NCBI RefSeq assembly: GCF_002968575.1
Contig: NZ_PVBM01000012.1
Location: 62,001 to 126,000, forward strand
From: Neorhizobium huautlense
Lineage (GTDB): Bacteria; Pseudomonadota; Alphaproteobacteria; Rhizobiales; Rhizobiaceae
Length of the DNA: 64,000 nucleotides
Direction: 5' to 3'
A program made the position numbers and the translations under genes. Below, piece by piece: positions 1 through 64,000 of this stretch. Numbering within the stretch: the first letter of the stretch is position 1; each line of letters opens with the position of its first letter. Below the pieces are notes generated by a model. That model saw nothing but the letters and a program-made list of their open reading frames with translations, was not told the origin of the DNA and made no database searches.

Positions 1-1
1 T

Positions 2-472
2 GCACAGCCTCAAATGGGCAGCGCCACCGTCTTGTCACGTATGGCGGACCTGCTCGTTGCGCGGCTTATCCGCTGCTGGGTCAATTGCAGCGGAGCCTCG
101 ACTACCGGCTGGCTCGCCGCCATCCGCGATCCTCATATCGGCCGCGTTCTGGTAGCGATGCACCGAGACCCCGGCCATGACTGGACTCTCGAAAGTCTCG
201 CTGGCGTGGCAGGCCAATCGCGATCCGTCTTTGCTGAACGCTTCAGCGCTGTCTTAGGGGAAGGCGCGGCGCGTTATCTGGCGCGTCTGCGCATGCAGCT
301 CGCCCGCGAATTGTTGGGGCAAAACGGCCTGTCGGTTGCCGAGGTTGCCTCCCGTCTGGGCTATGAATCCGAGGCTTCCTTCGCTCGTGCGTTCAAGCGC
401 CTCACGAGCGTCTCACCAGGCCTTGTGCGCCGCACAAATTCCGGACGAATTGATATGGATTTCGGATTTTAA
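2..472 (+). CDS. AraC-family transcriptional regulator, C-terminal part (5' end outside window)
   Basis: The reading frame is open from the first bases of the window, so the gene starts upstream. The visible part carries an AraC DNA-binding domain of two helix-turn-helix units. The first lies around WTLESLAGVAGQSRSVFAERF and the second around LSVAEVASRLGYESEASFARAF, followed by the usual end KRLTSVSPG. The sequence before it fits the end of a cupin-type sensing domain of the AraC_binding_2/cupin_6 class (seen as RMADLLVARLIR). The MFS exporter gene starts 61 bases downstream in the same direction, so this regulator probably controls it. The family assignment is firm; the inducer is unknown. 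Confidence 0.85.
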   Translation, partial: AQPQMGSATVLSRMADLLVARLIRCWVNCSGASTTGWLAAIRDPHIGRVLVAMHRDPGHDWTLESLAGVAGQSRSVFAERFSAVLGEGAARYLARLRMQLARELLGQNGLSVAEVASRLGYESEASFARAFKRLTSVSPGLVRRTNSGRIDMDFGF

Positions 473-533
473 GCTACATATCATCCTAAAGGCTTCGGTT
501 ATGAAATTTCCCTTGAGCTAAAGGGATATCTCA

Positions 534-1742
534 ATGACGGACACAATTTCACAGCTTGAATCCACCACGATGGACCTTGATGCCGCCGAGCCAGTCGCAT
601 GGAGCGGGGCCACCTGGTTCGCCGTTCTTTCGATGGCGGCTACCAGCTTTGCTCTGGTATCGGCCGAATTCCTGCCGGCGGGTCTGTTGACGCCCATGGC
701 GCGCGATCTCGGCATTACCGAGGGAACGGCCGGACAGGTCGTCACCGCCACGGCTTCCGTCGGCGCGGTGACGGCGCTCCTGAGCAATGTTCTCATAGGC
801 AAATTGAACCGCAAGACGGTGCTGGTCGGCCTCAGTGCGCTGGCGATCGGTTCCAATATTCTTGCCGCGCTGGCGACCGATTTCTGGCTGTTGTTGTTGG
901 GCCGGGCCGGGTTGGGCATCGCGCTTAGCGGCTTTTGGGCGCTTTCGGTCGCCGTCGTGGCGAGACTGGTGGGCGCCAATGCGACGGGTCGGGGCATGGC
1001 CATCGTCACCCTCGGCGTCTCGCTCGCCACCATAGCTGCACCATCAATGGGCGCCTTGATCAGCGATTGGCTGGGCTGGCGTAGCGCCATGGCGATGACA
1101 GCGGGGCTTGCCGCGCTGGCCATGCTGCTGCAGGTACTCAGCCTGCCAACGCTGCCTGCAAATACAAGCAACAGTCTCGCCGATGTTTTCCGGCTGACAC
1201 GGCGGCGTGGCGTTCAATTGGGAATGCTGGCCATCCTTTTGCTGATGACGGGGCATTTTGCCGGCTCGGTTTATGTGCGTCCCTTCCTCGAACAAGTGAC
1301 GCTCCTTGAAACCGGCCCGATTGCCTTGGCACTGCTCGGGTTTGGCATTGCCGCTGTGATCGGTAACGTTGCCGGTGGCCGGCTGGCAGACGCCAATATC
1401 CACATGGCACTCGCCGTCACCGCCGTGTTGATGGCATTTGCCGCACTCGCATTGGTGCTTTGGGGTGCGAATATTGGCGTTGCCTTCAGCTTCGTCACGC
1501 TCTGGGGCTTCGCCTTCGGCATGGCGCCGGTGGTACTGCCGACCAATCTTTCCCGCGAGGCACCCGACGCCCTGGAGGCAGCGGGCAGCCTGATGGTCGT
1601 CTCTTTCCAGGTCGCCATCAGTATCGGCGCGGTTTTCGGTGGTTATGTTGTGGACCACTATGGCGCCATGGGGCCGTTGGTCCTTACCGCCGCCCTGGCC
1701 GCATCGACGGTCGCCTTGGCGCTGCTGCAGCCCCGCAGCTGA
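534..1742 (+). CDS. MFS transporter, DHA1-type drug or sugar efflux
   Basis: A 402-residue protein with about twelve hydrophobic segments, the normal length for a 12-TM major facilitator. After a short polar N-terminus the first helix reads FAVLSMAATSFALVSAEFLP. The typical DHA1 inter-helix loop LLSNVLIGKLNRKTVLVGLS follows helix 2. These features fit the AraJ/YdhP/arabinose-efflux group of proton-driven exporters of drugs, purines or sugars in the inner membrane. It lies directly behind an AraC regulator in the same orientation and converges with a DUF2161 gene. The substrate cannot be read from sequence. Confidence 0.85.
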   Translation: MTDTISQLESTTMDLDAAEPVAWSGATWFAVLSMAATSFALVSAEFLPAGLLTPMARDLGITEGTAGQVVTATASVGAVTALLSNVLIGKLNRKTVLVGLSALAIGSNILAALATDFWLLLLGRAGLGIALSGFWALSVAVVARLVGANATGRGMAIVTLGVSLATIAAPSMGALISDWLGWRSAMAMTAGLAALAMLLQVLSLPTLPANTSNSLADVFRLTRRRGVQLGMLAILLLMTGHFAGSVYVRPFLEQVTLLETGPIALALLGFGIAAVIGNVAGGRLADANIHMALAVTAVLMAFAALALVLWGANIGVAFSFVTLWGFAFGMAPVVLPTNLSREAPDALEAAGSLMVVSFQVAISIGAVFGGYVVDHYGAMGPLVLTAALAASTVALALLQPRS

Positions 1743-1819
1743 TCTTTGCTTGCGGGTTGCGTAACCAGGCGGGCGGTGCGTTCTCCACATGGCGGAAGCA
1801 TCGCCCAAACCCCAAGGCA

Positions 1820-2500
1820 TCAAGCCGGTACAGCCATTGTTGCCTGCATGTCCTGCTGCGGCCATCGCTGCAGCGCCTCCCGCCCAGCGTCGGTCAGGCC
1901 GTAGACGCCTCTATCGAGCCGTTCAAACCAGCCGTAGACATTCGAAAGCAGGATCTTTCCGGCATCCGGTACGCCGGATCTGATTTCGCGCACACGCAGC
2001 GGCCCCGATGCCAACGCTGCGGCACAACCGAGCGCCTGCTGGCGGTACGCGGTCATGAGGGGCGTACGCGTGCTCCCGCCTACTGCCGGGTCGCCGCGCC
2101 GCCTCTGGTGTTCGCGCATCAGCTTCGAACGCCGTTTCGGATTGGTGCGCGGCATTGGCGATATGGAGCCGACGATAACGCTGACGTCACCGGCATCGGA
2201 AATGCCGAGCATGCCGATTCCGAGCCTGCGGCAGAGATCGCGGTAGCGCTTGTCCGCCTCGCGACCTTTGCCCTTGGCCGATACTCGCGCCGCGATCCAG
2301 ACCTCGTCAGCAACAGCTGCGCGATCGACGGCTTGCAGTATGAGCTCCAGGTTGAAGCTCAATTTTAACTCGCAGATCACCACAACAGCCGGATCACTGT
2401 CGCTCAAGCCGACGAGATCGCAGCCGCCAACCTCGCCCTTGACGACGTAACCTGCCTGTTCGAGAAAGCCTTTGACGGGCAGATAAAGCGAAGTTTCCAT
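1820..2500 (-). CDS. DUF2161-family PD-(D/E)XK-type protein
   Basis: A 226-residue cytosolic protein matching the DUF2161 family, which is annotated as PD-(D/E)XK-type phosphodiesterase. The nuclease-like core is visible: D28 in GGCDLVGL, then the E-x-K pair E44/K46 in VVICELKLSF, and Q56 in LILQAVDRA. The C-terminal half is helical and basic and ends in a winged-helix-like stretch (GKILLSNVYGWFERLDRGVYGLTDAGREA by parts). It is convergent with the MFS gene and no other defence or repair gene lies beside it. A role in DNA processing is inferred only from the fold; cellular function is unknown. Confidence 0.75.
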   Translation of the reverse strand: METSLYLPVKGFLEQAGYVVKGEVGGCDLVGLSDSDPAVVVICELKLSFNLELILQAVDRAAVADEVWIAARVSAKGKGREADKRYRDLCRRLGIGMLGISDAGDVSVIVGSISPMPRTNPKRRSKLMREHQRRRGDPAVGGSTRTPLMTAYRQQALGCAAALASGPLRVREIRSGVPDAGKILLSNVYGWFERLDRGVYGLTDAGREALQRWPQQDMQATMAVPA

Positions 2501-2660
2501 ATGCCTGCGGGATTAAGCGGAGGTTCACTCCATACCTACATCGATTTGTCCCTCCAGGACACCGCTTCAATGGCGGCAACATCGTTGTTTCGAGACGTGG
2601 TCTCGTTATTCTGCTTGCGCACGTTAAATACGCTGCACATCAAGGGTGGCGAGGGATAAC

Positions 2661-3896
2661 ATGCGTGTTGCGATCCATACTTACGGCACGCGCGGCGACG
2701 TCCAGCCATTTGTCGCCTTTGCTCTAGCATTGCGGTCAGCCGGACACGATGTCCAGCTTGCCGGACCCGTTCAATATGCTTCGCTCGCCAAAGATCGGGA
2801 GATTGCATATGTGGCCCTGCCAGGAGACCTGGTGGCACTTATCGACACGCCCGAGGGGAAAGCAGCGATTGAAGGGGGCGAGGGTTTTGCAGCGGGTCTC
2901 AGACTGCTCAAAAATATCCGCCCATTGATCGAAGGTCTTCTTCTTGCAGAATGGGAAGCGGCTCGGGATTTCCGTCCGGATGCTATCGTCTACCATCCGA
3001 AGTCGCTGGCCGCGCTTCATATAGCAGAACAGCTTGGCTCGATCCCAATCCTCGCTGCGCCGTTGCCCGTCCTGACGCCTACGTCAGCCTTTCCCAGCCC
3101 CATTCTTCCTTTCCGCTCTCTGGGCCCATTAAACAGGCTCAGCCACAGGGCCGTCGCATGGGGCAGCCAGCGTCTGTTCGCCAGAACGGTTTCAGAGTGG
3201 CGCCACCAGCATCTGAGTTTGCCCCCGGACAGTCCGCAAACACTCCGCCCAAAGGCAACCCTATACTCATATAGTCGCCACATAATTCCCATTCCCGCCG
3301 ACTGGGACAAAGATGTTCATGTAACCGGTCCCTGGTTCCTCGAAAGACCAGACTGGGCGATGCCGTCCACGCTGCAGGATTTTATCGCTGGTGGGAGCGC
3401 GCCGGTCTATGTGGGGTTCGGCAGCATGCCGGCAATGTCGTCTGAAACGCTGACCGAAGCAATCGTCGGAGCTCTTCGCCTGACCGGCCGGCGCGGCCTT
3501 CTGTTGAGCGGAGGGGGCGCGATCTCCCCTTCGTTGCAGGATCCTGACCTCTATGTCCTCCAAGATGCACCGCACGATCGCATTCTACCGTTCGCGCATT
3601 CGGCTCTGCATCACGGTGGCGCCGGAACGACTATGGCATCAGCGAAGGCAGGCATCCCCTGCGCCATATGTCCGTTCTTCGGCGATCAGCCATTCTGGGC
3701 GCGCCGGATGTACGATCTCGGCGTCTCTCCGCCCCCGTTGTCAAGGAAGCGCATCACGACAGAGGCAATAGCCGGCGCAATCGACGCGATGGACGCCCCT
3801 TCGCTTCGCGATCGCGCCGCCTCGCTGGGCGAGCAGGTCAGGCAGGAGGAAGGGCTGAAGTCGGCGGTTGCGCTGCTGGAGCGATACTGCCTTTGA
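2661..3896 (+). CDS. GT1-family glycosyltransferase (UGT / sterol-glucosyltransferase-like)
   Basis: A 411-residue GT-B-fold glycosyltransferase. The N-terminus (MRVAIHTYGTRGDVQPFVAF) is the acceptor-side Rossmann start shared by antibiotic and sterol glucosyltransferases. Near the C-terminus, LHHGGAGTTMASAKAGIPC then PFFGDQPFWA form the nucleotide-sugar donor signature. An in-frame GTG exists at 2646, but the ATG at 2661 has a GGCGAGGG ribosome site about 5 bases upstream and is preferred. No polyketide, lipid or other biosynthetic gene flanks it, so the acceptor is not indicated. Family certain, substrate unknown. Confidence 0.85.
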   Translation: MRVAIHTYGTRGDVQPFVAFALALRSAGHDVQLAGPVQYASLAKDREIAYVALPGDLVALIDTPEGKAAIEGGEGFAAGLRLLKNIRPLIEGLLLAEWEAARDFRPDAIVYHPKSLAALHIAEQLGSIPILAAPLPVLTPTSAFPSPILPFRSLGPLNRLSHRAVAWGSQRLFARTVSEWRHQHLSLPPDSPQTLRPKATLYSYSRHIIPIPADWDKDVHVTGPWFLERPDWAMPSTLQDFIAGGSAPVYVGFGSMPAMSSETLTEAIVGALRLTGRRGLLLSGGGAISPSLQDPDLYVLQDAPHDRILPFAHSALHHGGAGTTMASAKAGIPCAICPFFGDQPFWARRMYDLGVSPPPLSRKRITTEAIAGAIDAMDAPSLRDRAASLGEQVRQEEGLKSAVALLERYCL

Positions 3897-4059
3897 CGCC
3901 TATGGGACGGAGATCTGGCTCGGCTTGCCAGACCTGGTTGGGCGGCGTGTTTCGCCGGCCTGATCGGCGCCTGCTCATGCCGCGCCGCATAAGGCCACCT
4001 CCATAGGCAAGGTGATCTATGCTCAGCGCCTGCCTGCAAGACAGTTACCTGCGAGATCA

Positions 4060-5181
4060 CTACGAACCTGCGCCAACCCGATCAACGATACGCGTGGCAG
4101 TGTTTTGTGTTACCTGAAGGCGCCGGCCGGTCGCTGCGTCGAAAAGGTGAATGTCTGTTGCATTGACATCAAGGAATATCGTCTCGCCAGGGCGCAGCGC
4201 GACGCGCTCGCGCAGCAGCACGGTTAGATCTTGCTCTTCCACCCGGACGATGACCTGCGTCTCCGATCCGGTTAGTTCAACCACGGCGACGCGCGCGGGA
4301 AGGCCCCCTTGCCCCACGATGGAAAGCTTTTCCGGCCGGACGCCGTAGATCAGTTCGCGATCTCCGCAGAGCGGCGGGCGCTCCGCTGGCAGCGGTAGCG
4401 GGACGCCGTCCGTCGTGCGAAACGTCCTGGGATCGTCGGCTTGTACGCGGCCTTTGATCAGGTTCATGGCGGGCATGCCGATGAAGCCAGCAACGAAGGT
4501 GGTGGCGGGATTGTCGTAAATGTCGAGCGGCGTGCCGACCTGCTCGACAATCCCGTCGCGCATGACGACGATACGGTCCGCCATCGTCATCGCCTCCGTC
4601 TGATCGTGAGTAACATAGACCGTCGTGATCTTCAGTCGCTGGTGCAGTTCCTTGATTTCCGCCCGCATCGCGACCCTGAGTTTTGCGTCGAGATTGGAGA
4701 GCGGCTCGTCGAACAGGAAGACCTTGGGGTCACGCACGATGGCGCGGCCCATGGCGACACGCTGGCGCTGACCGCCGGAGAGATGGCGCGGATGGCGGTC
4801 GAGATAAGACTCAAGCGCCAGGACCTTTGCCGCATTGTCGACCCTCCGCGCGATCTCATCCTTGGCCACGCCACGCAGCTTCAGCGAAAAGCCCATGTTT
4901 TCCGCGACGGTGAGATGGGGATAGAGAGCATAATTCTGGAACACCATAGCAATGTCGCGGTCCTTGGATCTGAGGCCGTTGACCACGGCTCCCCCGATCA
5001 AGAGCCGACCGTCGCTGATCGATTCCAGCCCGGCTATCATCCTGAGCAGGGTGGACTTTCCGCAGCCGGATGGGCCGACCAGAACGATGAATTCGCCATC
5101 CTCGATGGCCACGTCGACGCCGTGGATGACGGGAAGGCTGCCGTAGCTCTTCCTGATATTCTGCAATCCTATCGAAGCCAT
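4060..5181 (-). CDS. Sugar ABC transporter ATP-binding protein (MalK/UgpC type)
   Basis: A 373-residue ABC ATPase with Walker [10 protein letters not shown], signature [14 protein letters not shown], Walker [17 protein letters not shown] and switch histidine in [11 protein letters not shown]. The C-terminal third is the extra OB-like (TOBE) regulatory domain of MalK-type ATPases ([24 protein letters not shown]). It is the last gene of a six-gene minus-strand run: binding protein, two permeases, dehydrogenase, cupin, ATPase. It energises the importer encoded at 6693-9782. Confidence 0.93.
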
Positions 5182-5203
5182 GTCTCTCCTCCCCGGCAGG
5201 CCC

Positions 5204-5602
5204 TCAGGCCGTGCCCTCGCCTTCGTGGTTCACGGCCGTGCGCTGACCGGACGAAAACATGATGAGCGCAAACAGCGGTTCGGAGCCGAGCGCCCGCGCC
5301 CAATGGTGGATGTTGCGGGGAATGCGAATGGCATCGCCCTGATGGAGCAGGTAGAGCGCGTCGCCGAGCTTGTGCTCGCAACTGCCGGAGATGACATAGA
5401 GGATTTCCTCGCAATCGGGATGAGAATGCAGCTGGTTGCGTTCGCCGGGATTGATGCGGCAGGTGCCGAAGGTCATTTCCGCTCCCGGCGTGCCTTCCCC
5501 GGTGATCTTCCAGTTCAATTCGCCCCAGGATGTCGGCACGAACTCGCCGCCCGCCTTCCTGAAAATGATGTCGCTTTCGGTCATATGCAGCTCCCGGATC
5601 AA
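5204..5602 (-). CDS. Small cupin-domain protein
   Basis: A 132-residue single-domain cupin. Motif 1 is visible as [18 protein letters not shown], with His and Glu metal ligands; motif 2 is around [17 protein letters not shown]. Its start codon overlaps the end of the upstream Gfo/Idh gene by 4 bases, so translation is coupled. Such cupins act as sugar isomerases or epimerases, or as small-molecule sensors. Here a sugar-modifying step acting with the dehydrogenase is the likely role, but that is inference from the operon. Confidence 0.82.
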
Positions 5603-6690
5603 AGATTTGTCGTGACGCCGGCGTCGGCGCTTCGGTAGAATTCGAAAAGTTTCATGATCTCGCGGGCAACCTCGAGCGTGCCCTTCGTGATCGGGCGACC
5701 GGACTGGATCGCATCCGTCAGGTGCAGGATCTCCGGCACGTATCCGAGATAAAAGAGATTGTTGTTGTAGAGTTGCCCCAGCGAGTGTTCCGGCTCATAG
5801 ACAAGGGCAGCATTGGCATCGGGCTGGATGAAGCTCGCCGCCCGGCCGTAGCTTGGCAATGCGGCCTTGCGGAAATAGGTTAGCTTGCTGCCGTTCTCGA
5901 CAACGGCATTTGCACCCTCGCCGATGACCTCGACCCGCTCGAACATGCTGCCGCCGGACTGGCCCGCCGCGAAATGCAGCGTGCCGATCGCGCCCGACCG
6001 AAATCTCATGTTGGTGACGGTCGCCCCGGTGCCAGGCTCCCATTCATAGCTCGCCCGCTCGATCTCTCCGCCGAGGAAGTTGAGGATGGATCCGGGATGA
6101 TAGATGTGGTCGAGGAAACTCTGCATCTTGACCAGGTCGCCGCGCTCGGTGGGCGCCGGCAGGCTCTGGGGGTAGCGCACGTTAATGGAGGTCAGTCTGC
6201 CGAATTCGGGCGAACCGACCAGATCCTTCAGCTTTTCGATCGTCGGGAAGAAGCTCTTCTTGAGGCCCGTCATGACAATGCGCCCAGCGGCGGCACTGGC
6301 GGACATCAGCCGCTCGATTTCCTCGACGCTCGCTGCCGTCGGCTTTTCCATCCAGACATGACAACCGGCGTTCAGCGCATCCAAAGCGAGGTCGGTGGCC
6401 TGCACGCGGCCGTCGGGATGATAGGCGGTGACCAGGAACACAAGGTCGGGCTTTTCCTTCGCCAGCATCTCGCGGTGATCGCTATAGGCCCTCTCGGCGC
6501 CGAACAGCTTGGCGAACTTGGCCGCGCGCGCGATATCGAGATCGCAGATGCCGAGCAGTTCGACCGGTGCATAGCGCAGGGCCGGATAGACATTGCGATA
6601 GGCATGGCCGCCGGCGCCGATGAAGCAGGCCTTGATGTGGTTGTCGAATTCGAAATTGTAGCGGATTTCCCGCTGGACATGATGTGACAT
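5599..6690 (-). CDS. Gfo/Idh/MocA-family NAD(P)-dependent oxidoreductase
   Basis: A 363-residue protein with an N-terminal Rossmann domain (IKACFIGAGGHAYRNVYPAL, a variant of the GxGxxG loop) and the family motif with catalytic lysine, HVWMEKPTAASVEEIERL. The C-terminal domain is the alpha/beta sheet seen in inositol and glucose-fructose oxidoreductases. It lies between the permeases and the cupin gene in the ABC operon. It probably oxidises or rearranges the imported sugar or polyol. The exact substrate cannot be assigned. Confidence 0.88.
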   Translation of the reverse strand: MSHHVQREIRYNFEFDNHIKACFIGAGGHAYRNVYPALRYAPVELLGICDLDIARAAKFAKLFGAERAYSDHREMLAKEKPDLVFLVTAYHPDGRVQATDLALDALNAGCHVWMEKPTAASVEEIERLMSASAAAGRIVMTGLKKSFFPTIEKLKDLVGSPEFGRLTSINVRYPQSLPAPTERGDLVKMQSFLDHIYHPGSILNFLGGEIERASYEWEPGTGATVTNMRFRSGAIGTLHFAAGQSGGSMFERVEVIGEGANAVVENGSKLTYFRKAALPSYGRAASFIQPDANAALVYEPEHSLGQLYNNNLFYLGYVPEILHLTDAIQSGRPITKGTLEVAREIMKLFEFYRSADAGVTTNL

Positions 6691-6692
6691 GG

Positions 6693-7520
6693 TCAGCCCT
6701 TGATTGCACCCTGCGTCAGGCCCTCGGTGAAGCGGCGCTGCATTAGGATGTAAAGAATGATGATAGGCAGGAAGGAAATGACGGTGCCGGAAAACACCAG
6801 CCGGTATTCGGAAGCGTAAGTGCTGGCGAACCTAACCAGGCCGAGCGGAAGCGTCTGCACCTCGGGACTGATCAGCACGATCAGCGGCAGGAAGAAATCG
6901 TTCCAGGTGGATAGCGCGCTGATGATGACCAGCGCCTGGATCGCCGGCGTCGAGATCGGCAGAAGCACCTTGGTCAGGATCTGCAGATGCGATGCCCCGT
7001 CGATCTTGGCGGCCTCGACGAGTTCGTCCGGCACGCTGATGAAGAAGCTGCGCATCAGGAAGATGCCGAAGGGAATGCCGCTGCTGACCTGCGCCAGCAC
7101 GATGCCCGACAGCGTGTTGACCAGATTGAGGCCGAACAGCACCTGATAAAGCGGAATGACAATGGCCTGGACGGGGATCGTCAGCCCTAGAATGAAAGTG
7201 TAGAACAGCCACTCGCGCCCCGGAAAGCGGATCTTGGCGAGGGCATAGCCGGCGGGGGCGCAGGTCAGCAGCGACAGGATCACGACGCCGGCGAGATTGA
7301 GCAGGCTGTTGCCGACCAGCTCGCCGAAGCCGCCTATCTGCCAGGCATCCTGGTAGTTGCGCCACGTCAGGTCGGCGGGCCAGGCATAGGGATCGGCCTG
7401 CCCGATCTCGGCCTCGGTCTTGAGGCTCGACACGATCAGCCAGGCAAAGGGGGCCAGGATGAGGAGCATGACGGGCGCCAGGCCGAGCACGACGGGCCAT
7501 TCGCGATGACGGGTACTCAT
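6693..7520 (-). CDS. Sugar ABC transporter permease (MalG type)
   Basis: An inner-membrane permease of about 275 residues with six hydrophobic segments. The EAA loop is VPDELVEAAKIDGASHLQILTKVLLPISTPAI (given by parts: VEAAKIDGASHLQIL, then LPISTPAIQAL). A longer frame begins at 7541, but the ATG at 7520 (MSTRHREW) overlaps the upstream permease stop by 4 bases, the usual coupled arrangement, so I use it. It forms the transmembrane pore with the product of 7517-8527. Confidence 0.92.
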   Translation of the reverse strand: MSTRHREWPVVLGLAPVMLLILAPFAWLIVSSLKTEAEIGQADPYAWPADLTWRNYQDAWQIGGFGELVGNSLLNLAGVVILSLLTCAPAGYALAKIRFPGREWLFYTFILGLTIPVQAIVIPLYQVLFGLNLVNTLSGIVLAQVSSGIPFGIFLMRSFFISVPDELVEAAKIDGASHLQILTKVLLPISTPAIQALVIISALSTWNDFFLPLIVLISPEVQTLPLGLVRFASTYASEYRLVFSGTVISFLPIIILYILMQRRFTEGLTQGAIKG

Positions 7521-8527
7521 CGGGAAAGCCTCGCGCGCCAACGGTTGAAGACAAGGGTGATGGCGATCGCCAGCAGGCTGAGCAGGATACAGAGCACGGC
7601 CGCCCGCCCGTGATCCTGAGACTGGAAGGCGAGCCGGTAGATATAGGTGGTGATCAGCTCGCTCTGGTAGAACGGCCCGCCATTGGTCATGACAAAGACG
7701 GTAGCGAAGCCTTTCAAGCCGTTGATCATGGCCAGAGAAATGACGAAGGTGGTTACCTCCCTAAGCCCCGGCAACGTTACATATACGAGCTTCTGCCAGC
7801 TCGAGGCGCCGTCGACCTCCGCCGCATCGTAGAGCGAGTGGTCGATATTCTGCAGGCCGGCGATGAACAGCAGCATATAGAGGCCGAACCCCTGCCACGA
7901 GCTCGCGACATTGACGGAAAACAGCACCAGGGCGGGATCGGACAGCCAACCCTGCGTCAACGCCCCGAGCCCCAGTTCCGTCAGCGCGGTATTGAGCAGG
8001 CCATAGAACGGATCGTAGATATTGGCCCAGATGACCCCGACCACGGCCAGCGACACGAGGTGCGGCAGGAAGAAGGCGGTGCGGAAAAACACCTGTGTGA
8101 CCTTCAGCCGGCTGATGGCGAGAGCCAGCGCCAGCCCGAGGCCGCCGGCCAGCACCACATGGTAGATCAGCCACAGGAACGTATGCCAAAGGCTCTGCCA
8201 GACGATGGGGTCGGCCGCCGTAGCCACATAGTTGTCCAAGCCCACGAAGGCGGACGCGGTGTTGAAACCAGCGGAACTGTTGAAGCTGAGCCAGAAGGTG
8301 GCGGCGATCGGCAGCAGGCTGAAGACGGCGTAGAGCACCAGAGCGGGCGCCATAAGCCCTATTGCGCTGCGGGCGTCATGGCTGTCGGAGTTGCCGCCAC
8401 TGTCTTCCTTACGCGCTGACCTGGCAGGATGATGCCGGGATTGGGTGGCACCTGCTGGCCTCGGCCCGTCGACGGGGGTGCCAAGGGGAGCAGCAGCGCT
8501 GCTCCCGGGCGTTTCACTGGTGATCAC
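7517..8527 (-). CDS. Sugar ABC transporter permease (MalF type)
   Basis: A 336-residue permease. About 50 polar residues precede the first membrane helix (IGLMAPALVLYAVFSLLPIA), longer than usual for the family, so the true start may lie further in. The EAA loop reads YDAAEVDGASSWQKLVYVTLP. It is followed with a 4-base overlap by the second permease and starts directly after the binding-protein stop. Together they form the membrane part of a MalFGK-like importer. Confidence 0.9.
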   Translation of the reverse strand: MITSETPGSSAAAPLGTPVDGPRPAGATQSRHHPARSARKEDSGGNSDSHDARSAIGLMAPALVLYAVFSLLPIAATFWLSFNSSAGFNTASAFVGLDNYVATAADPIVWQSLWHTFLWLIYHVVLAGGLGLALALAISRLKVTQVFFRTAFFLPHLVSLAVVGVIWANIYDPFYGLLNTALTELGLGALTQGWLSDPALVLFSVNVASSWQGFGLYMLLFIAGLQNIDHSLYDAAEVDGASSWQKLVYVTLPGLREVTTFVISLAMINGLKGFATVFVMTNGGPFYQSELITTYIYRLAFQSQDHGRAAVLCILLSLLAIAITLVFNRWRARLSR

Positions 8528-8528
8528 G

Positions 8529-9782
8529 CTATTTCGCCTCTGCCATTTTCGCCTGGATCTGCTGCATGCCGGCCTCGCCGGTAACCTGTCCGGAAATCAG
8601 GCCCTGGATCACCTGGAAATAGGTGTCTAGCACGGTGGCAGGCAGGTAAACGCTGGGATTGTAGCCAACACCGCCGGCCGCGACCGCGAAGATTTCCTTG
8701 AGCACGGGGGTCGGCGGCTCGATGCCGGTGAGTTCACGCGGATAGATCATGGTGCTGGCCGGCGCCTGGGCGCGCTTCTTCATCACGGGCTCGGACAACA
8801 CGAAATCGATCCATTTCATAGCGAGATCAGGCTGCCTGGAATTGACCGGCACGAGCCAGCTCCAGCCGACGCCGCCGGTCGGGATCGCCTCGCCCGGCAG
8901 ATCGGAGGGCATAGGCGCATAGCCGGCATTGGCAAGATCGTATCCCGCCTTGCGCGCATTGGCGGTGAACCAGGGACCGGCGACGAACATGGCGGCGCGC
9001 TTGTTGAACCACAGCCGCGAGGCACCCTCGAGATCGAGACCCGCCATCTCCTTCTTGATAAAGCCGGCCTCGACCAGCTTCTGCAGCCGCACGGCACCGG
9101 CCGCGATCTTCGGATCGTCCCAGGCGATTTCCTTGCGCAATGCCTTGCCGATCGCCTCCTTGCCGCTGGCCGATTGCAGCAGGTTGCCGAACAGATGGCC
9201 GGCACTGCCCGTGGTGCGCGGACCGATGGCGATCGGCTGCAGGCCCTTGGCCTCGATGGCCGCCAGCAGGGTTTCGAACTCCTTCCAAGTAGCCGGGATC
9301 TTCCAGCCGACCTGCGCAAACATGTCCTTGTGATACCAGATGCCCAGCGCATCGAGGCCGTCGGGCACCTCGTAGATCTCTCCGCCGAACTGGCCTTTCA
9401 GCTCCGCATAGAGCCAGGGATAGATCTGGTCCTTCCAGCCGCGCTTCTCGTATTGCTCGGTCAGCGCCATGACCTGCCCGGCATTCTTGACGATGCTGAT
9501 GCGGCCGATGCCGGAGTTGGTGAGGATGACGTCCGGCCCGGCATCGGACTGGATGGCCGACTGCACGGCGCCGTTGCTGATCGTGCCGGTCGGCGGCATG
9601 AACTCCACCGTCACCCCTGGATTGGCCTTTTCGAAATCCGCTTTGATGCCGTTCCAGAGTTCGGCAACCAGCGGCTCGGTGATCTGCTCCGGCCCCCACA
9701 TTTTCAGCGTCTGCGCATTGGCCACGGCACCGCCGGCGAAAATGGCGAGCGCGGCCACACCGGCTGCAAGAAATTTCAGCAT
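8529..9782 (-). CDS. Extracellular sugar-binding protein of ABC importer
   Basis: A 417-residue family-1 solute-binding protein. The start at 9782 gives a clean Sec signal (MLKFLAAGVAALAIFAGGAV, cleavage near ANAQ) and is preceded by GAGGAGGAAAC, so the 8 extra residues of the longer frame are rejected. The mature part has the WNGIKADFEKANPGVTVEF start typical of maltose-type binding proteins. Its stop lies one base from the first permease. It is the periplasmic receptor that sets import specificity; the ligand is not known. Confidence 0.92.
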   Translation of the reverse strand: MLKFLAAGVAALAIFAGGAVANAQTLKMWGPEQITEPLVAELWNGIKADFEKANPGVTVEFMPPTGTISNGAVQSAIQSDAGPDVILTNSGIGRISIVKNAGQVMALTEQYEKRGWKDQIYPWLYAELKGQFGGEIYEVPDGLDALGIWYHKDMFAQVGWKIPATWKEFETLLAAIEAKGLQPIAIGPRTTGSAGHLFGNLLQSASGKEAIGKALRKEIAWDDPKIAAGAVRLQKLVEAGFIKKEMAGLDLEGASRLWFNKRAAMFVAGPWFTANARKAGYDLANAGYAPMPSDLPGEAIPTGGVGWSWLVPVNSRQPDLAMKWIDFVLSEPVMKKRAQAPASTMIYPRELTGIEPPTPVLKEIFAVAAGGVGYNPSVYLPATVLDTYFQVIQGLISGQVTGEAGMQQIQAKMAEAK

Positions 9783-9868
9783 TGTTTCCTCCTCTTGAGC
9801 GGCCACGCCATGGACCGCCTCCCGTTTTGCTGGAAAAGGGGAACCTCCCTCCCCTTCCCGTCGCCCGG

Positions 9869-10534
9869 CTAGGTCGCCGGGCTTTCCTTCCTGAAGCGCG
9901 CGAGCACCGCCTGTTGCACGTCGCTGATATGTGCATGCATCAGGGCCTTCGCCTGCGGGATATCCCGGGCCCTAAAGGCCTGCAGGATCTGATCGCGTTC
10001 CTCTGCCGCGCGTTCGGCGAACTCCTTGCTTTCATTGGCGATGGCGCGGCAGATCTGGATTTGCAGGGCCAGCCGTGAGAGCGTTTCGATGAGAGGCGCG
10101 CTGCCTGACAACTCGGCGATGGTCTCGTGGAACTCCCGGTCGCGGGCGCCATAGGTCTCAAGGTCGCCCCGCCGCAGCGCCGCCACGGCCTCGTCCAGGA
10201 TGCGCTCAAAGCCGGCGATGTGGGCGTCGCTCATCTGCGGCACCGCCAGTTCGACGGCGAAGCATTCCAGCGTCTTGCGCAACTCGTAGAGATCGCTGAC
10301 TTCCTTGCGGCTGAAGCTCCTGACGAAGAAGCCGCGATAGGGTTTGATCTCGATCAGGCCCTCCTTGGCGAGCGTGCCGATCGCCTCGCGGAACGGTGTG
10401 CGGCTCACCTGGAGCCGCTCCGTCAAAAGCTTCTCATCGATCGACACGCCGCTCGGCAACTCTCCCGATACGATCAGGCGAACGATCTCCTCATAGATCC
10501 GCTCGCGGAGAGTCTGGTGTTGCGGAGCATTCAT
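9869..10534 (-). CDS. GntR-family regulator, FadR/FCD subfamily
   Basis: A 221-residue regulator: N-terminal winged helix (LRERIYEEIVRLIVSGELPSG, then LTERLQVSRTPFREAIGTLA) and a helical FCD ligand domain with metal-ligand-like residues (ARDREFHETIAELSG). The longer frame to 10600 runs through the AT-rich intergenic region; the ATG at 10534 (MNAPQHQ) is the natural start. It is the first gene of the minus-strand sugar operon and is divergent from the Tm-1-like gene, so it probably controls both from the shared region. Confidence 0.9.
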   Translation of the reverse strand: MNAPQHQTLRERIYEEIVRLIVSGELPSGVSIDEKLLTERLQVSRTPFREAIGTLAKEGLIEIKPYRGFFVRSFSRKEVSDLYELRKTLECFAVELAVPQMSDAHIAGFERILDEAVAALRRGDLETYGARDREFHETIAELSGSAPLIETLSRLALQIQICRAIANESKEFAERAAEERDQILQAFRARDIPQAKALMHAHISDVQQAVLARFRKESPAT

Positions 10535-10565
10535 GGCGTCATTTCCGTCTGGATTTCGATGGTTA

Positions 10566-10606
10566 AGTATGCAATATCCAAAATAATATACAATATGCAA
10601 AATGCA
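10566..10606. promoter_or_regulatory. AT-rich divergent operator/promoter region
   Basis: The intergenic region between the GntR gene and the Tm-1-like gene is strikingly AT-rich compared with its surroundings. It carries CAATAT twice (10572-10577 and 10591-10596, 19 bases apart), each within a larger ATGCAATAT or CAATATGCA context. This is the obvious place for divergent promoters and for the adjacent GntR repressor to bind. No consensus could be tested here. Confidence 0.4.
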
Positions 10607-10667
10607 GCTTTGCGAAAAATTCCGCGCCGTCAGTGAGGAGGCGGCGCCGAAAACGGGAGGAAAAATT

Positions 10668-11864
10668 ATGAAAAAGGTTTATATCGTCGGCACTTGCGAC
10701 ACCAAGTTCGCCGAGCTGGACTATGCGCGGAGCGCTACCAGGCAGGCCGGCGCAGAGGCGGTACTGGTCGATGTGGGCACTCAAAGTGCCCATCCCGGCG
10801 CCGACATCGCCGCCAGAGAGGTGGCGGCAAACCACCCCTCGGGTGCGGCTGCGGTGCTCAGCCAGGCCGATCGCGGCAAGGCGATATCGGCCATGGCCGA
10901 GGCGCTCACCATCTTCCTTCAGGAGTGCAACGATATCGGCGCCGTCCTCGGCCTTGGCGGCACCGGCAATACAGCGCTCGTGACCCGAGCCATGCGCGAC
11001 CTGCCCGTAGGTGTGCCGAAGCTCATGGTATCGACGGTGGCCTCCGGCAACGTCGCCCCCTATGTGGGGCCAAATGACATTGCGATGATGTATTCCGTCG
11101 TCGACATCGCCGGCCTTAACGCCATATCCCGCAAGGTGATCGGCAATGCCGCCCATGCGGCGGCCGGAATGGCGCTTAATCCGCCGCCTCTGTCCGCAGA
11201 CGACCGGCCGGGCGTCGGCATGACGATGTTCGGTGTGACGACCGCCTGCGTCACGCAACTAAGGGATATGCTGGGAGATGCTTACGAGCTGTTCGTCTTC
11301 CATGCCACCGGCGTCGGCGGCCAATCAATGGAGAAGCTGGTCGATTCAGGCCTGTTGCAGGCGGTCATCGATGTCACAACGACGGAAGTGCCTGACCTCC
11401 TGGTCGGGGGCGTCTTTCCCGCCACCGAGGACCGCTTCGGCGCGATCATCCGCACGAGAATTCCTTATGTCGGTTCGGTCGGGGCCGTGGACATGGTGAA
11501 TTTCGGTGCGAAAGAGACCGTGCCTGCTGCATTCCGCGACCGCAGGCTGCATGTGCACAATGCCCAGGTGACCCTGATGCGCACCACGCCGGAGGAGAAC
11601 CGGCGCATCGGTGCATTCATCGTCGAGAGGCTGAACCGCATGGAGGGGCCGGTCCGTTTTCTGCTGCCATTGCAGGGCATATCTGCGATCGACGCGCCGG
11701 GACAGCCGTTTCACGATCCGGCAGCCGACGAAGCCCTGTTTTCGACCATCCGCGCCGGCTGGAAGGCGGCTCCGAACCGGCAGTTGATCGAACTCGACGC
11801 CCATATCAACAGCCCCGAATTCGCAGCGGCGCTCGCGGCCAATTTCCACGCCATCACCGCCTGA
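10668..11864 (+). CDS. Tm-1-like ATP-binding domain protein (UPF0261)
   Basis: A 398-residue protein of the UPF0261/Tm-1-like ATP-binding family. Visible family marks are the start KKVYIVGTCDTKFAELDYA, the glycine loop VLGLGGTGNTALVTRAM, and ATGVGGQSMEKLVDSGLL. The start at 10668 has GGGAGGAAAAATT before it; the 22-codon extension to 10602 is rejected. It is followed after 9 bases by a PEP-hydrolase-family TIM-barrel gene. In the plant resistance protein Tm-1 these two domains are fused, so the two products likely work together. The reaction is not established to my knowledge. Confidence 0.88.
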   Translation: MKKVYIVGTCDTKFAELDYARSATRQAGAEAVLVDVGTQSAHPGADIAAREVAANHPSGAAAVLSQADRGKAISAMAEALTIFLQECNDIGAVLGLGGTGNTALVTRAMRDLPVGVPKLMVSTVASGNVAPYVGPNDIAMMYSVVDIAGLNAISRKVIGNAAHAAAGMALNPPPLSADDRPGVGMTMFGVTTACVTQLRDMLGDAYELFVFHATGVGGQSMEKLVDSGLLQAVIDVTTTEVPDLLVGGVFPATEDRFGAIIRTRIPYVGSVGAVDMVNFGAKETVPAAFRDRRLHVHNAQVTLMRTTPEENRRIGAFIVERLNRMEGPVRFLLPLQGISAIDAPGQPFHDPAADEALFSTIRAGWKAAPNRQLIELDAHINSPEFAAALAANFHAITA

Positions 11865-11873
11865 GGAAAAATC

Positions 11874-12710
11874 ATGACACGTCATTCACGCAACGACATC
11901 CTGGACCGCCTGCGCCGCAAGATCGCCGAGAGCCGACCAATCATCGGCGGCGGCGCCGGCACGGGCCTTTCCGCCAAGAGCGAGGAGGCGGGCGGCATCG
12001 ACCTGATCGTGATCTACAATTCCGGCCGCTATCGCATGGCGGGCCGCGGCTCGCTTGCTGGCCTGCTGGCCTATGGCAACGCCAATGATATCGTGCGGGA
12101 GATGGGGCGCGAGGTGCTTCCTGTGGTACGCCACACACCGGTGCTGGCTGGCGTCAACGGAACCGACCCTTTCATGCTGCCCGACCTGTTCCTGGACGAG
12201 TTGAAGGCCATGGGATTTGCCGGCATCCAGAACTTCCCTACGGTTGGCCTGATCGATGGCACGTTCCGCACCAATCTCGAGGAGACCGGCATGAGCTTCG
12301 ACCTGGAGATCGACATCATCGCGCGCGCCCATGCCAAGGATATGCTGACGACACCCTATGTCTTCAGTGGCAAGGATGCCGTCGCCATGGCTGAGGCCGG
12401 TGCGGATATCGTGGTGTGCCATCTGGGCCTTACGACCGGCGGCGCGATCGGGGCTGAAACTGCCGTGACGCTCGACGAATGCGTCGAGCGGATCGACGCC
12501 TGGGCGGACGCGGCGCGATCGGTGCGGGAAGATGTCATCGTCCTTTGCCACGGAGGTCCGATCGCCATGCCTGATGATGCGGCCTATGTGCTCTCCCGAT
12601 GCAAGGGATGCGATGGATTCTATGGTGCAAGCTCGATGGAGCGGTTGCCGACGGAACTGGCGATCAAGGCCCAGATAGAGGCTTTCAGCAGTCTCCCCGG
12701 TATACGATAA
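11874..12710 (+). CDS. Phosphoenolpyruvate-hydrolase-family TIM-barrel protein
   Basis: A 278-residue TIM barrel of the PEP_hydrolase family (Pfam class named after phosphoenolpyruvate hydrolase; it also forms the C-terminal half of Tm-1). Conserved stretches include [48 protein letters not shown] and [14 protein letters not shown]. It sits 9 bases behind the Tm-1-like gene and is co-transcribed with it. A role in cleaving or hydrolysing a keto-acid intermediate from the neighbouring sugar-acid genes is plausible but inferred. Confidence 0.88.
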
Positions 12711-13019
12711 GGATACGCGGCGATGGCGGCACCGTTAGTACTTCAGGCCCTGGACACGCACACCGCCATCCCGGCAACCTCCGGGCCAGCCATGGCGCCA
12801 CTGCCTTTCAACGGCGGTCTTCTGAGACGACCAGAGATAGGGCATGGACAAGGGTTGAGCCCGCGTGACGTCAAGAGGCTGGGAAACCGAGTTGCGACCT
12901 CGTCATCATATCGGCAAGCAACCGCAGGGACAGCTGGCGCTTCAAGGCGGCCCGCATCGAGGGAGAGGTGCGCCGCTACGTCCCGACGACGCGGAAGATG
13001 CACGGCAGGTGGAGGGAGT
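12711..13019. other. 309-base gap without a recognisable gene
   Basis: This stretch lies between the convergent PEP-hydrolase-like gene and the first enolase-superfamily gene. Several short frames are open on both strands, the longest on plus from 12723. None resembles a known protein or has a good ribosome site with sustained codon bias. It may be a decayed gene fragment. Confidence 0.4.
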
Positions 13020-14219
13020 TCAGAGGAAGAAGCCCGCATCCTCTTCCCTGAGATATTTCCTGGCCGCCTCAGCGTCGATATCGAGGCCTAGCCCCGGCGC
13101 CTCCAGTAGGTCCACCATGCTGTCCTTCACGATCTGCGGCGGTAAGCCGATTATCAGATCCTCCCACCAGGGGTCGGAGGCGGTCGGATATTCGAAGGCG
13201 ATATAATTTGCCGGCAACGTGGCGCAGACATTGATCAACGCGCCAAGCCCCAGCAGGCCGTTGGCGGTGCCGTGCGGCGCCATCAGGATCGAATGCATAT
13301 AGGCGTGCTCGGCGACCCACTTGAGTTCGGCAATGCCGCCGATATCGGCAGGATCCGGACCGATGACGCGTACAGCCTGCGTCTCGATCAGTTCCTTGAA
13401 ATTGTGCCGCAGATAGATCTGCTCACCAGTGTGGATCGGCGTCGAGGTTGAGATCGTCAGTTCCCGATAGGCCTGCGGATTGACCCACGGAACATAGTCG
13501 CCGGTCAGCATGTCCTCGAGCCACATCAAATTGTATTTCTCCACCGCGCGCGCGAACCTGATCGCATCGGGCAGCATCCAGCCCGGACCGCAGTCCAGCG
13601 CCAGGCTGACCTTGTCGCCCAGCACCTCCTTCATCGCGGCCACGCAGTCGAGCATGTGATTGAAACCGCGCTCGCTGATCACACCCTGATCCATGGCACC
13701 GTGATAGCCGGCCTTCCTCTGCGTCACGCCGTAGTGGAAGCCCTCGATACTGTCCTTCATGTTCGAGTGGAACGAGATTCCCTGCTTGACCATGAAGAAG
13801 TTCTGCGGCTGCTCCATCATCCATTTGACATCGGCGGCGTAATCCTCCGGCCGATCGCCCGTGCGTATCTGGCGGATCGAGCCGTTGTAAACGCGCACCT
13901 TGTCCCGCACCTTGCCGCCGAGCAGCTTATAGGCGGGCACGCCTGCAGCCTTGCCGGCAACATCCCACAGCGCATGCTCGATCGCGCTCACCGCCGCGCC
14001 ATACGGCTTGAAAGAGCCGCGTTGGCGGATCTTCAGCATCACTCTCTCGACGTCGGTGGGGTCCTCGCCGATCAGCGCCTCGCGAAAATGCAGCACCCAG
14101 GGCTTGAGATAGGCCTTGGTGAATTCGACTTCGCCCAAGCCATAAAGGCCCTCGTCGGTGACGATGCGGACGATCGGGTGTTTGCCGATAACGGCGCAGC
14201 GCAGGTCGGTGATTTTCAT
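13020..14219 (-). CDS. Enolase-superfamily enzyme 1 (mandelate racemase/muconate lactonizing family)
   Basis: A 399-residue protein with the capping domain (MKITDLRCAVIG) and TIM barrel of the MR/MLE group. Expected metal ligands are D209 (LALDCGPG), E235 (MWLEDM) and E266 (IHTGEQIYL). The second-strand lysine is K145 (MVKQG) and the barrel-end histidine H316 (APHGTANG). Such enzymes abstract a proton next to a carboxylate; most in sugar operons are acid-sugar dehydratases. It is followed by NIPSNAP and two further family members on the same strand. It converges with the Tm-1-like/PEP-hydrolase pair. Substrate unknown. Confidence 0.88.
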   Translation of the reverse strand: MKITDLRCAVIGKHPIVRIVTDEGLYGLGEVEFTKAYLKPWVLHFREALIGEDPTDVERVMLKIRQRGSFKPYGAAVSAIEHALWDVAGKAAGVPAYKLLGGKVRDKVRVYNGSIRQIRTGDRPEDYAADVKWMMEQPQNFFMVKQGISFHSNMKDSIEGFHYGVTQRKAGYHGAMDQGVISERGFNHMLDCVAAMKEVLGDKVSLALDCGPGWMLPDAIRFARAVEKYNLMWLEDMLTGDYVPWVNPQAYRELTISTSTPIHTGEQIYLRHNFKELIETQAVRVIGPDPADIGGIAELKWVAEHAYMHSILMAPHGTANGLLGLGALINVCATLPANYIAFEYPTASDPWWEDLIIGLPPQIVKDSMVDLLEAPGLGLDIDAEAARKYLREEDAGFFL

Positions 14220-14227
14220 GGCGCGCT

Positions 14228-14554
14228 CTATTTCACCGAGGAGAAGGAAGTCGGCGCCAGCAATTGATTGCTGATATTGGCGATGATCGGGCCGTCGGCC
14301 TCGGATTCATCGCGCGCCTTTAGCCATGCCGGATCTGCGGTGAACGCCTTCCATTTCACCTCGCGCTCGGCCAGCGATTCCCAGGCCAAGAAGTAGGTGA
14401 GGCGCTGACCGGGTTCGCCGACGATTGTTGTGAAGAACCCGGCCTGCCGAATACCATGCCTGTCCCACAGGGCCAGGGTGTGGTCGTTGAAGCGCTTGAG
14501 AAGTGCGGGCAGCCGACCCGGCAGGCAGTCGTAGATACGAAGTTCGTAGATCAT
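14228..14554 (-). CDS. NIPSNAP-family protein
   Basis: A 108-residue ferredoxin-like dimeric alpha/beta-barrel protein with the NIPSNAP start MIYELRIYDCLPGRLPALLK and the central TYFLAWESLAERE strand. Family members are small proteins of largely unknown biochemical function, often found inside catabolic operons. It lies between two enolase-superfamily genes on the same strand, 8 bases before enzyme 1, so it is probably co-expressed with them. Confidence 0.85.
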   Translation of the reverse strand: MIYELRIYDCLPGRLPALLKRFNDHTLALWDRHGIRQAGFFTTIVGEPGQRLTYFLAWESLAEREVKWKAFTADPAWLKARDESEADGPIIANISNQLLAPTSFSSVK

Positions 14555-14590
14555 GGTCGCTCCTGACGTTCGTTATGTTTTTCCAGCCGG

Positions 14591-15952
14591 TCAGCTCCAG
14601 GTGCGATCCCAGGAATATTCATCGTCCCAGCGATCGGTAGGCTGCCAGATGCCGGTGACGCCCGGCTGCAGATGTTGCGAGATCACCTCATCGACGACGT
14701 CGTCGATCCCCAGGCCCGGCTTGTCCGGAACAGTGATGAAGCCATCCTTGACGAGCGGCTTGGGAAGGCCGGTGACGATATCGTCCCACCAGTCGACATC
14801 GGCGGAGTGGTATTCGAGCGCCATGAAGTTCTCGGTTGCCGTCGCGACATGTGCGGCTGCCATTGCGGCGATGGGACTCTCCGCCATGTGTATGGCCATG
14901 GCGACACCATGGTCCTGCGCCATATCGCCGATCTTCTTGGTCTCGAGGATTCCCCCACTGGTGAGCAGGTCCGGATGGATAACAGAGACGCCGCCGCTCT
15001 TGAGCAGAGGCTCGAAGCCCTCCTTCAGGTAGATGTCCTCGCCAGTGCAGATCGGCACCGTGGTGGAGTCCTGCAGTTGTCGGTATTGCTCACTGTATTG
15101 CCAAGGGATCACATCCTCGAGCCATGCTGGCACGTATTTTTCAATCCGCCTGGCAAGCCGAATGCCGTTCTGCACTGAGATATGGCCGATGTGGTCGATG
15201 GCGAGCGGAATATCCATGCCGATGACGTCACGAACCTCGGCAATGTATTGCTCAAGGAAGTCGAGGCCCTTGTCGGAAAAATGGAGGCCGGTAAACGGGT
15301 GCGGGACGTTATGCAGATCGTACGCAGCGTTACGGATACGACGCTCTTCAATGGTTTTCAGCGGGCCGCGGCCGGGGTGGTGACGATACCCTTCAAGTGA
15401 GCCGGCAGGAGACACGACCGCACCGGGCACATCCGCGATCTGCATCAATCCCAAATCCATCTTGAGGAAGGTGAATCCGAGCTCCATGCGCTGCTTGAGG
15501 CGCTTGCCGGTCTCGGTGCCACTCGGCACGGTGGCGTCGGTATCGCAGTAGATGCGCACTTTCTCCCGAAAACGGCCGCCGAGCATCTGGTAGATCGGAA
15601 CGCCATAGGCCTTGCCGGCGAGATCCCACAACGCAATTTCGACCGCCGATACGCCGCCGCCTTGCCGGCCGTGCCCGCCGAACTGCTTGATCCGCCGAAA
15701 CAGGCGATCGATGTTGCAAGGATTTTCACCAAGCAACCGGCTCTTCAGCATCAACGCATAAGTGGCGCTGGCGCCGTCGCGTACCTCACCGAGCCCGACG
15801 ATGCCCTGGTTGGTGTAAATCTTGAGCAGAACGGAGGAGAAGGGGGCACCGTCGATTTCGGCTATCCGCATGTCGGTTATGCGAAGGTCGGACGGTTTGG
15901 AATGCGTGTTCACCCGATTGAGCGCCTCGTCGGCTCCATATGCCTCTGGCAT
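14591..15952 (-). CDS. Enolase-superfamily enzyme 2 (mandelate racemase/muconate lactonizing family)
   Basis: A 453-residue member, longer than usual because of an N-terminal extension of about 25 residues and an insert around residues 170-230 ([20 protein letters not shown]). Barrel residues: K164 in FLKMDLG, D253 in [10 protein letters not shown]279 in [10 protein letters not shown]305 in ICTGEDIYL and H355 in AIHMAESP. The barrel-end motif H-M-A-E differs from the other three paralogs in the window, so the reaction probably differs too. It is likely an acid-sugar dehydratase or racemase within the same regulon. Confidence 0.87.
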
Positions 15953-16013
15953 GATCTATCCTCGTTTCGGTCGTGGGGTGGTCGTCGCGCACGCGGGGCG
16001 GCATAGAGTGTTG

Positions 16014-17180
16014 CTAGTTCAGCTCTATCTCGTGGTTTTGAAGGTAATCGCGGTTCATCTCAACGCCGAGACCAGGCATTGACGTAAGCTTCAGGCTGCC
16101 GTTGGAGACGTCGAGCGGCCTGTCGATGAGGTGATCGTATTTGCCCAGGTTCCACTCCGACGTTTCCAGTTTGTAGAAATTGGGAACGGTCATCATCACC
16201 TGCGCGCCCGCGACCACGTTGATCGGCCCTGCGGCGTCATGCGGCGAGACCGGGATGTAATAGGCTTCACAGAGGGCAGAAATCTTCTTGAGTTCGGTAA
16301 TGCCACCGGTCCAGGTGACATCGGGCATGATGTAGTCGGCGAGCCTGTTTTCCAGCACCGGCACGAAATCCCACTTCGTGTGGCCGCGCTCGCCCCACGA
16401 GATAGGTGCGCTGACCTTCTCGCGGACCTGTCTGAGAGCGTTGAGGCTCTCCGGTGGACAGGGCTCCTCGAACCAGTCGATCTGGCCGGCTTCCTCAAGG
16501 CTCCGACAAAGGCGAATGGCCGTGGGAACATCGAACCGGCCATGCGCATCGATGAGGATGTCGACATCAGCGCCCGCCGTCTCGCGGATCAGCGCGGTGA
16601 GTTCGGCAGCTTCGCGCACTTGCCTGCGGGTCATGCTGCCATCGAGGTAGCCGTCCCGCTGTTCGCGCGGCAGTCCACCGACGGCGCTGCCCTGGTAGGG
16701 GAAGGGATCGAACTTGAGCGCAGTATGGCCAGACTCGACAATATCCCTGATCTCGCGAACCACCGCCTCCTTGCTGGTAAACTTGGCCTGGTTGGGGTGG
16801 GTGTAGAGCGAAATTTCATCGCGCACCGGTCCGCCCAGCAGTTCGTAAATCGGCTTGCCAAGAACTTTGCCTCGGATGTCCCAGAGAGCTATGTCGATGG
16901 CGCTTACGCATTCGACTGCGGCGCCGCGACTGCCCATATAGGTGAAGCTGCGGAATATCTTGTGCCACAGATACTCGATCCGCGCCGGGTCCTCGCCTGT
17001 CAAAGCGGCACCGATTTGCCGCAGGATCGTGCAGAGGGCGCGATTGGCGAGCCTTGTCGTGGTGGTGATCTCTCCCCAACCGCTCACTCCCTCGTCGGTT
17101 GTCACTTCAACGAACAGGAACTCTCCCCAATAAGAAGCATCGGATTTGATGAGCCACGGCCGAACGCTGGTGATTTTCAT
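16014..17180 (-). CDS. Enolase-superfamily enzyme 3 (acid-sugar dehydratase-like)
   Basis: A 388-residue MR/MLE enzyme. Second-strand pair K156-x-D158 (ALKFDPF), metal ligands D211 with H213 (LIDAHGR), E238 (WFEEP) and E264 (SWGERG), Asp-His dyad D287 (MPDVTW) and H314 (VSPHDAAGP). The D-A-H and P-H-D motifs resemble galactonate/gluconate dehydratase-type members. It starts 55 bases downstream of the GntR stop, and the stretch between them contains a GGGATAA/TTATCCC inverted repeat. Confidence 0.88.
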   Translation of the reverse strand: MKITSVRPWLIKSDASYWGEFLFVEVTTDEGVSGWGEITTTTRLANRALCTILRQIGAALTGEDPARIEYLWHKIFRSFTYMGSRGAAVECVSAIDIALWDIRGKVLGKPIYELLGGPVRDEISLYTHPNQAKFTSKEAVVREIRDIVESGHTALKFDPFPYQGSAVGGLPREQRDGYLDGSMTRRQVREAAELTALIRETAGADVDILIDAHGRFDVPTAIRLCRSLEEAGQIDWFEEPCPPESLNALRQVREKVSAPISWGERGHTKWDFVPVLENRLADYIMPDVTWTGGITELKKISALCEAYYIPVSPHDAAGPINVVAGAQVMMTVPNFYKLETSEWNLGKYDHLIDRPLDVSNGSLKLTSMPGLGVEMNRDYLQNHEIELN

Positions 17181-17205
17181 CTCGACTGCCTTTAGCTGAA
17201 GTAGT

Positions 17206-17241
17206 GGGATAACGATATTTAACGGTTATGGAATTTATCCC
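17206..17241. promoter_or_regulatory. Inverted repeat GGGATAA-N22-TTATCCC
   Basis: GGGATAA (17206-17212) and TTATCCC (17235-17241) form an inverted repeat just upstream of enolase enzyme 3 and touching the stop of the GntR gene. The same heptamers recur upstream of the GntR start, which suggests autoregulated operators. Confidence 0.45.
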
Positions 17242-17966
17242 GCCCGAGCGGCATTTCGCGCACGCATGTGTTCGAGGATGTGCCGGCCGGAGCCCTCGAC
17301 ATGGCGTGCAATGAGGTCGGCTGCCTCGTTCGCATGGCCTGCTTTTACATGCGCGATGAGTTCGCGATGTTCGCTCAGGATCGCAGCGCGCCGGGCGAGC
17401 GTGAAGTCGAAACGCCGGCTCACGGCTCGAAGCACTTCGCGATGCTTCCACCAAAGCTCGGCGGCATGGCGGTTGTAATGCTTCTGGTACATGACGGTGT
17501 GAAAGGCGGTGTCCAGCTCGCTGTGCCTGAACGGATCGGCAAAGTTGTTCTCTTCAATCAAGCCCTGGATGCGTTCGAGTTCGGCAATGTCCTCGACGGT
17601 CGCCATATTCACGAACCACTTCGTCAGCGCCGGCTCGATCAAGACCCCAATCTCGTAGATGTCCCGAACGAAATCCTGATCTATGGGCCTTACACGCGCT
17701 CCGCGGTTGGGAACAAAGGTGACAAAACCCTCCCCCCGCAACAGTTGCAGGGCCTCGCGCACAGGGTTGGTTGAGGTGCCATGGCGCCGGGCGAGATCGG
17801 TCACGACAAGCCGTTCGTTGGCCGTAAGCCGTCCTTCGATGATGTCATCCCTGATCTGCTGGTAAAGCGAGGCGCCCTCGCTAGAGGCCCCCATAGCGTC
17901 GATGCCCTCGGGTGGTTGCGCCTTAAATTCAGTGGTCTCAGCCAAAATTATCCCCATTAAATACAC
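17235..17966 (-). CDS. GntR-family regulator, FCD subfamily
   Basis: A 243-residue (or shorter) repressor. Winged helix: SLYQQIRDDIIEGRLTANER, then LARRHGTSTNPVREALQLLR. FCD domain: helical with SELDTAFHTVMYQ and a final HVEGSGRHILEHM. The start is uncertain: MYLMGII at 17966 lacks a clear ribosome site, whereas the ATG at 17894 (MGASSEG) has GAGGG about 10 bases before it. It is divergent from the binding-protein operon beginning at 18152 and upstream of the enolase genes, so it is the probable regulator of both. Confidence 0.88.
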   Translation of the reverse strand: MYLMGIILAETTEFKAQPPEGIDAMGASSEGASLYQQIRDDIIEGRLTANERLVVTDLARRHGTSTNPVREALQLLRGEGFVTFVPNRGARVRPIDQDFVRDIYEIGVLIEPALTKWFVNMATVEDIAELERIQGLIEENNFADPFRHSELDTAFHTVMYQKHYNRHAAELWWKHREVLRAVSRRFDFTLARRAAILSEHRELIAHVKAGHANEAADLIARHVEGSGRHILEHMRARNAARAG

Positions 17967-17981
17967 ACATTATCGGGATAA
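17948..17981. promoter_or_regulatory. Candidate GntR operator with TTATCGGGATAA palindrome
   Basis: Upstream of the GntR gene lie TTATCCC (17948-17954) and GGGATAA (17975-17981), an inverted repeat. The right half is part of TTATCGGGATAA (17970-17981), itself a palindrome of TTATC-GG-GATAA. It overlaps the longest possible start of the regulator and faces the divergent importer operon, as expected for an autoregulated operator. Confidence 0.5.
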
Positions 17982-18151
17982 CACGCGAATGTTCGGCAAA
18001 CAATGTACGATTTCCCTCATTGACAGGAAATCTCTGATCTGAAAACGTATGATCAGGTCAAAGGGATACATTAGAGGAGGTCCCGCGGCCGGGGAGCAAG
18101 ACCGCTCGCCTCGACGCAGAGCGGCATGGGAGAGAACCTGGGAGGTTACCT

Positions 18152-19630
18152 ATGACGAGGATTTCATTCGGTCGTGCCGTCCTGCACGGCACTGTCTCGA
18201 CTGCTTTGATGGTATCGTTGATGTCTGGGTCTGCGCTGGGTGCGCCGGTCGACCTCAGCAAGTGGTCGCCGGAATACGTGCGTTCCATCGCCGGCACACA
18301 GGATTTTGATACGGCGGGCGATTGCGCCAAGGTCACTCCGCTCGACTACAAGGGGCGCCTGACTTTCTGGTATCAGGGCGTGTTCGAGGGCGACCCCGAC
18401 CTCCTGCGCCAGTATTACAAGGAGTTCTTCGAGAACTTCCGAAAAACCTACCCAAACATCCAGCTTGAAGAACAAGCCCTCACCTATAACGACCTGCTCG
18501 ACAAATTCCGGACCGCCCTCCTTGGCAATGCGGCACCCATGGCGGTCCGCCTGCAGATCCTGGGCGGTACCGAGTTTGCCTCAAAGGGCTATTTGCAGCC
18601 GCTCAAACCCGAGGATGTAGGGTATTCGACCGAGGACTTCTGGCCCGGCGCAATGAAGGCTGTAACCTGGGAGGGGACGACCTACGGCATTCCAACCAAC
18701 AACGAGACGATGGCGTTCATCTGGAACGCCGACATCTTCAAGCGTGCGGGTCTCGATCCGGACAAGGCTCCGGCAACCTGGGACGACGTTGTCAAATATT
18801 CCAAGCAAATCCATGATAAGCTCGGCGTCGCCGGTTACGGCCTCGTGGCGCGCAAGAATGCCGGCAATACGCCGTACCGTTTCATGCCGCAGCTGTGGGC
18901 CTATGGCGGCGGTGTCTTCGACGAAGCGTCCGCCAACCCGACCTATAAGGAGGTCCAGCTCAATAGTCCGCAGAGCAAGACGGCATTGCAGGCCTCCTAC
19001 GATATGTATGTTCGTGACAAGTCGGTTCCGGTTTCGGCGCTCACCAACCAGCAGGCCGACAACCAGCCGCTCTTCCTCGCTGGCCAGCTCGGCATGATGA
19101 TCTCGCACCCGTCCGACTACAACGTCATGCTCGACCTCCAGAAAAAGGCGACGGCTACCGACAAGGACAAGGCGCAGACCGTGATCGACAACATGCGTTA
19201 CGGCCTCATTCCGACGGGCCCCGACGGCAAGCGTGCAGTCGTGTTCGGCGGCTCCAATATTCACATCCTGAAGCCGGAATATGTCGAGGGAGGCAAGGTG
19301 GACGAGCCGGCGGCAAAGGCTATCATCTGCATGTGGACGAGCCCCGAATGGTCGCTGAAGATGGCCTATGCCGGCTCAAACCCAGGAAACCTTAACGGCT
19401 TCAAGACCAAATGGATGAAGGAACGTCTGGACAGCATCAAGTTCCTTGATGTCACGACCTCGATGCTGCCATACGGCATCCCCTTCCCGGCACTGCCACA
19501 GTCCCCCGAAATCATGAACATCATCGTCCCGGATATGCTGCAGAATGCCCTAACCGGAGCCATGACGGTCGACCAGGCCGCGGATGACGCAGCCAAGAAG
19601 GTAAAAGAACTGATGGACGGCGGACTCTAG
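18152..19630 (+). CDS. Extracellular solute-binding protein of second sugar ABC importer
   Basis: A 492-residue periplasmic binding protein, larger than average. The signal peptide is at the start (MTRISFGRAVLHGTVSTALM, cleavage near ALGAPVD). After an unusual N-terminal segment of about 45 residues (DFDTAGDCAKVTPLDYKG) the family-1 fold begins at LTFWYQGVFEGDPDLL. Ribosome site GGGAGG is 8 bases before ATG. It is the first gene of an operon running through two permeases, an ATPase, enolase enzyme 4 and an RraA-like protein. A stable hairpin follows it. Confidence 0.9.
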   Translation: MTRISFGRAVLHGTVSTALMVSLMSGSALGAPVDLSKWSPEYVRSIAGTQDFDTAGDCAKVTPLDYKGRLTFWYQGVFEGDPDLLRQYYKEFFENFRKTYPNIQLEEQALTYNDLLDKFRTALLGNAAPMAVRLQILGGTEFASKGYLQPLKPEDVGYSTEDFWPGAMKAVTWEGTTYGIPTNNETMAFIWNADIFKRAGLDPDKAPATWDDVVKYSKQIHDKLGVAGYGLVARKNAGNTPYRFMPQLWAYGGGVFDEASANPTYKEVQLNSPQSKTALQASYDMYVRDKSVPVSALTNQQADNQPLFLAGQLGMMISHPSDYNVMLDLQKKATATDKDKAQTVIDNMRYGLIPTGPDGKRAVVFGGSNIHILKPEYVEGGKVDEPAAKAIICMWTSPEWSLKMAYAGSNPGNLNGFKTKWMKERLDSIKFLDVTTSMLPYGIPFPALPQSPEIMNIIVPDMLQNALTGAMTVDQAADDAAKKVKELMDGGL

Positions 19631-19648
19631 TCCAAACCTGACGATCTC

Positions 19649-19675
19649 ACCGGCTGCACCCCAATTGCAGCCGGT
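19649..19675 (+). other. Stem-loop between binding-protein and permease genes
   Basis: ACCGGCTGCA and TGCAGCCGGT are perfect 10-base complements separated by a 7-base loop. There is no following T-run, so it looks like an mRNA-stabilising or partial-termination hairpin that would raise the level of the binding-protein message over the permeases, as known for malE-type operons. Confidence 0.7.
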
Positions 19676-19703
19676 TCGTTCCGAAGAATAAGGGCACCGT
19701 ACA

Positions 19704-20663
19704 GTGACGATCTTGACTGGCAAGGCCGAGGCTCACCGAAGACTTCAATCCGATAAGTCCGGCATGCTGCGAAAGATCTGGTCGCATCGCGCTGACTACG
19801 CGTATGTGCTTCCCGCAATCGTCGTAATGCTCATCGTCATAGCCTACCCTGTCTACTACACGATCGAGCTGTCGTTCTTTAACACGCCGCCTGGCCTGCA
19901 ACTCCGGGACAAGATTTTCACCGGGCTCGACAACTACACCGCCATCCTTAAAAGCCCGGTGTTCTGGAAGGTCACCTCGAACACTCTTATCTGGACACTG
20001 GCATCCACCTTGATCGCATTTGTCCTGGGGTTTGCCTGCGCCTTGGCACTCCATCGCGACTTTGCCGGTCGCGGCATCCTCCGCGCCATCCTGATCATTC
20101 CCTGGGTCATCAGCGCGGTCGCCGCGTCGTATATCTGGAAGTGGATCTACCATTCGGACTTTGGGATCATCGGCGCGGTGCTGGTCGGCCTCGGCCTGGC
20201 CGATCGGCCGCCGAATTTCATCGACAGCGTCAGCACGGTGCTGCCCTCGCTGATCGTCGTCAACATCTGGCGAGAGTTTCCGTTTGCCATGATCATGATG
20301 ATGGCTGGCCTGCAGACGGTTCCCGACCAACTGCTGCGCGCCGCGAAAGTCGACGGAGCCAATGCGTGGCAGCGGTTCTGCCACGTCACCTTTCCGCACT
20401 TGAGAAACGTTTCGACGGTGACGATCCTTCTGCTGGCAGTGGCCAACTTCAATTCTTTCATCATCCCCTGGATCATGACCGGCGGCGGGCCGTCGAACGC
20501 ATCCCATATCTGGATCACCCATATTTATGAACTCGCCTTCGGCCGCCAGCGCTGGGGGGTGGCATCGGCCTATTCGGTGCTGCTGTTCATGATCGTAATG
20601 TCGCTCGGCTACTTCTATGTCCGTGCGCTAAGCGGCAACGAGCGAAAGGACGGGAGCGTATGA
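19704..20663 (+). CDS. Sugar ABC transporter permease (MalF type)
   Basis: A 319-residue permease starting at GTG 19704. The first helix is at YVLPAIVVMLIVIAYPVYYT and the EAA loop reads LLRAAKVDGANAWQRFCHVT. The ATG at 19764 is a possible alternative. It overlaps the next permease by 4 bases. It forms the pore with the 20660-21547 product for the substrate bound by the 18152 receptor. Confidence 0.92.
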   Translation: MTILTGKAEAHRRLQSDKSGMLRKIWSHRADYAYVLPAIVVMLIVIAYPVYYTIELSFFNTPPGLQLRDKIFTGLDNYTAILKSPVFWKVTSNTLIWTLASTLIAFVLGFACALALHRDFAGRGILRAILIIPWVISAVAASYIWKWIYHSDFGIIGAVLVGLGLADRPPNFIDSVSTVLPSLIVVNIWREFPFAMIMMMAGLQTVPDQLLRAAKVDGANAWQRFCHVTFPHLRNVSTVTILLLAVANFNSFIIPWIMTGGGPSNASHIWITHIYELAFGRQRWGVASAYSVLLFMIVMSLGYFYVRALSGNERKDGSV

Positions 20664-21547
20664 GCGCGATTGCCGGGACTGCTTCTCGAGGTCAGGCCCG
20701 TCGTCGGCGCATCGACGGATGGCGATGGAGCGGCCGCATCTTCCTCGTGTTCATACTGCTTTACACCGCGTTGCCGATGATCTGGATGCTGATCACCTCG
20801 ATCAAGTCCGGCTTCGCGGCCATGCAGTTCCCTCCGCAATGGTGGCCGGACCAACCTACCCTCGCCAGTTACCAGAAGCTGCTCGATCCGCAAAACAGCG
20901 TCGGCCAGGACTTCCTGCGCTTCTTCTGGAACAGCCTTTTCGTCTCGACAGCCACGACCATACTTTCGGTGATCGTGGCAGTTCCTGCGGCCTACGCGTT
21001 TTCGCGCTTCACGTTTCCGGGCCGGAACTTTCTGTTCTTCGCCGTCTTGCTTCGCAACATGTTCCCAGCAGTGATCTTTCTCGTGCCGCTCTTCATCCTG
21101 ATGCGCGCGATCGGGTTGGTGAACACGCATGGGTCGCTCATTCTCACCTACCTCACATTCGGCCTGCCGCTGGCAATCTGGCTCCTCAAGGGCTTCTACG
21201 ACAACATCCCGGTGCAACTCGAGCAGGCGGCGCGCATCGACGGGGCAACCCGGTTCCAGGCCTTTGTCCTGATCGTGATGCCGCTCTCGGCGCCGGGAAT
21301 CATCGCCACAGCGATCTATTCCTTCATCGGCGCGTGGAACGAGTACATATACGCCTACACCTTCCTCTCCAAGAATGAGCAGTTGACACTGCCGGTCGGC
21401 ATCCAGCGCTTCTTCTCGGAAAATACCACGGACTTTCCGGGCCTGATGGCGGCGAGCTTCATGATGAGCGTGCCCGTCGTGGTCCTGTTCCTCGTCCTGC
21501 AACGATACTTCGTACGCGCTCTCACGGAAGGCGCAGTCAAGCACTAG
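20660..21547 (+). CDS. Sugar ABC transporter permease (MalG type)
   Basis: A 295-residue inner-membrane protein. The EAA loop is [20 protein letters not shown], and a typical MalG C-terminus ends in [14 protein letters not shown]. The start overlaps the preceding permease stop (ATGA). Six membrane segments are visible, the first at [17 protein letters not shown]. Confidence 0.92.
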
Positions 21548-21558
21548 GGGAGTTGCCG

Positions 21559-22656
21559 GTGGCCCACGTGGTCCTTAAAGATCTGGTCAAGACCTATGGC
21601 AGCTTCAAAGCTGTCAACAATGTTTCGCTGACGGTCAACGACGGCGAATTCGTTGCGCTCGTCGGTCCTTCAGGCTGCGGCAAGACAACCACGCTCAACC
21701 TTGTGGCGGGGCTCATCCCCATCACATCTGGCGACATCGTCATTGGTGATCGGGTGGTCAACGACCTCGATCCCAAGGACCGGGACATCGCAATGGTGTT
21801 CCAGAACTACGCGCTGTATCCGCAGAAATCGGTCTACAAAAATCTGGCGTTCCCGCTGCAGATGCGCAGGCTGCCAAAGGAAGAGATCGACAGGAAGGTC
21901 AGGGAAGCAGCACGAGTGCTCGACATGACCGAGCTGCTCGAACGCAAGCCGCGGGAACTTTCGGGCGGGCAACAACAGCGCGTGGCGCTAGGCCGCGCCC
22001 TCGTTCGCGATCCGTCGGTATTCCTGATGGATGAACCGCTCTCCAACCTCGACGCGAAGCTACGCGTGCAGATGCGGTCGGAAATCAAGCGTTTTCATCA
22101 GGACCTCAAGGCGACGATCATCTATGTGACGCACGACCAGCTCGAAGCCGTGACCATGGCCGACAGGATGGCAGTGATGAACGGCGGCTACCTGCAGCAA
22201 TACGATTCACCCGCGCAAGTCTTTGCCCACCCGGTGAACATGTTCGTCGCCAGCTTCGTCGGCAGTCCGGCGATGAGCCTTGTTCCGCTGGAGGCATCGA
22301 CGGCAAACGGCAAGTCCGTGTTGACCAGCGCGGAGGGTTGGAGCCTCGAGCTCTCGCCACACAACGCCCAGAAGGTCGCGAAGGCAAAAACCAGGAAAAT
22401 CGTGCTCGGCGCACGTCACTCGACGATCAAGCTGCACAAGAGTGCGGTGCCAGGAAGCATCCCTGCGAAGGCCTACACGGTGGAGCCGACCGGAGACGTC
22501 ACTTTCGTACAGGCTTTCCTGTCCGGCGCCCTCGTCAATATCAGCATGCCGCCGACCATTGCCGTCGCGCCCGATGAGCAGATCTGGCTCGAGTTCGACC
22601 AGGAGCGGATGCATCTGTTCGACGGCGAAACAGAAATGGCCCTCAAGGCCCACTGA
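21559..22656 (+). CDS. Sugar ABC transporter ATP-binding protein (MalK/UgpC type)
   Basis: A 365-residue ATPase: Walker [11 protein letters not shown], signature [14 protein letters not shown], Walker [17 protein letters not shown], switch [11 protein letters not shown], then a MalK-type C-terminal domain. A TTG at 21553 could start translation, but AGGGGAG at 21546-21552 is placed six bases before the GTG at 21559 and directly abuts the TTG, so GTG is preferred. It is a second MalK-type ATPase distinct from the one at 4060. Confidence 0.92.
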
Positions 22657-22686
22657 GACAGAGCGGACGCGTGAACGAGGGCATGG

Positions 22687-23850
22687 ATGACTACGAAATT
22701 CAAAATAACCGCTATCAGGCCCTATCCTGTATGGGTGGGGACACGCAACCAGATGCTCGTCAAGGTCGAGACCAACCAGGGCATCGTCGGCTGGGGCGAG
22801 AGCGGCTTGAGCGGTCGCGAGAAGGCAGTTGTCGGCGCGATCGAGCACTATCGCGAGTTTCTCATCGGCCGCGATCCGATGCAGATTGGTCGGATCTGGC
22901 AAGAAAGTTATCGCAGCCAATACTTCGAAGGCGGGCGCGTTCTCCAGGCGGCGATTTCCGCCATCGACATTGCCCTTCACGACATCAAGGGCAAGGCGCT
23001 GGGGGTTCCCGTTTACGAACTGCTGGGTGGCAAGCAGCGTGACCGCGTTCCCACCTTCGCTTCGACCGGTGACGAGGCCGAGGGCGAAGTTGCCATCGAA
23101 CGGGCCCGCGAGCTGCGCGCACAGGGGTGGCAGGCGATCCGCTTCTTCCCCATCGGGCAAAGCAGCAGGGATATCTTTGAGCCGCGGGAGTCGATCGGCG
23201 CGACCGCACGGATGCTGAACAAGGCGCGCGAAACGCTCGGCGACAACGTCGTTCTCGGGATCGACTATCACCATCGGCTGTCGGTGGCGGAGGCGGCGAG
23301 CTTTTGCAACAAACTCGGCCGTGGCGTACTTGATTTCCTCGAAGAACCGATACGAGACGAGACGCCGGAGGCCTATGAATCCCTGCGCAAGATGACCGAC
23401 ATCCCCTTCGCGATCGGCGAGGAATTTGCCAGCAAGTGGCAGTTCCTGCCCTATATCGAGCGCGGCATTCATCAGTTCAACCGGCTTGATGTCTGCAATG
23501 TCGGCGGGCTCACCGAAGCCATGAAGGTCGCTGGCTGGAGCGAGGCGCATTACGTGGATCTGATGCCGCACAATCCCCTAGGCCCAGTCTGCACGGCCGC
23601 AACCATCCATCTCGCCGCCGCGGTGCCGAATTTCGCCTGGCTCGAGACCAGGGCACCCGAAACAAAGCTGGGTTTCGATAATTCCGACTTCTTCCCCGTG
23701 CAGCCACGGCTCGATGGTCCCGACTACCCCGTCAGCGATCTGCCGGGGCTCGGCGTCGAGGTCAACGAAGAGGCGGTCAAGGCGGAGAGCTTTCGTTTCT
23801 GGGAGGCGCCTCACCTGAGGCGCCGCGACGGTTCCGTTACGAACTGGTAG
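22687..23850 (+). CDS. Enolase-superfamily enzyme 4 (galactonate-dehydratase-like, DgoD group)
   Basis: A 387-residue MR/MLE enzyme most like D-galactonate dehydratases. The capping-domain motif VGWGESGLSGREKAVVGAIE resembles DgoD. The barrel has D193-Y-H195 (GIDYHHR), E219 (DFLEEP), E245 (AIGEEF) and H295 in LMPHNPLGPV. The second-strand position that is usually a catalytic Lys is R152 (AIRFFPIG). It is the fifth gene of the second ABC operon, so its substrate is likely the imported sugar acid or its derivative. Galactonate itself is not proven. Confidence 0.87.
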   Translation: MTTKFKITAIRPYPVWVGTRNQMLVKVETNQGIVGWGESGLSGREKAVVGAIEHYREFLIGRDPMQIGRIWQESYRSQYFEGGRVLQAAISAIDIALHDIKGKALGVPVYELLGGKQRDRVPTFASTGDEAEGEVAIERARELRAQGWQAIRFFPIGQSSRDIFEPRESIGATARMLNKARETLGDNVVLGIDYHHRLSVAEAASFCNKLGRGVLDFLEEPIRDETPEAYESLRKMTDIPFAIGEEFASKWQFLPYIERGIHQFNRLDVCNVGGLTEAMKVAGWSEAHYVDLMPHNPLGPVCTAATIHLAAAVPNFAWLETRAPETKLGFDNSDFFPVQPRLDGPDYPVSDLPGLGVEVNEEAVKAESFRFWEAPHLRRRDGSVTNW

Positions 23851-23871
23851 TTTCATCCATCGGAGTCTCAA

Positions 23872-24618
23872 ATGACGCATATTCCAGACATTACGCGGCC
23901 GCCCAAGGACCTGATCGACGCGCTGAAGGACATCGGCGCCGCGACGGTTGCCGGCACGCTTGGCCATATGGGCTTCCGCAATCCGCACATGGTCGGTCCC
24001 GTGCCGCAGAACCACGGGAAGTCGATCGTCGGGCCGGCGCTGACGCTCCAGTTCCTGCCGCAGCGACCGGACCTCTTCACTGAGGGCGAATATGCCGATC
24101 CGGAGACGCAGTTGCACCGGCATGTGCTCTATCACGCGCAGGAGGGCGACGTGGTCGTGGTCGATGCGCGCGGCGACATGAGTTCGGGCGTGTTCGGCGA
24201 TATGATGTCGACGTATTTCAAAGGCAGAGGCGGCGCCGGCATCGTCATCGACGGGTGCATGCGCGATCGGCCCAATGTGGAGAAACTGGATCTCCCATTA
24301 TGGCTGCGCGGCTGGACGCCCAATTATCATGTCCAGACCAGCATCTACCCCAATGCCGTCAACGTTCCGATCGCTTGCGGCGGTGTCACTGTCATCCCCG
24401 GCGACATCATCGTCGCCGACGATGATGGGGTAGTGGTGCTTCCAGTGGCAATGGCGTCGCAGGTAATCAAGGAGTCGCAAAAGCATCACGAATGGGAGGA
24501 GTTCTCGCGAGCGAAGCTTATGGAAGGGGGGTCGTTGCAGCGCTATTATCCGCTGCATAACGATGCGCAAGGAGAATACGAAGAGTGGCGCAAGACAAAC
24601 CGCTTGGGAACAATTTAG
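23872..24618 (+). CDS. RraA-family protein (HMG/CHA aldolase-like)
   Basis: A 248-residue RraA-fold protein. The family signature is present as GAGIVIDGCMRDRPNVEKL, with the Arg and Asp that bind pyruvate and the metal in aldolase members, after VVVVDARGDMSSGVFGDMM. Family members are either RNase E regulators or class II pyruvate aldolases. The position at the end of a sugar-acid operon, 21 bases after a dehydratase-like gene, favours an aldolase that cleaves the keto-deoxy product. Confidence 0.85.
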   Translation: MTHIPDITRPPKDLIDALKDIGAATVAGTLGHMGFRNPHMVGPVPQNHGKSIVGPALTLQFLPQRPDLFTEGEYADPETQLHRHVLYHAQEGDVVVVDARGDMSSGVFGDMMSTYFKGRGGAGIVIDGCMRDRPNVEKLDLPLWLRGWTPNYHVQTSIYPNAVNVPIACGGVTVIPGDIIVADDDGVVVLPVAMASQVIKESQKHHEWEEFSRAKLMEGGSLQRYYPLHNDAQGEYEEWRKTNRLGTI

Positions 24619-24735
24619 CCGATGGATTACCCTGGGCGGGCGTCGGATTTCTGGGACCCAACAATCGAACGCCACCCTCAGTCCTTGGCCGCCTTGAGGG
24701 AAACGAATCATCCTGTCGGTTGGACGGCTGGGAGT

Positions 24736-25533
24736 TCAACCGGCATGGATTGCCAGCAGATCGGCGTAGGCTGTCTGATTACTCGCCAGCACCGGATGGC
24801 CCTGCAACAGGGCTTCTCCCTCAGCCGGGAAAGGCAGATGGTTTCCACCGGCTTCCTTGACGAGGCAATAGCCGGCCATGCAATCCCAGGCGCGCATGTA
24901 CGGCTCGTAGTATCCGACAAGCCGGCCCGCGGCCACATAGGCCAGCATCAGGGCACCGGAGCCGTTCCGGATGAAATTTCCGCCTTTGCCGAGCAAGGCG
25001 GAGACAATCGCACCTACCCGTTCCGGCGTGACATAGGTGTTGCAGCCAATGCCGGTCATGCCGTTTTGCAAAGTTCTTGACGGATCGAGGCTGAGCGTCT
25101 TGTCGTTCAGGCTCGCGCCCGCGCCTGCTGCTGCCGCGTAGAGTTCATCATCGCATGGAACATGGATTACGCCGATCACCGGCACACCGCGGTGCAGAAC
25201 TGCGATCGACACGCACCATGTCGGCATGCCATTGACGAACGGCGCCGTCCCGTCAATCGGATCGACCACCCACGTCAATCCCGACTGTCCTTCCTGGTAA
25301 CCGTCTTCCTCGCCCAGAAATCCGTCTGCCCCAAAAGCTTCCGCCACGCGCTGTCGTATGAATGTCTCGACATTGCGATCGGCAATGGACACGACGTCCT
25401 GCAGATCCCGCTTCGTCTCGATCACGAGCGTCTCGCGCCGGTTGAAGTAATCGAGCGCCATAGCGCCCGCCTCACGTGCAATCGCTTTGGCGAGAGCGAA
25501 GCGCGTATCAAGTCCGGTTTCTTGTAACGTCAT
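24736..25533 (-). CDS. Inositol-monophosphatase-family phosphatase
   Basis: A 265-residue Mg-dependent sugar-phosphate phosphatase. The three family motifs are GEEDGY, VVDPIDGTAPFVNG and MRAWDCMAGYCLVKEAGG. Members hydrolyse inositol phosphate, fructose bisphosphate, histidinol phosphate and similar substrates. It is the last gene of a minus-strand run that begins with two Afu/Fbp-type binding proteins and also contains a HAD phosphatase. The context points to dephosphorylation of an imported phosphorylated sugar. Confidence 0.88.
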   Translation of the reverse strand: MTLQETGLDTRFALAKAIAREAGAMALDYFNRRETLVIETKRDLQDVVSIADRNVETFIRQRVAEAFGADGFLGEEDGYQEGQSGLTWVVDPIDGTAPFVNGMPTWCVSIAVLHRGVPVIGVIHVPCDDELYAAAAGAGASLNDKTLSLDPSRTLQNGMTGIGCNTYVTPERVGAIVSALLGKGGNFIRNGSGALMLAYVAAGRLVGYYEPYMRAWDCMAGYCLVKEAGGNHLPFPAEGEALLQGHPVLASNQTAYADLLAIHAG

Positions 25534-25622
25534 GCTGGTATTCCTTGAATGGTTCTGGTCGTTGACTGTTTAAGAGGTCGATGCCGTCAGCTTGCGAGGC
25601 CGGGGTGAGATGGCAAAGGTGA

Positions 25623-26288
25623 CTAGGAGGATCGTTGCCGATGTTCGTCAGGGTTGCGCATCGAGCTGCCGCCTACTGTGGTCTCGCATTGCGGCTCGTG
25701 GAGAGCGAAGCTGTTTACATCAATGACGCTCATTCCCGCCCGTCGAGCTGCTTCAATTCCTTGCTCGCTGTCTTCGAACACGACACATCGGTTTGGTTCA
25801 ATTCCCAACAAAGCGGCCGCCTTCAGGAACAGGTCCGGCGCCGGCTTTGGATTAGCCACATCATCTATCGTGACCACCTCGCTGAAATACTCCCGTAGAC
25901 GAGTTCCTTGTAACGTGGCTGTAACGATTTCTCGGGAACCACCAGAGGCAACGGCCATCGGAAGCACGCCAGCCAGCCGGCGAACAGTTGCGGCAACAAC
26001 ACGAACTTCGCGCACATTGTGTACATTCCGGAGAAAGCGCGATCGCATCGTGGCAATGACGCATTCGCGATCGAGCACAACGTCGAATTCTCGTTCGAAG
26101 GCATCCATGAGAACCGCTTCAGACATCCCCGCACGCGCCAAGTACCAGGCATGGCTCATCAGCTTGCCGGAAAGTGAAAAGCCGGAGGCCCATGCGTCCG
26201 CATAGACGGGGGGAGTGTGCACGAGCGTGCCGTCGCAATCGAAAATGACAGCCTCGAAATTATTCTCGAGCGATAGAATATCAATCAT
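25623..26288 (-). CDS. HAD-superfamily phosphatase (subfamily IA, phosphoglucomutase/YqaB-like)
   Basis: A 221-residue HAD hydrolase: motif I IFDCDGTLVHT with nucleophile D17 and D19, motif II AVASGGSRE, lysine in ANPKPAPDLFLKAA and motif III VVFEDSEQGIEAA. The four-helix cap lies between residues 20 and 90. Subfamily IA enzymes of this type act on sugar phosphates. It starts 35 bases after the ATPase gene of the importer on the same strand, so it is very likely co-transcribed. Confidence 0.88.
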   Translation of the reverse strand: MIDILSLENNFEAVIFDCDGTLVHTPPVYADAWASGFSLSGKLMSHAWYLARAGMSEAVLMDAFEREFDVVLDRECVIATMRSRFLRNVHNVREVRVVAATVRRLAGVLPMAVASGGSREIVTATLQGTRLREYFSEVVTIDDVANPKPAPDLFLKAAALLGIEPNRCVVFEDSEQGIEAARRAGMSVIDVNSFALHEPQCETTVGGSSMRNPDEHRQRSS

Positions 26289-26322
26289 ACTTGCTCCTTC
26301 TTGCGCATTGGCTCAGGGGCTC

Positions 26323-27384
26323 TTAGGCGCTGATAAGAGCGATGCCGCGACCGCGGAAGCCTAGTGTGGCTTCGGACTCGGCAGGGAGGATACGGTCAAC
26401 GGCATGGTCAACGATGAAGAGCGTGCCGACCTCCGTTTCGACCTCGTATTCGACATGGTCTCCAAGATAGGCTGAATGCAGAATGCGGCCGGCAAGTCCC
26501 TGCCCGCGCCCCTCCAACAGCGAGACAGCGCTCGGGCGGACGGCGAGGCTTGCTGCACCAGGCTTCGCCCTGCCCGCAGGCACCCGATGCAGGAATCCGC
26601 CGATACGGATTTCTGCGTCGGCGCCATCGATGCCGAGCACGTCGCACGGGATCACATTGGCTTCCCCCATGAAATCGGCGATGAAAGAGGAAGCGGGCGA
26701 TTCATAAAGCTCGCGCGGGGCTCCCGACTGGGCAATCTGCCCGTCCTTCATGACAATGATGCGATCCGAGACGGCAAGCGCTTCGTCCTGATCATGCGTA
26801 ACATAGACGGCGGTGAAGCCGAGGCGCTGCTGGAGTTCGCGGATTTCCGTGCGCACCCGGCGGCGCAGGCGGGCATCGAGGTTGGAGAGAGGCTCATCGA
26901 GCAGAAGCACCTGCGGCTCCAGTACGAGCGCACGAGCCACCGCGACGCGCTGCTGCTGTCCGCCAGAGAGTTCGGCCGGCAGACGCTGTCCCATGCCGGC
27001 CAGGCCAACGAGCGCCAGCCCCTCCTCCGCCTTCTCCCGCGCTTGCCTGCGGGACAGGCCCGAAGATTCGAGGCCATAGGCGACATTCTCAAGCGAACTC
27101 ATGTGCGGAAAGAGCGCATAGGATTGGAAAACCATGGAAACATCGCGCTCGTTGGCCGGCAGCATGGTGACGTCCTTGCCGCCGATGAGGATTCTCCCCG
27201 CCGTCGGATGTTCAAGGCCGGCGAGCATCCGCAGGGTCGTCGTCTTGCCGCAGCCCGAGGGGCCAAGCAGGGTGACGAGCGTTCCGGGCTCGATGGTGAG
27301 CGAGAGGTCGGCAATGGCGGTGAAGGCGCCGAAGGTCTTTTTCACGTTCTGGAAGACCACGGAGCCGGCTTTCTGGGTAATCAT
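26323..27384 (-). CDS. ABC transporter ATP-binding protein (FbpC/AfuC/PotA type)
   Basis: A 353-residue ATPase with Walker [11 protein letters not shown], signature [14 protein letters not shown], Walker [17 protein letters not shown] and switch YVTHDQDEALAVS, plus a C-terminal TOBE domain (IRIGGFLHRVPAGRAKPGAA by parts). It overlaps the fused permease gene by 4 bases. Annotated ferric transporters and sugar-phosphate (Afu) or aminoethylphosphonate importers share this ATPase type, so the substrate must come from the binding proteins. Confidence 0.9.
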   Translation of the reverse strand: MITQKAGSVVFQNVKKTFGAFTAIADLSLTIEPGTLVTLLGPSGCGKTTTLRMLAGLEHPTAGRILIGGKDVTMLPANERDVSMVFQSYALFPHMSSLENVAYGLESSGLSRRQAREKAEEGLALVGLAGMGQRLPAELSGGQQQRVAVARALVLEPQVLLLDEPLSNLDARLRRRVRTEIRELQQRLGFTAVYVTHDQDEALAVSDRIIVMKDGQIAQSGAPRELYESPASSFIADFMGEANVIPCDVLGIDGADAEIRIGGFLHRVPAGRAKPGAASLAVRPSAVSLLEGRGQGLAGRILHSAYLGDHVEYEVETEVGTLFIVDHAVDRILPAESEATLGFRGRGIALISA

Positions 27385-29603
27385 GCGGTTTTCTCCTGAC
27401 GAAGAGTGGCGGACGGGGTAATGCCGGCGACGCGGTTTTCGCGCCGAAGCCGCCGTTCGCCAACAAGAAGCTGGAAGCCGGTGATGACGGCGACCATGAC
27501 GACGATGAGCATGGAGGAATAGGCGATCGCCACCCCGTATTCACCGTTTTCGACGAGGCCGACGATGTAGGAGGTCGCCATGTTGTATTCGGCGCTGACG
27601 AGGAAGATGACGGCGCTGATGGAGGTGATGGCGCGGACGAAGGAATAGACCAGCGCCGCCGTGATTGCAGGCCGCAGGAGCGGCAGTATGATCTTGCGGA
27701 TCGTGCGGAAGCTGTTGGCGCGTAACGTCAGCGAGGCTTCGTCCAGGCTCTTGTCGAGCTGGCTCATCGCCGCAATGCCGCCGCGTACGCCGACCGGCAT
27801 GTTGCGGAATACGAAGCAGGCGATCAGGATCAGTGCCGAGCCGGTCATTTCGAGCGGCGGCAGGTTGAACGCCATGATGTAGCTGACGCCGATGACCGTG
27901 CCGGGAATGGCAAAGCTCATCATCAGAGCGAATTCGAAGGCGTTCTTGCCGGCAAACTTCTGGCGCACGATGATATAGGCTGTCAGCAAGCCGACGACCG
28001 CCGTCAACGGTGCGGAAATGAGCGCGATCTCCATGGTTGTCCAGAACGAGTTCCAGGCGACGCCCGTCCAGACAAATCCGTTGTCGAAGCTGATCGAGAA
28101 GGCCTTGGCGTAGTGGTCGAGGGTTAGGGAATTGTCGAGCCCCCAGGTCTTAACGAAGCCGCCAACGAGGATCATTCCGTATATGACGAGCGTGAAGAGG
28201 CCCCACGGGATGACGAGAGCGTGTACGCCGATCGAGACACCGCGCGGGAGCGCGATATGCGCCCCGCTGTCACCCTTGCCCGTAACGGTTGCGAAATTCT
28301 TGCCGGAAAGCCAGAAACGCTGGGCAAGGAAGGCAGACAGTGTAAAGGCGAGCAATACCATGGCGAGCACGGCGGCGCGCGAGGGATCGTTCTGTGAACC
28401 GACGACGGCGAAGAAGATTTCCGTCGAGAGTACGCCATGGCTGCCGCCGAGCACCAGCGGATTGCCGAAATCGGCCATGCTCTCGATGAAGCCGATGAGA
28501 AAGGCGTTGGCGAGGCCCGGCTTCATCAGCGGCAGCGAAACGCGCCAGAAGGTACGCCAACGGCCGGCCCGCAGCGTCTGCGAAGCCTCCTCCATCGACG
28601 GGCTGACGCCCTCGACGACGCCGATCAGCACGAGGAAGGAAATCGGCGTGAAGGACAGCACCTGCGCGATCCAGATGCCGGTGAGGCCGTAAAGCCAGCG
28701 GCCGGGCTCGATGCCGAAGAGGTCGGACAGGCCCTGCGTGATGACGCCGGCACGGCCGAAGAGCAGGGTCAGCGCAAGACCGATGACGAAGGGCGGCGTG
28801 ATGATCGGCAGGATGGTCAGCAGGCGCAGGCCCTTCTTGTAGGGAAAGCGCGTACGGGTGGCGACGAGCGCGAAGGCAAGGCCGAGTAGTGTCGAACCGA
28901 GGCCGGTCATGATGGCAAGCCAGAGCGTGCGCCAGGCGACGCCGCAGCGCGCGCCACCGGTCAGGCAGCCGAGGCTCCAGATGCCGGAATCCTGCACGTT
29001 GCGGGTGAAGTTATCCGGATTGAACGAGCCGTCGAAATCCTGCACCGCACCGATGAACATGCTGCCGATCGGGTAGAAGACGAAGACGATGACGAGGAAG
29101 ACGAGGAGCGAGATCGCACTGACGACGAAGGCATCTCCCTTCATCACGCCACGCTCGGCAAGACCAAAGGCAAAGAGCAGCACGAAGGAGATGGCGGAAA
29201 GGACGGCACCGGCGCCCATCGCCGGTTGGCCGTCGGACAATGGCCCGAACAGCGTCCCGCTGATAGTCCATGTCCAGCCGGTGAGGCCGATGGCCAAGCC
29301 CTGGAACGCGAGGAACAGAATGCCCAGCGCGCCTACCCAAGCCAGAACGACGCCCCGGCGCATCGGATCTCCCATACCGCGGGCAGCACCGGCGATGAGG
29401 AGGAGCAGGACGGCACCGGCAAGCCAGAGCCGGCCGTGCACGCCGACCTGCACCAGATTTGGCGCCGCTGCGGAAGAAAAGGGGAAACCGGCCACCCAGC
29501 CCAGCCCGTAGAAGCCACCGTCGAACCGGTACCAGGGCAGAAGGATCAGAGCGACCGCGCCCAGGATCAGGACGACGTCCAGCCTGCGATTGCCATGCAT
29601 CAT
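27381..29603 (-). CDS. Double-length ABC permease (FbpB/AfuB type)
   Basis: About 740 residues with two tandem permease halves, as in FbpB/AfuB where one chain supplies both transmembrane domains. EAA-like loops are visible in both halves: MEEASQTLRAGRWRTFWRV and LDEASLTLRANSFRTIRKI. About twelve hydrophobic segments are present. A GTG frame opens at 29642, but ATGATG at 29600-29603 (MMHGNRR) has GCGAGGT about six bases upstream and leaves the hairpin at 29635 untranslated, so it is preferred. The ATG at 29621 is also possible. Confidence 0.87.
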   Translation of the reverse strand: MMHGNRRLDVVLILGAVALILLPWYRFDGGFYGLGWVAGFPFSSAAAPNLVQVGVHGRLWLAGAVLLLLIAGAARGMGDPMRRGVVLAWVGALGILFLAFQGLAIGLTGWTWTISGTLFGPLSDGQPAMGAGAVLSAISFVLLFAFGLAERGVMKGDAFVVSAISLLVFLVIVFVFYPIGSMFIGAVQDFDGSFNPDNFTRNVQDSGIWSLGCLTGGARCGVAWRTLWLAIMTGLGSTLLGLAFALVATRTRFPYKKGLRLLTILPIITPPFVIGLALTLLFGRAGVITQGLSDLFGIEPGRWLYGLTGIWIAQVLSFTPISFLVLIGVVEGVSPSMEEASQTLRAGRWRTFWRVSLPLMKPGLANAFLIGFIESMADFGNPLVLGGSHGVLSTEIFFAVVGSQNDPSRAAVLAMVLLAFTLSAFLAQRFWLSGKNFATVTGKGDSGAHIALPRGVSIGVHALVIPWGLFTLVIYGMILVGGFVKTWGLDNSLTLDHYAKAFSISFDNGFVWTGVAWNSFWTTMEIALISAPLTAVVGLLTAYIIVRQKFAGKNAFEFALMMSFAIPGTVIGVSYIMAFNLPPLEMTGSALILIACFVFRNMPVGVRGGIAAMSQLDKSLDEASLTLRANSFRTIRKIILPLLRPAITAALVYSFVRAITSISAVIFLVSAEYNMATSYIVGLVENGEYGVAIAYSSMLIVVMVAVITGFQLLVGERRLRRENRVAGITPSATLRQEKTA

Positions 29604-29634
29604 GGCCGACCTCGCTGTCATTGCGTTGAAAGGA

Positions 29635-29662
29635 GGCGGCACCCCAGAAGGAGGGCGCCGCC
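29635..29662 (-). other. Stem-loop between binding-protein and permease genes
   Basis: On the transcribed strand GGCGGCGCCC pairs with GGGTGCCGCC (one G-U pair) around an 8-base loop. It starts 13 bases after the stop of the binding-protein gene. Like the other binding-protein hairpins in the window it lacks a T-tract and probably protects or partially terminates the upstream message. Confidence 0.65.
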
Positions 29663-29675
29663 ACTCAGGACACCA

Positions 29676-30701
29676 TCAGTTGGCGGCGGCGCCGATTTCA
29701 CGATCCCAGCGCTCGAGGAGCGCCTTGCGCTTTGCCGGGTCGCCGTAGGTCTTGAAGTCGTAGTCGATCAGTTTGATGTTCTCGAAGCGCGGAGCTTCCT
29801 TGGGGATTTGGGCGCTCTTGTTGGAGGGGAGCTGGAAGGATTTTGCATCCTTCATTCGCGACTGGACTTCCGAGGTCAGCGCCCAGTCGTACCAGATCTT
29901 GGCATTGTCGAGGTTGCGCGCACCCTTGATGATCGACATGGAGCCGATCTCGTAACCGGTGCCTTCGCACGGCGTAACCGACTTGACCGGGAAACCTTCT
30001 GCCGTCTGCGCCACCGCATCGTGCACAAAGACGATGCCGAGCGCTGTTTCTCCGCGGGCGGCCGCCTTGACCGGCGCGGAACCGGACTTTGTGTATTGCG
30101 AGATGTTATTGTTGAGCTTCTTCAGGTAATCGAAAGCCTGATCCTCGCCCATGATCTGCACCAGAGAGGCCAGCGCCGTGTAGGCCGTACCGGACGAATT
30201 TGGATTGGCGATCTGGATCTCACCCTTCAGTTCCGGCGCCAGGAGGTTCGCCCAGCAAACGGGCTCCTTGAACCCCTTCGATTTGAAGATTTCCGTGTTG
30301 TAGCCCCACCCGAGCGCGCCGGCGTAAACGCCGACGGTGCGGTAGCCGGAGCTTTCCGCCTGACTCTTGGCCCAGTCGTGCAACTCGTTGAGTTTTGCCG
30401 ACTTGTATTCGAGCGTCAGGCCTTCGGAAGCGGCCTGCAGATGCGGGTCGCCCGTCCCGGCCCACCAGATGTCCGTCTTTGGGTTGCGCGCTTCCGCACG
30501 TACCTTGGCATAGGTCTCGCCGGATGAGAGGCGCACCATGTTCACTTTGATGTCGCCATGGGCTTTCTCGAAATCGCCCTTCATTTGCTCGCAAATGACG
30601 ACGTCCGCCGAGCAAATGAGGTTGAGGTCGCCGGCCGCCTGCGCCGGGAGAGCTGCAAGCGCCGTACCAGCGAAGAGCATAAGGGAAAGGGTCTGTTTCA
30701 T
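29676..30701 (-). CDS. Afu/Fbp-type periplasmic binding protein 1
   Basis: A 341-residue binding protein with a Sec signal (MKQTLSLMLFAGTALAALPA, cleavage after AQA) and the family start DLNLICSADVVICEQMKGDF. Domain markers are VWWAGTGDPH-like IWWAGTGDPHLQAA and PNSSGTAYTALASLV. The paired tyrosines that bind iron in true FbpA are not at the expected place (seen: NNISQYTKSGSAPVKAAARG). It therefore looks like AfuA-type sugar-phosphate receptors rather than ferric ones. It is 118 bases from a paralogous receptor gene. Confidence 0.88.
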   Translation of the reverse strand: MKQTLSLMLFAGTALAALPAQAAGDLNLICSADVVICEQMKGDFEKAHGDIKVNMVRLSSGETYAKVRAEARNPKTDIWWAGTGDPHLQAASEGLTLEYKSAKLNELHDWAKSQAESSGYRTVGVYAGALGWGYNTEIFKSKGFKEPVCWANLLAPELKGEIQIANPNSSGTAYTALASLVQIMGEDQAFDYLKKLNNNISQYTKSGSAPVKAAARGETALGIVFVHDAVAQTAEGFPVKSVTPCEGTGYEIGSMSIIKGARNLDNAKIWYDWALTSEVQSRMKDAKSFQLPSNKSAQIPKEAPRFENIKLIDYDFKTYGDPAKRKALLERWDREIGAAAN

Positions 30702-30752
30702 CGGGGCATCCTCCTGTTGCCTGGTTTCCGATTTTGGTGCGAACGAGACACG

Positions 30753-30770
30753 GCAGGGCCTTCGGCCTGC
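30753..30770 (-). other. Stem-loop between the two binding-protein genes
   Basis: The transcribed strand folds GCAGGCC against GGCCCTGC with one bulged C around a GAA loop. It lies in the 117-base gap between binding protein 2 and binding protein 1. There is no T-run. It would set the ratio of the two receptor messages. Confidence 0.5.
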
Positions 30771-30818
30771 TTGCGAGCGGCGCGTTCACGAAGTTCGGGT
30801 CGTGGTTGGTGTTGGCAG

Positions 30819-31841
30819 TTAGTTAGTCGCTGATATCACCGCGTCGAACTGTTCGAGCAGCCGACTTCGCTCTTCCGGCGAGCCAAAGGTAGCGAAGTCG
30901 TAATCGACCATCTTGATCAACGAGATATCGGGGGCGGCGAGCGGCAAGGTCGATTTCGCGTTGGACGGGACCTGGTTCTGGCCGGCAGCGGCACCGGTCC
31001 CCTGACCTTCCGGGCTCAGGGCGAAATCGACGAACTGCCTTGCCTCTTCCGGATGCCGGGTACCCTTGACGATGCTGACAGCCCCGATCTCGTATCCGGT
31101 ACCCTCACAGGGGGCGACGATGACGAGAGGCGATCCCGCCTGTTTCTGCGTCACGGCGTCATGCATGAAGGAAATGCCGATCAGGGTTTCTCCGCGCGCC
31201 GCCGCCTTGACCGGTGCGGCACCTGCGGTCGTGTACTGGTCGATATTGCGGTTGAGAGCCGCAAGGAAGCGGAAAGCCTCGTTTTCGCCGAAAAGCTGCA
31301 CGAGCGTCGCAAGCGTCGTGAACGCGGTCCCCGACGACTTAGGATTGCCGCTCTGGATACGGCCGCGGTAGGCGATGTCCGTCAGGTCCTTCCAACAGGT
31401 CGGTGCAGGCAGCTTCAGTTCACGCAGAAGGTCGACGTTGTAGGCAAAGCCGAGTGCTCCGGCATAGATGCCCGCCGAGCGGCTACCGGACATGGCAAAA
31501 AAATTCAGCGCCCAGGGCAGCAGGTCTCGCTCATGCGCCGGCTGATACGTTTCGAGCAGGTTTTCCGAACCCGCCTGCAGATGCGTGTCACCAGTGCCGC
31601 CCCACCAGACGTCGACTGTCGGGGCCGCCTTCTCGGCACGGATCTGGTTGAGAATATCTCCGGTGCTCTTGCGGGTCATCGCAATTTCGAGGCCGGTTTT
31701 CGTCTCGTAGGCCGTCTTCATCTCGGCGCACCACGCTTCATCGACACCGCATAGCACGGTGAGCGATGGGGCGGCCATGCCAGACGAAACGCTGCACAAC
31801 CACAATGCAACGCCCGCGCCGAAAGCGCTTTTACCTCTCAC
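30819..31841 (-). CDS. Afu/Fbp-type periplasmic binding protein 2
   Basis: A 340-residue paralog of the adjacent receptor. I start at GTG 31841 because GGGAGGAT lies four bases before it and a signal peptide follows (RGKSAFGAGVALWLCSVSSG, then MAAPSL); the frame open to 32303 would overlap the divergent regulator and is rejected. Shared motifs with receptor 1 include VDVWWGGTGDTHLQAGSEN, GNPKSSGTAFTTLATLVQLF and APCEGTGYEIGAVSIVKG. It is the promoter-proximal gene of the operon. Two receptors for one permease suggest two related ligands. Confidence 0.87.
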   Translation of the reverse strand: MRGKSAFGAGVALWLCSVSSGMAAPSLTVLCGVDEAWCAEMKTAYETKTGLEIAMTRKSTGDILNQIRAEKAAPTVDVWWGGTGDTHLQAGSENLLETYQPAHERDLLPWALNFFAMSGSRSAGIYAGALGFAYNVDLLRELKLPAPTCWKDLTDIAYRGRIQSGNPKSSGTAFTTLATLVQLFGENEAFRFLAALNRNIDQYTTAGAAPVKAAARGETLIGISFMHDAVTQKQAGSPLVIVAPCEGTGYEIGAVSIVKGTRHPEEARQFVDFALSPEGQGTGAAAGQNQVPSNAKSTLPLAAPDISLIKMVDYDFATFGSPEERSRLLEQFDAVISATN

Positions 31842-32061
31842 GATATCCTCCCATTTGGAACGGTGAACGTCCCAATCTCCGTACTCAGGATGCCATATCT
31901 GCCACCCGCCGCAACCCGCAGAATGGTTACCGTTTTTACAACGGCAGGCACGACCGACATCCCGAAAGTGACAAAGATTACAAATATGACAGGCCCCATA
32001 ATGCGAGCCGCTTTGAAGATTGCGATGGCCCCGCCTATGATGGGCGCGGGAGGACGTGCAT

Positions 32062-32802
32062 ATGTTGAATGAGAGGATAAGGATTCTGATCGTCGAGGAC
32101 GATCCGGATATGGCAGAGCTCATCTCCGACCTGGTAGAGGCGGAGGGCTGGACGCCGCTTACCGCGCCGTCGGCAGAAGAGGCCGCCGGCGTGATCAGCC
32201 GCGAAACCGTGCATCTGGTTCTAGTCGACCACAACCTTCCCGGCACCTCCGGTCGTACCTTCGCGCAACGCCTCCGCGCGCAGACCAATATCGGCATCGT
32301 CATGGTGACGGCCGCCGGCAGCGCAGCGGACCGGGTGCTCGGCCTGGAAACGGCGGCGGACGACTACGTCGTCAAACCCTTCGAGCCGATCGAGCTGACG
32401 GCACGCATCAAGGCTGTGCTGCGCCGGACGATCCCCTCGCTGAAGCACGAGCCGGAAATCGACCGCAAGCATGAACCGGCGGCGCTGAGGCTCGGCGACT
32501 GGTCGGTCGATCTTAAAAACCGGCGCGCCGTCTGCCTGAATGATCCCGCCAAATCCCTCACCAGCGCCGAATTTGCCCTCCTCGAAATTCTTGCCGAGAC
32601 CCCGAACCTGCCCGTCAGCCGCGCTCACATCCTCGACAGGCTTGGCGCCGAAAGCGAGCGTTATATCGACCGCAATGTCGACGTGCTCGTGCTGCGCCTT
32701 CGCCGCAAGATCGAGCGCAATCCGGACCTGCCGCGCCACATCCAGACACGCCGCAGCAAGGGCTATGTACTGAGTACCGACGACGGCGAGCTCTCGCCGT
32801 GA
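32062..32802 (+). CDS. OmpR/PhoB-family response regulator
   Basis: A 246-residue regulator. The receiver has acidic pair E12-D13-D14 (IVEDDPD), phospho-acceptor D56 (VLVDHNLPG) and K105 (YVVKPFEP). The C-terminal winged helix ends in RYIDRNVDVLVLRLRRKIE, then the wing TRRSKGYVL. GTG at 32056 is possible but GGGAGG is 8 bases before the ATG at 32062. It is divergent from binding protein 2 and overlaps the kinase gene by 4 bases, so the pair probably senses the substrate and controls the importer. Confidence 0.92.
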   Translation: MLNERIRILIVEDDPDMAELISDLVEAEGWTPLTAPSAEEAAGVISRETVHLVLVDHNLPGTSGRTFAQRLRAQTNIGIVMVTAAGSAADRVLGLETAADDYVVKPFEPIELTARIKAVLRRTIPSLKHEPEIDRKHEPAALRLGDWSVDLKNRRAVCLNDPAKSLTSAEFALLEILAETPNLPVSRAHILDRLGAESERYIDRNVDVLVLRLRRKIERNPDLPRHIQTRRSKGYVLSTDDGELSP

Positions 32803-34892
32803 TCAGTCGCCCGTTTCTCTCCTCGATCGCCTTTCGGCTGCCCTTCGCGATTGTCTTCATCTGCGTACTTGTCTTCAGTCTGGCCACGGTCGCAGTCTAC
32901 GGCCTCCAGCGCGCCCGCGAGGAGATGGCGGCTTACGGCCTGCAGGCGTTTTCAAGTCTCGCCAAGGCATCACTTGTCTCGCGGCAGGTCTCCGATCTGG
33001 TGTCCAGCGCGCCTTTCCTGATGAACGCCACGTCGCCTTACAGGGTCTCCAGCGAAAGCAGGTCGGTCGTCGCCCAGGTCGATGCGCTGCTTCTCACCAT
33101 GCAGCCGAAACACGACGAGACGGTTATGAAGGGGTTTGCCGGGGCCCACATCGTCGAGCTGCTGGAGACGATCCGCATGCAGACGACGACACTTGCCGGC
33201 GATGCGGAAGCGGCTCAGCAGCACAAGGCAGAGGCCGCGGCCGCGCTTGGGGAAATTGCCACCGGCAGCGGGATCGCAGACGCCGATTTCCGGCGACAGC
33301 TCAACGATATCGTGCAGTCGGCGTCGAACTCGGACAGTCTTTTCCAGCTCGGGGAACTGCGCCGCCGCTATGTCTCAGAGACGACGCCGCGCCTGGAACG
33401 CTCAGCCCCGGATTCACGGATTTCCCCCGGCGAGCTGAGACCCTATGAGCGGGTCTTTGAGGCTCAGACACGTTATCTGCTTGAAATGTTTTCCATCCGC
33501 GCCGCAGTGGGGCGCCTGCATTCCGTTTCTCGCGATCTCTCGCATGCGACCGAGACCCAGAGCGAGGCCGTCGCCCGGGGTCTCAACGAAGATCTCATTT
33601 CGACGTCCGACGCTCTGAGCCGCTTGCTTGTCATCGTCGCCCTGGCGTCGCTGCTTGTACTGGTCATGGCGATTTTCTCCATCCGCTCCGTCATGCGCGT
33701 TTCGCGCGGAATCGTCGCGCTCTCCACCGGCATGAACGCGCTGGCCGAAGGACGCAAGGATGTAGAGACGCCGAGCTATGAGGGCACGGAGACGGAACTG
33801 GTCCGTCTGCTCGAAGCGTTCCGTGCGTTCCGGGAGAGTGTCGAGCGCGTGACGCGGCTGCGGCGCACGGCCGAGGCGGCCGCCCGTACCATCCGTTCCA
33901 CGTTCCGCAGCATGAACGAGGGCATCGCGTTGTTCGATCCGCGCGGCCGGCCAATCACGATGAACCGGCGCGTCATCGAATTGGTCGGCTGGTCCGGCTC
34001 AGCCCGGAAACTGCCGCTCCGCAGTTTCGTCGCGCCCCTTGAAGAGATCGATCCGGCACTTCTGCCGGCCGAGAACGATGCCGGACTGCTCCGCGACCGG
34101 TCCGTGCTGCGCCATCGGTCCGATGCCGGCCGGGTGACGGAAGTTTCGCTATCGCGCCAGCCGGATGGCGGGATCATCCTTCTCGCACGCGATATTACCG
34201 ACATGGATCGGCAGGAGGCCGAGGCAGCGAAGATCCAGCGCCTCGACGGCATCATGCGCATGACCCATCAGGTGAGCCATGAGGTAGGCAACATGATCGG
34301 GATCATCACCGGCAGCCTTGGCCTGCTGGAGCGCGAAACCGGTTTCAATGACCGGCAAAAGCGGCACATAGCCCGCATCCGCAAGGCTGCCGACCGCGGC
34401 AGGTCCCTCGCCGGAAGCATGCTTTCGATCGGCAGCCAGCAGCCGAGCAATCCTGGCCCGGTGGAGATCGGCGCAGTGCTGCGCGGCATGGCCGACGTGC
34501 TGGAAATCGCCATCGGCGAAAAATGCCGGCTTTCCTTCGAGATTGACGACGACCTGCCCACCGTCCTCATCGACGCAGCACTCTTCGAGCAATCGATCCT
34601 CAATCTCTGCCTGAATGCCGCTGCGGCTCTGCCGGCGGGCGGTACAATTGTTATTGGTTGTTCCCGCGGCGATGCCGGCGTCAGCGTCAGCGTGACGGAC
34701 AACGGTATCGGCATGACACCCGAAGCCATCGACAAGGCCTTCGAACCTTATTTTACCACCCGGGACGCCGAAGGCGGCGCCGGTCTTGGCCTCGCTGTGG
34801 TCTACGGCTTCGTACGCCAAAGCGGCGGAGACGCTCGCATCACCTCTCTGCCGGGCAAGGGAACAGTCGTTGAACTTTTCTTTCCCGCATGA
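32799..34892 (+). CDS. Membrane sensor histidine kinase (HAMP-PAS-HisKA-HATPase)
   Basis: A 697-residue kinase. TM1 is at about 12-34; a large periplasmic helical domain spans 35-272; TM2 is at 275-297; HAMP at about 297-350; a PAS-like domain at 365-475. The phospho-acceptor region is MRMTHQVSHEVGNMIGIITG with H494 as candidate (H490 nearby). ATP-binding boxes: N602/N606 in LNLCLNA, D634 in VTDNGIGM, G-rich loop GGAGLGL at 659-665. The H-box lacks the usual R-T-P after His. It pairs with the regulator at 32062 through a 4-base overlap. Confidence 0.9.
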   Translation: MISRPFLSSIAFRLPFAIVFICVLVFSLATVAVYGLQRAREEMAAYGLQAFSSLAKASLVSRQVSDLVSSAPFLMNATSPYRVSSESRSVVAQVDALLLTMQPKHDETVMKGFAGAHIVELLETIRMQTTTLAGDAEAAQQHKAEAAAALGEIATGSGIADADFRRQLNDIVQSASNSDSLFQLGELRRRYVSETTPRLERSAPDSRISPGELRPYERVFEAQTRYLLEMFSIRAAVGRLHSVSRDLSHATETQSEAVARGLNEDLISTSDALSRLLVIVALASLLVLVMAIFSIRSVMRVSRGIVALSTGMNALAEGRKDVETPSYEGTETELVRLLEAFRAFRESVERVTRLRRTAEAAARTIRSTFRSMNEGIALFDPRGRPITMNRRVIELVGWSGSARKLPLRSFVAPLEEIDPALLPAENDAGLLRDRSVLRHRSDAGRVTEVSLSRQPDGGIILLARDITDMDRQEAEAAKIQRLDGIMRMTHQVSHEVGNMIGIITGSLGLLERETGFNDRQKRHIARIRKAADRGRSLAGSMLSIGSQQPSNPGPVEIGAVLRGMADVLEIAIGEKCRLSFEIDDDLPTVLIDAALFEQSILNLCLNAAAALPAGGTIVIGCSRGDAGVSVSVTDNGIGMTPEAIDKAFEPYFTTRDAEGGAGLGLAVVYGFVRQSGGDARITSLPGKGTVVELFFPA

Positions 34893-35056
34893 AACCTGCC
34901 ATCCGCTCTTGAAGAGACCGACGATCCTACGACCTTTGCTGGTCGTGTCCATCGGCTCACTTTCTTTGTTTCATCGCGCCGGCCTGCACCGCGCCCCAGT
35001 TGATGGCACCTAGCCGCCTCACATGACGAGCGGCATCAGGACACGCATGAGCAATT

Positions 35057-36706
35057 TCAAATCGCGAGCGCCGTCGAAGGTCGTATCTTTCTCGAAATTT
35101 CCTGAAGACTGAGAAAAGCTTGGTAACGCTGTTCATGGGCCCCGACCATATCCTGGTCCCTCGGCTCATACACCGAGGCAACTGATGAGAGCGTGCCCAT
35201 GGCGTGGCGAACATCGGGATAGACGCCGGCAGCGACACTGCCGAGGATGGCCGAGCCGAGCAGGACCGGTTCCTCTGCGACTGGGGCGAGGACCGGCTTG
35301 CCACAGGCATCCGCGAGGATCTGCCGGACCAGCGGACTTGCCCCCGCACCGCCGCTGATGACGACCCGTTCCACCGAAGCACCGGCCTTGGCCTGGGTCT
35401 CGATGATCTGGCGCAGTCCGTAACCGATGCCACAAAGGCCGGCGATGTAGAGAGCGACGAGGTTGTCGAGGTCGCGCTCCATTCCAAGCCCCGCGATGAC
35501 GGCGCGGGCATGTGGATCGGCGAAGGGCGCGCGATTGCCGAGAAATTCCGGGACGACATGCAGGCCGGCCGCGAGCTCGACCGCCTCCGAGGCATTCGCG
35601 ACCTTGCCCGTGGCGATTTCGGCCATAAAGGCTGGAAGCGACTTGCCCGCTACACGCGCCCTGGCTGTCGCCTCGCTTGCAGCCGGATGGAAGGAGAGAA
35701 GCTGGTCGATCGCAGCGCCAGCCGCACTCTGACCGCCCTCATTCAGCCACATGCCGGGCACCATGGCCGAGTAATAAGGCCCCCAGACGCCGGGCACGAA
35801 GACCGGCTCTGCGGTCGAGGTCATGGTGCAGGAGGAGGTGCCGAAGACATAGGCGAGGTTCTCGGCGGGATTGCCGCCGATCCCGACCGTACCGATCCCG
35901 CCCGCATGGGCGTCGATCATGCCGGCCGCGACCGCCGTGCCAGGCTTCAGCCCCATTTCGTTTGCCGCCTCCTCCGTCAGCCCCTGGCCGAGACGGGTCC
36001 CGGGCTCGACGATCGCCGTACCGATGCGGGCAAAGCCCTCAGCCGCCAGTTCGTTGAGACCGATCTTCTCGAAATAGCTTTCATCCCAGCGCGCCTCATG
36101 AGCGAGATAGGTCCACTTACAGGTCACGGTGCAAGTCGAGCGGGAAAGATCGCCGGTCGACTTCCAGGTGAGGAAATCGGCAAGGTCGAAGAATTGCCAG
36201 GCGGCCGCGAAGGTCGCGGGGCGGTTTTCCTTCAGCCACAGGATCTTCGGCGTCTCCATCTCGGGAGAAATGCGCCCGCCGACGTAGCGCAGCACGTCAT
36301 GACCCATGGCGTTGATGCGCTCGGCCTGGGCAACCGCGCGATGGTCCATCCAGACGATGATATTGCGTTCGGCCTTCTCCGACGGCCCGACGGCGAGCGG
36401 CTTGCCGCCCTCCCCGAGCACGACGAGCGAGCACGTCGCATCGAAGCCGAGCCCGACGACCTGGGCCGGATCAACCCCGGCAGAAGCGACAACCTCACGG
36501 ATGATCGCGCAGACCGCGTTCCAGATTTCCGTGCTCGACTGCTCGACGATCGAGCCGGCCTCGCGGAAAAGCGTGATGTCGCGCTTGGCAACCGACAGCA
36601 TCTTGCCGGAGAGGTCGAACAGACCCGCACGCGCGCTTCCCGTTCCGACATCAACGCCGATGACGTATTGCTGGGCTCCCTCGGACGAGTTTTGGGCTGG
36701 GGTCAT
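35057..36706 (-). CDS. FGGY-family carbohydrate kinase, D-ribulokinase-like
   Basis: About 549 residues. N-terminal phosphate loop YVIGVDVGTGSARAGLFDLSG and the FGGY hinge with IDAHAGGIGTVG, then ISGGAGASPLVRQILADACG near the C-terminus. Length and motifs match ribulokinases of the FGGY family. The start is set at MTPAQN (36706); the frame open to 36754 has no better support. A ribitol-2-dehydrogenase-like gene lies 55 bases upstream on the same strand; that enzyme makes D-ribulose, the expected substrate of this kinase, giving ribulose 5-phosphate. Confidence 0.87.
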   Translation of the reverse strand: MTPAQNSSEGAQQYVIGVDVGTGSARAGLFDLSGKMLSVAKRDITLFREAGSIVEQSSTEIWNAVCAIIREVVASAGVDPAQVVGLGFDATCSLVVLGEGGKPLAVGPSEKAERNIIVWMDHRAVAQAERINAMGHDVLRYVGGRISPEMETPKILWLKENRPATFAAAWQFFDLADFLTWKSTGDLSRSTCTVTCKWTYLAHEARWDESYFEKIGLNELAAEGFARIGTAIVEPGTRLGQGLTEEAANEMGLKPGTAVAAGMIDAHAGGIGTVGIGGNPAENLAYVFGTSSCTMTSTAEPVFVPGVWGPYYSAMVPGMWLNEGGQSAAGAAIDQLLSFHPAASEATARARVAGKSLPAFMAEIATGKVANASEAVELAAGLHVVPEFLGNRAPFADPHARAVIAGLGMERDLDNLVALYIAGLCGIGYGLRQIIETQAKAGASVERVVISGGAGASPLVRQILADACGKPVLAPVAEEPVLLGSAILGSVAAGVYPDVRHAMGTLSSVASVYEPRDQDMVGAHEQRYQAFLSLQEISRKIRPSTALAI

Positions 36707-36761
36707 GATCTTACGCTCTGCTGTCGGCTTGTAGTGTGCGTGCTTCCGGATCACGCCGGCG

Positions 36762-37490
36762 TCAGAGATCGACGCTGTTCGGGAGGATCACGAGATCGCG
36801 GATCGTTACGTTGCGCGGCCTCGACAGCATGAAGAGCACGGCGTCGGCCACTTCCTTTGGCTGCATCAGGCTGCCATTGGCAAGCGCTTCCTCCATCTTG
36901 GCCTTCGGCCAGTCGTCGAGCAGTGCCGTGACGACTGGCCCTGGCAGGACCGCACCGACACGCACGCCATGCGGAGCGACCTGACGGCGGGTCGAATGCA
37001 CGAAGGCCTGGACTGCGAACTTCGATGCCGTGTAGATCGGCTCCCAGACCACCGGCACCACCCCGGCAATCGAACTGGTGAACAGGATGTCGCCCGACTT
37101 CTGCGCGATCATGTGCGGCAGGACCGCATGCACCGAGCGGAAGGCGGCATTGATGTTGAGATTGAGCATCCGGTCCCAGGCATCCGGATCTCCCTCGGCC
37201 ACCGGCCCACCGATATAGGCGCCGGCGTTGGCATGAAAGATATCGAGCCGGCCAGCAAGCTCCAGGATGCGGGGAAGCATGCTGGAGACGGCAGGACCGT
37301 CGAAGAGATCGACCACCAGGGGCTTTGCGCGCTCGCCGAATTCCTGGCAAAGCGTCTCGAGCTTGTCCTTGGCGCGGTCGATCAGAACGACGGTCGCGCC
37401 TTCGGCGATCAGTGTGCGGGCGCATTCAAGCCCGATACCTGAGGCTGCGCCGGTGATCCCCGCAACCTTGCCCTTCATCAGTTCAGTCAT
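36762..37490 (-). CDS. rbtD: Ribitol 2-dehydrogenase (short-chain dehydrogenase)
   Basis: A 242-residue SDR with cofactor loop TGAASGIG (13-20), catalytic S140, Y153 and K157 (PIYTASKFA). Long stretches match my memory of Klebsiella ribitol dehydrogenase, for example [40 protein letters not shown] and the exact end VILPNSVDL. It oxidises ribitol to D-ribulose with NAD. It is placed between a ribulokinase-like gene and an RbsC/XylH-type permease gene, which completes a ribitol pathway. Confidence 0.85.
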
Positions 37491-37511
37491 AACAGGTCTC
37501 CAGTCTTTATA

Positions 37512-38774
37512 TCAGGCACGGCCATGGCTGACGCGCGAACGGCGAGCGAGCGAGTCGACGATCACGGCGATGGCGAGAACGGCACCGGTGATCATGTAGC
37601 GAAGCGACGAGCTGAGGTTGAGCAGCGTCAGGCCGTTCGAGATCGCCTGGATGACGATGATGCCGAGAAGTGCCGAGTAAGCGCTGCCGCGACCGCCGAA
37701 GAGGCTGGTGCCGCCGATGACGGCTGCGGCGATGGCGTTCAGATTGACGTCACCTGTGCCCGCCTGCTGGCTAGACGAGGCGAGACGGGCTGCCGAGAGC
37801 GTGCCACCGAGCGCGGCCAGCGTCGAGCACAGCATGAAGGCGCTCATGTAGATGCGGCGGACATTGATGCCGGAGCGGCGGGCGGCTTCGCGGTTGCCAC
37901 CGACCGCGAACATGGACCGACCCCACTGAGTCTTGGTCAGTGCATAGTTGAGGATGACGACAAGAGCCACGAAGAGGCCGAACATCCATGGCACGCCGCG
38001 CCCCATATTGAGGTAGTAGACGGCAGCTTCCAGGACCAAAGTCAGAACGGCGGCCTTGACGACGAGGCTGCTCAGCGGCTGCGAGGAGAGATTGACCGCC
38101 TGACGGCGCTTCCTGATCACCAGACCGGCAGCAATCAGGACGGCACCCGGGACCAGGGCGAGCAGGTAGGACAGCCAGTCCGGCATCACGAGGATCTGGC
38201 CGAAGCGGACGAGCGGCGAAGCATAAGGCAGATTAATGCTGCCCGTTGGGCCGAGGATATAGAGCTGCATCCCAAGCAATGCCAACAAACCTGCAAGCGT
38301 GGCAACGAAGCTCGGCATGCCGAGACGATTGTAAAGCATGGCGTAGAGTGCACCGACTGCCGCGCCCGTGACCAGGGCGGCACCAATGGCGAGCGGCAGC
38401 GAAATGCCGAAATTGACCCAGAGCACGCCAATGATCGCGGAGGCGAGACCACTCATCGAGCCGACCGACAAGTCGATTTCGCCGAGGATGAGGACGCAGA
38501 CGATACCGAGCGAGATGATGCCGACGGTGGCGCAATCGAACAGCAGGTTCACCAGATTGTTCGGTGCAAGGAAGATCGGGTTGAGGATGCTGAAGACCGT
38601 CGAGATGACGATCAGGCCGATCGCAACCGGTAGCATGCCGAGATCGCCGGAGCGGACGCGGCTGATGAAGGCGCGGATCGTGCCGCCAATGCCGTCGGCG
38701 TGGCTGACACGCTCGTCGCTGCGATCGAGTGCGAGCGAAGTGGGCTTGGAATTGGGGGACATGTCGGTGCTCAT
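37512..38774 (-). CDS. Sugar ABC permease (RbsC/XylH type), probable ribitol uptake
   Basis: A 420-residue permease of the branched-chain/monosaccharide class. After a polar N-terminus of about 45 residues come some ten hydrophobic segments. The cytoplasmic loop MFAVGGNREAARRSGINVRR, the RbsC-class equivalent of the EAA loop, is visible. The size exceeds ribose permease and matches XylH. It overlaps the ATPase gene by 4 bases. With the flanking genes it probably imports ribitol or a related pentitol. Confidence 0.9.
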   Translation of the reverse strand: MSTDMSPNSKPTSLALDRSDERVSHADGIGGTIRAFISRVRSGDLGMLPVAIGLIVISTVFSILNPIFLAPNNLVNLLFDCATVGIISLGIVCVLILGEIDLSVGSMSGLASAIIGVLWVNFGISLPLAIGAALVTGAAVGALYAMLYNRLGMPSFVATLAGLLALLGMQLYILGPTGSINLPYASPLVRFGQILVMPDWLSYLLALVPGAVLIAAGLVIRKRRQAVNLSSQPLSSLVVKAAVLTLVLEAAVYYLNMGRGVPWMFGLFVALVVILNYALTKTQWGRSMFAVGGNREAARRSGINVRRIYMSAFMLCSTLAALGGTLSAARLASSSQQAGTGDVNLNAIAAAVIGGTSLFGGRGSAYSALLGIIVIQAISNGLTLLNLSSSLRYMITGAVLAIAVIVDSLARRSRVSHGRA

Positions 38775-39592
38775 GCGTGGCTCCCGCCGGTTGCTGCCTG
38801 CTCGCCGCTCTTGCGGCCGATACGGCGCGAGACGGCGTTTTCCGTGGCCCCTGTGATGGCGGCCACGAGTTCGTGGCTGGACGCGTCCGGACTGAAGACG
38901 CCGTTGTTCTTGCCGAGACGCAGGACCACGATGCGGTCAGCGACTGCTCGTACGTCTTCCATGTTGTGGCTAATGATGATGACGCCGAGGCCGCGCTCAC
39001 GCACGCGCTCGATCAGATTCAGAACCTCCGCCGTCTGGGCGACACCGAGGGCAGCGGTCGGCTCGTCGAGCATGATGATCTTCGGGTCGAGCAGCAGCGA
39101 GCGCGCGATCGCGACCGTCTGGCGCTGGCCGCCGGAGAGCGAGGCGATCGGTTCTCGGACCGAAGGGATACGGGCCGCGAGCTCCCGAAGCAGGGTCCAG
39201 GCTCGCACTTCCATCGCCACCTCGTCGAGGTTCCAGGGCGAAATCTCGTGACCGAGAAAAAGATTGGCTACGACGTCGAGATTTTCGCACAACGCCAGAT
39301 CCTGGAACACCGTCGCGATGCCGAGTTCGAGCGCGCGGCTAGGGCTGTCGAGCGAGACTTCCTGGCCACAGAACTCAATCCGGCCGGAGCTCGGCCGATG
39401 GACGCCCGCCAGAACCTTGATTAGCGTCGACTTTCCGGCGCCGTTGTCCCCGACCAGAGCGACGACCTCGCCCGCCTTCACCTCCAGCTCGATGTCGGAC
39501 AAAGCGGATACCGCACCGAAATTCTTCGAGACATTGCTCAGCTTCAGGATGGTCGTGCCCTTTGGAGGCAGACCGATGACATTTCGTTGCAT
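38771..39592 (-). CDS. Sugar ABC ATP-binding protein, single-domain (XylG/RbsA-like half)
   Basis: About 273 residues with one nucleotide-binding domain: Walker A GDNGAGKST, signature LSGGQRQTVAIARS, Walker B IIMLDEPTAALGVAQ and switch HNMEDV. RbsA-type ATPases normally have two fused domains, but single-domain versions occur in this transporter class. The start MQRNVIG (39592) is preferred over the longer frame to 39691, which would run through the intergenic hairpin and into the preceding binding-protein gene. Confidence 0.88.
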   Translation of the reverse strand: MQRNVIGLPPKGTTILKLSNVSKNFGAVSALSDIELEVKAGEVVALVGDNGAGKSTLIKVLAGVHRPSSGRIEFCGQEVSLDSPSRALELGIATVFQDLALCENLDVVANLFLGHEISPWNLDEVAMEVRAWTLLRELAARIPSVREPIASLSGGQRQTVAIARSLLLDPKIIMLDEPTAALGVAQTAEVLNLIERVRERGLGVIIISHNMEDVRAVADRIVVLRLGKNNGVFSPDASSHELVAAITGATENAVSRRIGRKSGEQAATGGSHA

Positions 39593-39622
39593 GACGGGCG
39601 CTCTTCTTTCGACATGGGTCAC

Positions 39623-39649
39623 GCCCGGCCGGAGCAAGCCCGGCCGAGC
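39623..39649 (-). other. Stem-loop between binding-protein and ATPase genes
   Basis: The transcribed strand folds GCTCGGCCGG against CCGGCCGGGC (one U-G pair) around a 7-base loop, 15 bases after the binding-protein stop. It has no T-tract. It matches the other hairpins that follow binding-protein genes here. Confidence 0.65.
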
Positions 39650-39663
39650 GCCTTGGGAGATCA

Positions 39664-40710
39664 TTACTGAGTGATACCGAGCTTCTTGCAACCCTCGGCA
39701 TATTCGCCGGTGCAGATTTCTTCGGGCTTCTGGATGCCCTTGTCGAAGATCTCAGCCTTGATGTTTTCCGCGGTCACAACGGCCGGCACGAAGAGCTCGG
39801 ACGGCGTGTTGTAGAGCGTGGTCTTGGCTTCCGGGGTTTCGCCCTTCAGGAGCTTGACCGCGACGTTGGCGGCGGCAGCGGCGACGATTTCCGAAGGCTT
39901 GGAGATCGTGTTGTACTGGTCGCCCGAGATGATGAGCTGCAGGGCAGCGATCGTCGCGTCGTTACCCGTGATCGGCGGAACCGGGTTTACGCCGGCGGCC
40001 TTGAAGGCGGCGATCGCGCCACCGCCGGTCCCGTCGTTTGCGGCAACCACGCCCTTGATCTTGGCGCCGAAGCGGGTGATCTGGCCCGCCGCCCATTCCT
40101 GTGCCTTCGGCGGCGCCCATTCCGGCGTGTCGAATTCGGCAAGCGTCTTGTAGTCCGAGTCCTTCAGCCCGCGATGGATACCGTCACGGATGAGGCCTGC
40201 CGCCGCATCGGTCGGTGAACCGTTGATCTGCAGGACGCCCGAGCCGCCCGGAACACCACTCGCTTTCAGGTGATCGACGAGCGACTTGGCAATCGCATGG
40301 CCGATGCCTTCGTTGTCGAAGGAAACGTAGTAGTCGGCAGCCTTGTTCGGGATCGGCCGGTCATAGGCGATGACCTTGACGTCCTGGGACTGGGCGATTT
40401 CGACAAGCGCAGCAGCCGCAGCGGAATCGACCGGGTCGAGAACAACGACCTTGGCGCCCTGCGCGATCACCGAGTTGAACTGCTGTTGCTGGAGTGCGAC
40501 GTCCGCATTGGCATTCTGATAGATGACGGTGCAGGACGGGCAGAGCTTGGCCATCTCGGCCTTGAAGCCCGGATAGTCGTGTTCTTCATAGCGCGTCGAT
40601 GCCTGGTCGGGCATCAGGAAGGCGACGGTTGCCCCCTCCTGCGCGAGAGCGGAACCGGAAACCATTGCGGCGAGACCGGCGGTTGCCAGCAGCATGGAAC
40701 GAATTTTCAT
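39664..40710 (-). CDS. Periplasmic sugar-binding protein (XylF/RbsB type), probable ribitol receptor
   Basis: A 348-residue binding protein of the Peripla_BP_4 class. Signal peptide MKIRSMLLATAGLAAMVSGS with cleavage after ALAQ. Core motifs are QQQQFNSVIAQGAKVVVLDP, IAYDRPIPNK and VVAANDGTGGGAIAAFKAAG, as in XylF and RbsB. It is the first gene of the pentitol operon, preceded by a 40-base palindrome in the region shared with the divergent LacI gene. Ligand ribitol is inferred from the operon. Confidence 0.9.
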   Translation of the reverse strand: MKIRSMLLATAGLAAMVSGSALAQEGATVAFLMPDQASTRYEEHDYPGFKAEMAKLCPSCTVIYQNANADVALQQQQFNSVIAQGAKVVVLDPVDSAAAAALVEIAQSQDVKVIAYDRPIPNKAADYYVSFDNEGIGHAIAKSLVDHLKASGVPGGSGVLQINGSPTDAAAGLIRDGIHRGLKDSDYKTLAEFDTPEWAPPKAQEWAAGQITRFGAKIKGVVAANDGTGGGAIAAFKAAGVNPVPPITGNDATIAALQLIISGDQYNTISKPSEIVAAAAANVAVKLLKGETPEAKTTLYNTPSELFVPAVVTAENIKAEIFDKGIQKPEEICTGEYAEGCKKLGITQ

Positions 40711-40895
40711 GTCTCATTCTCCTCCTTGAATGGGAACAGCTCGCCTTAAAGAGACTGCCCCGGATCATCGCTCCCCATACCCATTCCGCGTCGCCTGACA
40801 TGAGGACGCAGTTCATCGTTCGTCGCCGAACACATCGGCGCCGCAAGACATGGGCACTGACAGAACGCCTCCCGGCTGACTCTCCACAGCCAACC

Positions 40896-40935
40896 TGCAT
40901 CATCGATGGAGCAACATTGCTCAATCGATGAAGCA
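40896..40935. promoter_or_regulatory. 40-base imperfect palindrome, candidate LacI operator
   Basis: Left arm TGCATCATCGATGGAGCAA (40896-40914) and right arm TTGCTCAATCGATGAAGCA (40917-40935) are reverse complements with two mismatches around a CA centre. The inner GAGCAA-CA-TTGCTC is perfect. It lies between the binding-protein gene and the divergent LacI gene, 54 bases before the latter start, as expected for the operator of the pentitol operon. Confidence 0.7.
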
Positions 40936-40988
40936 TCAATTGCCACTTCTCTCGTTTGATGTCAAGTTGGGTTCAGCAGGAGGAAGTC

Positions 40989-42002
40989 GTGAATCAGCAG
41001 CGCCCGCAGAAAAAGACGACGATCTACGATCTGGCCGAACTTGCCGCAACGTCGGCGAGCGCGGTGAGCGCCGTGCTAAACGGGAACTGGAAAAAGCGCC
41101 GGATCAGCACGCAGCTTGCCGAGAAGATCACCCGGATCGCCGAGGAGCAAGGCTACGCGGTGAACATGCAGGCGAGCCTGTTGCGGCGCGACAAGTCAAA
41201 GATCATCGGCATGATCGTGCCGAAATACGACAACCGCTATTTCGGCTCGATCGTCGAAACCTTCGAAATCATGGCGCGGGAACGCGGCCTGTTCCCTATC
41301 ATCACCTGCACTTTGCGCGATCCGGATCTTGAGGTCGAGGCAGCTCGAACCATGCTATCTTACCAGGTCGAATGGCTGATCTCGACCGGCGCAACCAATC
41401 CCGACCGGATTACCGACATCTGCCTTGCAGCCGGTGCCCACAGTCTCAATCTCGATCTGCCGGGAACCAAAGCGCCCTCGGTCATCTCTGACAATTTCGC
41501 CGGCGCGCGCGAACTGACCAGGCGCACCCTCATCAATCACCAGCGCAAGACTGGCGTGATGTCGCCACTACTCTTTATCGGCGGGCGGGGCTCAGACCAT
41601 AACACCGCTGAGCGTATCCGCGGTTTTCGCGTGGCGCACCAAGATCTCGGCGTCCCGATCGAGGAACAGCATATCCTTGCCTGCGGCTACGCCCCGGAAA
41701 AGGCTGCACAAGCGCTAAGCGCGATGGCAGCAAGGGAAGGAAGCGTGCCGCGCGGCATGTTCGTCAATTCGACCATCTCGCTGGAAGGCGTCATGCGGTG
41801 GATCAAGTCGTCGCCGCACTTAAACGGAGCGCCTCCCATCATCGGCTGCTTCGACTGGGATCCGTTCGTCGCGCTGCTTGGTCAAGACATCGAGATGGCG
41901 CGACAGGACGTGCCCGGCATGCTGACGGCCGCCTTCGACATCCTCGAAAAGGGTGGCGATGATACCAGGAATCTAATCGAGATTCCGCCTATCTTTGCGT
42001 GA
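40989..42002 (+). CDS. LacI-family transcriptional regulator
   Basis: A 337-residue repressor. The helix-turn-helix is TTIYDLAELAATSASAVSAV followed by LNGNWKKRRISTQLAEKI. The hinge and periplasmic-binding-like sensor begin at KIIGMIVPKYDNRYFGSIVE. GTG at 40989 has CAGGAGGAA three bases upstream, so I prefer it over the ATG at 40956. It is divergent from the ribitol-type operon and faces the palindrome at 40896. It likely represses that operon until the pentitol is present. Confidence 0.9.
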   Translation: MNQQRPQKKTTIYDLAELAATSASAVSAVLNGNWKKRRISTQLAEKITRIAEEQGYAVNMQASLLRRDKSKIIGMIVPKYDNRYFGSIVETFEIMARERGLFPIITCTLRDPDLEVEAARTMLSYQVEWLISTGATNPDRITDICLAAGAHSLNLDLPGTKAPSVISDNFAGARELTRRTLINHQRKTGVMSPLLFIGGRGSDHNTAERIRGFRVAHQDLGVPIEEQHILACGYAPEKAAQALSAMAAREGSVPRGMFVNSTISLEGVMRWIKSSPHLNGAPPIIGCFDWDPFVALLGQDIEMARQDVPGMLTAAFDILEKGGDDTRNLIEIPPIFA

Positions 42003-42503
42003 GCCAGACAAGAGTGGGTTGTCCAACCCAAGGGACTTCCTAGGGAAGAGGGACGTGCAGGTATCTCCACAATGGACGCAGAAGCGGACGGGCGGATATC
42101 GATGGAATCTAAACCAACGAAGCCGTTGTTATGCGGCAGGAATCACGTCGGTCAAAGCAAGCGGGATCTTTGCTGCGGGCTTTACCTCAGCGATCTGCCG
42201 GTGAAAGCGGGCGTCGGCAAAGCGCAAGTCGAAAAAGTTGCGCAGCAGCTGGTCGAACGCGCCCGCCCTTTTAATTTCCAGCACCCCTCCGGGCACGCCG
42301 TCCATCTTTGGCGCTACGCGGCCACATCCACCGACACGAAACTCCCCGCCGTTGCCCACGGCGCTTACCACTCCCGTCCCTTGGACAGGAGTTAAAATTC
42401 TTTGACCTCCAGAAGATGCAACAAAGCTATTGAGTCTACTCGATAAAACTCCGGTTTAGACGGCATCAAGACCGACACCTATTACTGCGAATCAGGTATT
42501 TAC
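42003..42503. other. 500-base gap; possible decayed ORF at 42129-42371 (minus)
   Basis: No gene is recognised here. A minus-strand frame of 80 codons (42129-42371, GTG start) has protein-like codon use and ends FHRQIAEVKPAAKIPLALTD followed by VIPAA. It could be the 3' remnant of a lost gene. I could not assign it to a family, and it has no convincing ribosome site. Confidence 0.3.
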
Positions 42504-42541
42504 AACTAACATGTTAAGTGCATATTATAACGATGTTAGTT
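42504..42541. promoter_or_regulatory. Nested palindromes upstream of DapA-family gene, candidate GntR operator
   Basis: AACTAACAT (42504-42512) and ATGTTAGTT (42533-42541) are perfect inverted repeats. Inside them are two similar short palindromes, TAACATGTTA (42508-42517) and TAACGATGTTA (42528-42538). They end just before the ribosome site GGAGGAG of the first gene of the operon, whose second gene encodes a GntR regulator. Confidence 0.65.
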
Positions 42542-42556
42542 CGGAGGAGCAGTCTA

Positions 42557-43441
42557 TTGGGAACGAAGTTCGGCCTGTCAGCGGCGCTGACCACACCGTT
42601 TGACGAAAGCGGCAGAATCCTGCTCCCCCTCCTCGTGGAACATGCGAAGTTTTGCCTCGCTCATAGTTGCGATAGCGTCACGGTGTTCGGCACCACCGGC
42701 GAAGGCAGCTCGATTGGCTCCCACGAGCGCGGCAAGGTTCTTTCGGCGCTGACGTCCGCCGGTATTTCCGGCAGACAGATCGTTGCGGGTGTTCTCGTGG
42801 ATTCTGTTTTGGATGCGGTGGAGCAGATGGCTGAGGCACTGGATGCCGGAGCGCGGAACATTCTGCTGGCCCCGCCTTCGTATTTCAAGAATGTCTCCGA
42901 TGACGGCCTGTTCGGATGGTTTTCCGCAGTCTTTGCCGGACTAGGCTCCAAGGCGCGCGATGTGATCGTCTACAACATACCCTCGGTCACCATGGTCAAG
43001 ATCTCGGTTGAGCTTGTTGCGCGGATGCGGGCGGCTTTTCCGGCCATCGTGGTCGGCGTCAAGGATTCTGGCGGCGATTGGACGTATACGGAGCATCTTT
43101 TGAAGGGCCACGGCGACCTGGCGATCATGATCGGCGATGAACGTCATCTGGCCCAAGGCACCCGCATGGGCGGCCAGGGCGCCATTTCCGGCATGGCCAA
43201 CCTCTTGGGCGCTGAAGTGCGCGCCATGGCCGTGGATGGCAAGGATGATCGCCGCGTCACCGATCTTGTGGAAGTCATCCTGAAATATCCGGTCACCCCG
43301 TCCGTCAAGGCGCTGGTTGCCCATACGAGCGGGAACACGCTATGGCTGAACGTGAGGCCTCCGCTCGTTACCGTCGCGCCGCAGGATCGCGAACGGATTG
43401 CTCTGGCATTCGATCAGGCTTTCGCAACGCGGGCCGCCTGA
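42557..43441 (+). CDS. Dihydrodipicolinate-synthase-family aldolase (DapA/KDG-aldolase-like)
   Basis: A 294-residue class I aldolase TIM barrel. It has the pyruvate-binding loop VFGTTGEGSSIGSHERGK, the catalytic tyrosine in DVIVYNIPSV and the Schiff-base lysine in IVVGVKDSGGDW. The ATG frame at 42518 lies inside the palindromic operator; the TTG at 42557 (MGTKFGLSAALTTPF) has GGAGGAG six bases upstream and is chosen. In a sugar operon it probably cleaves or forms a 2-keto-3-deoxy sugar acid, not lysine precursors. Confidence 0.87.
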   Translation: MGTKFGLSAALTTPFDESGRILLPLLVEHAKFCLAHSCDSVTVFGTTGEGSSIGSHERGKVLSALTSAGISGRQIVAGVLVDSVLDAVEQMAEALDAGARNILLAPPSYFKNVSDDGLFGWFSAVFAGLGSKARDVIVYNIPSVTMVKISVELVARMRAAFPAIVVGVKDSGGDWTYTEHLLKGHGDLAIMIGDERHLAQGTRMGGQGAISGMANLLGAEVRAMAVDGKDDRRVTDLVEVILKYPVTPSVKALVAHTSGNTLWLNVRPPLVTVAPQDRERIALAFDQAFATRAA

Positions 43442-43447
43442 GGCTCA

Positions 43448-44119
43448 ATGGAGACGTTCATGGAGGAGACAGGCGAACAGGTTCCGTTGCGGGAAAAGGC
43501 GTATGAAAGCTTCACGCGTCATCTGCTCGCGCGGGATGTTCGCCCCGGCCAGTTTATTTCGCAGCGGCAGCTGGTGGAACTGACGGGGCTGACCCTCGGT
43601 GCGATCCGTGAACTCATTCCGCGGCTGGAAACGGAAGGGCTGATCAAGACCGTGCCGCAGCGCGGGCTTCAGATCGCTCATATTGATCTCAGCCTGATCC
43701 GCGAAGCCTTTCAGTTCCGCATCGTGCTGGAAAAAGAGGCGGTCGTCTTCTTCACCCGCAATGCAGGCGATCAGGCGGTCCAGCAACTGCTGGAGCAACA
43801 TCGGGATATCGTGCAGCGGATTGAGGCGAACGGCCCTTCACCCGAGCTGGAACAGCATGCACAGGCAACGGACTGGGGCATGCACAATGCCTTTATCGAT
43901 GCCATGGGCAATTCGATCATCTCGAATGCCTATCGCGTGAATGCCATCAAGATGCGGCTGATCAATCAGGAGCGCATCCGCATCGAAGGGCGCGTGGGCC
44001 CGGTCATGAAGGAACATCTAGCGGTGCTCGAAGCCATCGAACGCCGATCGGTTGAAGACGCGATCCAGCGCCTTGTGGCACATATCGGAAATGCGAGGGA
44101 TCGCGCACTCGCAGTGTGA
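43448..44119 (+). CDS. GntR-family regulator, FCD subfamily
   Basis: A 223-residue regulator. Winged helix: YESFTRHLLARDVRPGQFIS, then ELTGLTLGAIRELIPRLETE. The FCD domain includes VLEKEAVVFFTRNAGDQAV and a WGMHNAFIDAMGNS segment. It sits 6 bases behind the aldolase gene and before the binding-protein gene in one operon, so it is autoregulated through the palindromes at 42504. The second ATG at 43460 is a possible alternative start. Confidence 0.88.
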   Translation: METFMEETGEQVPLREKAYESFTRHLLARDVRPGQFISQRQLVELTGLTLGAIRELIPRLETEGLIKTVPQRGLQIAHIDLSLIREAFQFRIVLEKEAVVFFTRNAGDQAVQQLLEQHRDIVQRIEANGPSPELEQHAQATDWGMHNAFIDAMGNSIISNAYRVNAIKMRLINQERIRIEGRVGPVMKEHLAVLEAIERRSVEDAIQRLVAHIGNARDRALAV

Positions 44120-44171
44120 TTTTGTCAATCGGCCGCTCGGAGGAGATGCGGTCGTTCAAAGGGAGGATAAT

Positions 44172-45503
44172 ATGACGACTTCGATCATGAAGCCGACGCG
44201 TCGCTCGTTTCTGGCGGCCAGCGCGGCATTGGGCGGCGCAGCCATGCTGGGCGGAAGACCGGCATCCGCGGCTGTCGACTGGAAGCGCTTTGCCGGCAAG
44301 ACGCTGAACGTCAACCTGGTCAAGAGCCCGCGCAGCGAAACCCTCATCAAGTATCTTCCGGAGTTCGAAAGCCTCACCGGCATGAAGGTGAATGCCGAAG
44401 CAACGCCGGAACAGCAGCAGCGCCAGAAGACGGTGATCGAACTCAGCACCGGCAAGCCAAGCTTCGATGTGGTGCATCTGAGCTATCACGTGCAGAAGCG
44501 CCAGTTCGAAAAGGGCAATTGGTTGGCCGATATCAGCGGCTTTCTGAAAGACCCGTCGCTAACTGATCCTTCCCTGACGGAAGGCGATTTTGCCGAAGCA
44601 GGTCTGCTGTTTGCCAAGGATGCCAAGGGCGTTCTGCGGTCGCTGCCCTTCTCAGTGGATTACTGGATCGTCTACTGGAACAAGGATCTCTTCGAAAAGA
44701 AGGGGCTTTCCTACCCCACCACATTCGAGGAAATGGTTGCCGCTGCCGAGAAGATTACTGATCCTTCGTCAAACACCTACGGCTTCGTCGCGCGCGGCCT
44801 GAAGAATGCGAATACCCCGGTCTGGACTTCGCTGATGTTGGGTTACGGAGCGGCCCCCATCGGTGCCGACGGCAAGGTGAACACGACATCCAAGGAAGCG
44901 GTCGAGGCGGCGAAACTCTACCAGCGGCTGATGACCAAGGCGGCCCCTCCCGGCGTCTCCGGCTTCAACTGGGCGGAAGCACAATCGGCCTTCCTTCAGG
45001 GCAAGATCGGTATGTGGTTCGATGGCGTGGGCTTTGCGCCGCCAATCGAGGATCCCCAGAAGTCGCGGGTGGTCGGCAAGACCGGTTATGGCGTGATGCC
45101 CAAGGGTCCGGTGGCACAGGCTTCCGGCACCTTCGGCGATGGCCTTGGGGTTGTCGAAGCTTCCGCCAACAAGGAGGCAGCCTACCTGTTTTGCCAGTGG
45201 GCCATCTCGCACGATATGGGCGCACGCCTGTTGCAGGCCGGTGCCGGGGTTCCGTTCCGGCAGTCCATCCTGTCCGATCCCAAGGTGCGCGAAGGCGTAA
45301 AGATGCCGGGTGCATGGCTGGATGCGGTCGCTGGTTCCGGCAAGATTTCCAAGCTCGCGCTGCCGGTCGTGATCCCGGTTACCGAATTCCGCGATATCTA
45401 CGGGGTTGCGCTCACCAATATGATCGGCGGTGCCGATCCTGAAACAGAACTGAAGAACGCCACGGCCCAGTTCGAGCCGGTTCTGGCGCGAAGCGAGGGA
45501 TAA
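44172..45503 (+). CDS. Sugar-binding protein of third MalK-type ABC importer, Tat-type signal
   Basis: A 443-residue binding protein. The ATG at 44172 has AAGGGAGGATAAT before it and starts a twin-arginine-like signal: PTRRSFLAASAALGGAAMLG with cleavage near ASAAVD. The 40 codons upstream in frame overlap the GntR gene and are rejected. The mature part has the family-1 start LNVNLVKSPRSETLIKYLPE. It overlaps the first permease by one base (TAATG), and no hairpin follows it. Confidence 0.9.
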   Translation: MTTSIMKPTRRSFLAASAALGGAAMLGGRPASAAVDWKRFAGKTLNVNLVKSPRSETLIKYLPEFESLTGMKVNAEATPEQQQRQKTVIELSTGKPSFDVVHLSYHVQKRQFEKGNWLADISGFLKDPSLTDPSLTEGDFAEAGLLFAKDAKGVLRSLPFSVDYWIVYWNKDLFEKKGLSYPTTFEEMVAAAEKITDPSSNTYGFVARGLKNANTPVWTSLMLGYGAAPIGADGKVNTTSKEAVEAAKLYQRLMTKAAPPGVSGFNWAEAQSAFLQGKIGMWFDGVGFAPPIEDPQKSRVVGKTGYGVMPKGPVAQASGTFGDGLGVVEASANKEAAYLFCQWAISHDMGARLLQAGAGVPFRQSILSDPKVREGVKMPGAWLDAVAGSGKISKLALPVVIPVTEFRDIYGVALTNMIGGADPETELKNATAQFEPVLARSEG

Positions 45504-46438
45504 TGGCATCGTTGGGCATCGAAAACTCGATGGCTGACGGCAAGGCAAAGAGGGGCAAGCCATCACGGCTTGCTCCCAATTACTGGCCTTTCGTTCTCCC
45601 ATCCCTGCTGGTCGTGTCGGCGGTCATCGTTTTTCCATGGCTTTTCACGCTGTGGATGAGCGTCAATAGCTGGACATTGGGGCAGCCACGCACCTTCATC
45701 GGTTTTGCCAATTTTGTGCGGCTGGCGCAGGATATGCGGTTCTGGGAATCTTTGTGGCATACCACGACATACACCGCCCTTTCCGTTGTCCTCCCGCTGT
45801 TCTTCGGTACGCTGGCAGCATTGGTTTTCGATGCAAAATTCCCGTTCCGCGGCTTGCTCCGCGGCGTCTTCGTGATGCCCATGATGGCGACGCCGGTGGC
45901 CGTGGCACTGGTCTGGACGATGATGTTCCACCCGCAGCTTGGCGTTTTGAACTATATGCTATCGTTCATCGGTGTCGGGCCGCAGGAATGGATCTACAAC
46001 CAGTTCACCGTCATTCCGTCCCTGGTGCTTGTCGAAACCTGGCAGTGGACACCGCTCGTCATGCTGATCGTGCTGGGCGGGCTGGCTGCCGTGCCGCGCG
46101 AACCCTATGAAAGCGCGGAAATAGACGGTGCCAATGCCTGGCAGAAATTCCGCTACCTCACCATGCCGATGATCGCGCCCTTTCTGATGATTGCCGTCAT
46201 CATCCGCTCCATCGATGCGATCAAGAGCTTCGACATCATTTATGCGATGACGCAGGGCGGACCGGGCACGGCCTCGGAAACCATCAATATTTATCTCTAC
46301 AATACGGCATTCGCCTATTATGACATTGGTTACGGCTCAGCCATGGCCGTGGTCTTTTTCCTGATCATCATTGCGCTCTCCTTCGTTCTTCTGATGGTTC
46401 GCCAGCGCGCTCAGTGGTCGGATATGGAGGACCGTTGA
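45503..46438 (+). CDS. Sugar ABC transporter permease (MalF type)
   Basis: A 311-residue permease. First helix FVLPSLLVVSAVIVFPWLFT; EAA loop YESAEIDGANAWQKFRYLT. Start and stop are overlapped with neighbours as TAATG and TGATG, so the operon is tightly coupled. It would pair with the following permease, which is frameshifted in this sequence. Confidence 0.92.
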   Translation: MASLGIENSMADGKAKRGKPSRLAPNYWPFVLPSLLVVSAVIVFPWLFTLWMSVNSWTLGQPRTFIGFANFVRLAQDMRFWESLWHTTTYTALSVVLPLFFGTLAALVFDAKFPFRGLLRGVFVMPMMATPVAVALVWTMMFHPQLGVLNYMLSFIGVGPQEWIYNQFTVIPSLVLVETWQWTPLVMLIVLGGLAAVPREPYESAEIDGANAWQKFRYLTMPMIAPFLMIAVIIRSIDAIKSFDIIYAMTQGGPGTASETINIYLYNTAFAYYDIGYGSAMAVVFFLIIIALSFVLLMVRQRAQWSDMEDR

Positions 46439-47273
46439 TGACCAGCCGCATCATTCGCGAGAAGACGCTCGATCAGGTCGGCCTTCTTTTCGTTGCCTTC
46501 GTCATGGTTTCGCCCGTCATCCTGTTTTTTCTCTGGATGATTTCGCTGTCGCTGAAATACGAGATCGACAACGGTGCCTATCCGCCCATCCTCATCCCTG
46601 AAACGTTCGCCTGGTCGAATTATGCGAAGGTGTTCGAGGAAAACAATTTCCTCCTCTACTTTTGGAATTCCGTTCTGGTGACAGGTTCGGCCACGCTGCT
46701 GGCGCTGATCATCGGGGTGCCATCCGGCTATGGGATTGCCCGGTTGAAGGCGGAAAAATCGGCTGTCGTGATCATGATCGCCCGCATGACGCCCGGCCTC
46801 TCCTTCCTCATCCCCCTCTTCCTGCTATTCCAATGGACTGGCCTCATCGGCACGCTCTGGCCGCAGATCATCATTCATCTCGTCGTCACGGTTCCCATCG
46901 TGGTCTGGATCATGATCGGTTACTTCGAAACGACACCAATGGAACTGGAAGAGGCCGCCAGTATCGATGGCGCGACACCGTGGCAGGTCTTCCGGATGGT
47001 GGCACTGCCTATCGCCAAGCCGGGTATCGTCGTCTCCTTCATTCTGGCGCTCATCTCTCGTGGAACAACTTCGTCTTCGGCATAGTGCTTGCCAATCGCG
47101 AAACAAGAACGCTGCCGGTCGCCGTCTACAACATGCTCTCCTTCGAGCAGGTCAGCTGGGGGCCGCTTGCAGCCGCAGCCCTGATCGTCACCCTGCCCGT
47201 GCTATTGCTGACCATGTTTGCGCAAAAGCAGATCGTGGCCGGTCTCACCGCCGGTGCCGTCAAGGGCGGTTGA
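46438..47273 (+). pseudogene. Sugar ABC permease (MalG type), frameshifted by a one-base deletion
   Basis: The frame from ATG 46438 (MTSRIIREK) encodes a normal MalG-type permease with EAA loop LEEAASIDGATPWQVFRMV, but it breaks after FILAL at about 47055 and stops at 47085. The missing C-terminus continues in another frame as SWNNFVFGIVLANRETRTLP up to GLTAGAVKGG ending at 47273. One extra T after 47055 (CTCATC-TTC-TCG-TGG) would restore the conserved I-F-S-W-N-N. It is either a true inactivating mutation or a sequencing error; the rest of the operon looks intact. Confidence 0.88.
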
Positions 47274-47318
47274 AGGCACCAATTTCTCGCCAGTCCCCAC
47301 AGATCTCAGGAAACGACC

Positions 47319-48374
47319 ATGGCAACCGTGAACATTCAAAATATCCAGAAGAACTACGGCGCGGTGAAGGTCATCCATGGCGTCGATATAGACATCGCGG
47401 ATGGCGAGTTCGTGGTTCTCGTTGGCCCTTCCGGCTGCGGCAAGTCCACGCTTTTGCGCATGATCGCCGGTCTTGAGGAGGTAAGCGGCGGCGAGATCCG
47501 AATCGGGCCGCGCGAAGTCTCGCATATGCCCGCGCGTGATCGCGACATCGCCATGGTGTTTCAAAACTACGCCCTTTATCCGCACATGACGGTGGCCGAC
47601 AATATGGGCTTTGCGCTGAAACTGAAGAAGGTCGATCAGTCGGAGATCCGCGCCAAGGTGGGACGGGCAGCGGCCATTCTCGGCCTTGAGAAGCTTTTGG
47701 ACCGTTATCCGAAACAATTGTCCGGCGGCCAGCGCCAACGCGTCGCCATGGGACGCGCCATCGTCCGCGATCCGCAGGTGTTCCTGTTCGATGAGCCGCT
47801 CTCTAATCTCGATGCGAAACTGCGCGTGCAAATGCGCGGCGAGATCAAGACCATGCATCAGCGGATCGGCACCACCACGATCTACGTCACGCATGATCAG
47901 GTGGAAGCCATGACAATGGCCGACAAGATCGTCGTTCTTCACGACGGCTATATCGAGCAGATCGGCGCGCCGCTGGAGCTTTACGACCGCCCAGCCAACA
48001 TCTTCGTGGCTGGCTTCATCGGCTCGCCCGCCATGAACCTCATCGACGGTCGCATGGAAGAAGGTGCATTCCGCACGTCCAAGGGGCTCATTCTGCCGCT
48101 GCCGCAATCCCTGCCTGCCGATGTGGGAGGCCGCGAGCTGATCTATGGTATTCGTCCGGAACATATTCGCGCCGAGCCGCAAGGTATCGAAGGCCGGGCA
48201 ATCCTTGTGGAAGGCACCGGATCGGAGATTTTCGCCCGGCTGGATGCCAAGGGTGAAGATATTGCCTGCCTGTTCCGCGAAAGGTTCGACATCCGCTTTG
48301 GCGATACGGTCCATATGGTTATCGATCCGGCTCGCGTGCATCTGTTCGATAAGCAGACCGGCCGCAGGCTCTGA
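47319..48374 (+). CDS. Sugar ABC transporter ATP-binding protein (MalK/UgpC type)
   Basis: A 351-residue ATPase: Walker [10 protein letters not shown], signature [14 protein letters not shown], Walker [17 protein letters not shown], switch YVTHDQVEAMT and MalK-type C-terminal domain (GSPAMNLIDGRM, IYGIRPEHI). It is the third MalK-type ATPase in the window and is closely similar in motif wording to the one at 4060. It lies 45 bases after the frameshifted permease. Confidence 0.93.
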   Translation: MATVNIQNIQKNYGAVKVIHGVDIDIADGEFVVLVGPSGCGKSTLLRMIAGLEEVSGGEIRIGPREVSHMPARDRDIAMVFQNYALYPHMTVADNMGFALKLKKVDQSEIRAKVGRAAAILGLEKLLDRYPKQLSGGQRQRVAMGRAIVRDPQVFLFDEPLSNLDAKLRVQMRGEIKTMHQRIGTTTIYVTHDQVEAMTMADKIVVLHDGYIEQIGAPLELYDRPANIFVAGFIGSPAMNLIDGRMEEGAFRTSKGLILPLPQSLPADVGGRELIYGIRPEHIRAEPQGIEGRAILVEGTGSEIFARLDAKGEDIACLFRERFDIRFGDTVHMVIDPARVHLFDKQTGRRL

Positions 48375-48377
48375 TCT

Positions 48378-49307
48378 ATGCAAAAGCGCGTTCTTTGCGT
48401 CGGAGCAGCTGTACTCGACACGATCTTTCGCGTCCACGAATTGCCGAAGGGCGAAGGCAAGATCCTGCCTTCGCAGATGGTGCAGATTGCGGAAGGCATG
48501 GCCGCCAGCGCCGCCTACGCCATCGTACGGTTGGGCGGCAGCGCCTCGCTTTGGGGCGCCGTCGGAACAGATGAAACGGGTAAAAGAATACGCGGCGATC
48601 TGGCTCGCGACGGTATCGACGTCACCGAAATGACAATTGTGGACGGCGCGCCCTCAGCAATTTCCACAATTCTGCTGGACGACCGGGGCGATCGGCTGAT
48701 TGTGCCGTTTTACGATACCCGGCTTCACGCCACCTTGCCACCGGTCACCAGGGCGGAGATTGGCCGCTTCAATGCGGTGTTGGTGGATGTGCGCTGGCCT
48801 GCGCTCGCGCTCGAAGTGCTGAAACTAGCCCGAGAGGCGGGTATTCCTGCCATTCTGGATGGTGATGTCGCTCCGGTGGAAACGCTGGAACGTCTCGCCC
48901 ATGAGGCGGACCGCATCATCTTTTCGGACCCTGCGGCGCGCTCGCTTTGCGACCTTCGCGAAGAAGGCGAACTTGTTCGCACCCTTGCCGAACGTTTTCC
49001 TCATGCCCTTGTGTGCGTAACCTTCGGAGCCGGCGGTGCTTATTGGCAAGATCTCCCGAACCAAACTTTGTTTCACCAGCCTGCTTTGCCGATCGTTCCG
49101 GTCGATACGCTTGCTGCGGGCGATGCATTTCACGGCGCCTTCGCTCTTGGCATTGCCGAGGGCCTCGATGTGGAAAATGCCGTGCGGCTGGGCTCAGTTG
49201 CAGCAGCTTTGAAATGCACCGTTTTCGGGGGACGCATCGGCATGCCCTCGCGCGCTGAAACCGAAGCCGCACTTCAGCAACTGGCTCCTTGTAATTTCTA
49301 CGTCTAA
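48378..49307 (+). CDS. PfkB/ribokinase-family sugar kinase
   Basis: A 309-residue kinase. The N-terminal strand is KRVLCVGAAVLDTIFRV, the sugar-binding glycines are in EGMAASAAYAIVRLGG, and the catalytic motif is DTLAAGDAFHGAFALGIAEG. The aspartate base is present, with A-A-G-D in place of the usual G-A-G-D. It begins 3 bases after the ATPase stop. In an operon with a DapA-type aldolase it may phosphorylate 2-keto-3-deoxygluconate or a similar sugar. The substrate is inferred. Confidence 0.9.
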   Translation: MQKRVLCVGAAVLDTIFRVHELPKGEGKILPSQMVQIAEGMAASAAYAIVRLGGSASLWGAVGTDETGKRIRGDLARDGIDVTEMTIVDGAPSAISTILLDDRGDRLIVPFYDTRLHATLPPVTRAEIGRFNAVLVDVRWPALALEVLKLAREAGIPAILDGDVAPVETLERLAHEADRIIFSDPAARSLCDLREEGELVRTLAERFPHALVCVTFGAGGAYWQDLPNQTLFHQPALPIVPVDTLAAGDAFHGAFALGIAEGLDVENAVRLGSVAAALKCTVFGGRIGMPSRAETEAALQQLAPCNFYV

Positions 49308-49359
49308 GAGAGCTTTTTCCGAATGCGCCTTGAAAGAGTGTATCGGTAGGACATCGAGA

Positions 49360-49480
49360 CTTTCATTTCGCCGAGATGCATCTCGATCCTGCGGTGGGCA
49401 CGCTCGCTCAGTTCGCGCTCGGTGATTGCCGATAGGAAGCGAGCGGCTGACCATCCTTCCCGATCGGCATATTCGGCAAA
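49360..49480 (-). mobile_element. IS21-family IstB fragment (remnant)
   Basis: A minus-strand frame reads EYADREGWSAARFLSAITER then ELSERAHRRIEMHLGEMK, the N-terminal region shared by IstB-type ATPases of IS21 elements. The rest of IstB and all of IstA are missing. It starts about 50 bases behind the kinase stop and next to a truncated Opp-type ATPase gene, so it marks a decayed insertion or deletion junction. Confidence 0.65.
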
Positions 49481-49553
49481 TTACGGTCAGAGGGTCTTAA
49501 TTGTGGGCTACCGGAGCTCGTTGAGCATAATCCCGGCCTTATTCCATTAATGA

Positions 49554-49781
49554 CACCTGCGCGACCGCGAGAAGCTGACATACATCCTAATCAGCCACGA
49601 CCTCGCCGTGGTCGCCCATCTCTGCGACCGCGTTGCCATCATGCAGAACGGCGGTTCCGTGGAGGTGGCGGCAAGGGCTCAGTTGTTGAAGGGCACTGTG
49701 GCACATCCCTACACCCGCACCCTGATCGAGGGCAGCAAGGGGTACGTCGGCAGAGTCCGCTTGAAGAGCGTCGTGCCGTAG
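49554..49781 (+). pseudogene. Truncated oligopeptide ABC ATPase (OppF/DppF type), C-terminal fragment
   Basis: A 75-codon frame without its own start encodes REKLTYILISHDLAVVAHLC then DRVAIMQNG and TVAHPYTRTLIEG. This is the switch-histidine region and the HPYT end characteristic of peptide ABC ATPases. The Walker A, signature and Walker B parts are gone; a stop lies directly before the fragment. Together with the IstB fragment it indicates a deletion by mobile-element activity. Confidence 0.75.
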
Positions 49782-49951
49782 CAAGCGTCCTCAGCAAGCC
49801 TGTAGATCTGGTGACAGCGCACCCGTCCCAGCCTATTGACCGCATTCCTGCATTTAAAAGGGATCCGAACCGCTAACCAGACTCTCGCCGACGTGTAACC
49901 TACTGAACAGAAACACAAATAACCTCTGCGACCGCGTTAACAAGCAGACAT

Positions 49952-50551
49952 CTAACAACTGCTTTCGGCTCGATGAATCCCAAGACCATCCGACAAGCGC
50001 GACGTAATGTTTTTCATCAGATCGGGCGAGCTTCTATCTACACCATAAACAAAACCCGGAAAATCCAAGGTCTTTTGAAGCGCCCATATGGCTTCATGCT
50101 GGTCGGGGGGCAGAATTTGTGCCGGGTCACCGACAGCGATCCATCCGATCGGCACGGTCGAGCCCGGTTCCAGTCGGGTTCGCAGGTGCACGGTTCCGTT
50201 GATGCGAACTTCGGACCCGCGCCCGATCTGCGCCCCGTGAAATACGGCTGCCCCGGTGGCGATGAAAACTTCCCCGTCGATTTGAGCACCAACCACGTGG
50301 CTGTTAGGACCGACGATGCAATGGTCCCCAATGGAACAGGCATGGCGACTGGTGGCGCGGATCACCGCATTCTCGAGCACGATGCAATTCCGTCCGATGA
50401 GGATGGAGCCGCCGGCTTCCGCCACCAGGCGAGCTCCATGCATGATTCTGCTACCCGCACCGATGATAACATCACCGCAGACCGTCGCGTCCTGCGCAAC
50501 CCAGGCGTCGGAATCGACCGATGGCGACCGTTCGTCGTAAGACAAAATCAT
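49952..50551 (-). CDS. Hexapeptide-repeat (left-handed beta-helix) protein, gamma-carbonic-anhydrase-like
   Basis: A 199-residue protein with repeated hexapeptides, for example VAQDATVCGDVIIGAGSRIM, IGRNCIVLENAVIRA and IGDHCIVGPNSHVVGA. The fold is that of YrdA/PaaY gamma-carbonic anhydrases and acyltransferases. It ends with IGWIAVGDPAQILPPDQH and a helical tail. It lies 29 bases after an NTF2-like gene on the same strand. The function is not known; the neighbouring FtrA regulator may control it. Confidence 0.82.
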   Translation of the reverse strand: MILSYDERSPSVDSDAWVAQDATVCGDVIIGAGSRIMHGARLVAEAGGSILIGRNCIVLENAVIRATSRHACSIGDHCIVGPNSHVVGAQIDGEVFIATGAAVFHGAQIGRGSEVRINGTVHLRTRLEPGSTVPIGWIAVGDPAQILPPDQHEAIWALQKTLDFPGFVYGVDRSSPDLMKNITSRLSDGLGIHRAESSC

Positions 50552-50580
50552 GTTTTACTCTCCTCTCACAATCTCGGCTG

Positions 50581-50961
50581 CTATGATGTTGTCTTCACAG
50601 ATTCGAGATGCCAGACCTTGGCGACGATCCGCCAGCCCTCAGTCCCTTTCACGAAGCAAAGGTGATCGACGAAGACGTTCGCGTGGATCCGCAGCCTGAC
50701 CTTCACGGTAGCTGCAGCCGACGAAAGCCAATCGATCAGGATGATTTCGTCTTCACGTTCCTGCGAGCGACTTGCGGGAGATTCGCGCTTTGCAATCACC
50801 TGCCGATAATCTGCGATCGGGTCCACCGTGATCGCGCCTTCGTCAGCGTCGAACAGGCTTGAGGCCGGATGAAAGACCTGATCAAAGAGCGAGAGATCGC
50901 AGGCGTAGAGGGCATCGAAATAGGTTTGGATGGCGTTTAGCAGCTCTGTATCGCGGCTCAT
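50581..50961 (-). CDS. NTF2-like (SnoaL/lumazine-binding-type) small protein
   Basis: A 126-residue protein with the cone-shaped NTF2 fold: helix LLNAIQTYFDALYACDLSLF, then DQVFHPASSLFDAD, the strand VKVRLRIHANVFVDHLCFVK and a final GWRIVAKVWHLES. The start at 50961 (MSRDTELL) is chosen because the open frame above it overlaps the divergent ftrA gene. It is co-directional with the hexapeptide protein and divergent from the FtrA-type regulator. Ligand or reaction unknown. Confidence 0.82.
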   Translation of the reverse strand: MSRDTELLNAIQTYFDALYACDLSLFDQVFHPASSLFDADEGAITVDPIADYRQVIAKRESPASRSQEREDEIILIDWLSSAAATVKVRLRIHANVFVDHLCFVKGTEGWRIVAKVWHLESVKTTS

Positions 50962-51051
50962 CTGGCTTCTCCGGATTTGTTGGCGAGTGACCGTTTCGCA
51001 CACCGGCAGTTCGAGTTGCCAGCGGCAGGATTGCCAGATAAGACGGCATTC

Positions 51052-52029
51052 ATGCCAAAAACTGAGAATCCACGCCTTCCCGCAAACAGACGTGTCGTCA
51101 GCCTCGTCTACGACGGCCTCTGTACCTTCGAGTTCGGGATCACGGCCGAAGTCTTCGGATTGGACCGCCCTGAAGCGGGGCCCGACTGGTATCAGTTCAA
51201 ATCGGTCTCGCTGGAGGATCAGTTTCTTCATGCCTGTGGTGGTCTGACGATCGCAGCAACAGGCACTGAAGCCGATCTGCATCAGGCCGGAACAATCATC
51301 GTCCCCGGTTGGCGGGGACCCGATGAACCGGTACCGGAACAGATTTGTAAGGCATTGGTTCACGCTCACGAGGGCGGCGCTCGCATTGTTTCCATCTGCG
51401 GGGGCGCTTATGTGCTTGCGGCCGCCGGCCTGCTCGATGGCCGCCGTGCGACGACGCATTGGCGTTTCGCAGAGGATCTGGCCCGCCGCTATCCTGCTAT
51501 CGAGATCGACGCGAGCTGTCTCTATGTCGATGAGGGTGACATTCTGACTTCGGCGGGCAGCTCGGCAGGCATTGATCTGTGCCTGCATATCGTCCGTTCG
51601 GATTTCGGGGCAGAGCTCACCAATACGGTGGCGCGTCGCCTCGTGATGTATAGCCATCGCCAGGGCGGGCAATCCCAGTTCATCGAGCGCCCCGTGCCGC
51701 TCCGGCGGGAGGCCGATCGGTTATCCTCGATCCTGGACCACATTCTGGCCAACCTTCACCATCCACATACGATAAGTTCTCTCGCTCACCACGCGGGCAT
51801 GAGCGAACGCACCTTTCAGCGTCGCTTTCATGCCCTGACCGGCCTACCACCGCTCAAGTGGATCCTCAGGGAGCGGCTGGAGCAAGCCCGCATCCTGCTG
51901 GAGACTGATTCTGCCGAGCCTGATGACATCGCAAGCGTGACCGGACTCGGAAGCGCGGAAAACCTGAGGCTGCAGTTTGGTCGACATTATGGCGTCAGCC
52001 CGTTGACCTATCGTCATCGTTTTGCATAG
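51052..52029 (+). CDS. ftrA: FtrA-type AraC regulator with GATase1-like domain
   Basis: About 325 residues. The N-terminal DJ-1/PfpI-like domain starts RRVVSLVYDGLCTFEFGITA and has the nucleophile-elbow-like SICGGAYVLAAAGLLDGRR. The C-terminal AraC domain is visible at TISSLAHHAGMSERTFQRRF and PDDIASVTGLGSAENLRLQF. The start MPKTEN (51052) is favoured; upstream ATGs give a longer, unconserved leader. It is divergent from the NTF2-like gene and convergent with the MFS gene, overlapping its end by 35 bases. Confidence 0.85.
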   Translation: MPKTENPRLPANRRVVSLVYDGLCTFEFGITAEVFGLDRPEAGPDWYQFKSVSLEDQFLHACGGLTIAATGTEADLHQAGTIIVPGWRGPDEPVPEQICKALVHAHEGGARIVSICGGAYVLAAAGLLDGRRATTHWRFAEDLARRYPAIEIDASCLYVDEGDILTSAGSSAGIDLCLHIVRSDFGAELTNTVARRLVMYSHRQGGQSQFIERPVPLRREADRLSSILDHILANLHHPHTISSLAHHAGMSERTFQRRFHALTGLPPLKWILRERLEQARILLETDSAEPDDIASVTGLGSAENLRLQFGRHYGVSPLTYRHRFA

Positions 52030-53392
52030 CGCGCTGAAATGGGCCTGTCTCCTCTGAACCGCCGCGGAGAACGTCGTGAACCGTCCATTTTCGGGGTGAC
52101 CGAATTGCAGCTCCTCCCCGCGAATGTCTCGGTTCATGAAGCAGGATAGGCGCCCCGCAAATGTGGCCCCGTTGCAGCTCCGGCGAGCCTGCCGGGGAAC
52201 GCTGTTTGGCGGCTTTCGGCGGTGGCATGCGCGTGCCGATCGCGAACAGAACTGCACTGACGGCCGCAAACCCGGCAAACAGCAGGAACATGCCAGGTCC
52301 GCCAAAAGCGCCGAGCATGAAGCCGCCGAGAGTCGGCCCGATGAAATTGCCGATGGTCGAAAACGAGTGCGCGCCGAAATAGCTGCCTCTGTTCCGATTG
52401 TTGGAGATACCATCGACCAGCATATATTCAGACGGCACGACGAGGATCTCGCCGATCGTGAACACGATCATCGAGAACGCCAGCCCCCAGAAACCGACAG
52501 CACCAAGGAAACCGATCTCACCCAGCGCAAACAGGACGCAGCCGACCACAAGACCGTTGAGGGCGCCCGCGCGTTCGATGATGCGGCGGGCGAACGGGTT
52601 CCCGATCAGGACGACCGCACCGTTGATCGAAACGAGATAGGCGTAGATTTCCATGCCCCCGGTGACGTTTCCCGTCAGGTAGGGGGCAAGCGTCGCCGAC
52701 CATTGGCCATAAACTGCAATCAGCAATGTGCCGCCACCGACAAAGAAAGCCAACCGTGGATCGCGGACCGCCGCCTTCAGACTCTCGATCAACGGCAAGG
52801 AGGCCGATGCTTTGGAAACACCATCGCGCCGGTACATCGGTACCTTCAATAGATGCAGGACCAGCGCGAACATTGCATAGATAAAGCCCGCAATAACGAA
52901 AAGGGTGGTGGACGCTGCACCGGCAGCGATCCCCATCAATGGTCCAACGGCCCAGCCGACATTCGTGGCGGTATAACGCCACGAAAAATATTTGAGACGC
53001 AGCGGCTCGGGGCACACATCACTCATCAGGGCGCGTGAAATCGGCTCGTAGATCGCAAGAGCGACGGCAGCAGCGATCTGAGCAATGCAAAATGCAACAA
53101 CCGTTTCGGCGAGCCCCATACCAACCAAGGCAAGAGCCATTGAAAGCAAGGTAAGCACCAGCACTGTCTTGCGCCCCACCCTATCGGACAGTGTGCCTGC
53201 GAAGGGAGCCGTGAGAGCGCCAAGCAGGGGGCCGATCCCGAGAAGCGCACCAATCATGGCCGGACCGAGCCCGAATGACTGCTGCAATTTGATAGCGAGG
53301 AACGACAGCGTCATGGCGCGGGCGATGGTCACGAATCCGGAGCCCGCAATGAGGAGCAGAACATAGTTCAGTCGTTGTCTATCATACGTCAT
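51995..53392 (-). CDS. MFS transporter with unusual C-terminal extension
   Basis: A 465-residue major facilitator with twelve hydrophobic segments. The first is YVLLLIAGSGFVTIARAMTL, and the conserved loop after helix 2 reads PFAGTLSDRVGRKTVLVLTL. The membrane part ends near AVLFAIGTRMPP (about residue 390). The last 70 residues are polar, low in similarity to transporters, and run into the 3' end of ftrA. The extension may result from loss of the original stop or a frameshift. Substrate unknown. Confidence 0.82.
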   Translation of the reverse strand: MTYDRQRLNYVLLLIAGSGFVTIARAMTLSFLAIKLQQSFGLGPAMIGALLGIGPLLGALTAPFAGTLSDRVGRKTVLVLTLLSMALALVGMGLAETVVAFCIAQIAAAVALAIYEPISRALMSDVCPEPLRLKYFSWRYTATNVGWAVGPLMGIAAGAASTTLFVIAGFIYAMFALVLHLLKVPMYRRDGVSKASASLPLIESLKAAVRDPRLAFFVGGGTLLIAVYGQWSATLAPYLTGNVTGGMEIYAYLVSINGAVVLIGNPFARRIIERAGALNGLVVGCVLFALGEIGFLGAVGFWGLAFSMIVFTIGEILVVPSEYMLVDGISNNRNRGSYFGAHSFSTIGNFIGPTLGGFMLGAFGGPGMFLLFAGFAAVSAVLFAIGTRMPPPKAAKQRSPAGSPELQRGHICGAPILLHEPRHSRGGAAIRSPRKWTVHDVLRGGSEETGPFQRAMQNDDDRSTG

Positions 53393-53825
53393 CTGCGCCC
53401 TCAGGGATTTACTGTCGAATGAAGCGATTCCCGCGCTAGCCTATCCGATCTTCCGTCAGATGACCTGGATTCTTGCAACGTATGAAGGCCGGAATCTTGC
53501 TGCATCGCTTTTCACGACTATCATCAATTGACGCGCTTTTCGGGCGAGAAGAGAAGCGCGGGTGACGTCTGCTATCGAATCGATTGCGGATGTAACGCAA
53601 CCACGCCTCATGAGTGGTCACTTGCTTGCCGGCTGCCTCATGGCACTAGCTATCGGCGACTCCGTTCGCCGGTAGCCGGGTCAGTTCGTCGCGGACTTCT
53701 TTTGCATTCCGCGACAACACGTGCCCGCACTGCCCGTTCGGCCTCCAGTCCTCCTGCGGACAGCACGAGTTCATATCCAGGTCACTCCTGGAACGACACC
53801 TGATACAGGTCATTAGATTTCGGCT
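53393..53825. other. 433-base gap without a recognisable gene
   Basis: It lies between the MFS start and the kdpE stop. Short frames are open on both strands; the best is a 42-codon minus-strand frame at 53646-53774 (SRNAKEVRDELTRLPANGVA near its end) without clear family or ribosome site. No repeat or strong terminator was seen. Confidence 0.35.
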
Positions 53826-54515
53826 TCACTCTTGCTCGGCCATTCGATAGCCCACGCCAGGCTCCGTCCTGACGATCCTCGGCTGCGTCGGATCCCGTTC
53901 GATCTTCTGGCGCAACTGACCGATGAAGACACGCAGATAATGCAAGTCGTCACCATGGGCGGGACCCCAGACGGTCGTCAGGAGAGCACGATGTGTCACG
54001 ACGCGGCCGGCATGGCGCGCAAGCAGCAAAAGCAGGTCGTATTCCTTGGGCGTCAGGTGAACCGTTTCGCCATCGCGGGTGACCCGTCTCTTGATCGGGT
54101 CGATCGTCAAACCGTCGATCTCCGTAACGGCCGGGATCGCGTCGCGCCGCCCGCGGTGGCGGAGCGCGGTGCGGATCCGGGCGGTCAGTTCGCCGATGCC
54201 GAACGGTTTCTCGACATAATCGTCTGCCCCAAGATCGAGCGCCGCGATCTTTTCGCTTTCGCGGTCACGGGCCGACAGGATGAGGATCGGGATGTCCGAC
54301 CAGCCGCGCAGGCTGGTGATGACTTCCTTGCCATCCATGTCGGGAAGGCCGAGATCGAGGATCACCAGGTCAGGTGCCTGGGTCGCCACGGCCTTCAGCG
54401 CTTCGGCGCCCGTGCCGGCCTCGACCACCTCGTATCCGGCAGCGGAGAGAGAAGGTTTGAGGAAACGCTGGATCTGCGGCTCGTCGTCGACAACCAGGAT
54501 GCGGGACTGGTTCAT
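53826..54515 (-). CDS. kdpE: KdpE, response regulator of potassium ATPase operon
   Basis: A 229-residue OmpR-class regulator. Receiver: D10-D11 (VVDDEPQ), phospho-acceptor D54 (LVILDLGLPDMDG), K103 (YVEKPFG). DNA-binding winged helix: VHLTPKEYDLLLLLARHAGR and LRVFIGQLRQKIERD. It overlaps kdpD by 4 bases and is the last gene of the operon. It activates kdp transcription when potassium is limiting. Confidence 0.95.
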   Translation of the reverse strand: MNQSRILVVDDEPQIQRFLKPSLSAAGYEVVEAGTGAEALKAVATQAPDLVILDLGLPDMDGKEVITSLRGWSDIPILILSARDRESEKIAALDLGADDYVEKPFGIGELTARIRTALRHRGRRDAIPAVTEIDGLTIDPIKRRVTRDGETVHLTPKEYDLLLLLARHAGRVVTHRALLTTVWGPAHGDDLHYLRVFIGQLRQKIERDPTQPRIVRTEPGVGYRMAEQE

Positions 54516-57205
54516 CTGACGTCGTCCCTGGCTTCACTGCTTGCTGGAAAGCGCATGACGATTCGCGTGCCCCTCTTCTTCAAGGCCGGGCTCTCCGCAT
54601 GAATCTTGCCACCCATGGCCTCGACGAAGCCACGGGCAATGGAAAGCCCGAGCCCCGTTCCCGGCGCGCGCCCGTCCGGCTTTCCCCTGCGATAGAATTT
54701 TTCGAAGATGCGGTCCAGATCTTCGGGCGGAATGCCCTTACCCTGATCGGTGACCGAGATCAGCACGTCCCTGCCGTCACGTCTTGCATAGACGTTGATC
54801 GGCTCTTCACCGCCGTATTTCACGGCATTGTCCAAGAGGTTGAACAGCACCTGGCCGATCAGCACGCTGTCGCCACGGATCAGCGGCAGATCAGCGGCGA
54901 TGCCGGTTTCGATGATGCGGCCCGGCGCATGTTTCCGGGTCCGCTCGACGGCGGACTGCACGACGTCGGCAATGTCAACCCAGTCCTGTTTTGGCTTAAG
55001 CGTACCCGCCTCGATACGTGTCATGTCGAGCAGATTGGCGACGAAGCGGCTCATGCGGCCACTTTCCTCCTCGATCGACTGGAGGAGGTCGTCACGGTTT
55101 TCCTGCGTCATCCGCCCGCCGAGCTGGCGAAGGCCGGTCACGGCACCGGTGATGGTCGCAAGCGGCGTGCGCAGATCATGGGAGATGGAAGAGAGGAGCG
55201 CCTCGCGATAACGCTCCCCTTCAAGGCGTGCTGCCTGCTCCACCGTCTCGTCGGCGAGGCGCGCGCGGTCCAGTGCAATCGCAGTCTGGTCGAGAATGGC
55301 AGTCAGCGAACGTTCAGCGTTGAGATCGAGGCTCGCGCCCGAATGCTCGATGCCGCAGACGCCGACAATGCCGTGCGGTCCAAGAAGCGGCCGAAATTCG
55401 AAGCGGCTGTTCGGCAGCGTCCCGGTGCCATGGCCGGCGGGCTCGCGCTTATCATGGGTCCAGCGGGCGGCGGTCATGTCGGTCACGTCGAGTTCGGTGT
55501 CCGGCGGCCAGGCGGCCGTCACGGCAAGGTCTCCCTTACGCGGCACGAGAAGCACGACCTTGCGCTTGAGGCTTGCCTGCAATTGCGAGACGGCGAGCCA
55601 TATGGCGTCGTCGCCCTTGGCCGTGGTCGCCAGCTTGCGGGAGAAATCGTAAAGTGATTGCAGCGCGGCCGCGCGGATCCGCGCCACCTCCGCCTGTTCG
55701 CGGATGCGCGAGGCTAGACCGCCAGCAATGATGGCAACGGCAAGAAAGACGAAGAGCGCGAAGACCTCGTGCGGGGCCGCGATGGTGAAGGTGTGGCGGG
55801 GATCGATGAAGAAGAAGTTGTAGGCCAGCGCCGACAGGATAGCGGCCAGGAATGCCGAAGCATAGCCGCCGACCACCGAGGCTCCGAGAACTGCCAGGAG
55901 AAAGAGCAGCGATATGTTCGGCAACTCAACGAAGACGTCGATCCCCTTGCCCACGACCGTCGTCGGGGCGACGAAACCGAGAGCCCAGATTGCCGATTGC
56001 CTGAGCGCGGAAGCCCTCGGCAGGCTGACTGAGGGCCGCGCGCGTTCAGGGGGCGACCCCTCCGGTGTGACGATGTGGACACCGAGACCTGAGGCCTCGC
56101 GCGCCAGCGCATCGGGCAGCGAGCGGGAGACGAGCTTCTGCCAGCGGCTGCGCTTGCGCGTGCCGATGACGATCTGGGTCGCATGCTCTCGACGCGCGAG
56201 CTTCAGGATTTCCTCAACGAAATCATTGCCGACGACACGGCGCGTTTCCGCGCCCAACTGCTCGGCGAGACGAAAGAGCGTTTCAATCCGCTGCAAGCGT
56301 TCCGGTGTCTCCACCTCTCGGTCGGCCCGCTCGATCGAAACGACAAGCCACGGTGCGTTCAAACCCGAGGCGAGACGGCTTGCCACGCGCACCACCTTTT
56401 CCGAGAGCAGATCCGAACCGACGCAGACCAGGAGCCGTTCGCCGGTGGCCCAGGGGCCGTCGATGGCATTTTGCTTCAGGTAGTCGACCATCTGGTCGTC
56501 GACCCGGTCGGCGGTGCGGCGCAGCGCGAGTTCGCGCAGCGCCGTCAGGTTGCCGAGCCGGAAGAAGCGATCGACGGCGCGATTGGCGCTTTCGGGTAGA
56601 TAGACCTTGCCATCCTTCAGGCGTTCGATGAGTTCGGATGGCGCAAGATCGACCAGCAGAACCTCGTCAGCGCGCTTGAGCACGACATCGGGCACACGCT
56701 CGCGCACGGTCACCCCGGTGATCTGTGCGACGAGATCGGCCAGGCTTTCGAGGTGCTGGATGTTGAGCGCCGTCCAGACGTCGATGCCGGCCGAAATCAG
56801 TTCCTCGATGTCCTGATGCCGCTTGGGGTGGCGGCTGTCTTCCGGGTTGGAATGCGCGAGTTCGTCGACGATGACGATGCGCGGCCGCCTTGCGAGAGCC
56901 GCATCGAGATCGAACTCTTCCAGCATGCGTCCGCGATGGGCGACACGCCGGCGCGGCAGAATCTCCAACCCGTCGAGCAAGGCCGCCGTCTCGCCACGGC
57001 CATGGGTCTCGACAAGGCCCACGACGACATCAACGCCATCCGCCTTCAGGCGTCTGGCGCGCGACAGCATCGCATAGGTCTTGCCGACACCGGGTGCGGC
57101 GCCCAGAAAAACGGTGAGCTTGCCCCGGCGGTCTTTCTCCGCCAGGGCAAGCAATGCATCGGGATCGGGACGCCGTTCGTCCCTGCGGTCGTCATCCGCC
57201 ATCAA
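54512..57205 (-). CDS. kdpD: KdpD, potassium/turgor sensor kinase
   Basis: An 897-residue kinase with the KdpD architecture. The N-terminal KdpD domain has Walker A GAAPGVGKT (35-43) and IVIVDELAHSNPE. A universal-stress-like domain spans about 255-385, four membrane helices about 405-500 and a GAF-like region about 515-650. The H-box is SSISHDLRTPL with H676, followed by ATP-binding boxes NLLDNAVKYGG, DQGKGIPPEDL and GTGLGLSIARG. It senses low potassium or ionic strength and phosphorylates KdpE. Complete and of normal length. Confidence 0.96.
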   Translation of the reverse strand: MMADDDRRDERRPDPDALLALAEKDRRGKLTVFLGAAPGVGKTYAMLSRARRLKADGVDVVVGLVETHGRGETAALLDGLEILPRRRVAHRGRMLEEFDLDAALARRPRIVIVDELAHSNPEDSRHPKRHQDIEELISAGIDVWTALNIQHLESLADLVAQITGVTVRERVPDVVLKRADEVLLVDLAPSELIERLKDGKVYLPESANRAVDRFFRLGNLTALRELALRRTADRVDDQMVDYLKQNAIDGPWATGERLLVCVGSDLLSEKVVRVASRLASGLNAPWLVVSIERADREVETPERLQRIETLFRLAEQLGAETRRVVGNDFVEEILKLARREHATQIVIGTRKRSRWQKLVSRSLPDALAREASGLGVHIVTPEGSPPERARPSVSLPRASALRQSAIWALGFVAPTTVVGKGIDVFVELPNISLLFLLAVLGASVVGGYASAFLAAILSALAYNFFFIDPRHTFTIAAPHEVFALFVFLAVAIIAGGLASRIREQAEVARIRAAALQSLYDFSRKLATTAKGDDAIWLAVSQLQASLKRKVVLLVPRKGDLAVTAAWPPDTELDVTDMTAARWTHDKREPAGHGTGTLPNSRFEFRPLLGPHGIVGVCGIEHSGASLDLNAERSLTAILDQTAIALDRARLADETVEQAARLEGERYREALLSSISHDLRTPLATITGAVTGLRQLGGRMTQENRDDLLQSIEEESGRMSRFVANLLDMTRIEAGTLKPKQDWVDIADVVQSAVERTRKHAPGRIIETGIAADLPLIRGDSVLIGQVLFNLLDNAVKYGGEEPINVYARRDGRDVLISVTDQGKGIPPEDLDRIFEKFYRRGKPDGRAPGTGLGLSIARGFVEAMGGKIHAESPALKKRGTRIVMRFPASSEARDDVR

Positions 57206-57212
57206 TATCTCA

Positions 57213-57779
57213 TCAGTTCCGGGCGTCGAGCGCCAGGTTCAGCTCTAGCACATTGACCCTTGCTTCGCCGACAACGCCGAAGTCGGATTTTTCAGTCGCC
57301 TGCTGCACGATTGCAGCGACGGCTGAGGGCTGTAGCCCCCTCGCCTGCGCCACTCGCGCGACTTGAGCCTCGGCAAATGCAGGCGAGATATGCGGGTCGA
57401 GGCCAGAGCCCGAAGCCGTCACGGCGTCAGCTGGGACGGGTTGGGCAACGCCGGTCGACGCGAGCCGCGCAACATCTGCCGTGACACGATCCTTTAGCTT
57501 CACCGAAGTCGTGCCGAGGTTCGAGCCGGAGGATGCCGCGGCGTTGTAGGCGTCGGGGCCGGTCGCCGAGGGGCGCGGCCAGAAATAGCGGTCGGAGGTG
57601 AAGGCCTGACCGATCAGGGTCGAACCGACGACCTTGCCGTCCCGTTCGATCAGGCTGCCATTGGCCTGCGAAGGCATGACGGCCTGGGCGATGCCGGTGA
57701 TCGCCAGCGGAAAGGCAAGCCCCGTCAGGGCGGTGAGGGCGACGACCAGAGTGAGGGCGGGTCTGAGTTGGTTGAGCAT
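57213..57779 (-). CDS. kdpC: KdpC, potassium ATPase subunit C
   Basis: A 188-residue subunit with one N-terminal membrane helix ([20 protein letters not shown]) and the periplasmic KdpC domain including [39 protein letters not shown] and [20 protein letters not shown]. It stabilises the KdpAB complex and is needed for high-affinity transport. It lies 2 bases after kdpB and 7 before kdpD. Confidence 0.95.
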
Positions 57780-57781
57780 GA

Positions 57782-59818
57782 TTACACCAGATTAAGAGCG
57801 CTGACGGCGATGTCGATAACCTTGATGCCTGCAAAGGGCAGGATCAGGCCGCCGACGCCGTAGACCAGCAGATTGCGGCGAAGCAGTGCCGCGGCACCGG
57901 ACGGACGGTAAGCCACGCCTTTCAGAGCCAGCGGGATCAGCGCCACGATGATCAGCGCGTTGAAGATGACGGCCGAAAGGATCGCCGATTGCGGCGAGGC
58001 AAGGCCCATGATGTTCAAGGCTTCGAGCGCCGGATAGGTGGCGACGAACAGCGCCGGGATGATGGCAAAATATTTGGCGACGTCGTTGGCGATCGAAAAC
58101 GTCGTGAGCGATCCGCGCGTCATCAGCAGCTGCTTGCCGATCTCGACGATCTCGATGAGCTTGGTCGGGCTGGAATCGAGATCCACCATGTTGGCGGCTT
58201 CGCGGGCGGCCTGGGTGCCGGTCTGCATGGCCACACCGACATCGGCCTGAGCAAGTGCCGGCGCATCATTGGTCCCGTCGCCGCACATGGCGATCAGGCG
58301 GCCACCCTGTTGCTCGCGCCGGATATAGGCGAGCTTGTCTTCCGGGGTTGCCTGGGCGAGGAAGTCGTCGACGCCGGCTTCGGACGCGATGGCGGCGGCC
58401 GTGACCGGATTGTCGCCGGTCACCATGACGGTACGGATGCCCATGGCGCGCAAGGCCGCGAAGCGTTCCTTTATGCCGGGTTTGACGACGTCCTTCAGGT
58501 GAATAACGCCAAGCAGACGGTCGCCGTCGGCCACGCCGAGCGGCGTCCCACCCGTGCGGGCGACCTGGTCGACGGCGCGGCGGAATTCGGCAGGCGCATC
58601 CTGTTCGGTGAGGCCGGCAAATTTCAGCACGGCATCGACGGCGCCCTTGCGCAGACGGCGCTGACCGATGTCGACGCCCGAAAGGCGCGTCTCAGCGGTG
58701 AAGCCGATGACTGCATTGAACTCGGCCTTCGGCATGGGAACACCGAACTCGCCGGTTGCCAACGCCACCACGGAGCGCCCCTCAGGCGTTTCGTCGGACA
58801 GTGAGGCAATGAGTGCGGCTTCCGCCAATTCTGTCGGCGTGACGCCGGGAGCGGCGAGGAAGTCGCTCGCCATGCGGTTGCCGAAGGTGATGGTGCCCGT
58901 CTTGTCGAGGAGCAGCGTGTCGACGTCGCCTGCGGCCTCGACCGCGCGGCCGGATGTGGCGATCACGTTGAAGCGGACGAGACGGTCCATGCCGGCGATG
59001 CCGATGGCCGAGAGCAGGCCGCCGATCGTGGTCGGGATCAGCGTGACCAGCAGGGCTGCCAGCACGGTGACCGAGAGCACGGTGCCGGAATAACCGGCCA
59101 GGCCCCAGATCGCGACGCAGACGAACAGGAAGACCAGAGTCAGGCCCGAAAGCAGGATCGACAGCGCGATTTCGTTTGGCGTCTTCTGGCGCTGTGCGCC
59201 TTCGATTAGCGCGATCATGCGGTCAACGAAGGACGAGCCCGGCTGGACGGTGATCCTGATCTTGATCTCGTCTGACAGAACCTGCGTGCCGCCTGTCACC
59301 GCCGAGCGGTCACCACCGGATTCGCGGATGACGGGGGCGGATTCGCCGGTGATGGCGCTTTCGTTGACCGAGGCGACACCCTCGATCACTTCGCCATCAC
59401 CCGGGATCAACTCGCCGGCTGCGACGAGCACGATGTCACCGACCTTGAGGCTGGAGGCCGGAATGGTTTCCGCCTTGCCGTTGGCGCCAAGCCTGCGGGC
59501 GACGAGTTCAGACTTGGTCTTCTTCAGGCTGTCGGCCTGGGCGCGGCCACGGCCTTCCGCCACGGCTTCGGCGAAGGTGGCGAAGAGCACGGTGAACCAG
59601 AGCCAGGCGGCGATCTGGCCGGAGAAGCCGGCCTCGCCGGGATTTACGGCGAGGTCGCGGATGAAGAGGATCGTCACGACGACGGCGACTATCTCGGTCA
59701 CGAAGATGACCGGGTTGCGAAGGAGCTTGCGCGGATCGAGCTTGACGAACGCATCGCGGATCGCCGGGAACAGGATCGACGGGTCGAGAAGACCGGGGGC
59801 TTTATGGTCTTTTGACAT
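57782..59818 (-). CDS. kdpB: KdpB, potassium ATPase catalytic subunit (P-type)
   Basis: A 678-residue P1A-type ATPase. The phosphorylated aspartate is D305 in [10 protein letters not shown], the actuator loop is TGES at 157-160 (its serine is the regulatory site in E. coli KdpB), and the nucleotide/hinge motif is [18 protein letters not shown]. Seven membrane segments are arranged as in E. coli KdpB. It hydrolyses ATP to drive potassium through KdpA. Confidence 0.96.
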
Positions 59819-59827
59819 GGTGGTTCC

Positions 59828-61537
59828 TTAGAAGGTCTGGCCGGCGAGCATGGCGAAGTGTTCGACGATGGGGCCGAGCACTAGTGCAGGCAGAAATTGC
59901 AGGCCGCCGAGAATGAGGATGATGCCGATCAAGAGGCCGACGAACAGAGGGCCGTCGGTCGGGAAAGTGCCAGCGGAAGCGGGTGACTTCACCTTGGCGG
60001 CAAGCGATCCGGCGATCGCCATGACCGGTACGACATAGGCGAAGCGGCCGAGCAGCATCGCGATGCCAAGCGTGGTGTTGTACCAGACCGTGTTGCCGGT
60101 GAGGCCACCGAAGGCCGAGCCGTTGTTGCCGGCAGCCGAGGTATAGGCATAGAGGATTTCGGACAGGCCGTGCGGGCCAGCCGTGCCGATGCTTGCCACA
60201 GCAACGGGCAGCATGGCCGACACAGCGGTGAAGCCGAGGATCACCAGCGGCAGGATGAGCACGGCGAGCATGGCGAACTTCATCTCGCGTCCCTCGATCT
60301 TCTTGCCGAGGAATTCCGGCGTGCGTCCGACCATCAGACCCGCGACGAAGACGGACAGAATTGCAAAGACCAGCATGCCGTAGAGACCGGAGCCGACGCC
60401 GCCGGGCAGCACTTCGCCGAGCTGGATCAGGAACATCGGCACCAGGCCGCCCAGGCCTGTGAACGAGCCGTGCATGCCGTTGACGCCGCCATTCGAGAGG
60501 CCTGTGGTAACAGCCGCATAAAGTGCTGTCATGGCCTGGCCGAAGCGGACTTCCTTGCCTTCCATATTGCCGAGGGCTGGATCGACGCCGATCGCCGTCA
60601 GGATGGTATTGCCCTGGGCCTCGGCCCAGTAGGTGACGGCCACGCCTGCAATCAGCAGGATCGCCATGGCCGAGATCAGCGCCCAGCCCTGCCTGCGGTT
60701 TCCGACCATCTGACCGAAGGTGTAGACCAGAGCGGACGAGATCGACAGCATGGCAAAGATGTTGAGATAGTTCGACCAGGCGGTCGGGTTTTCGAAAGGA
60801 TGCGCGGCATTGACGTTGAAGAAGCCGCCGCCATTGGTGCCGAGCTGCTTTATCGCCTCCTGAGACGCGACGGGGCCCAGCGAGATCACCTGGTTGGCGC
60901 CTTCAAGCGTGGTCGCGGTGACGGACGCGTCGAGCGTCTGCGGCAGACCCATGGCGACAAAGGCGAGGGCGACGACAATGGCGAGCGGCAACAGGACGTA
61001 GAGGGTGGCTCTCGTCATATCGACCCAGAAGTTGCCGAGCGTTGCGACCTTGGATCGGGCTAGTGCGCGGGTAATCGCGACGGCCAGCGCCATGCCGGTC
61101 GCGGTCGAGAGGAAGTTCTGCACGGTGAGGCCGGCCATCTGGGAGAAGTGGCTCATCGTCGTCTCACCGCCGTAGTTCTGCCAGTTGGTGTTGGTGACGA
61201 AGGAGACTGCCGTGTTGAATGCGAGATCCGAGGGCACGCCCGGAAACCCTTGAGGGTTTAGCGGCAGATAGGCCTGCAGCCGCAGCATCGTATAGAGCGC
61301 CAGGAAGCCGGCGAGCGAAAAGGCGAGCATGGCGAGCGTATAGCCGAGCCAGCTCTGCTCCTTCTCAGGGTTGATGCCGCTCACCCGGTAGAGATCCCGC
61401 TCCACGCGGCCAAGGACGGGTGACAGGAAAGTCCGCTCACCGGAAAACACCCGCGCCATGTAGAGGCCGAGTGGTTTGATGACGATGATAACGGCGAGGA
61501 AGAGGAGGCTGATCTGCAGCCAGCCGACAAGGGTCAT
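59828..61537 (-). CDS. kdpA: KdpA, potassium-translocating subunit
   Basis: A 569-residue membrane protein of the SKT channel-like superfamily. Four pore-loop filters are visible, including [53 protein letters not shown] and [20 protein letters not shown]. About ten membrane helices; full length for the family. It follows the tiny kdpF gene by 13 bases and precedes kdpB by 9. Confidence 0.96.
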
Positions 61538-61550
61538 GGATCTGCTCCGA

Positions 61551-61637
61551 TCAGAAGCGTTCGGGACGCAGGAGCGTCACGACGAGGTAGACGCCGAGGG
61601 CGACGGCGACGGCGAGGCCGAAGAGGGGTTCAATCAT
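61551..61637 (-). CDS. kdpF: KdpF, small stabilising peptide of the Kdp complex
   Basis: A 28-residue peptide, [19 protein letters not shown] then VTLLRPERF. One membrane helix and the C-terminal L-x-R-P-E-x-F end are typical of KdpF. A GAGGG ribosome site lies about six bases before the ATG at 61637. It is the conserved first structural gene before kdpA and is known to stabilise KdpFABC. Confidence 0.93.
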
Positions 61638-61646
61638 CGGAATCCC

Positions 61647-61730
61647 TCAAAGCCGGTCGAGCGCGCGGGCATAAAGGGCCAGCACGAGGAGGGTGCCGCC
61701 GCCAAGCGCGATGAAGATGAAGTCGGACAT
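61647..61730 (-). CDS. Second tiny membrane peptide upstream of kdpF
   Basis: A 27-codon gene, MSDFIFIALGGGTLLVLALY then ARALDRL, starting at 61730 with CAGGAGA seven bases upstream and ending 9 bases before kdpF. It has one membrane helix with a short basic tail. Spacing, ribosome site and codon use argue that it is translated as the first gene of the kdp operon. I believe similar peptides precede kdpF in related rhizobia, but cannot check it here. Confidence 0.75.
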   Translation of the reverse strand: MSDFIFIALGGGTLLVLALYARALDRL

Positions 61731-61954
61731 GTCCGTTTCTCCTGTTGATACCGACACAGGATTAAGGGCGCTTCGGGTTAGGCTTCGATTGGGAAGGCGC
61801 GTGGTGGAGATAAAGAAAACATAAGGATGCACCCCCAACGGTCGAGTATCGACCCATTGCCAGTGATAGCCACAGCTACCAACCAGGCTTCGTCTGTCCG
61901 AGCCGGAGGGCCGGTTGGCTGGCGGATCACCTGCCCGCTTCGCGGCGGTCGCCT

Positions 61955-62242
61955 TCAAACCGCCTTCAGTGGTTCGAAGACGGCTTTCATGGCGGGATCG
62001 AAGCGGATAGTGGGCAACGCTGCGATGTAAAGGGCGTCTCGCACGGGCTTGCGACCACCTGCGATCATCCTCTTGCCGCGCATCAGACCACTGTCGCGAT
62101 TGACGGGCGTAACGCCGACCAGCTTAGCAATCTCGTCTTTGCCAATCAGCCCCAGTTCGGGAAGGCCGGCAATCAGGAAGCATGCGGTTCGCAGATCGAT
62201 GCTCTTGAGCGACATGAGAACCTTCGCCTTGAGGGGCAAGGC
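61955..62242 (-). mobile_element. IS110-family transposase, C-terminal remnant
   Basis: The minus strand encodes LPLKAKVLMSLKSIDLRTACF, then IAGLPELGLIGKDEIAKLVG, VTPVNRDSGLMRGKRMIAG and GRKPVRDALYIAALPTIRF. This is the Transposase_20 region at the C-terminus of IS110-family transposases. The N-terminal DEDD catalytic half is missing and the frame above is unrelated, so the element is dead. Confidence 0.8.
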
Positions 62243-62822
62243 CTTCATCCGACTTGAGGCATGCTTCCATAGCATCGACCACCGACTGGCGCTGCTGCTG
62301 CAGGAATGCAAGTGCCTCCTCGATCCCCGCCCCGGCATTGGTGCCGGCAACTAAATACGAATCCAAGATCGGCATGAGAAACCAAACTGCTTCATCCATT
62401 CCTTTTCGCGTAAAATTGCCGAATTCTGCAACGTCCGCCTGGCCCCGCTCGTCTCGAAATGAACACTGGACAACATCAAGCCGTACCTGACTAGCCTGAT
62501 CATCTACCGCAAAATCGTCTACCGCAAACACCCGCCGATGCGGATGAACTGCATCAACTGGCGTTCAATCAGCGATGCATGCGGTCTCGAAGACGAGCTG
62601 ACGGCGGCGCTTAAGAAGAACCTGCTGCCAGGCCTTGAAGCCATCGCACGCTGGATCGACAAGGAGCGAACGATAGATGATGATCGGCCCACGCCGGATG
62701 ACGAGCGCCGGGCGCCAGCTGCGCGAGGGATAAGTCCTTATCTGCGCCCCGAGAACAGGCATCGCCTCCCACGATCCCGCTGTATGACATCCATACCAAA
62801 TTGCGACAGAGCCTTCTTGAGA
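62243..62822. other. Debris region with unassigned ORF remnants
   Basis: No complete gene is recognised. A minus frame (about 62250-62440) encodes GMDEAVWFLMPILDSYLVAG and GIEEALAFLQQQRQSVVDAM without known family. A plus frame from about 62490 encodes YRKHPPMRMNCINWRSISDA and CGLEDELTAALKKNLLPGLE, again unassigned. The 11-mer TCTACCGCAAA is repeated 15 bases apart (62503-62513, 62518-62528). It looks like fused fragments left by mobile elements. Confidence 0.4.
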
Positions 62823-63638
62823 TTACTGAGCCAGAGCCGCCAGCCGACCGCTTGAAGGTTGGCGCATGATGTCCATCCGGACGTCGTAAATGCGAACAAG
62901 TTCCTCGGTCGTCATGACCTCTCCCGGAGTGCCATGGGCGATCAGCCGGCCGGAATGCAGGGCAACAATCTCATCGCAGAAGCGGGCGGCCATGTTGATG
63001 TCGTGCAGTACGGTGATGATGGTGATGCCCTTGTCGCGGCAAAGATCGTGCGTCAGAGACAGGACGTCCAGCTGATGGCCGATGTCGAGTGCGGAAATGG
63101 GTTCGTCGAGCAGAAGGCAGGCGGCATCCTGCGCCACGAGCATGGCAAGCCAGACACGCTGGCGTTCGCCGCCCGACAGGCTGTCCACCATGCGCTCGGC
63201 AAAAGGACCTATACCGGTGAGTTCAATTGCCTCCTCCACCTTCTGCCTGTCGATGGCGCGGAACCGGCCGAGCGCGCCGTGCCAGGGATAACGGCCCAGC
63301 GCCACCAGCTCCTTGACCAACATGCCGGGCGCTGCCGGCGTCCGCTGCGGCAGATAGGCGAGCCGGCGGGCGAGTTCCCGTGTACCCCAGCCTTCAAGGG
63401 GCTTGCCTTCGAACTGGATAGTGCCCGCGCTCGCCGCCTGCTGCCGGCCGATCAACTTCAACATTGTTGATTTGCCGGAGCCATTGTGACCAATCAGAGC
63501 AATGGACCGGCCTGCCCGAAGATCGACCGTCAGCGGATGCAACAGGACGCGACCTTCGATTGCAAAGCTCACCTCCTTCAATGAGAGGAGAGGAGGACTT
63601 GGCTTGGCGATCTCACGCTCGTTTGCGTTCAGCGGCAT
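62823..63638 (-). CDS. Iron-siderophore ABC transporter ATP-binding protein (FhuC/FepC type)
   Basis: A 271-residue ATPase: Walker A GHNGSGKST, signature LSGGERQRVWLAMLVAQDA, Walker B CLLLDEPISALDIGHQ, switch TVLHDINMAARFCDEI. The FecE/FhuC class is shown by VKELVALGRYPWHGALGRF. Only this subunit is present on this side; permease and binding protein are not downstream, where transposon debris begins. They must be elsewhere, possibly lost or beyond the window. It is divergent from an AraC regulator. Confidence 0.9.
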   Translation of the reverse strand: MPLNANEREIAKPSPPLLSLKEVSFAIEGRVLLHPLTVDLRAGRSIALIGHNGSGKSTMLKLIGRQQAASAGTIQFEGKPLEGWGTRELARRLAYLPQRTPAAPGMLVKELVALGRYPWHGALGRFRAIDRQKVEEAIELTGIGPFAERMVDSLSGGERQRVWLAMLVAQDAACLLLDEPISALDIGHQLDVLSLTHDLCRDKGITIITVLHDINMAARFCDEIVALHSGRLIAHGTPGEVMTTEELVRIYDVRMDIMRQPSSGRLAALAQ

Positions 63639-63676
63639 AGTGCATCATCCATAAACTGCAAGGGTAGGCTTCCTTT

Positions 63677-63746
63677 GTTATCAACAGATGGCCTGCTTGA
63701 AGACCACACGCAGGCAGGATTGATACCCTGCATTAAAGTTGATAAC
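63677..63746. promoter_or_regulatory. Paired GTTGATAAC motifs between fhuC-like and araC-like genes
   Basis: GTTATCAAC at 63677-63685 and its reverse complement GTTGATAAC at 63738-63746 are 52 bases apart. Read in the direction of each divergent gene, both promoters carry the same nonamer, 38 and 32 bases before the respective start codons. This fits a shared regulator site or shared promoter element. Confidence 0.5.
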
Positions 63747-63778
63747 TATACACATGTTTATTCGATCAGGATAGCTGC

Positions 63779-64000
63779 ATGACTTTCCAGCCACGAATGC
63801 AGAACAGGATCGAGGGTTTTTCGGTGATGGGCGGGCTGAAGCGCCGCTACTGGAACGGCATGACCGCCGACCTGTGGGACGTGGAATGCGCCGCCTATGC
63901 GGGCGGCCACTATGTGGCACGGGATCCAAGACTGTTCATCCTGCTCGACCAGCGCGGCCACGGGCGTCCTCTGGTCAAGCTTTCGCCGAAATCCCGCGGC
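63779..64000 (+). CDS. AraC-family regulator, N-terminal part (3' end outside window)
   Basis: The first 74 codons are visible, starting MTFQPRMQNRIEGFSVMGGL, then KRRYWNGMTADLWDVECAA and GGHYVARDPRLFILLDQRG. The sequence fits the effector domain of AraC-type regulators that sit beside siderophore genes in rhizobia. No DNA-binding domain is within the window, so the class is judged from context and wording of the start. It is divergent from the FhuC-like ATPase and probably controls it. Confidence 0.6.
   Translation, partial: MTFQPRMQNRIEGFSVMGGLKRRYWNGMTADLWDVECAAYAGGHYVARDPRLFILLDQRGHGRPLVKLSPKSRG

Follow-up and report, generated by a model that had tools for sequence, protein, structure and literature searches.

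A candidate sugar-phosphate uptake operon with two AfuA-type receptors and a putative receptor-assisted sensor kinase in Neorhizobium huautlense

Organization of the locus

The window analysed here, a stretch of 64,000 nucleotides of Neorhizobium huautlense, carries an AfuABC-like operon that is divergent from the genes of a response regulator and a sensor kinase. The ORF list and Pfam matches recover as open frames every gene named in a sequence-only reading of this DNA: the importer, the HAD and inositol-monophosphatase-like enzymes and the divergent sensor pair. On the minus strand, two AfuA-type receptors, SBP1 (30819-31841) and SBP2 (29676-30701), precede a fused two-domain, AfuB-like permease with two BPD_transp_1 stretches (27381-29642), whose assignment is also based on a permease tree, and an AfuC-like ABC ATPase (26323-27384; PF00005 and TOBE_2), which matches the ferric and AEP models of NCBIfam, but under their cut-offs. 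The receptor-permease-ATPase organization of AfuABC importers is thus present. A HAD-IA phosphatase resembling beta-PGM and YqaB (25623-26288) follows, and the last operon gene encodes an inositol-monophosphatase-family phosphatase, IMPase (24736-25533; PF00459, E 7e-54).

On the plus strand lie an OmpR/PhoB-type response regulator (32056-32802; PF00072 and PF00486), which may instead begin with the ATG at 32062, and the sensor histidine kinase (32799-34892), composed of an all-helical periplasmic domain (residues about 35-272), a PAS_7 domain (PF12860) and a HATPase domain (PF02518); HisKA stays under its cut-off, and no receiver domain was found by Pfam. SBP1 starts with the GTG at 31841 behind a GGGAGG site, while its mechanically called frame extends to 32303; the other intergenic regions displayed show a ribosome-site-like purine stretch and a GTG, ATG or TTG at this position too. 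The sugar genes at 35-41 kb were left out of the unit, their FGGY kinase having no match in the 28 relative loci searched. The SDR among these neighbours has just two weak matches there.

Receptors, phosphatases and the transported compound

For both receptors, the closest solved structure is AfuA of Actinobacillus (E 2e-89 for SBP2, 7e-79 for SBP1). SBP2 is 48% identical to it over 314 residues, with the pocket S-T-H-D-E, and SBP1 42% identical over 308 residues, with T-T-H-D-E. Pocket residues T150, H205, D206 and E229 of AfuA are kept in both; S37 remains a serine in SBP2 and is a threonine in SBP1. Of these positions, S37 and T150 contact the phosphate. In the available text of the AfuA study, mutation of these five residues weakened or abolished binding of glucose-6-phosphate (G6P) (PMC4546632); five of five are kept in SBP2 and four of five in SBP1. 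The sugar-contacting H205, D206 and E229 recur in 100 of the 104 receptors examined, both receptors included. P5PA, a member of the same fold family, binds the phosphate of its ligand, pyridoxal phosphate, with T37, according to the portion of its description available (PMC8427247). It has alanines at the positions of AfuA D206 and E229, where SBP1 and SBP2 have aspartate and glutamate, and a pyridoxal-phosphate reading was rejected on these residues. From the pockets we infer that the ligand very probably belongs to the sugar-phosphate class, which supports the AfuA-type ligand proposed from the sequence alone.

The IMPase contains the motifs GEED, DPIDGT and WD, which we take to be catalytic. 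Its gene lies downstream of the ATPase gene in 27 of 27 same-genus loci, with a HAD gene in between in one of them (L046). It is linked in 65 of 75 SBP1 loci (from the best 80 of 108 named hits) and locally absent from the other 10, one of which ends at a contig end. Among order-level loci it is linked in 32 of 62 and absent in 30, and it is absent in 15 of the 16 loci outside the class; its absence in so many loci indicates that import can proceed without dephosphorylation. The whole genome holds seven IMPase-family genes.

The HAD enzyme passes TIGR01509 (HAD-IA; 76 bits, cut-off 29) and stays under TIGR02009 (116 vs 153) and the beta-phosphoglucomutase model TIGR01990 (73 vs 189); its motifs are DCDGT, KPAP and ED. 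Its gene occurs in only one of the 27 same-genus loci and in 7 of the 75 named SBP1 loci (best 80 of 108 hits), so it fails as a linked component, and we regard it as accessory. The idea of two phosphatases as a conserved core was dropped for this reason. The sequence-only reading had coupled import to dephosphorylation by both enzymes and proposed their linkage in other genomes as the check: the IMPase half stands, whereas the HAD half does not in most genomes examined. Judging from the linked IMPase, the imported compound is quite probably dephosphorylated inside the cell. L106 and five loci of one order-level genus (L090, L093, L097, L098 and L102) lack an IMPase but have a HAD gene after the ATPase gene; these arrangements hint that HAD may substitute for IMPase there.

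Other ligands were weighed against these observations. Annotated plasmid records name the permease 'iron ABC transporter permease', and the receptors have family-level similarity to HitA and FbpA, receptors of a type that binds iron through adjacent tyrosines. The NYYWY of HitA, however, aligns with SFMHD in SBP1 and its place is taken by VFVHD in SBP2, so the earlier statement that the receptors lack the adjacent tyrosines of FbpA holds. SBP1 matches AfuA with an E of 7e-79, versus 1e-13 for HitA, and the phosphatase linkage also speaks against a ferric importer, which we reject on the pocket residues and credit with next to no probability. Import of 2-aminoethylphosphonate by a Phn-type system, towards which partial matches to the NCBIfam models PhnS2, PhnT2 and PhnU2 point, is very improbable: all three are under the curated cut-offs (209 vs 393, 372 vs 458 and 270 vs 593 bits), on which this reading was rejected, the HAD enzyme matches the phosphonatase model weakly (37 vs 220 bits), and NCBIfam and Pfam name no other phosphonate-cleaving family among the operon genes. 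Finally, the ligand could be a phosphorylated polyol of another kind, such as an inositol phosphate derived from plant phytate, with the IMPase a true inositol monophosphatase. The family of the conserved enzyme fits, as do the named hosts (best 80 of 108 hits), mostly rhizobia and other bacteria whose habitat is soil or plants. That family nevertheless extends to numerous other phosphatases, the NCBIfam model that the enzyme matches best is histidinol-phosphatase, far under its cut-off, and at the five tested positions the pocket is that of a hexose-phosphate binder with one S-to-T change, in SBP1; we consider an inositol phosphate rather improbable.

SBP1, the sensor kinase and the divergent promoter

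SBP1 and the two-component system occur together in 6 of 27 same-genus relatives, and neither occurs in the other 21, all of which (21/21) have a LacI-family gene beside the locus. The system lies beside 75 of 75 SBP1 loci (among the best 80 of 108 named hits), including L220 and L221, where SBP2 is missing. Of 297 genomes of the order, 6 yielded the kinase sensor region, each time (6/6) with an AfuA-type receptor gene adjacent. In the receptor tree, SBP1 and single receptors from other loci with a divergent two-component system form one clade (100/96), and receptors of its wider clade stand beside a divergent two-component system in 24 of 24 rows. SBP2 instead joins nine receptors from LacI-type loci (100/97), and the permease tree unites two-receptor and LacI-type loci in one clade (SH-aLRT 100). 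Both co-occurrence and trees go against treating both receptors as equivalent components of uptake, since SBP1 tracks the two-component system and SBP2 tracks the pump. On the best reading of these comparisons, the sensing module would have replaced a LacI-family regulator, itself presumed to control these loci, beside the same pump and IMPase. Three LacI-type loci (L053, L057 and L058) have other two-component genes nearby, at 28-34% identity, which were left out of the system counts.

The kinase was modelled with a pLDDT of 86.5 and a pTM of 0.79. TorS-type sensors have two stacked helical bundles in the periplasm. The periplasmic domain of the present kinase looks TorS-like, although no match reached E 0.001: the top among the 50 structures listed is TorS of V. 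parahaemolyticus (3i9y, TM 0.51/0.53), and the TorS-TorT complex 3o1h gives TM 0.51/0.46, but E. coli TorS (3i9w) aligns poorly (TM 0.28/0.25), and Foldseek with this model returned nothing at E<=0.001. Among 47 members compared, Pfam gives weak matches to TorS_sensor_domain in 3 and to TarH in 26. Searched by profile against the sequences in PDB, the kinase sensor had no meaningful match.

We find it reasonably likely, on the co-occurrence and tree data, that SBP1 acts as a co-receptor of the kinase. An alternative, which appears somewhat unlikely, makes SBP1 simply another receptor for transport, differing in the sugar phosphate it prefers, and has the helical domain of the kinase detect the ligand, or some other signal, directly. 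The structural matches of the periplasmic model also include PilJ and McpS, and the McpS structures listed carry malate or succinate bound directly; SBP1 has kept its pocket and, as the sole receptor in L220 and L221, may feed a pump there. Moreover, SBP1 and the kinase genes share the divergent promoter, so that their co-occurrence could be plain linkage, and the existence of single-receptor loci with a two-component system (L092, L105, L110, L113, L128, L131, L132 and L134, of another receptor clade) means that such a system can do without a second receptor. Against a transport role stand the identical presence and absence of SBP1 and kinase in the genus, their association at all the named SBP1 loci and the uniform context of the wider clade.

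The divergent promoter contains three tandem 9-bp units TGT(C/A)A-N4 (31965-31991, minus strand), the proposed operator of the regulator, and a second element, TGTAAAAACGGTAACCAT (31923-31940, minus strand), whose conservation suggests a further regulator site near the SBP1 promoter. AACCATTC, which overlaps the 3' end of the latter, is present in 73 of 80 intergenic regions. At least three units at 9-bp spacing occur in 54 of these 80 regions and just one unit in 14. The repeat motif was picked after viewing the alignment, with shuffles and other spacings as controls: no pair occurs at periods 7, 8, 10, 11 or 12, and at most 0.8% of shuffles reach 2. With a strict motif, 8 of 27 two-component loci tested, all 8 of the SBP1 type, have at least three units at 9 bp, which neither L047 nor the single-receptor two-component loci show; a pair occurs in L055 and L123, two loci without the system. 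Loci without it have TGTMA-like pairs 10 bp apart (26/63) or 11 bp apart (11/63). Their upstream regions hold LacI genes and, by eye, TTGCA-type palindromes; L090-type promoters show similar TAACATT words, also by eye.

Proposed pathway and related systems

We now propose, as a likely scheme drawn from homology and gene context, AfuABC-type import with dephosphorylation and induction by an SBP1-kinase-regulator module. SBP2, permease and ATPase would form a pump for phosphorylated sugars, and the cytosolic IMPase-family enzyme, here along with the HAD enzyme, would dephosphorylate the imported compound. Periplasmic SBP1 would bind a sugar phosphate and contact the kinase at its helical, TorS-like domain; the OmpR-type regulator, phosphorylated by the kinase, would bind the TGTMA-N4 repeats at 9-bp spacing and activate both divergent transcripts. 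A broader proposal, to which we give close to an even chance, is that in Rhizobiaceae and their kin a sugar-phosphate importer possesses two AfuA-type receptors of different ancestry that divide the work, SBP2 feeding the pump and SBP1 serving a TorS-like kinase as its extracellular sensor subunit, and that SBP1, kinase and regulator moved as one module, replacing a cytoplasmic LacI repressor and shifting sensing from inside to outside. The locus would then be a Gram-negative ABC counterpart of HptASR, coupled to dephosphorylation.

Several known systems share parts of this design. TorT-TorS-TorR combines a kinase having an all-helical periplasmic sensor with a periplasmic binding-protein partner, and TorS gave the best TM among the structures listed, but the ligand differs, TorT is a binding protein of a different class, and TorS is a hybrid kinase, while the present one has no detected receiver domain. 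In Salmonella, PgtABC-PgtP handles a phosphorylated compound with a kinase and a periplasmic regulator; its regulator and transporter are of other classes. UhpC is a membrane-protein sensor partner, and the regulator of UhpABC is of another class than the OmpR type. The HptASR-UhpT system of S. aureus is not known to include a phosphatase, and the HptA structures, presumably 6lkg and 6lki, are just distant matches of SBP2 (E 3e-10). As far as the available text goes, enterobacterial UhpABC-UhpT takes up sugar phosphates inducibly, with a two-component system in control (PMC4546632), as is also proposed here. Secreted HptA of Staphylococcus aureus, in the part of its description available, binds and senses G6P for HptS/HptR, signalling to kinase and regulator and thereby inducing a hexose-phosphate transporter; this is the antiporter UhpT, in contrast to the ABC pump of the present locus (PMC8774646). 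With AfuABC of Actinobacillus pleuropneumoniae, EHEC and Citrobacter, again within the available text, our locus shares the receptor family, ligand-binding positions, permease and ATPase (PMC4546632). Our locus additionally has an IMPase-family phosphatase linked to the importer, one more receptor and, adjacent, a two-component system of the OmpR type whose sensor looks TorS-like.

A literature search, mostly outside subscription journals, returned no paper on this receptor-kinase-IMPase arrangement. Many rhizobia carry operons of this type, in their genomes and also on plasmids, and the permease is annotated there as an iron transporter. Published expression studies of rhizobia and Agrobacterium, in their available portions, interpret genes labelled afuA, which may belong to the present family, as indicators of iron status. 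The sister genomes offer a natural experiment, in which the same pump and phosphatase are accompanied by either a LacI-family regulator or the receptor-kinase-regulator module. If sugar phosphates are imported, the iron-status conclusions drawn from afuA-labelled genes would need review, and phosphorylated sugars would become a candidate nutrient of these bacteria.

Gene layout and receptor pockets

The genes for two AfuA-type receptors, SBP1 (30819-31841) and SBP2 (29676-30701), a permease, an ATPase, a HAD-IA phosphatase (HAD, 25623-26288) and an inositol-monophosphatase-family enzyme (IMPase, 24736-25533) form a tight co-directional run on the minus strand, from 31841 down to 24736. Divergent from it, with overlapping stop and start, lie an OmpR-type regulator (32056-32802, plus strand) and a sensor histidine kinase (32799-34892, plus strand). 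The sequence-only reading took this cluster for a candidate phosphorylated-sugar uptake unit; the finding is real and was mostly well read.

Further sugar or sugar-acid genes lie on both flanks: at 19704-24618, MalFGK-type ABC genes together with a mandelate-racemase-like enzyme and an RraA-like aldolase; at 35057-40710, a ribose-type ABC system accompanied by an FGGY pentulose kinase and an SDR (RraA and FGGY were named from model matches, the remainder by reading gene calls). Plasmid records matching the cluster number 146, with at least 80% of it present in 20; in annotated plasmid rows, the permease is labelled as an iron (or Fe3+) ABC transporter permease.

The nearest solved proteins of SBP1 and SBP2 are AfuA (4r72-4r75), then 8x1a and the pyridoxal-phosphate receptor P5PA; iron receptors score far lower among the solved matches. 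In AfuA, the sugar ring is reported to be held by H205, D206 and E229, single alanine mutants of which abolish G6P binding, and the phosphate to be contacted by S37 and T150 (PMC4546632). At positions S37-T150-H205-D206-E229, SBP2 reads S-T-H-D-E, SBP1 T-T-H-D-E and P5PA T-T-H-A-A; the H, D and E are kept in 100 of 104 receptors from 91 loci. HitA-like iron binding was rejected, the tyrosine pair of HitA being replaced in the receptors. For such receptors the ligand class had already been predicted in print and is not new here, because the 2015 AfuA study listed 268 putative homologues by the same three residues, 121 of them alpha- or betaproteobacterial (PMC4546632). Three order-level loci (L141, L143, L144) hold a different receptor pair, one member of which has M-E at H205-D206; this TTMEE pattern suggests a changed ligand.

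Linkage to the phosphatases

The sequence-only reading had counted two phosphatases as part of the unit. Among 35 other sampled genomes of the genus, 27 have the receptor, and the IMPase gene lies 3' of the ATPase gene in all 27; the HAD gene occurs in one, between ATPase and IMPase. The 5.73-Mb host genome contains seven IMPase-family genes, so that the chance of one within 6 kb is about 1.5% by arithmetic; a coordinate comparison placed none of the seven within 6 kb of the other 13 SBP_bac_6 places.

In the order-level sample, an AfuA-type receptor matches at E<=1e-55 in 64 of 297 genomes; 62 loci were drawn from 61 of these, the window genome, G027 and G049 being already covered. An IMPase-family gene is nearby in 32 of these loci, either downstream, upstream in the same direction or upstream in the opposite one. 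HAD genes occur in seven, with L100 alone having both enzymes, and these searches found neither in 24, of which at least four lie on contigs of 3.4-7.1 kb. In two loci with neither phosphatase, the neighbourhood holds genes for different sugar enzymes, of the enolase superfamily in L145 and for a PfkB-type kinase in L146.

The phylum sample had the receptor in 28 of 398 genomes; 22 further loci were compared, leaving out four weaker second places. The IMPase is present in 5/6 loci inside the window's class versus 1/16 outside, and the linking of an IMPase-family enzyme to AfuABC therefore looks like an elaboration of that class, by inference Alphaproteobacteria. The outside case, L247 (G668:C8:189000-205000), is a LacI-type locus, with the IMPase, a LacI-like regulator and an SBP2 at 73-75% identity; it is a candidate for horizontal transfer.

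The SBP1-kinase module and LacI-family regulators

SBP1 and the divergent regulator-kinase pair occur together or not at all in the 27 same-genus relatives: six have both and 21 have neither. In all 21 loci without the pair, a divergent LacI-family gene adjoins SBP2. Among the best 80 loci of 108 relatives that a search with SBP1 found in named genomes, SBP1 is the best match in 75, every one with the divergent regulator and this kinase; SBP2 adjoins SBP1 in 73 and is absent from two Mesorhizobium loci (L220, L221), which do have SBP1 and the system. The remaining five carry one receptor only, SBP2-like, and show no such system within the stretch examined. The kinase sensor region occurs in 6/297 order genomes, each time with an AfuA-type receptor gene adjacent. 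IMPase is found in 65 of the 75 SBP1 loci; the ten others are L220, L221, L174 (cut at a contig end) and seven Agrobacterium, Rhizobium nepotum or R. rhizogenes records (L180, L183, L184, L187, L188, L191, L193), other records under such names having the gene (e.g. L190, L201, L211, L217).

In a tree of 89 receptors, the 16 SBP1 rows form one clade (100/99), joined (100/96) by eight single receptors from loci with a divergent two-component system. SBP2 falls in a separate clade of 18 rows (100/97), which it shares with nine receptors, each from a locus where a LacI-family gene is adjacent. In the permease tree, two-receptor loci lie within a 28-row clade including 12 LacI-type rows (SH-aLRT 100), the two-receptor group itself reaching only 68. 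Across 90 loci, this LacI gene is within 1.8 kb in 29, the two-component regulator in 27, both in none and neither in 34; at L092, however, a LacI-like gene stands at a distance of 2.3 kb. Pfam confirmed the LacI family for two of these genes. The simplest history would be that the SBP1-kinase-regulator module was placed before a LacI-type pump-plus-IMPase operon, replacing the LacI gene.

The intergenic regions between SBP1 and the regulator were compared for 75 named loci, four others and the window; these 80 regions are kin by descent, a few being the same locus twice, and do not count as independent cases. Tandem TG(T/C)(A/C)A words at exact 9-bp spacing, a motif picked after viewing the alignment, occur as at least three units in 54 regions and at least two in 66. 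Two words at spacings of 7, 8, 10, 11 or 12 occur in 0/80, and at 9 bp in 0.8% of shuffled regions. A second element with AACCATTC is present in 73/80. By eye, the promoters of four single-receptor two-component loci (L090, L093, L098, L106) show TAACATT-like words at intervals of about 9 bp, which may be a diverged version of the proposed 9-bp repeat operator. Also by eye, TTGCA-type palindromes, TTGCACACGCTTGCAA for instance, stand in the LacI-type promoters upstream of SBP2 (L051-L071), mostly with a TTGACA box alongside; these are likely LacI operators.

Sensor domain and proposed mechanism

The kinase periplasmic region is predicted to be all-helical, and Foldseek gave no match for it at E<=0.001. 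Among the 50 structures listed, the top TM values, all at E>0.001, belong to TorS 3i9y (0.51/0.53) and the TorS-TorT complex 3o1h (0.51/0.46), then PilJ and McpS; E. coli TorS 3i9w aligned poorly (0.28/0.25). With a longer kinase model, 3i9y again had the best TM among the 50 listed; by E-value, unrelated coiled coils came first. The binding protein TorT is described as stimulating TorS, and PstS as doing the same for CtpL, a receptor that carries a helical bimodular domain (PMC6321045). Kinase orthologues differ: in some, conservation of the sensor region equals or exceeds that of the kinase part (L160: 86% versus 71%), in others the reverse holds; this fits a conserved partner and is no proof of one. 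The closest working precedent is HptASR of S. aureus, in which HptA is reported to bind G6P and signal to HptS (PMC8774646).

For this observed and conserved anatomy, we infer every functional step from the named families. SBP1 would bind the ligand in the periplasm, then act on the kinase; the regulator would bind the 9-bp repeats and the operon be induced. SBP2, perhaps SBP1 too, would hand the sugar phosphate to the pump, and the IMPase-family enzyme, aided in the window by the HAD enzyme, would free sugar and phosphate. We do not claim the cluster as a new transporter class. Three points are additions to the published AfuABC prediction: the linkage to the IMPase inside the class, the module of SBP1 and kinase, and the exchange of that module with a LacI-family regulator.
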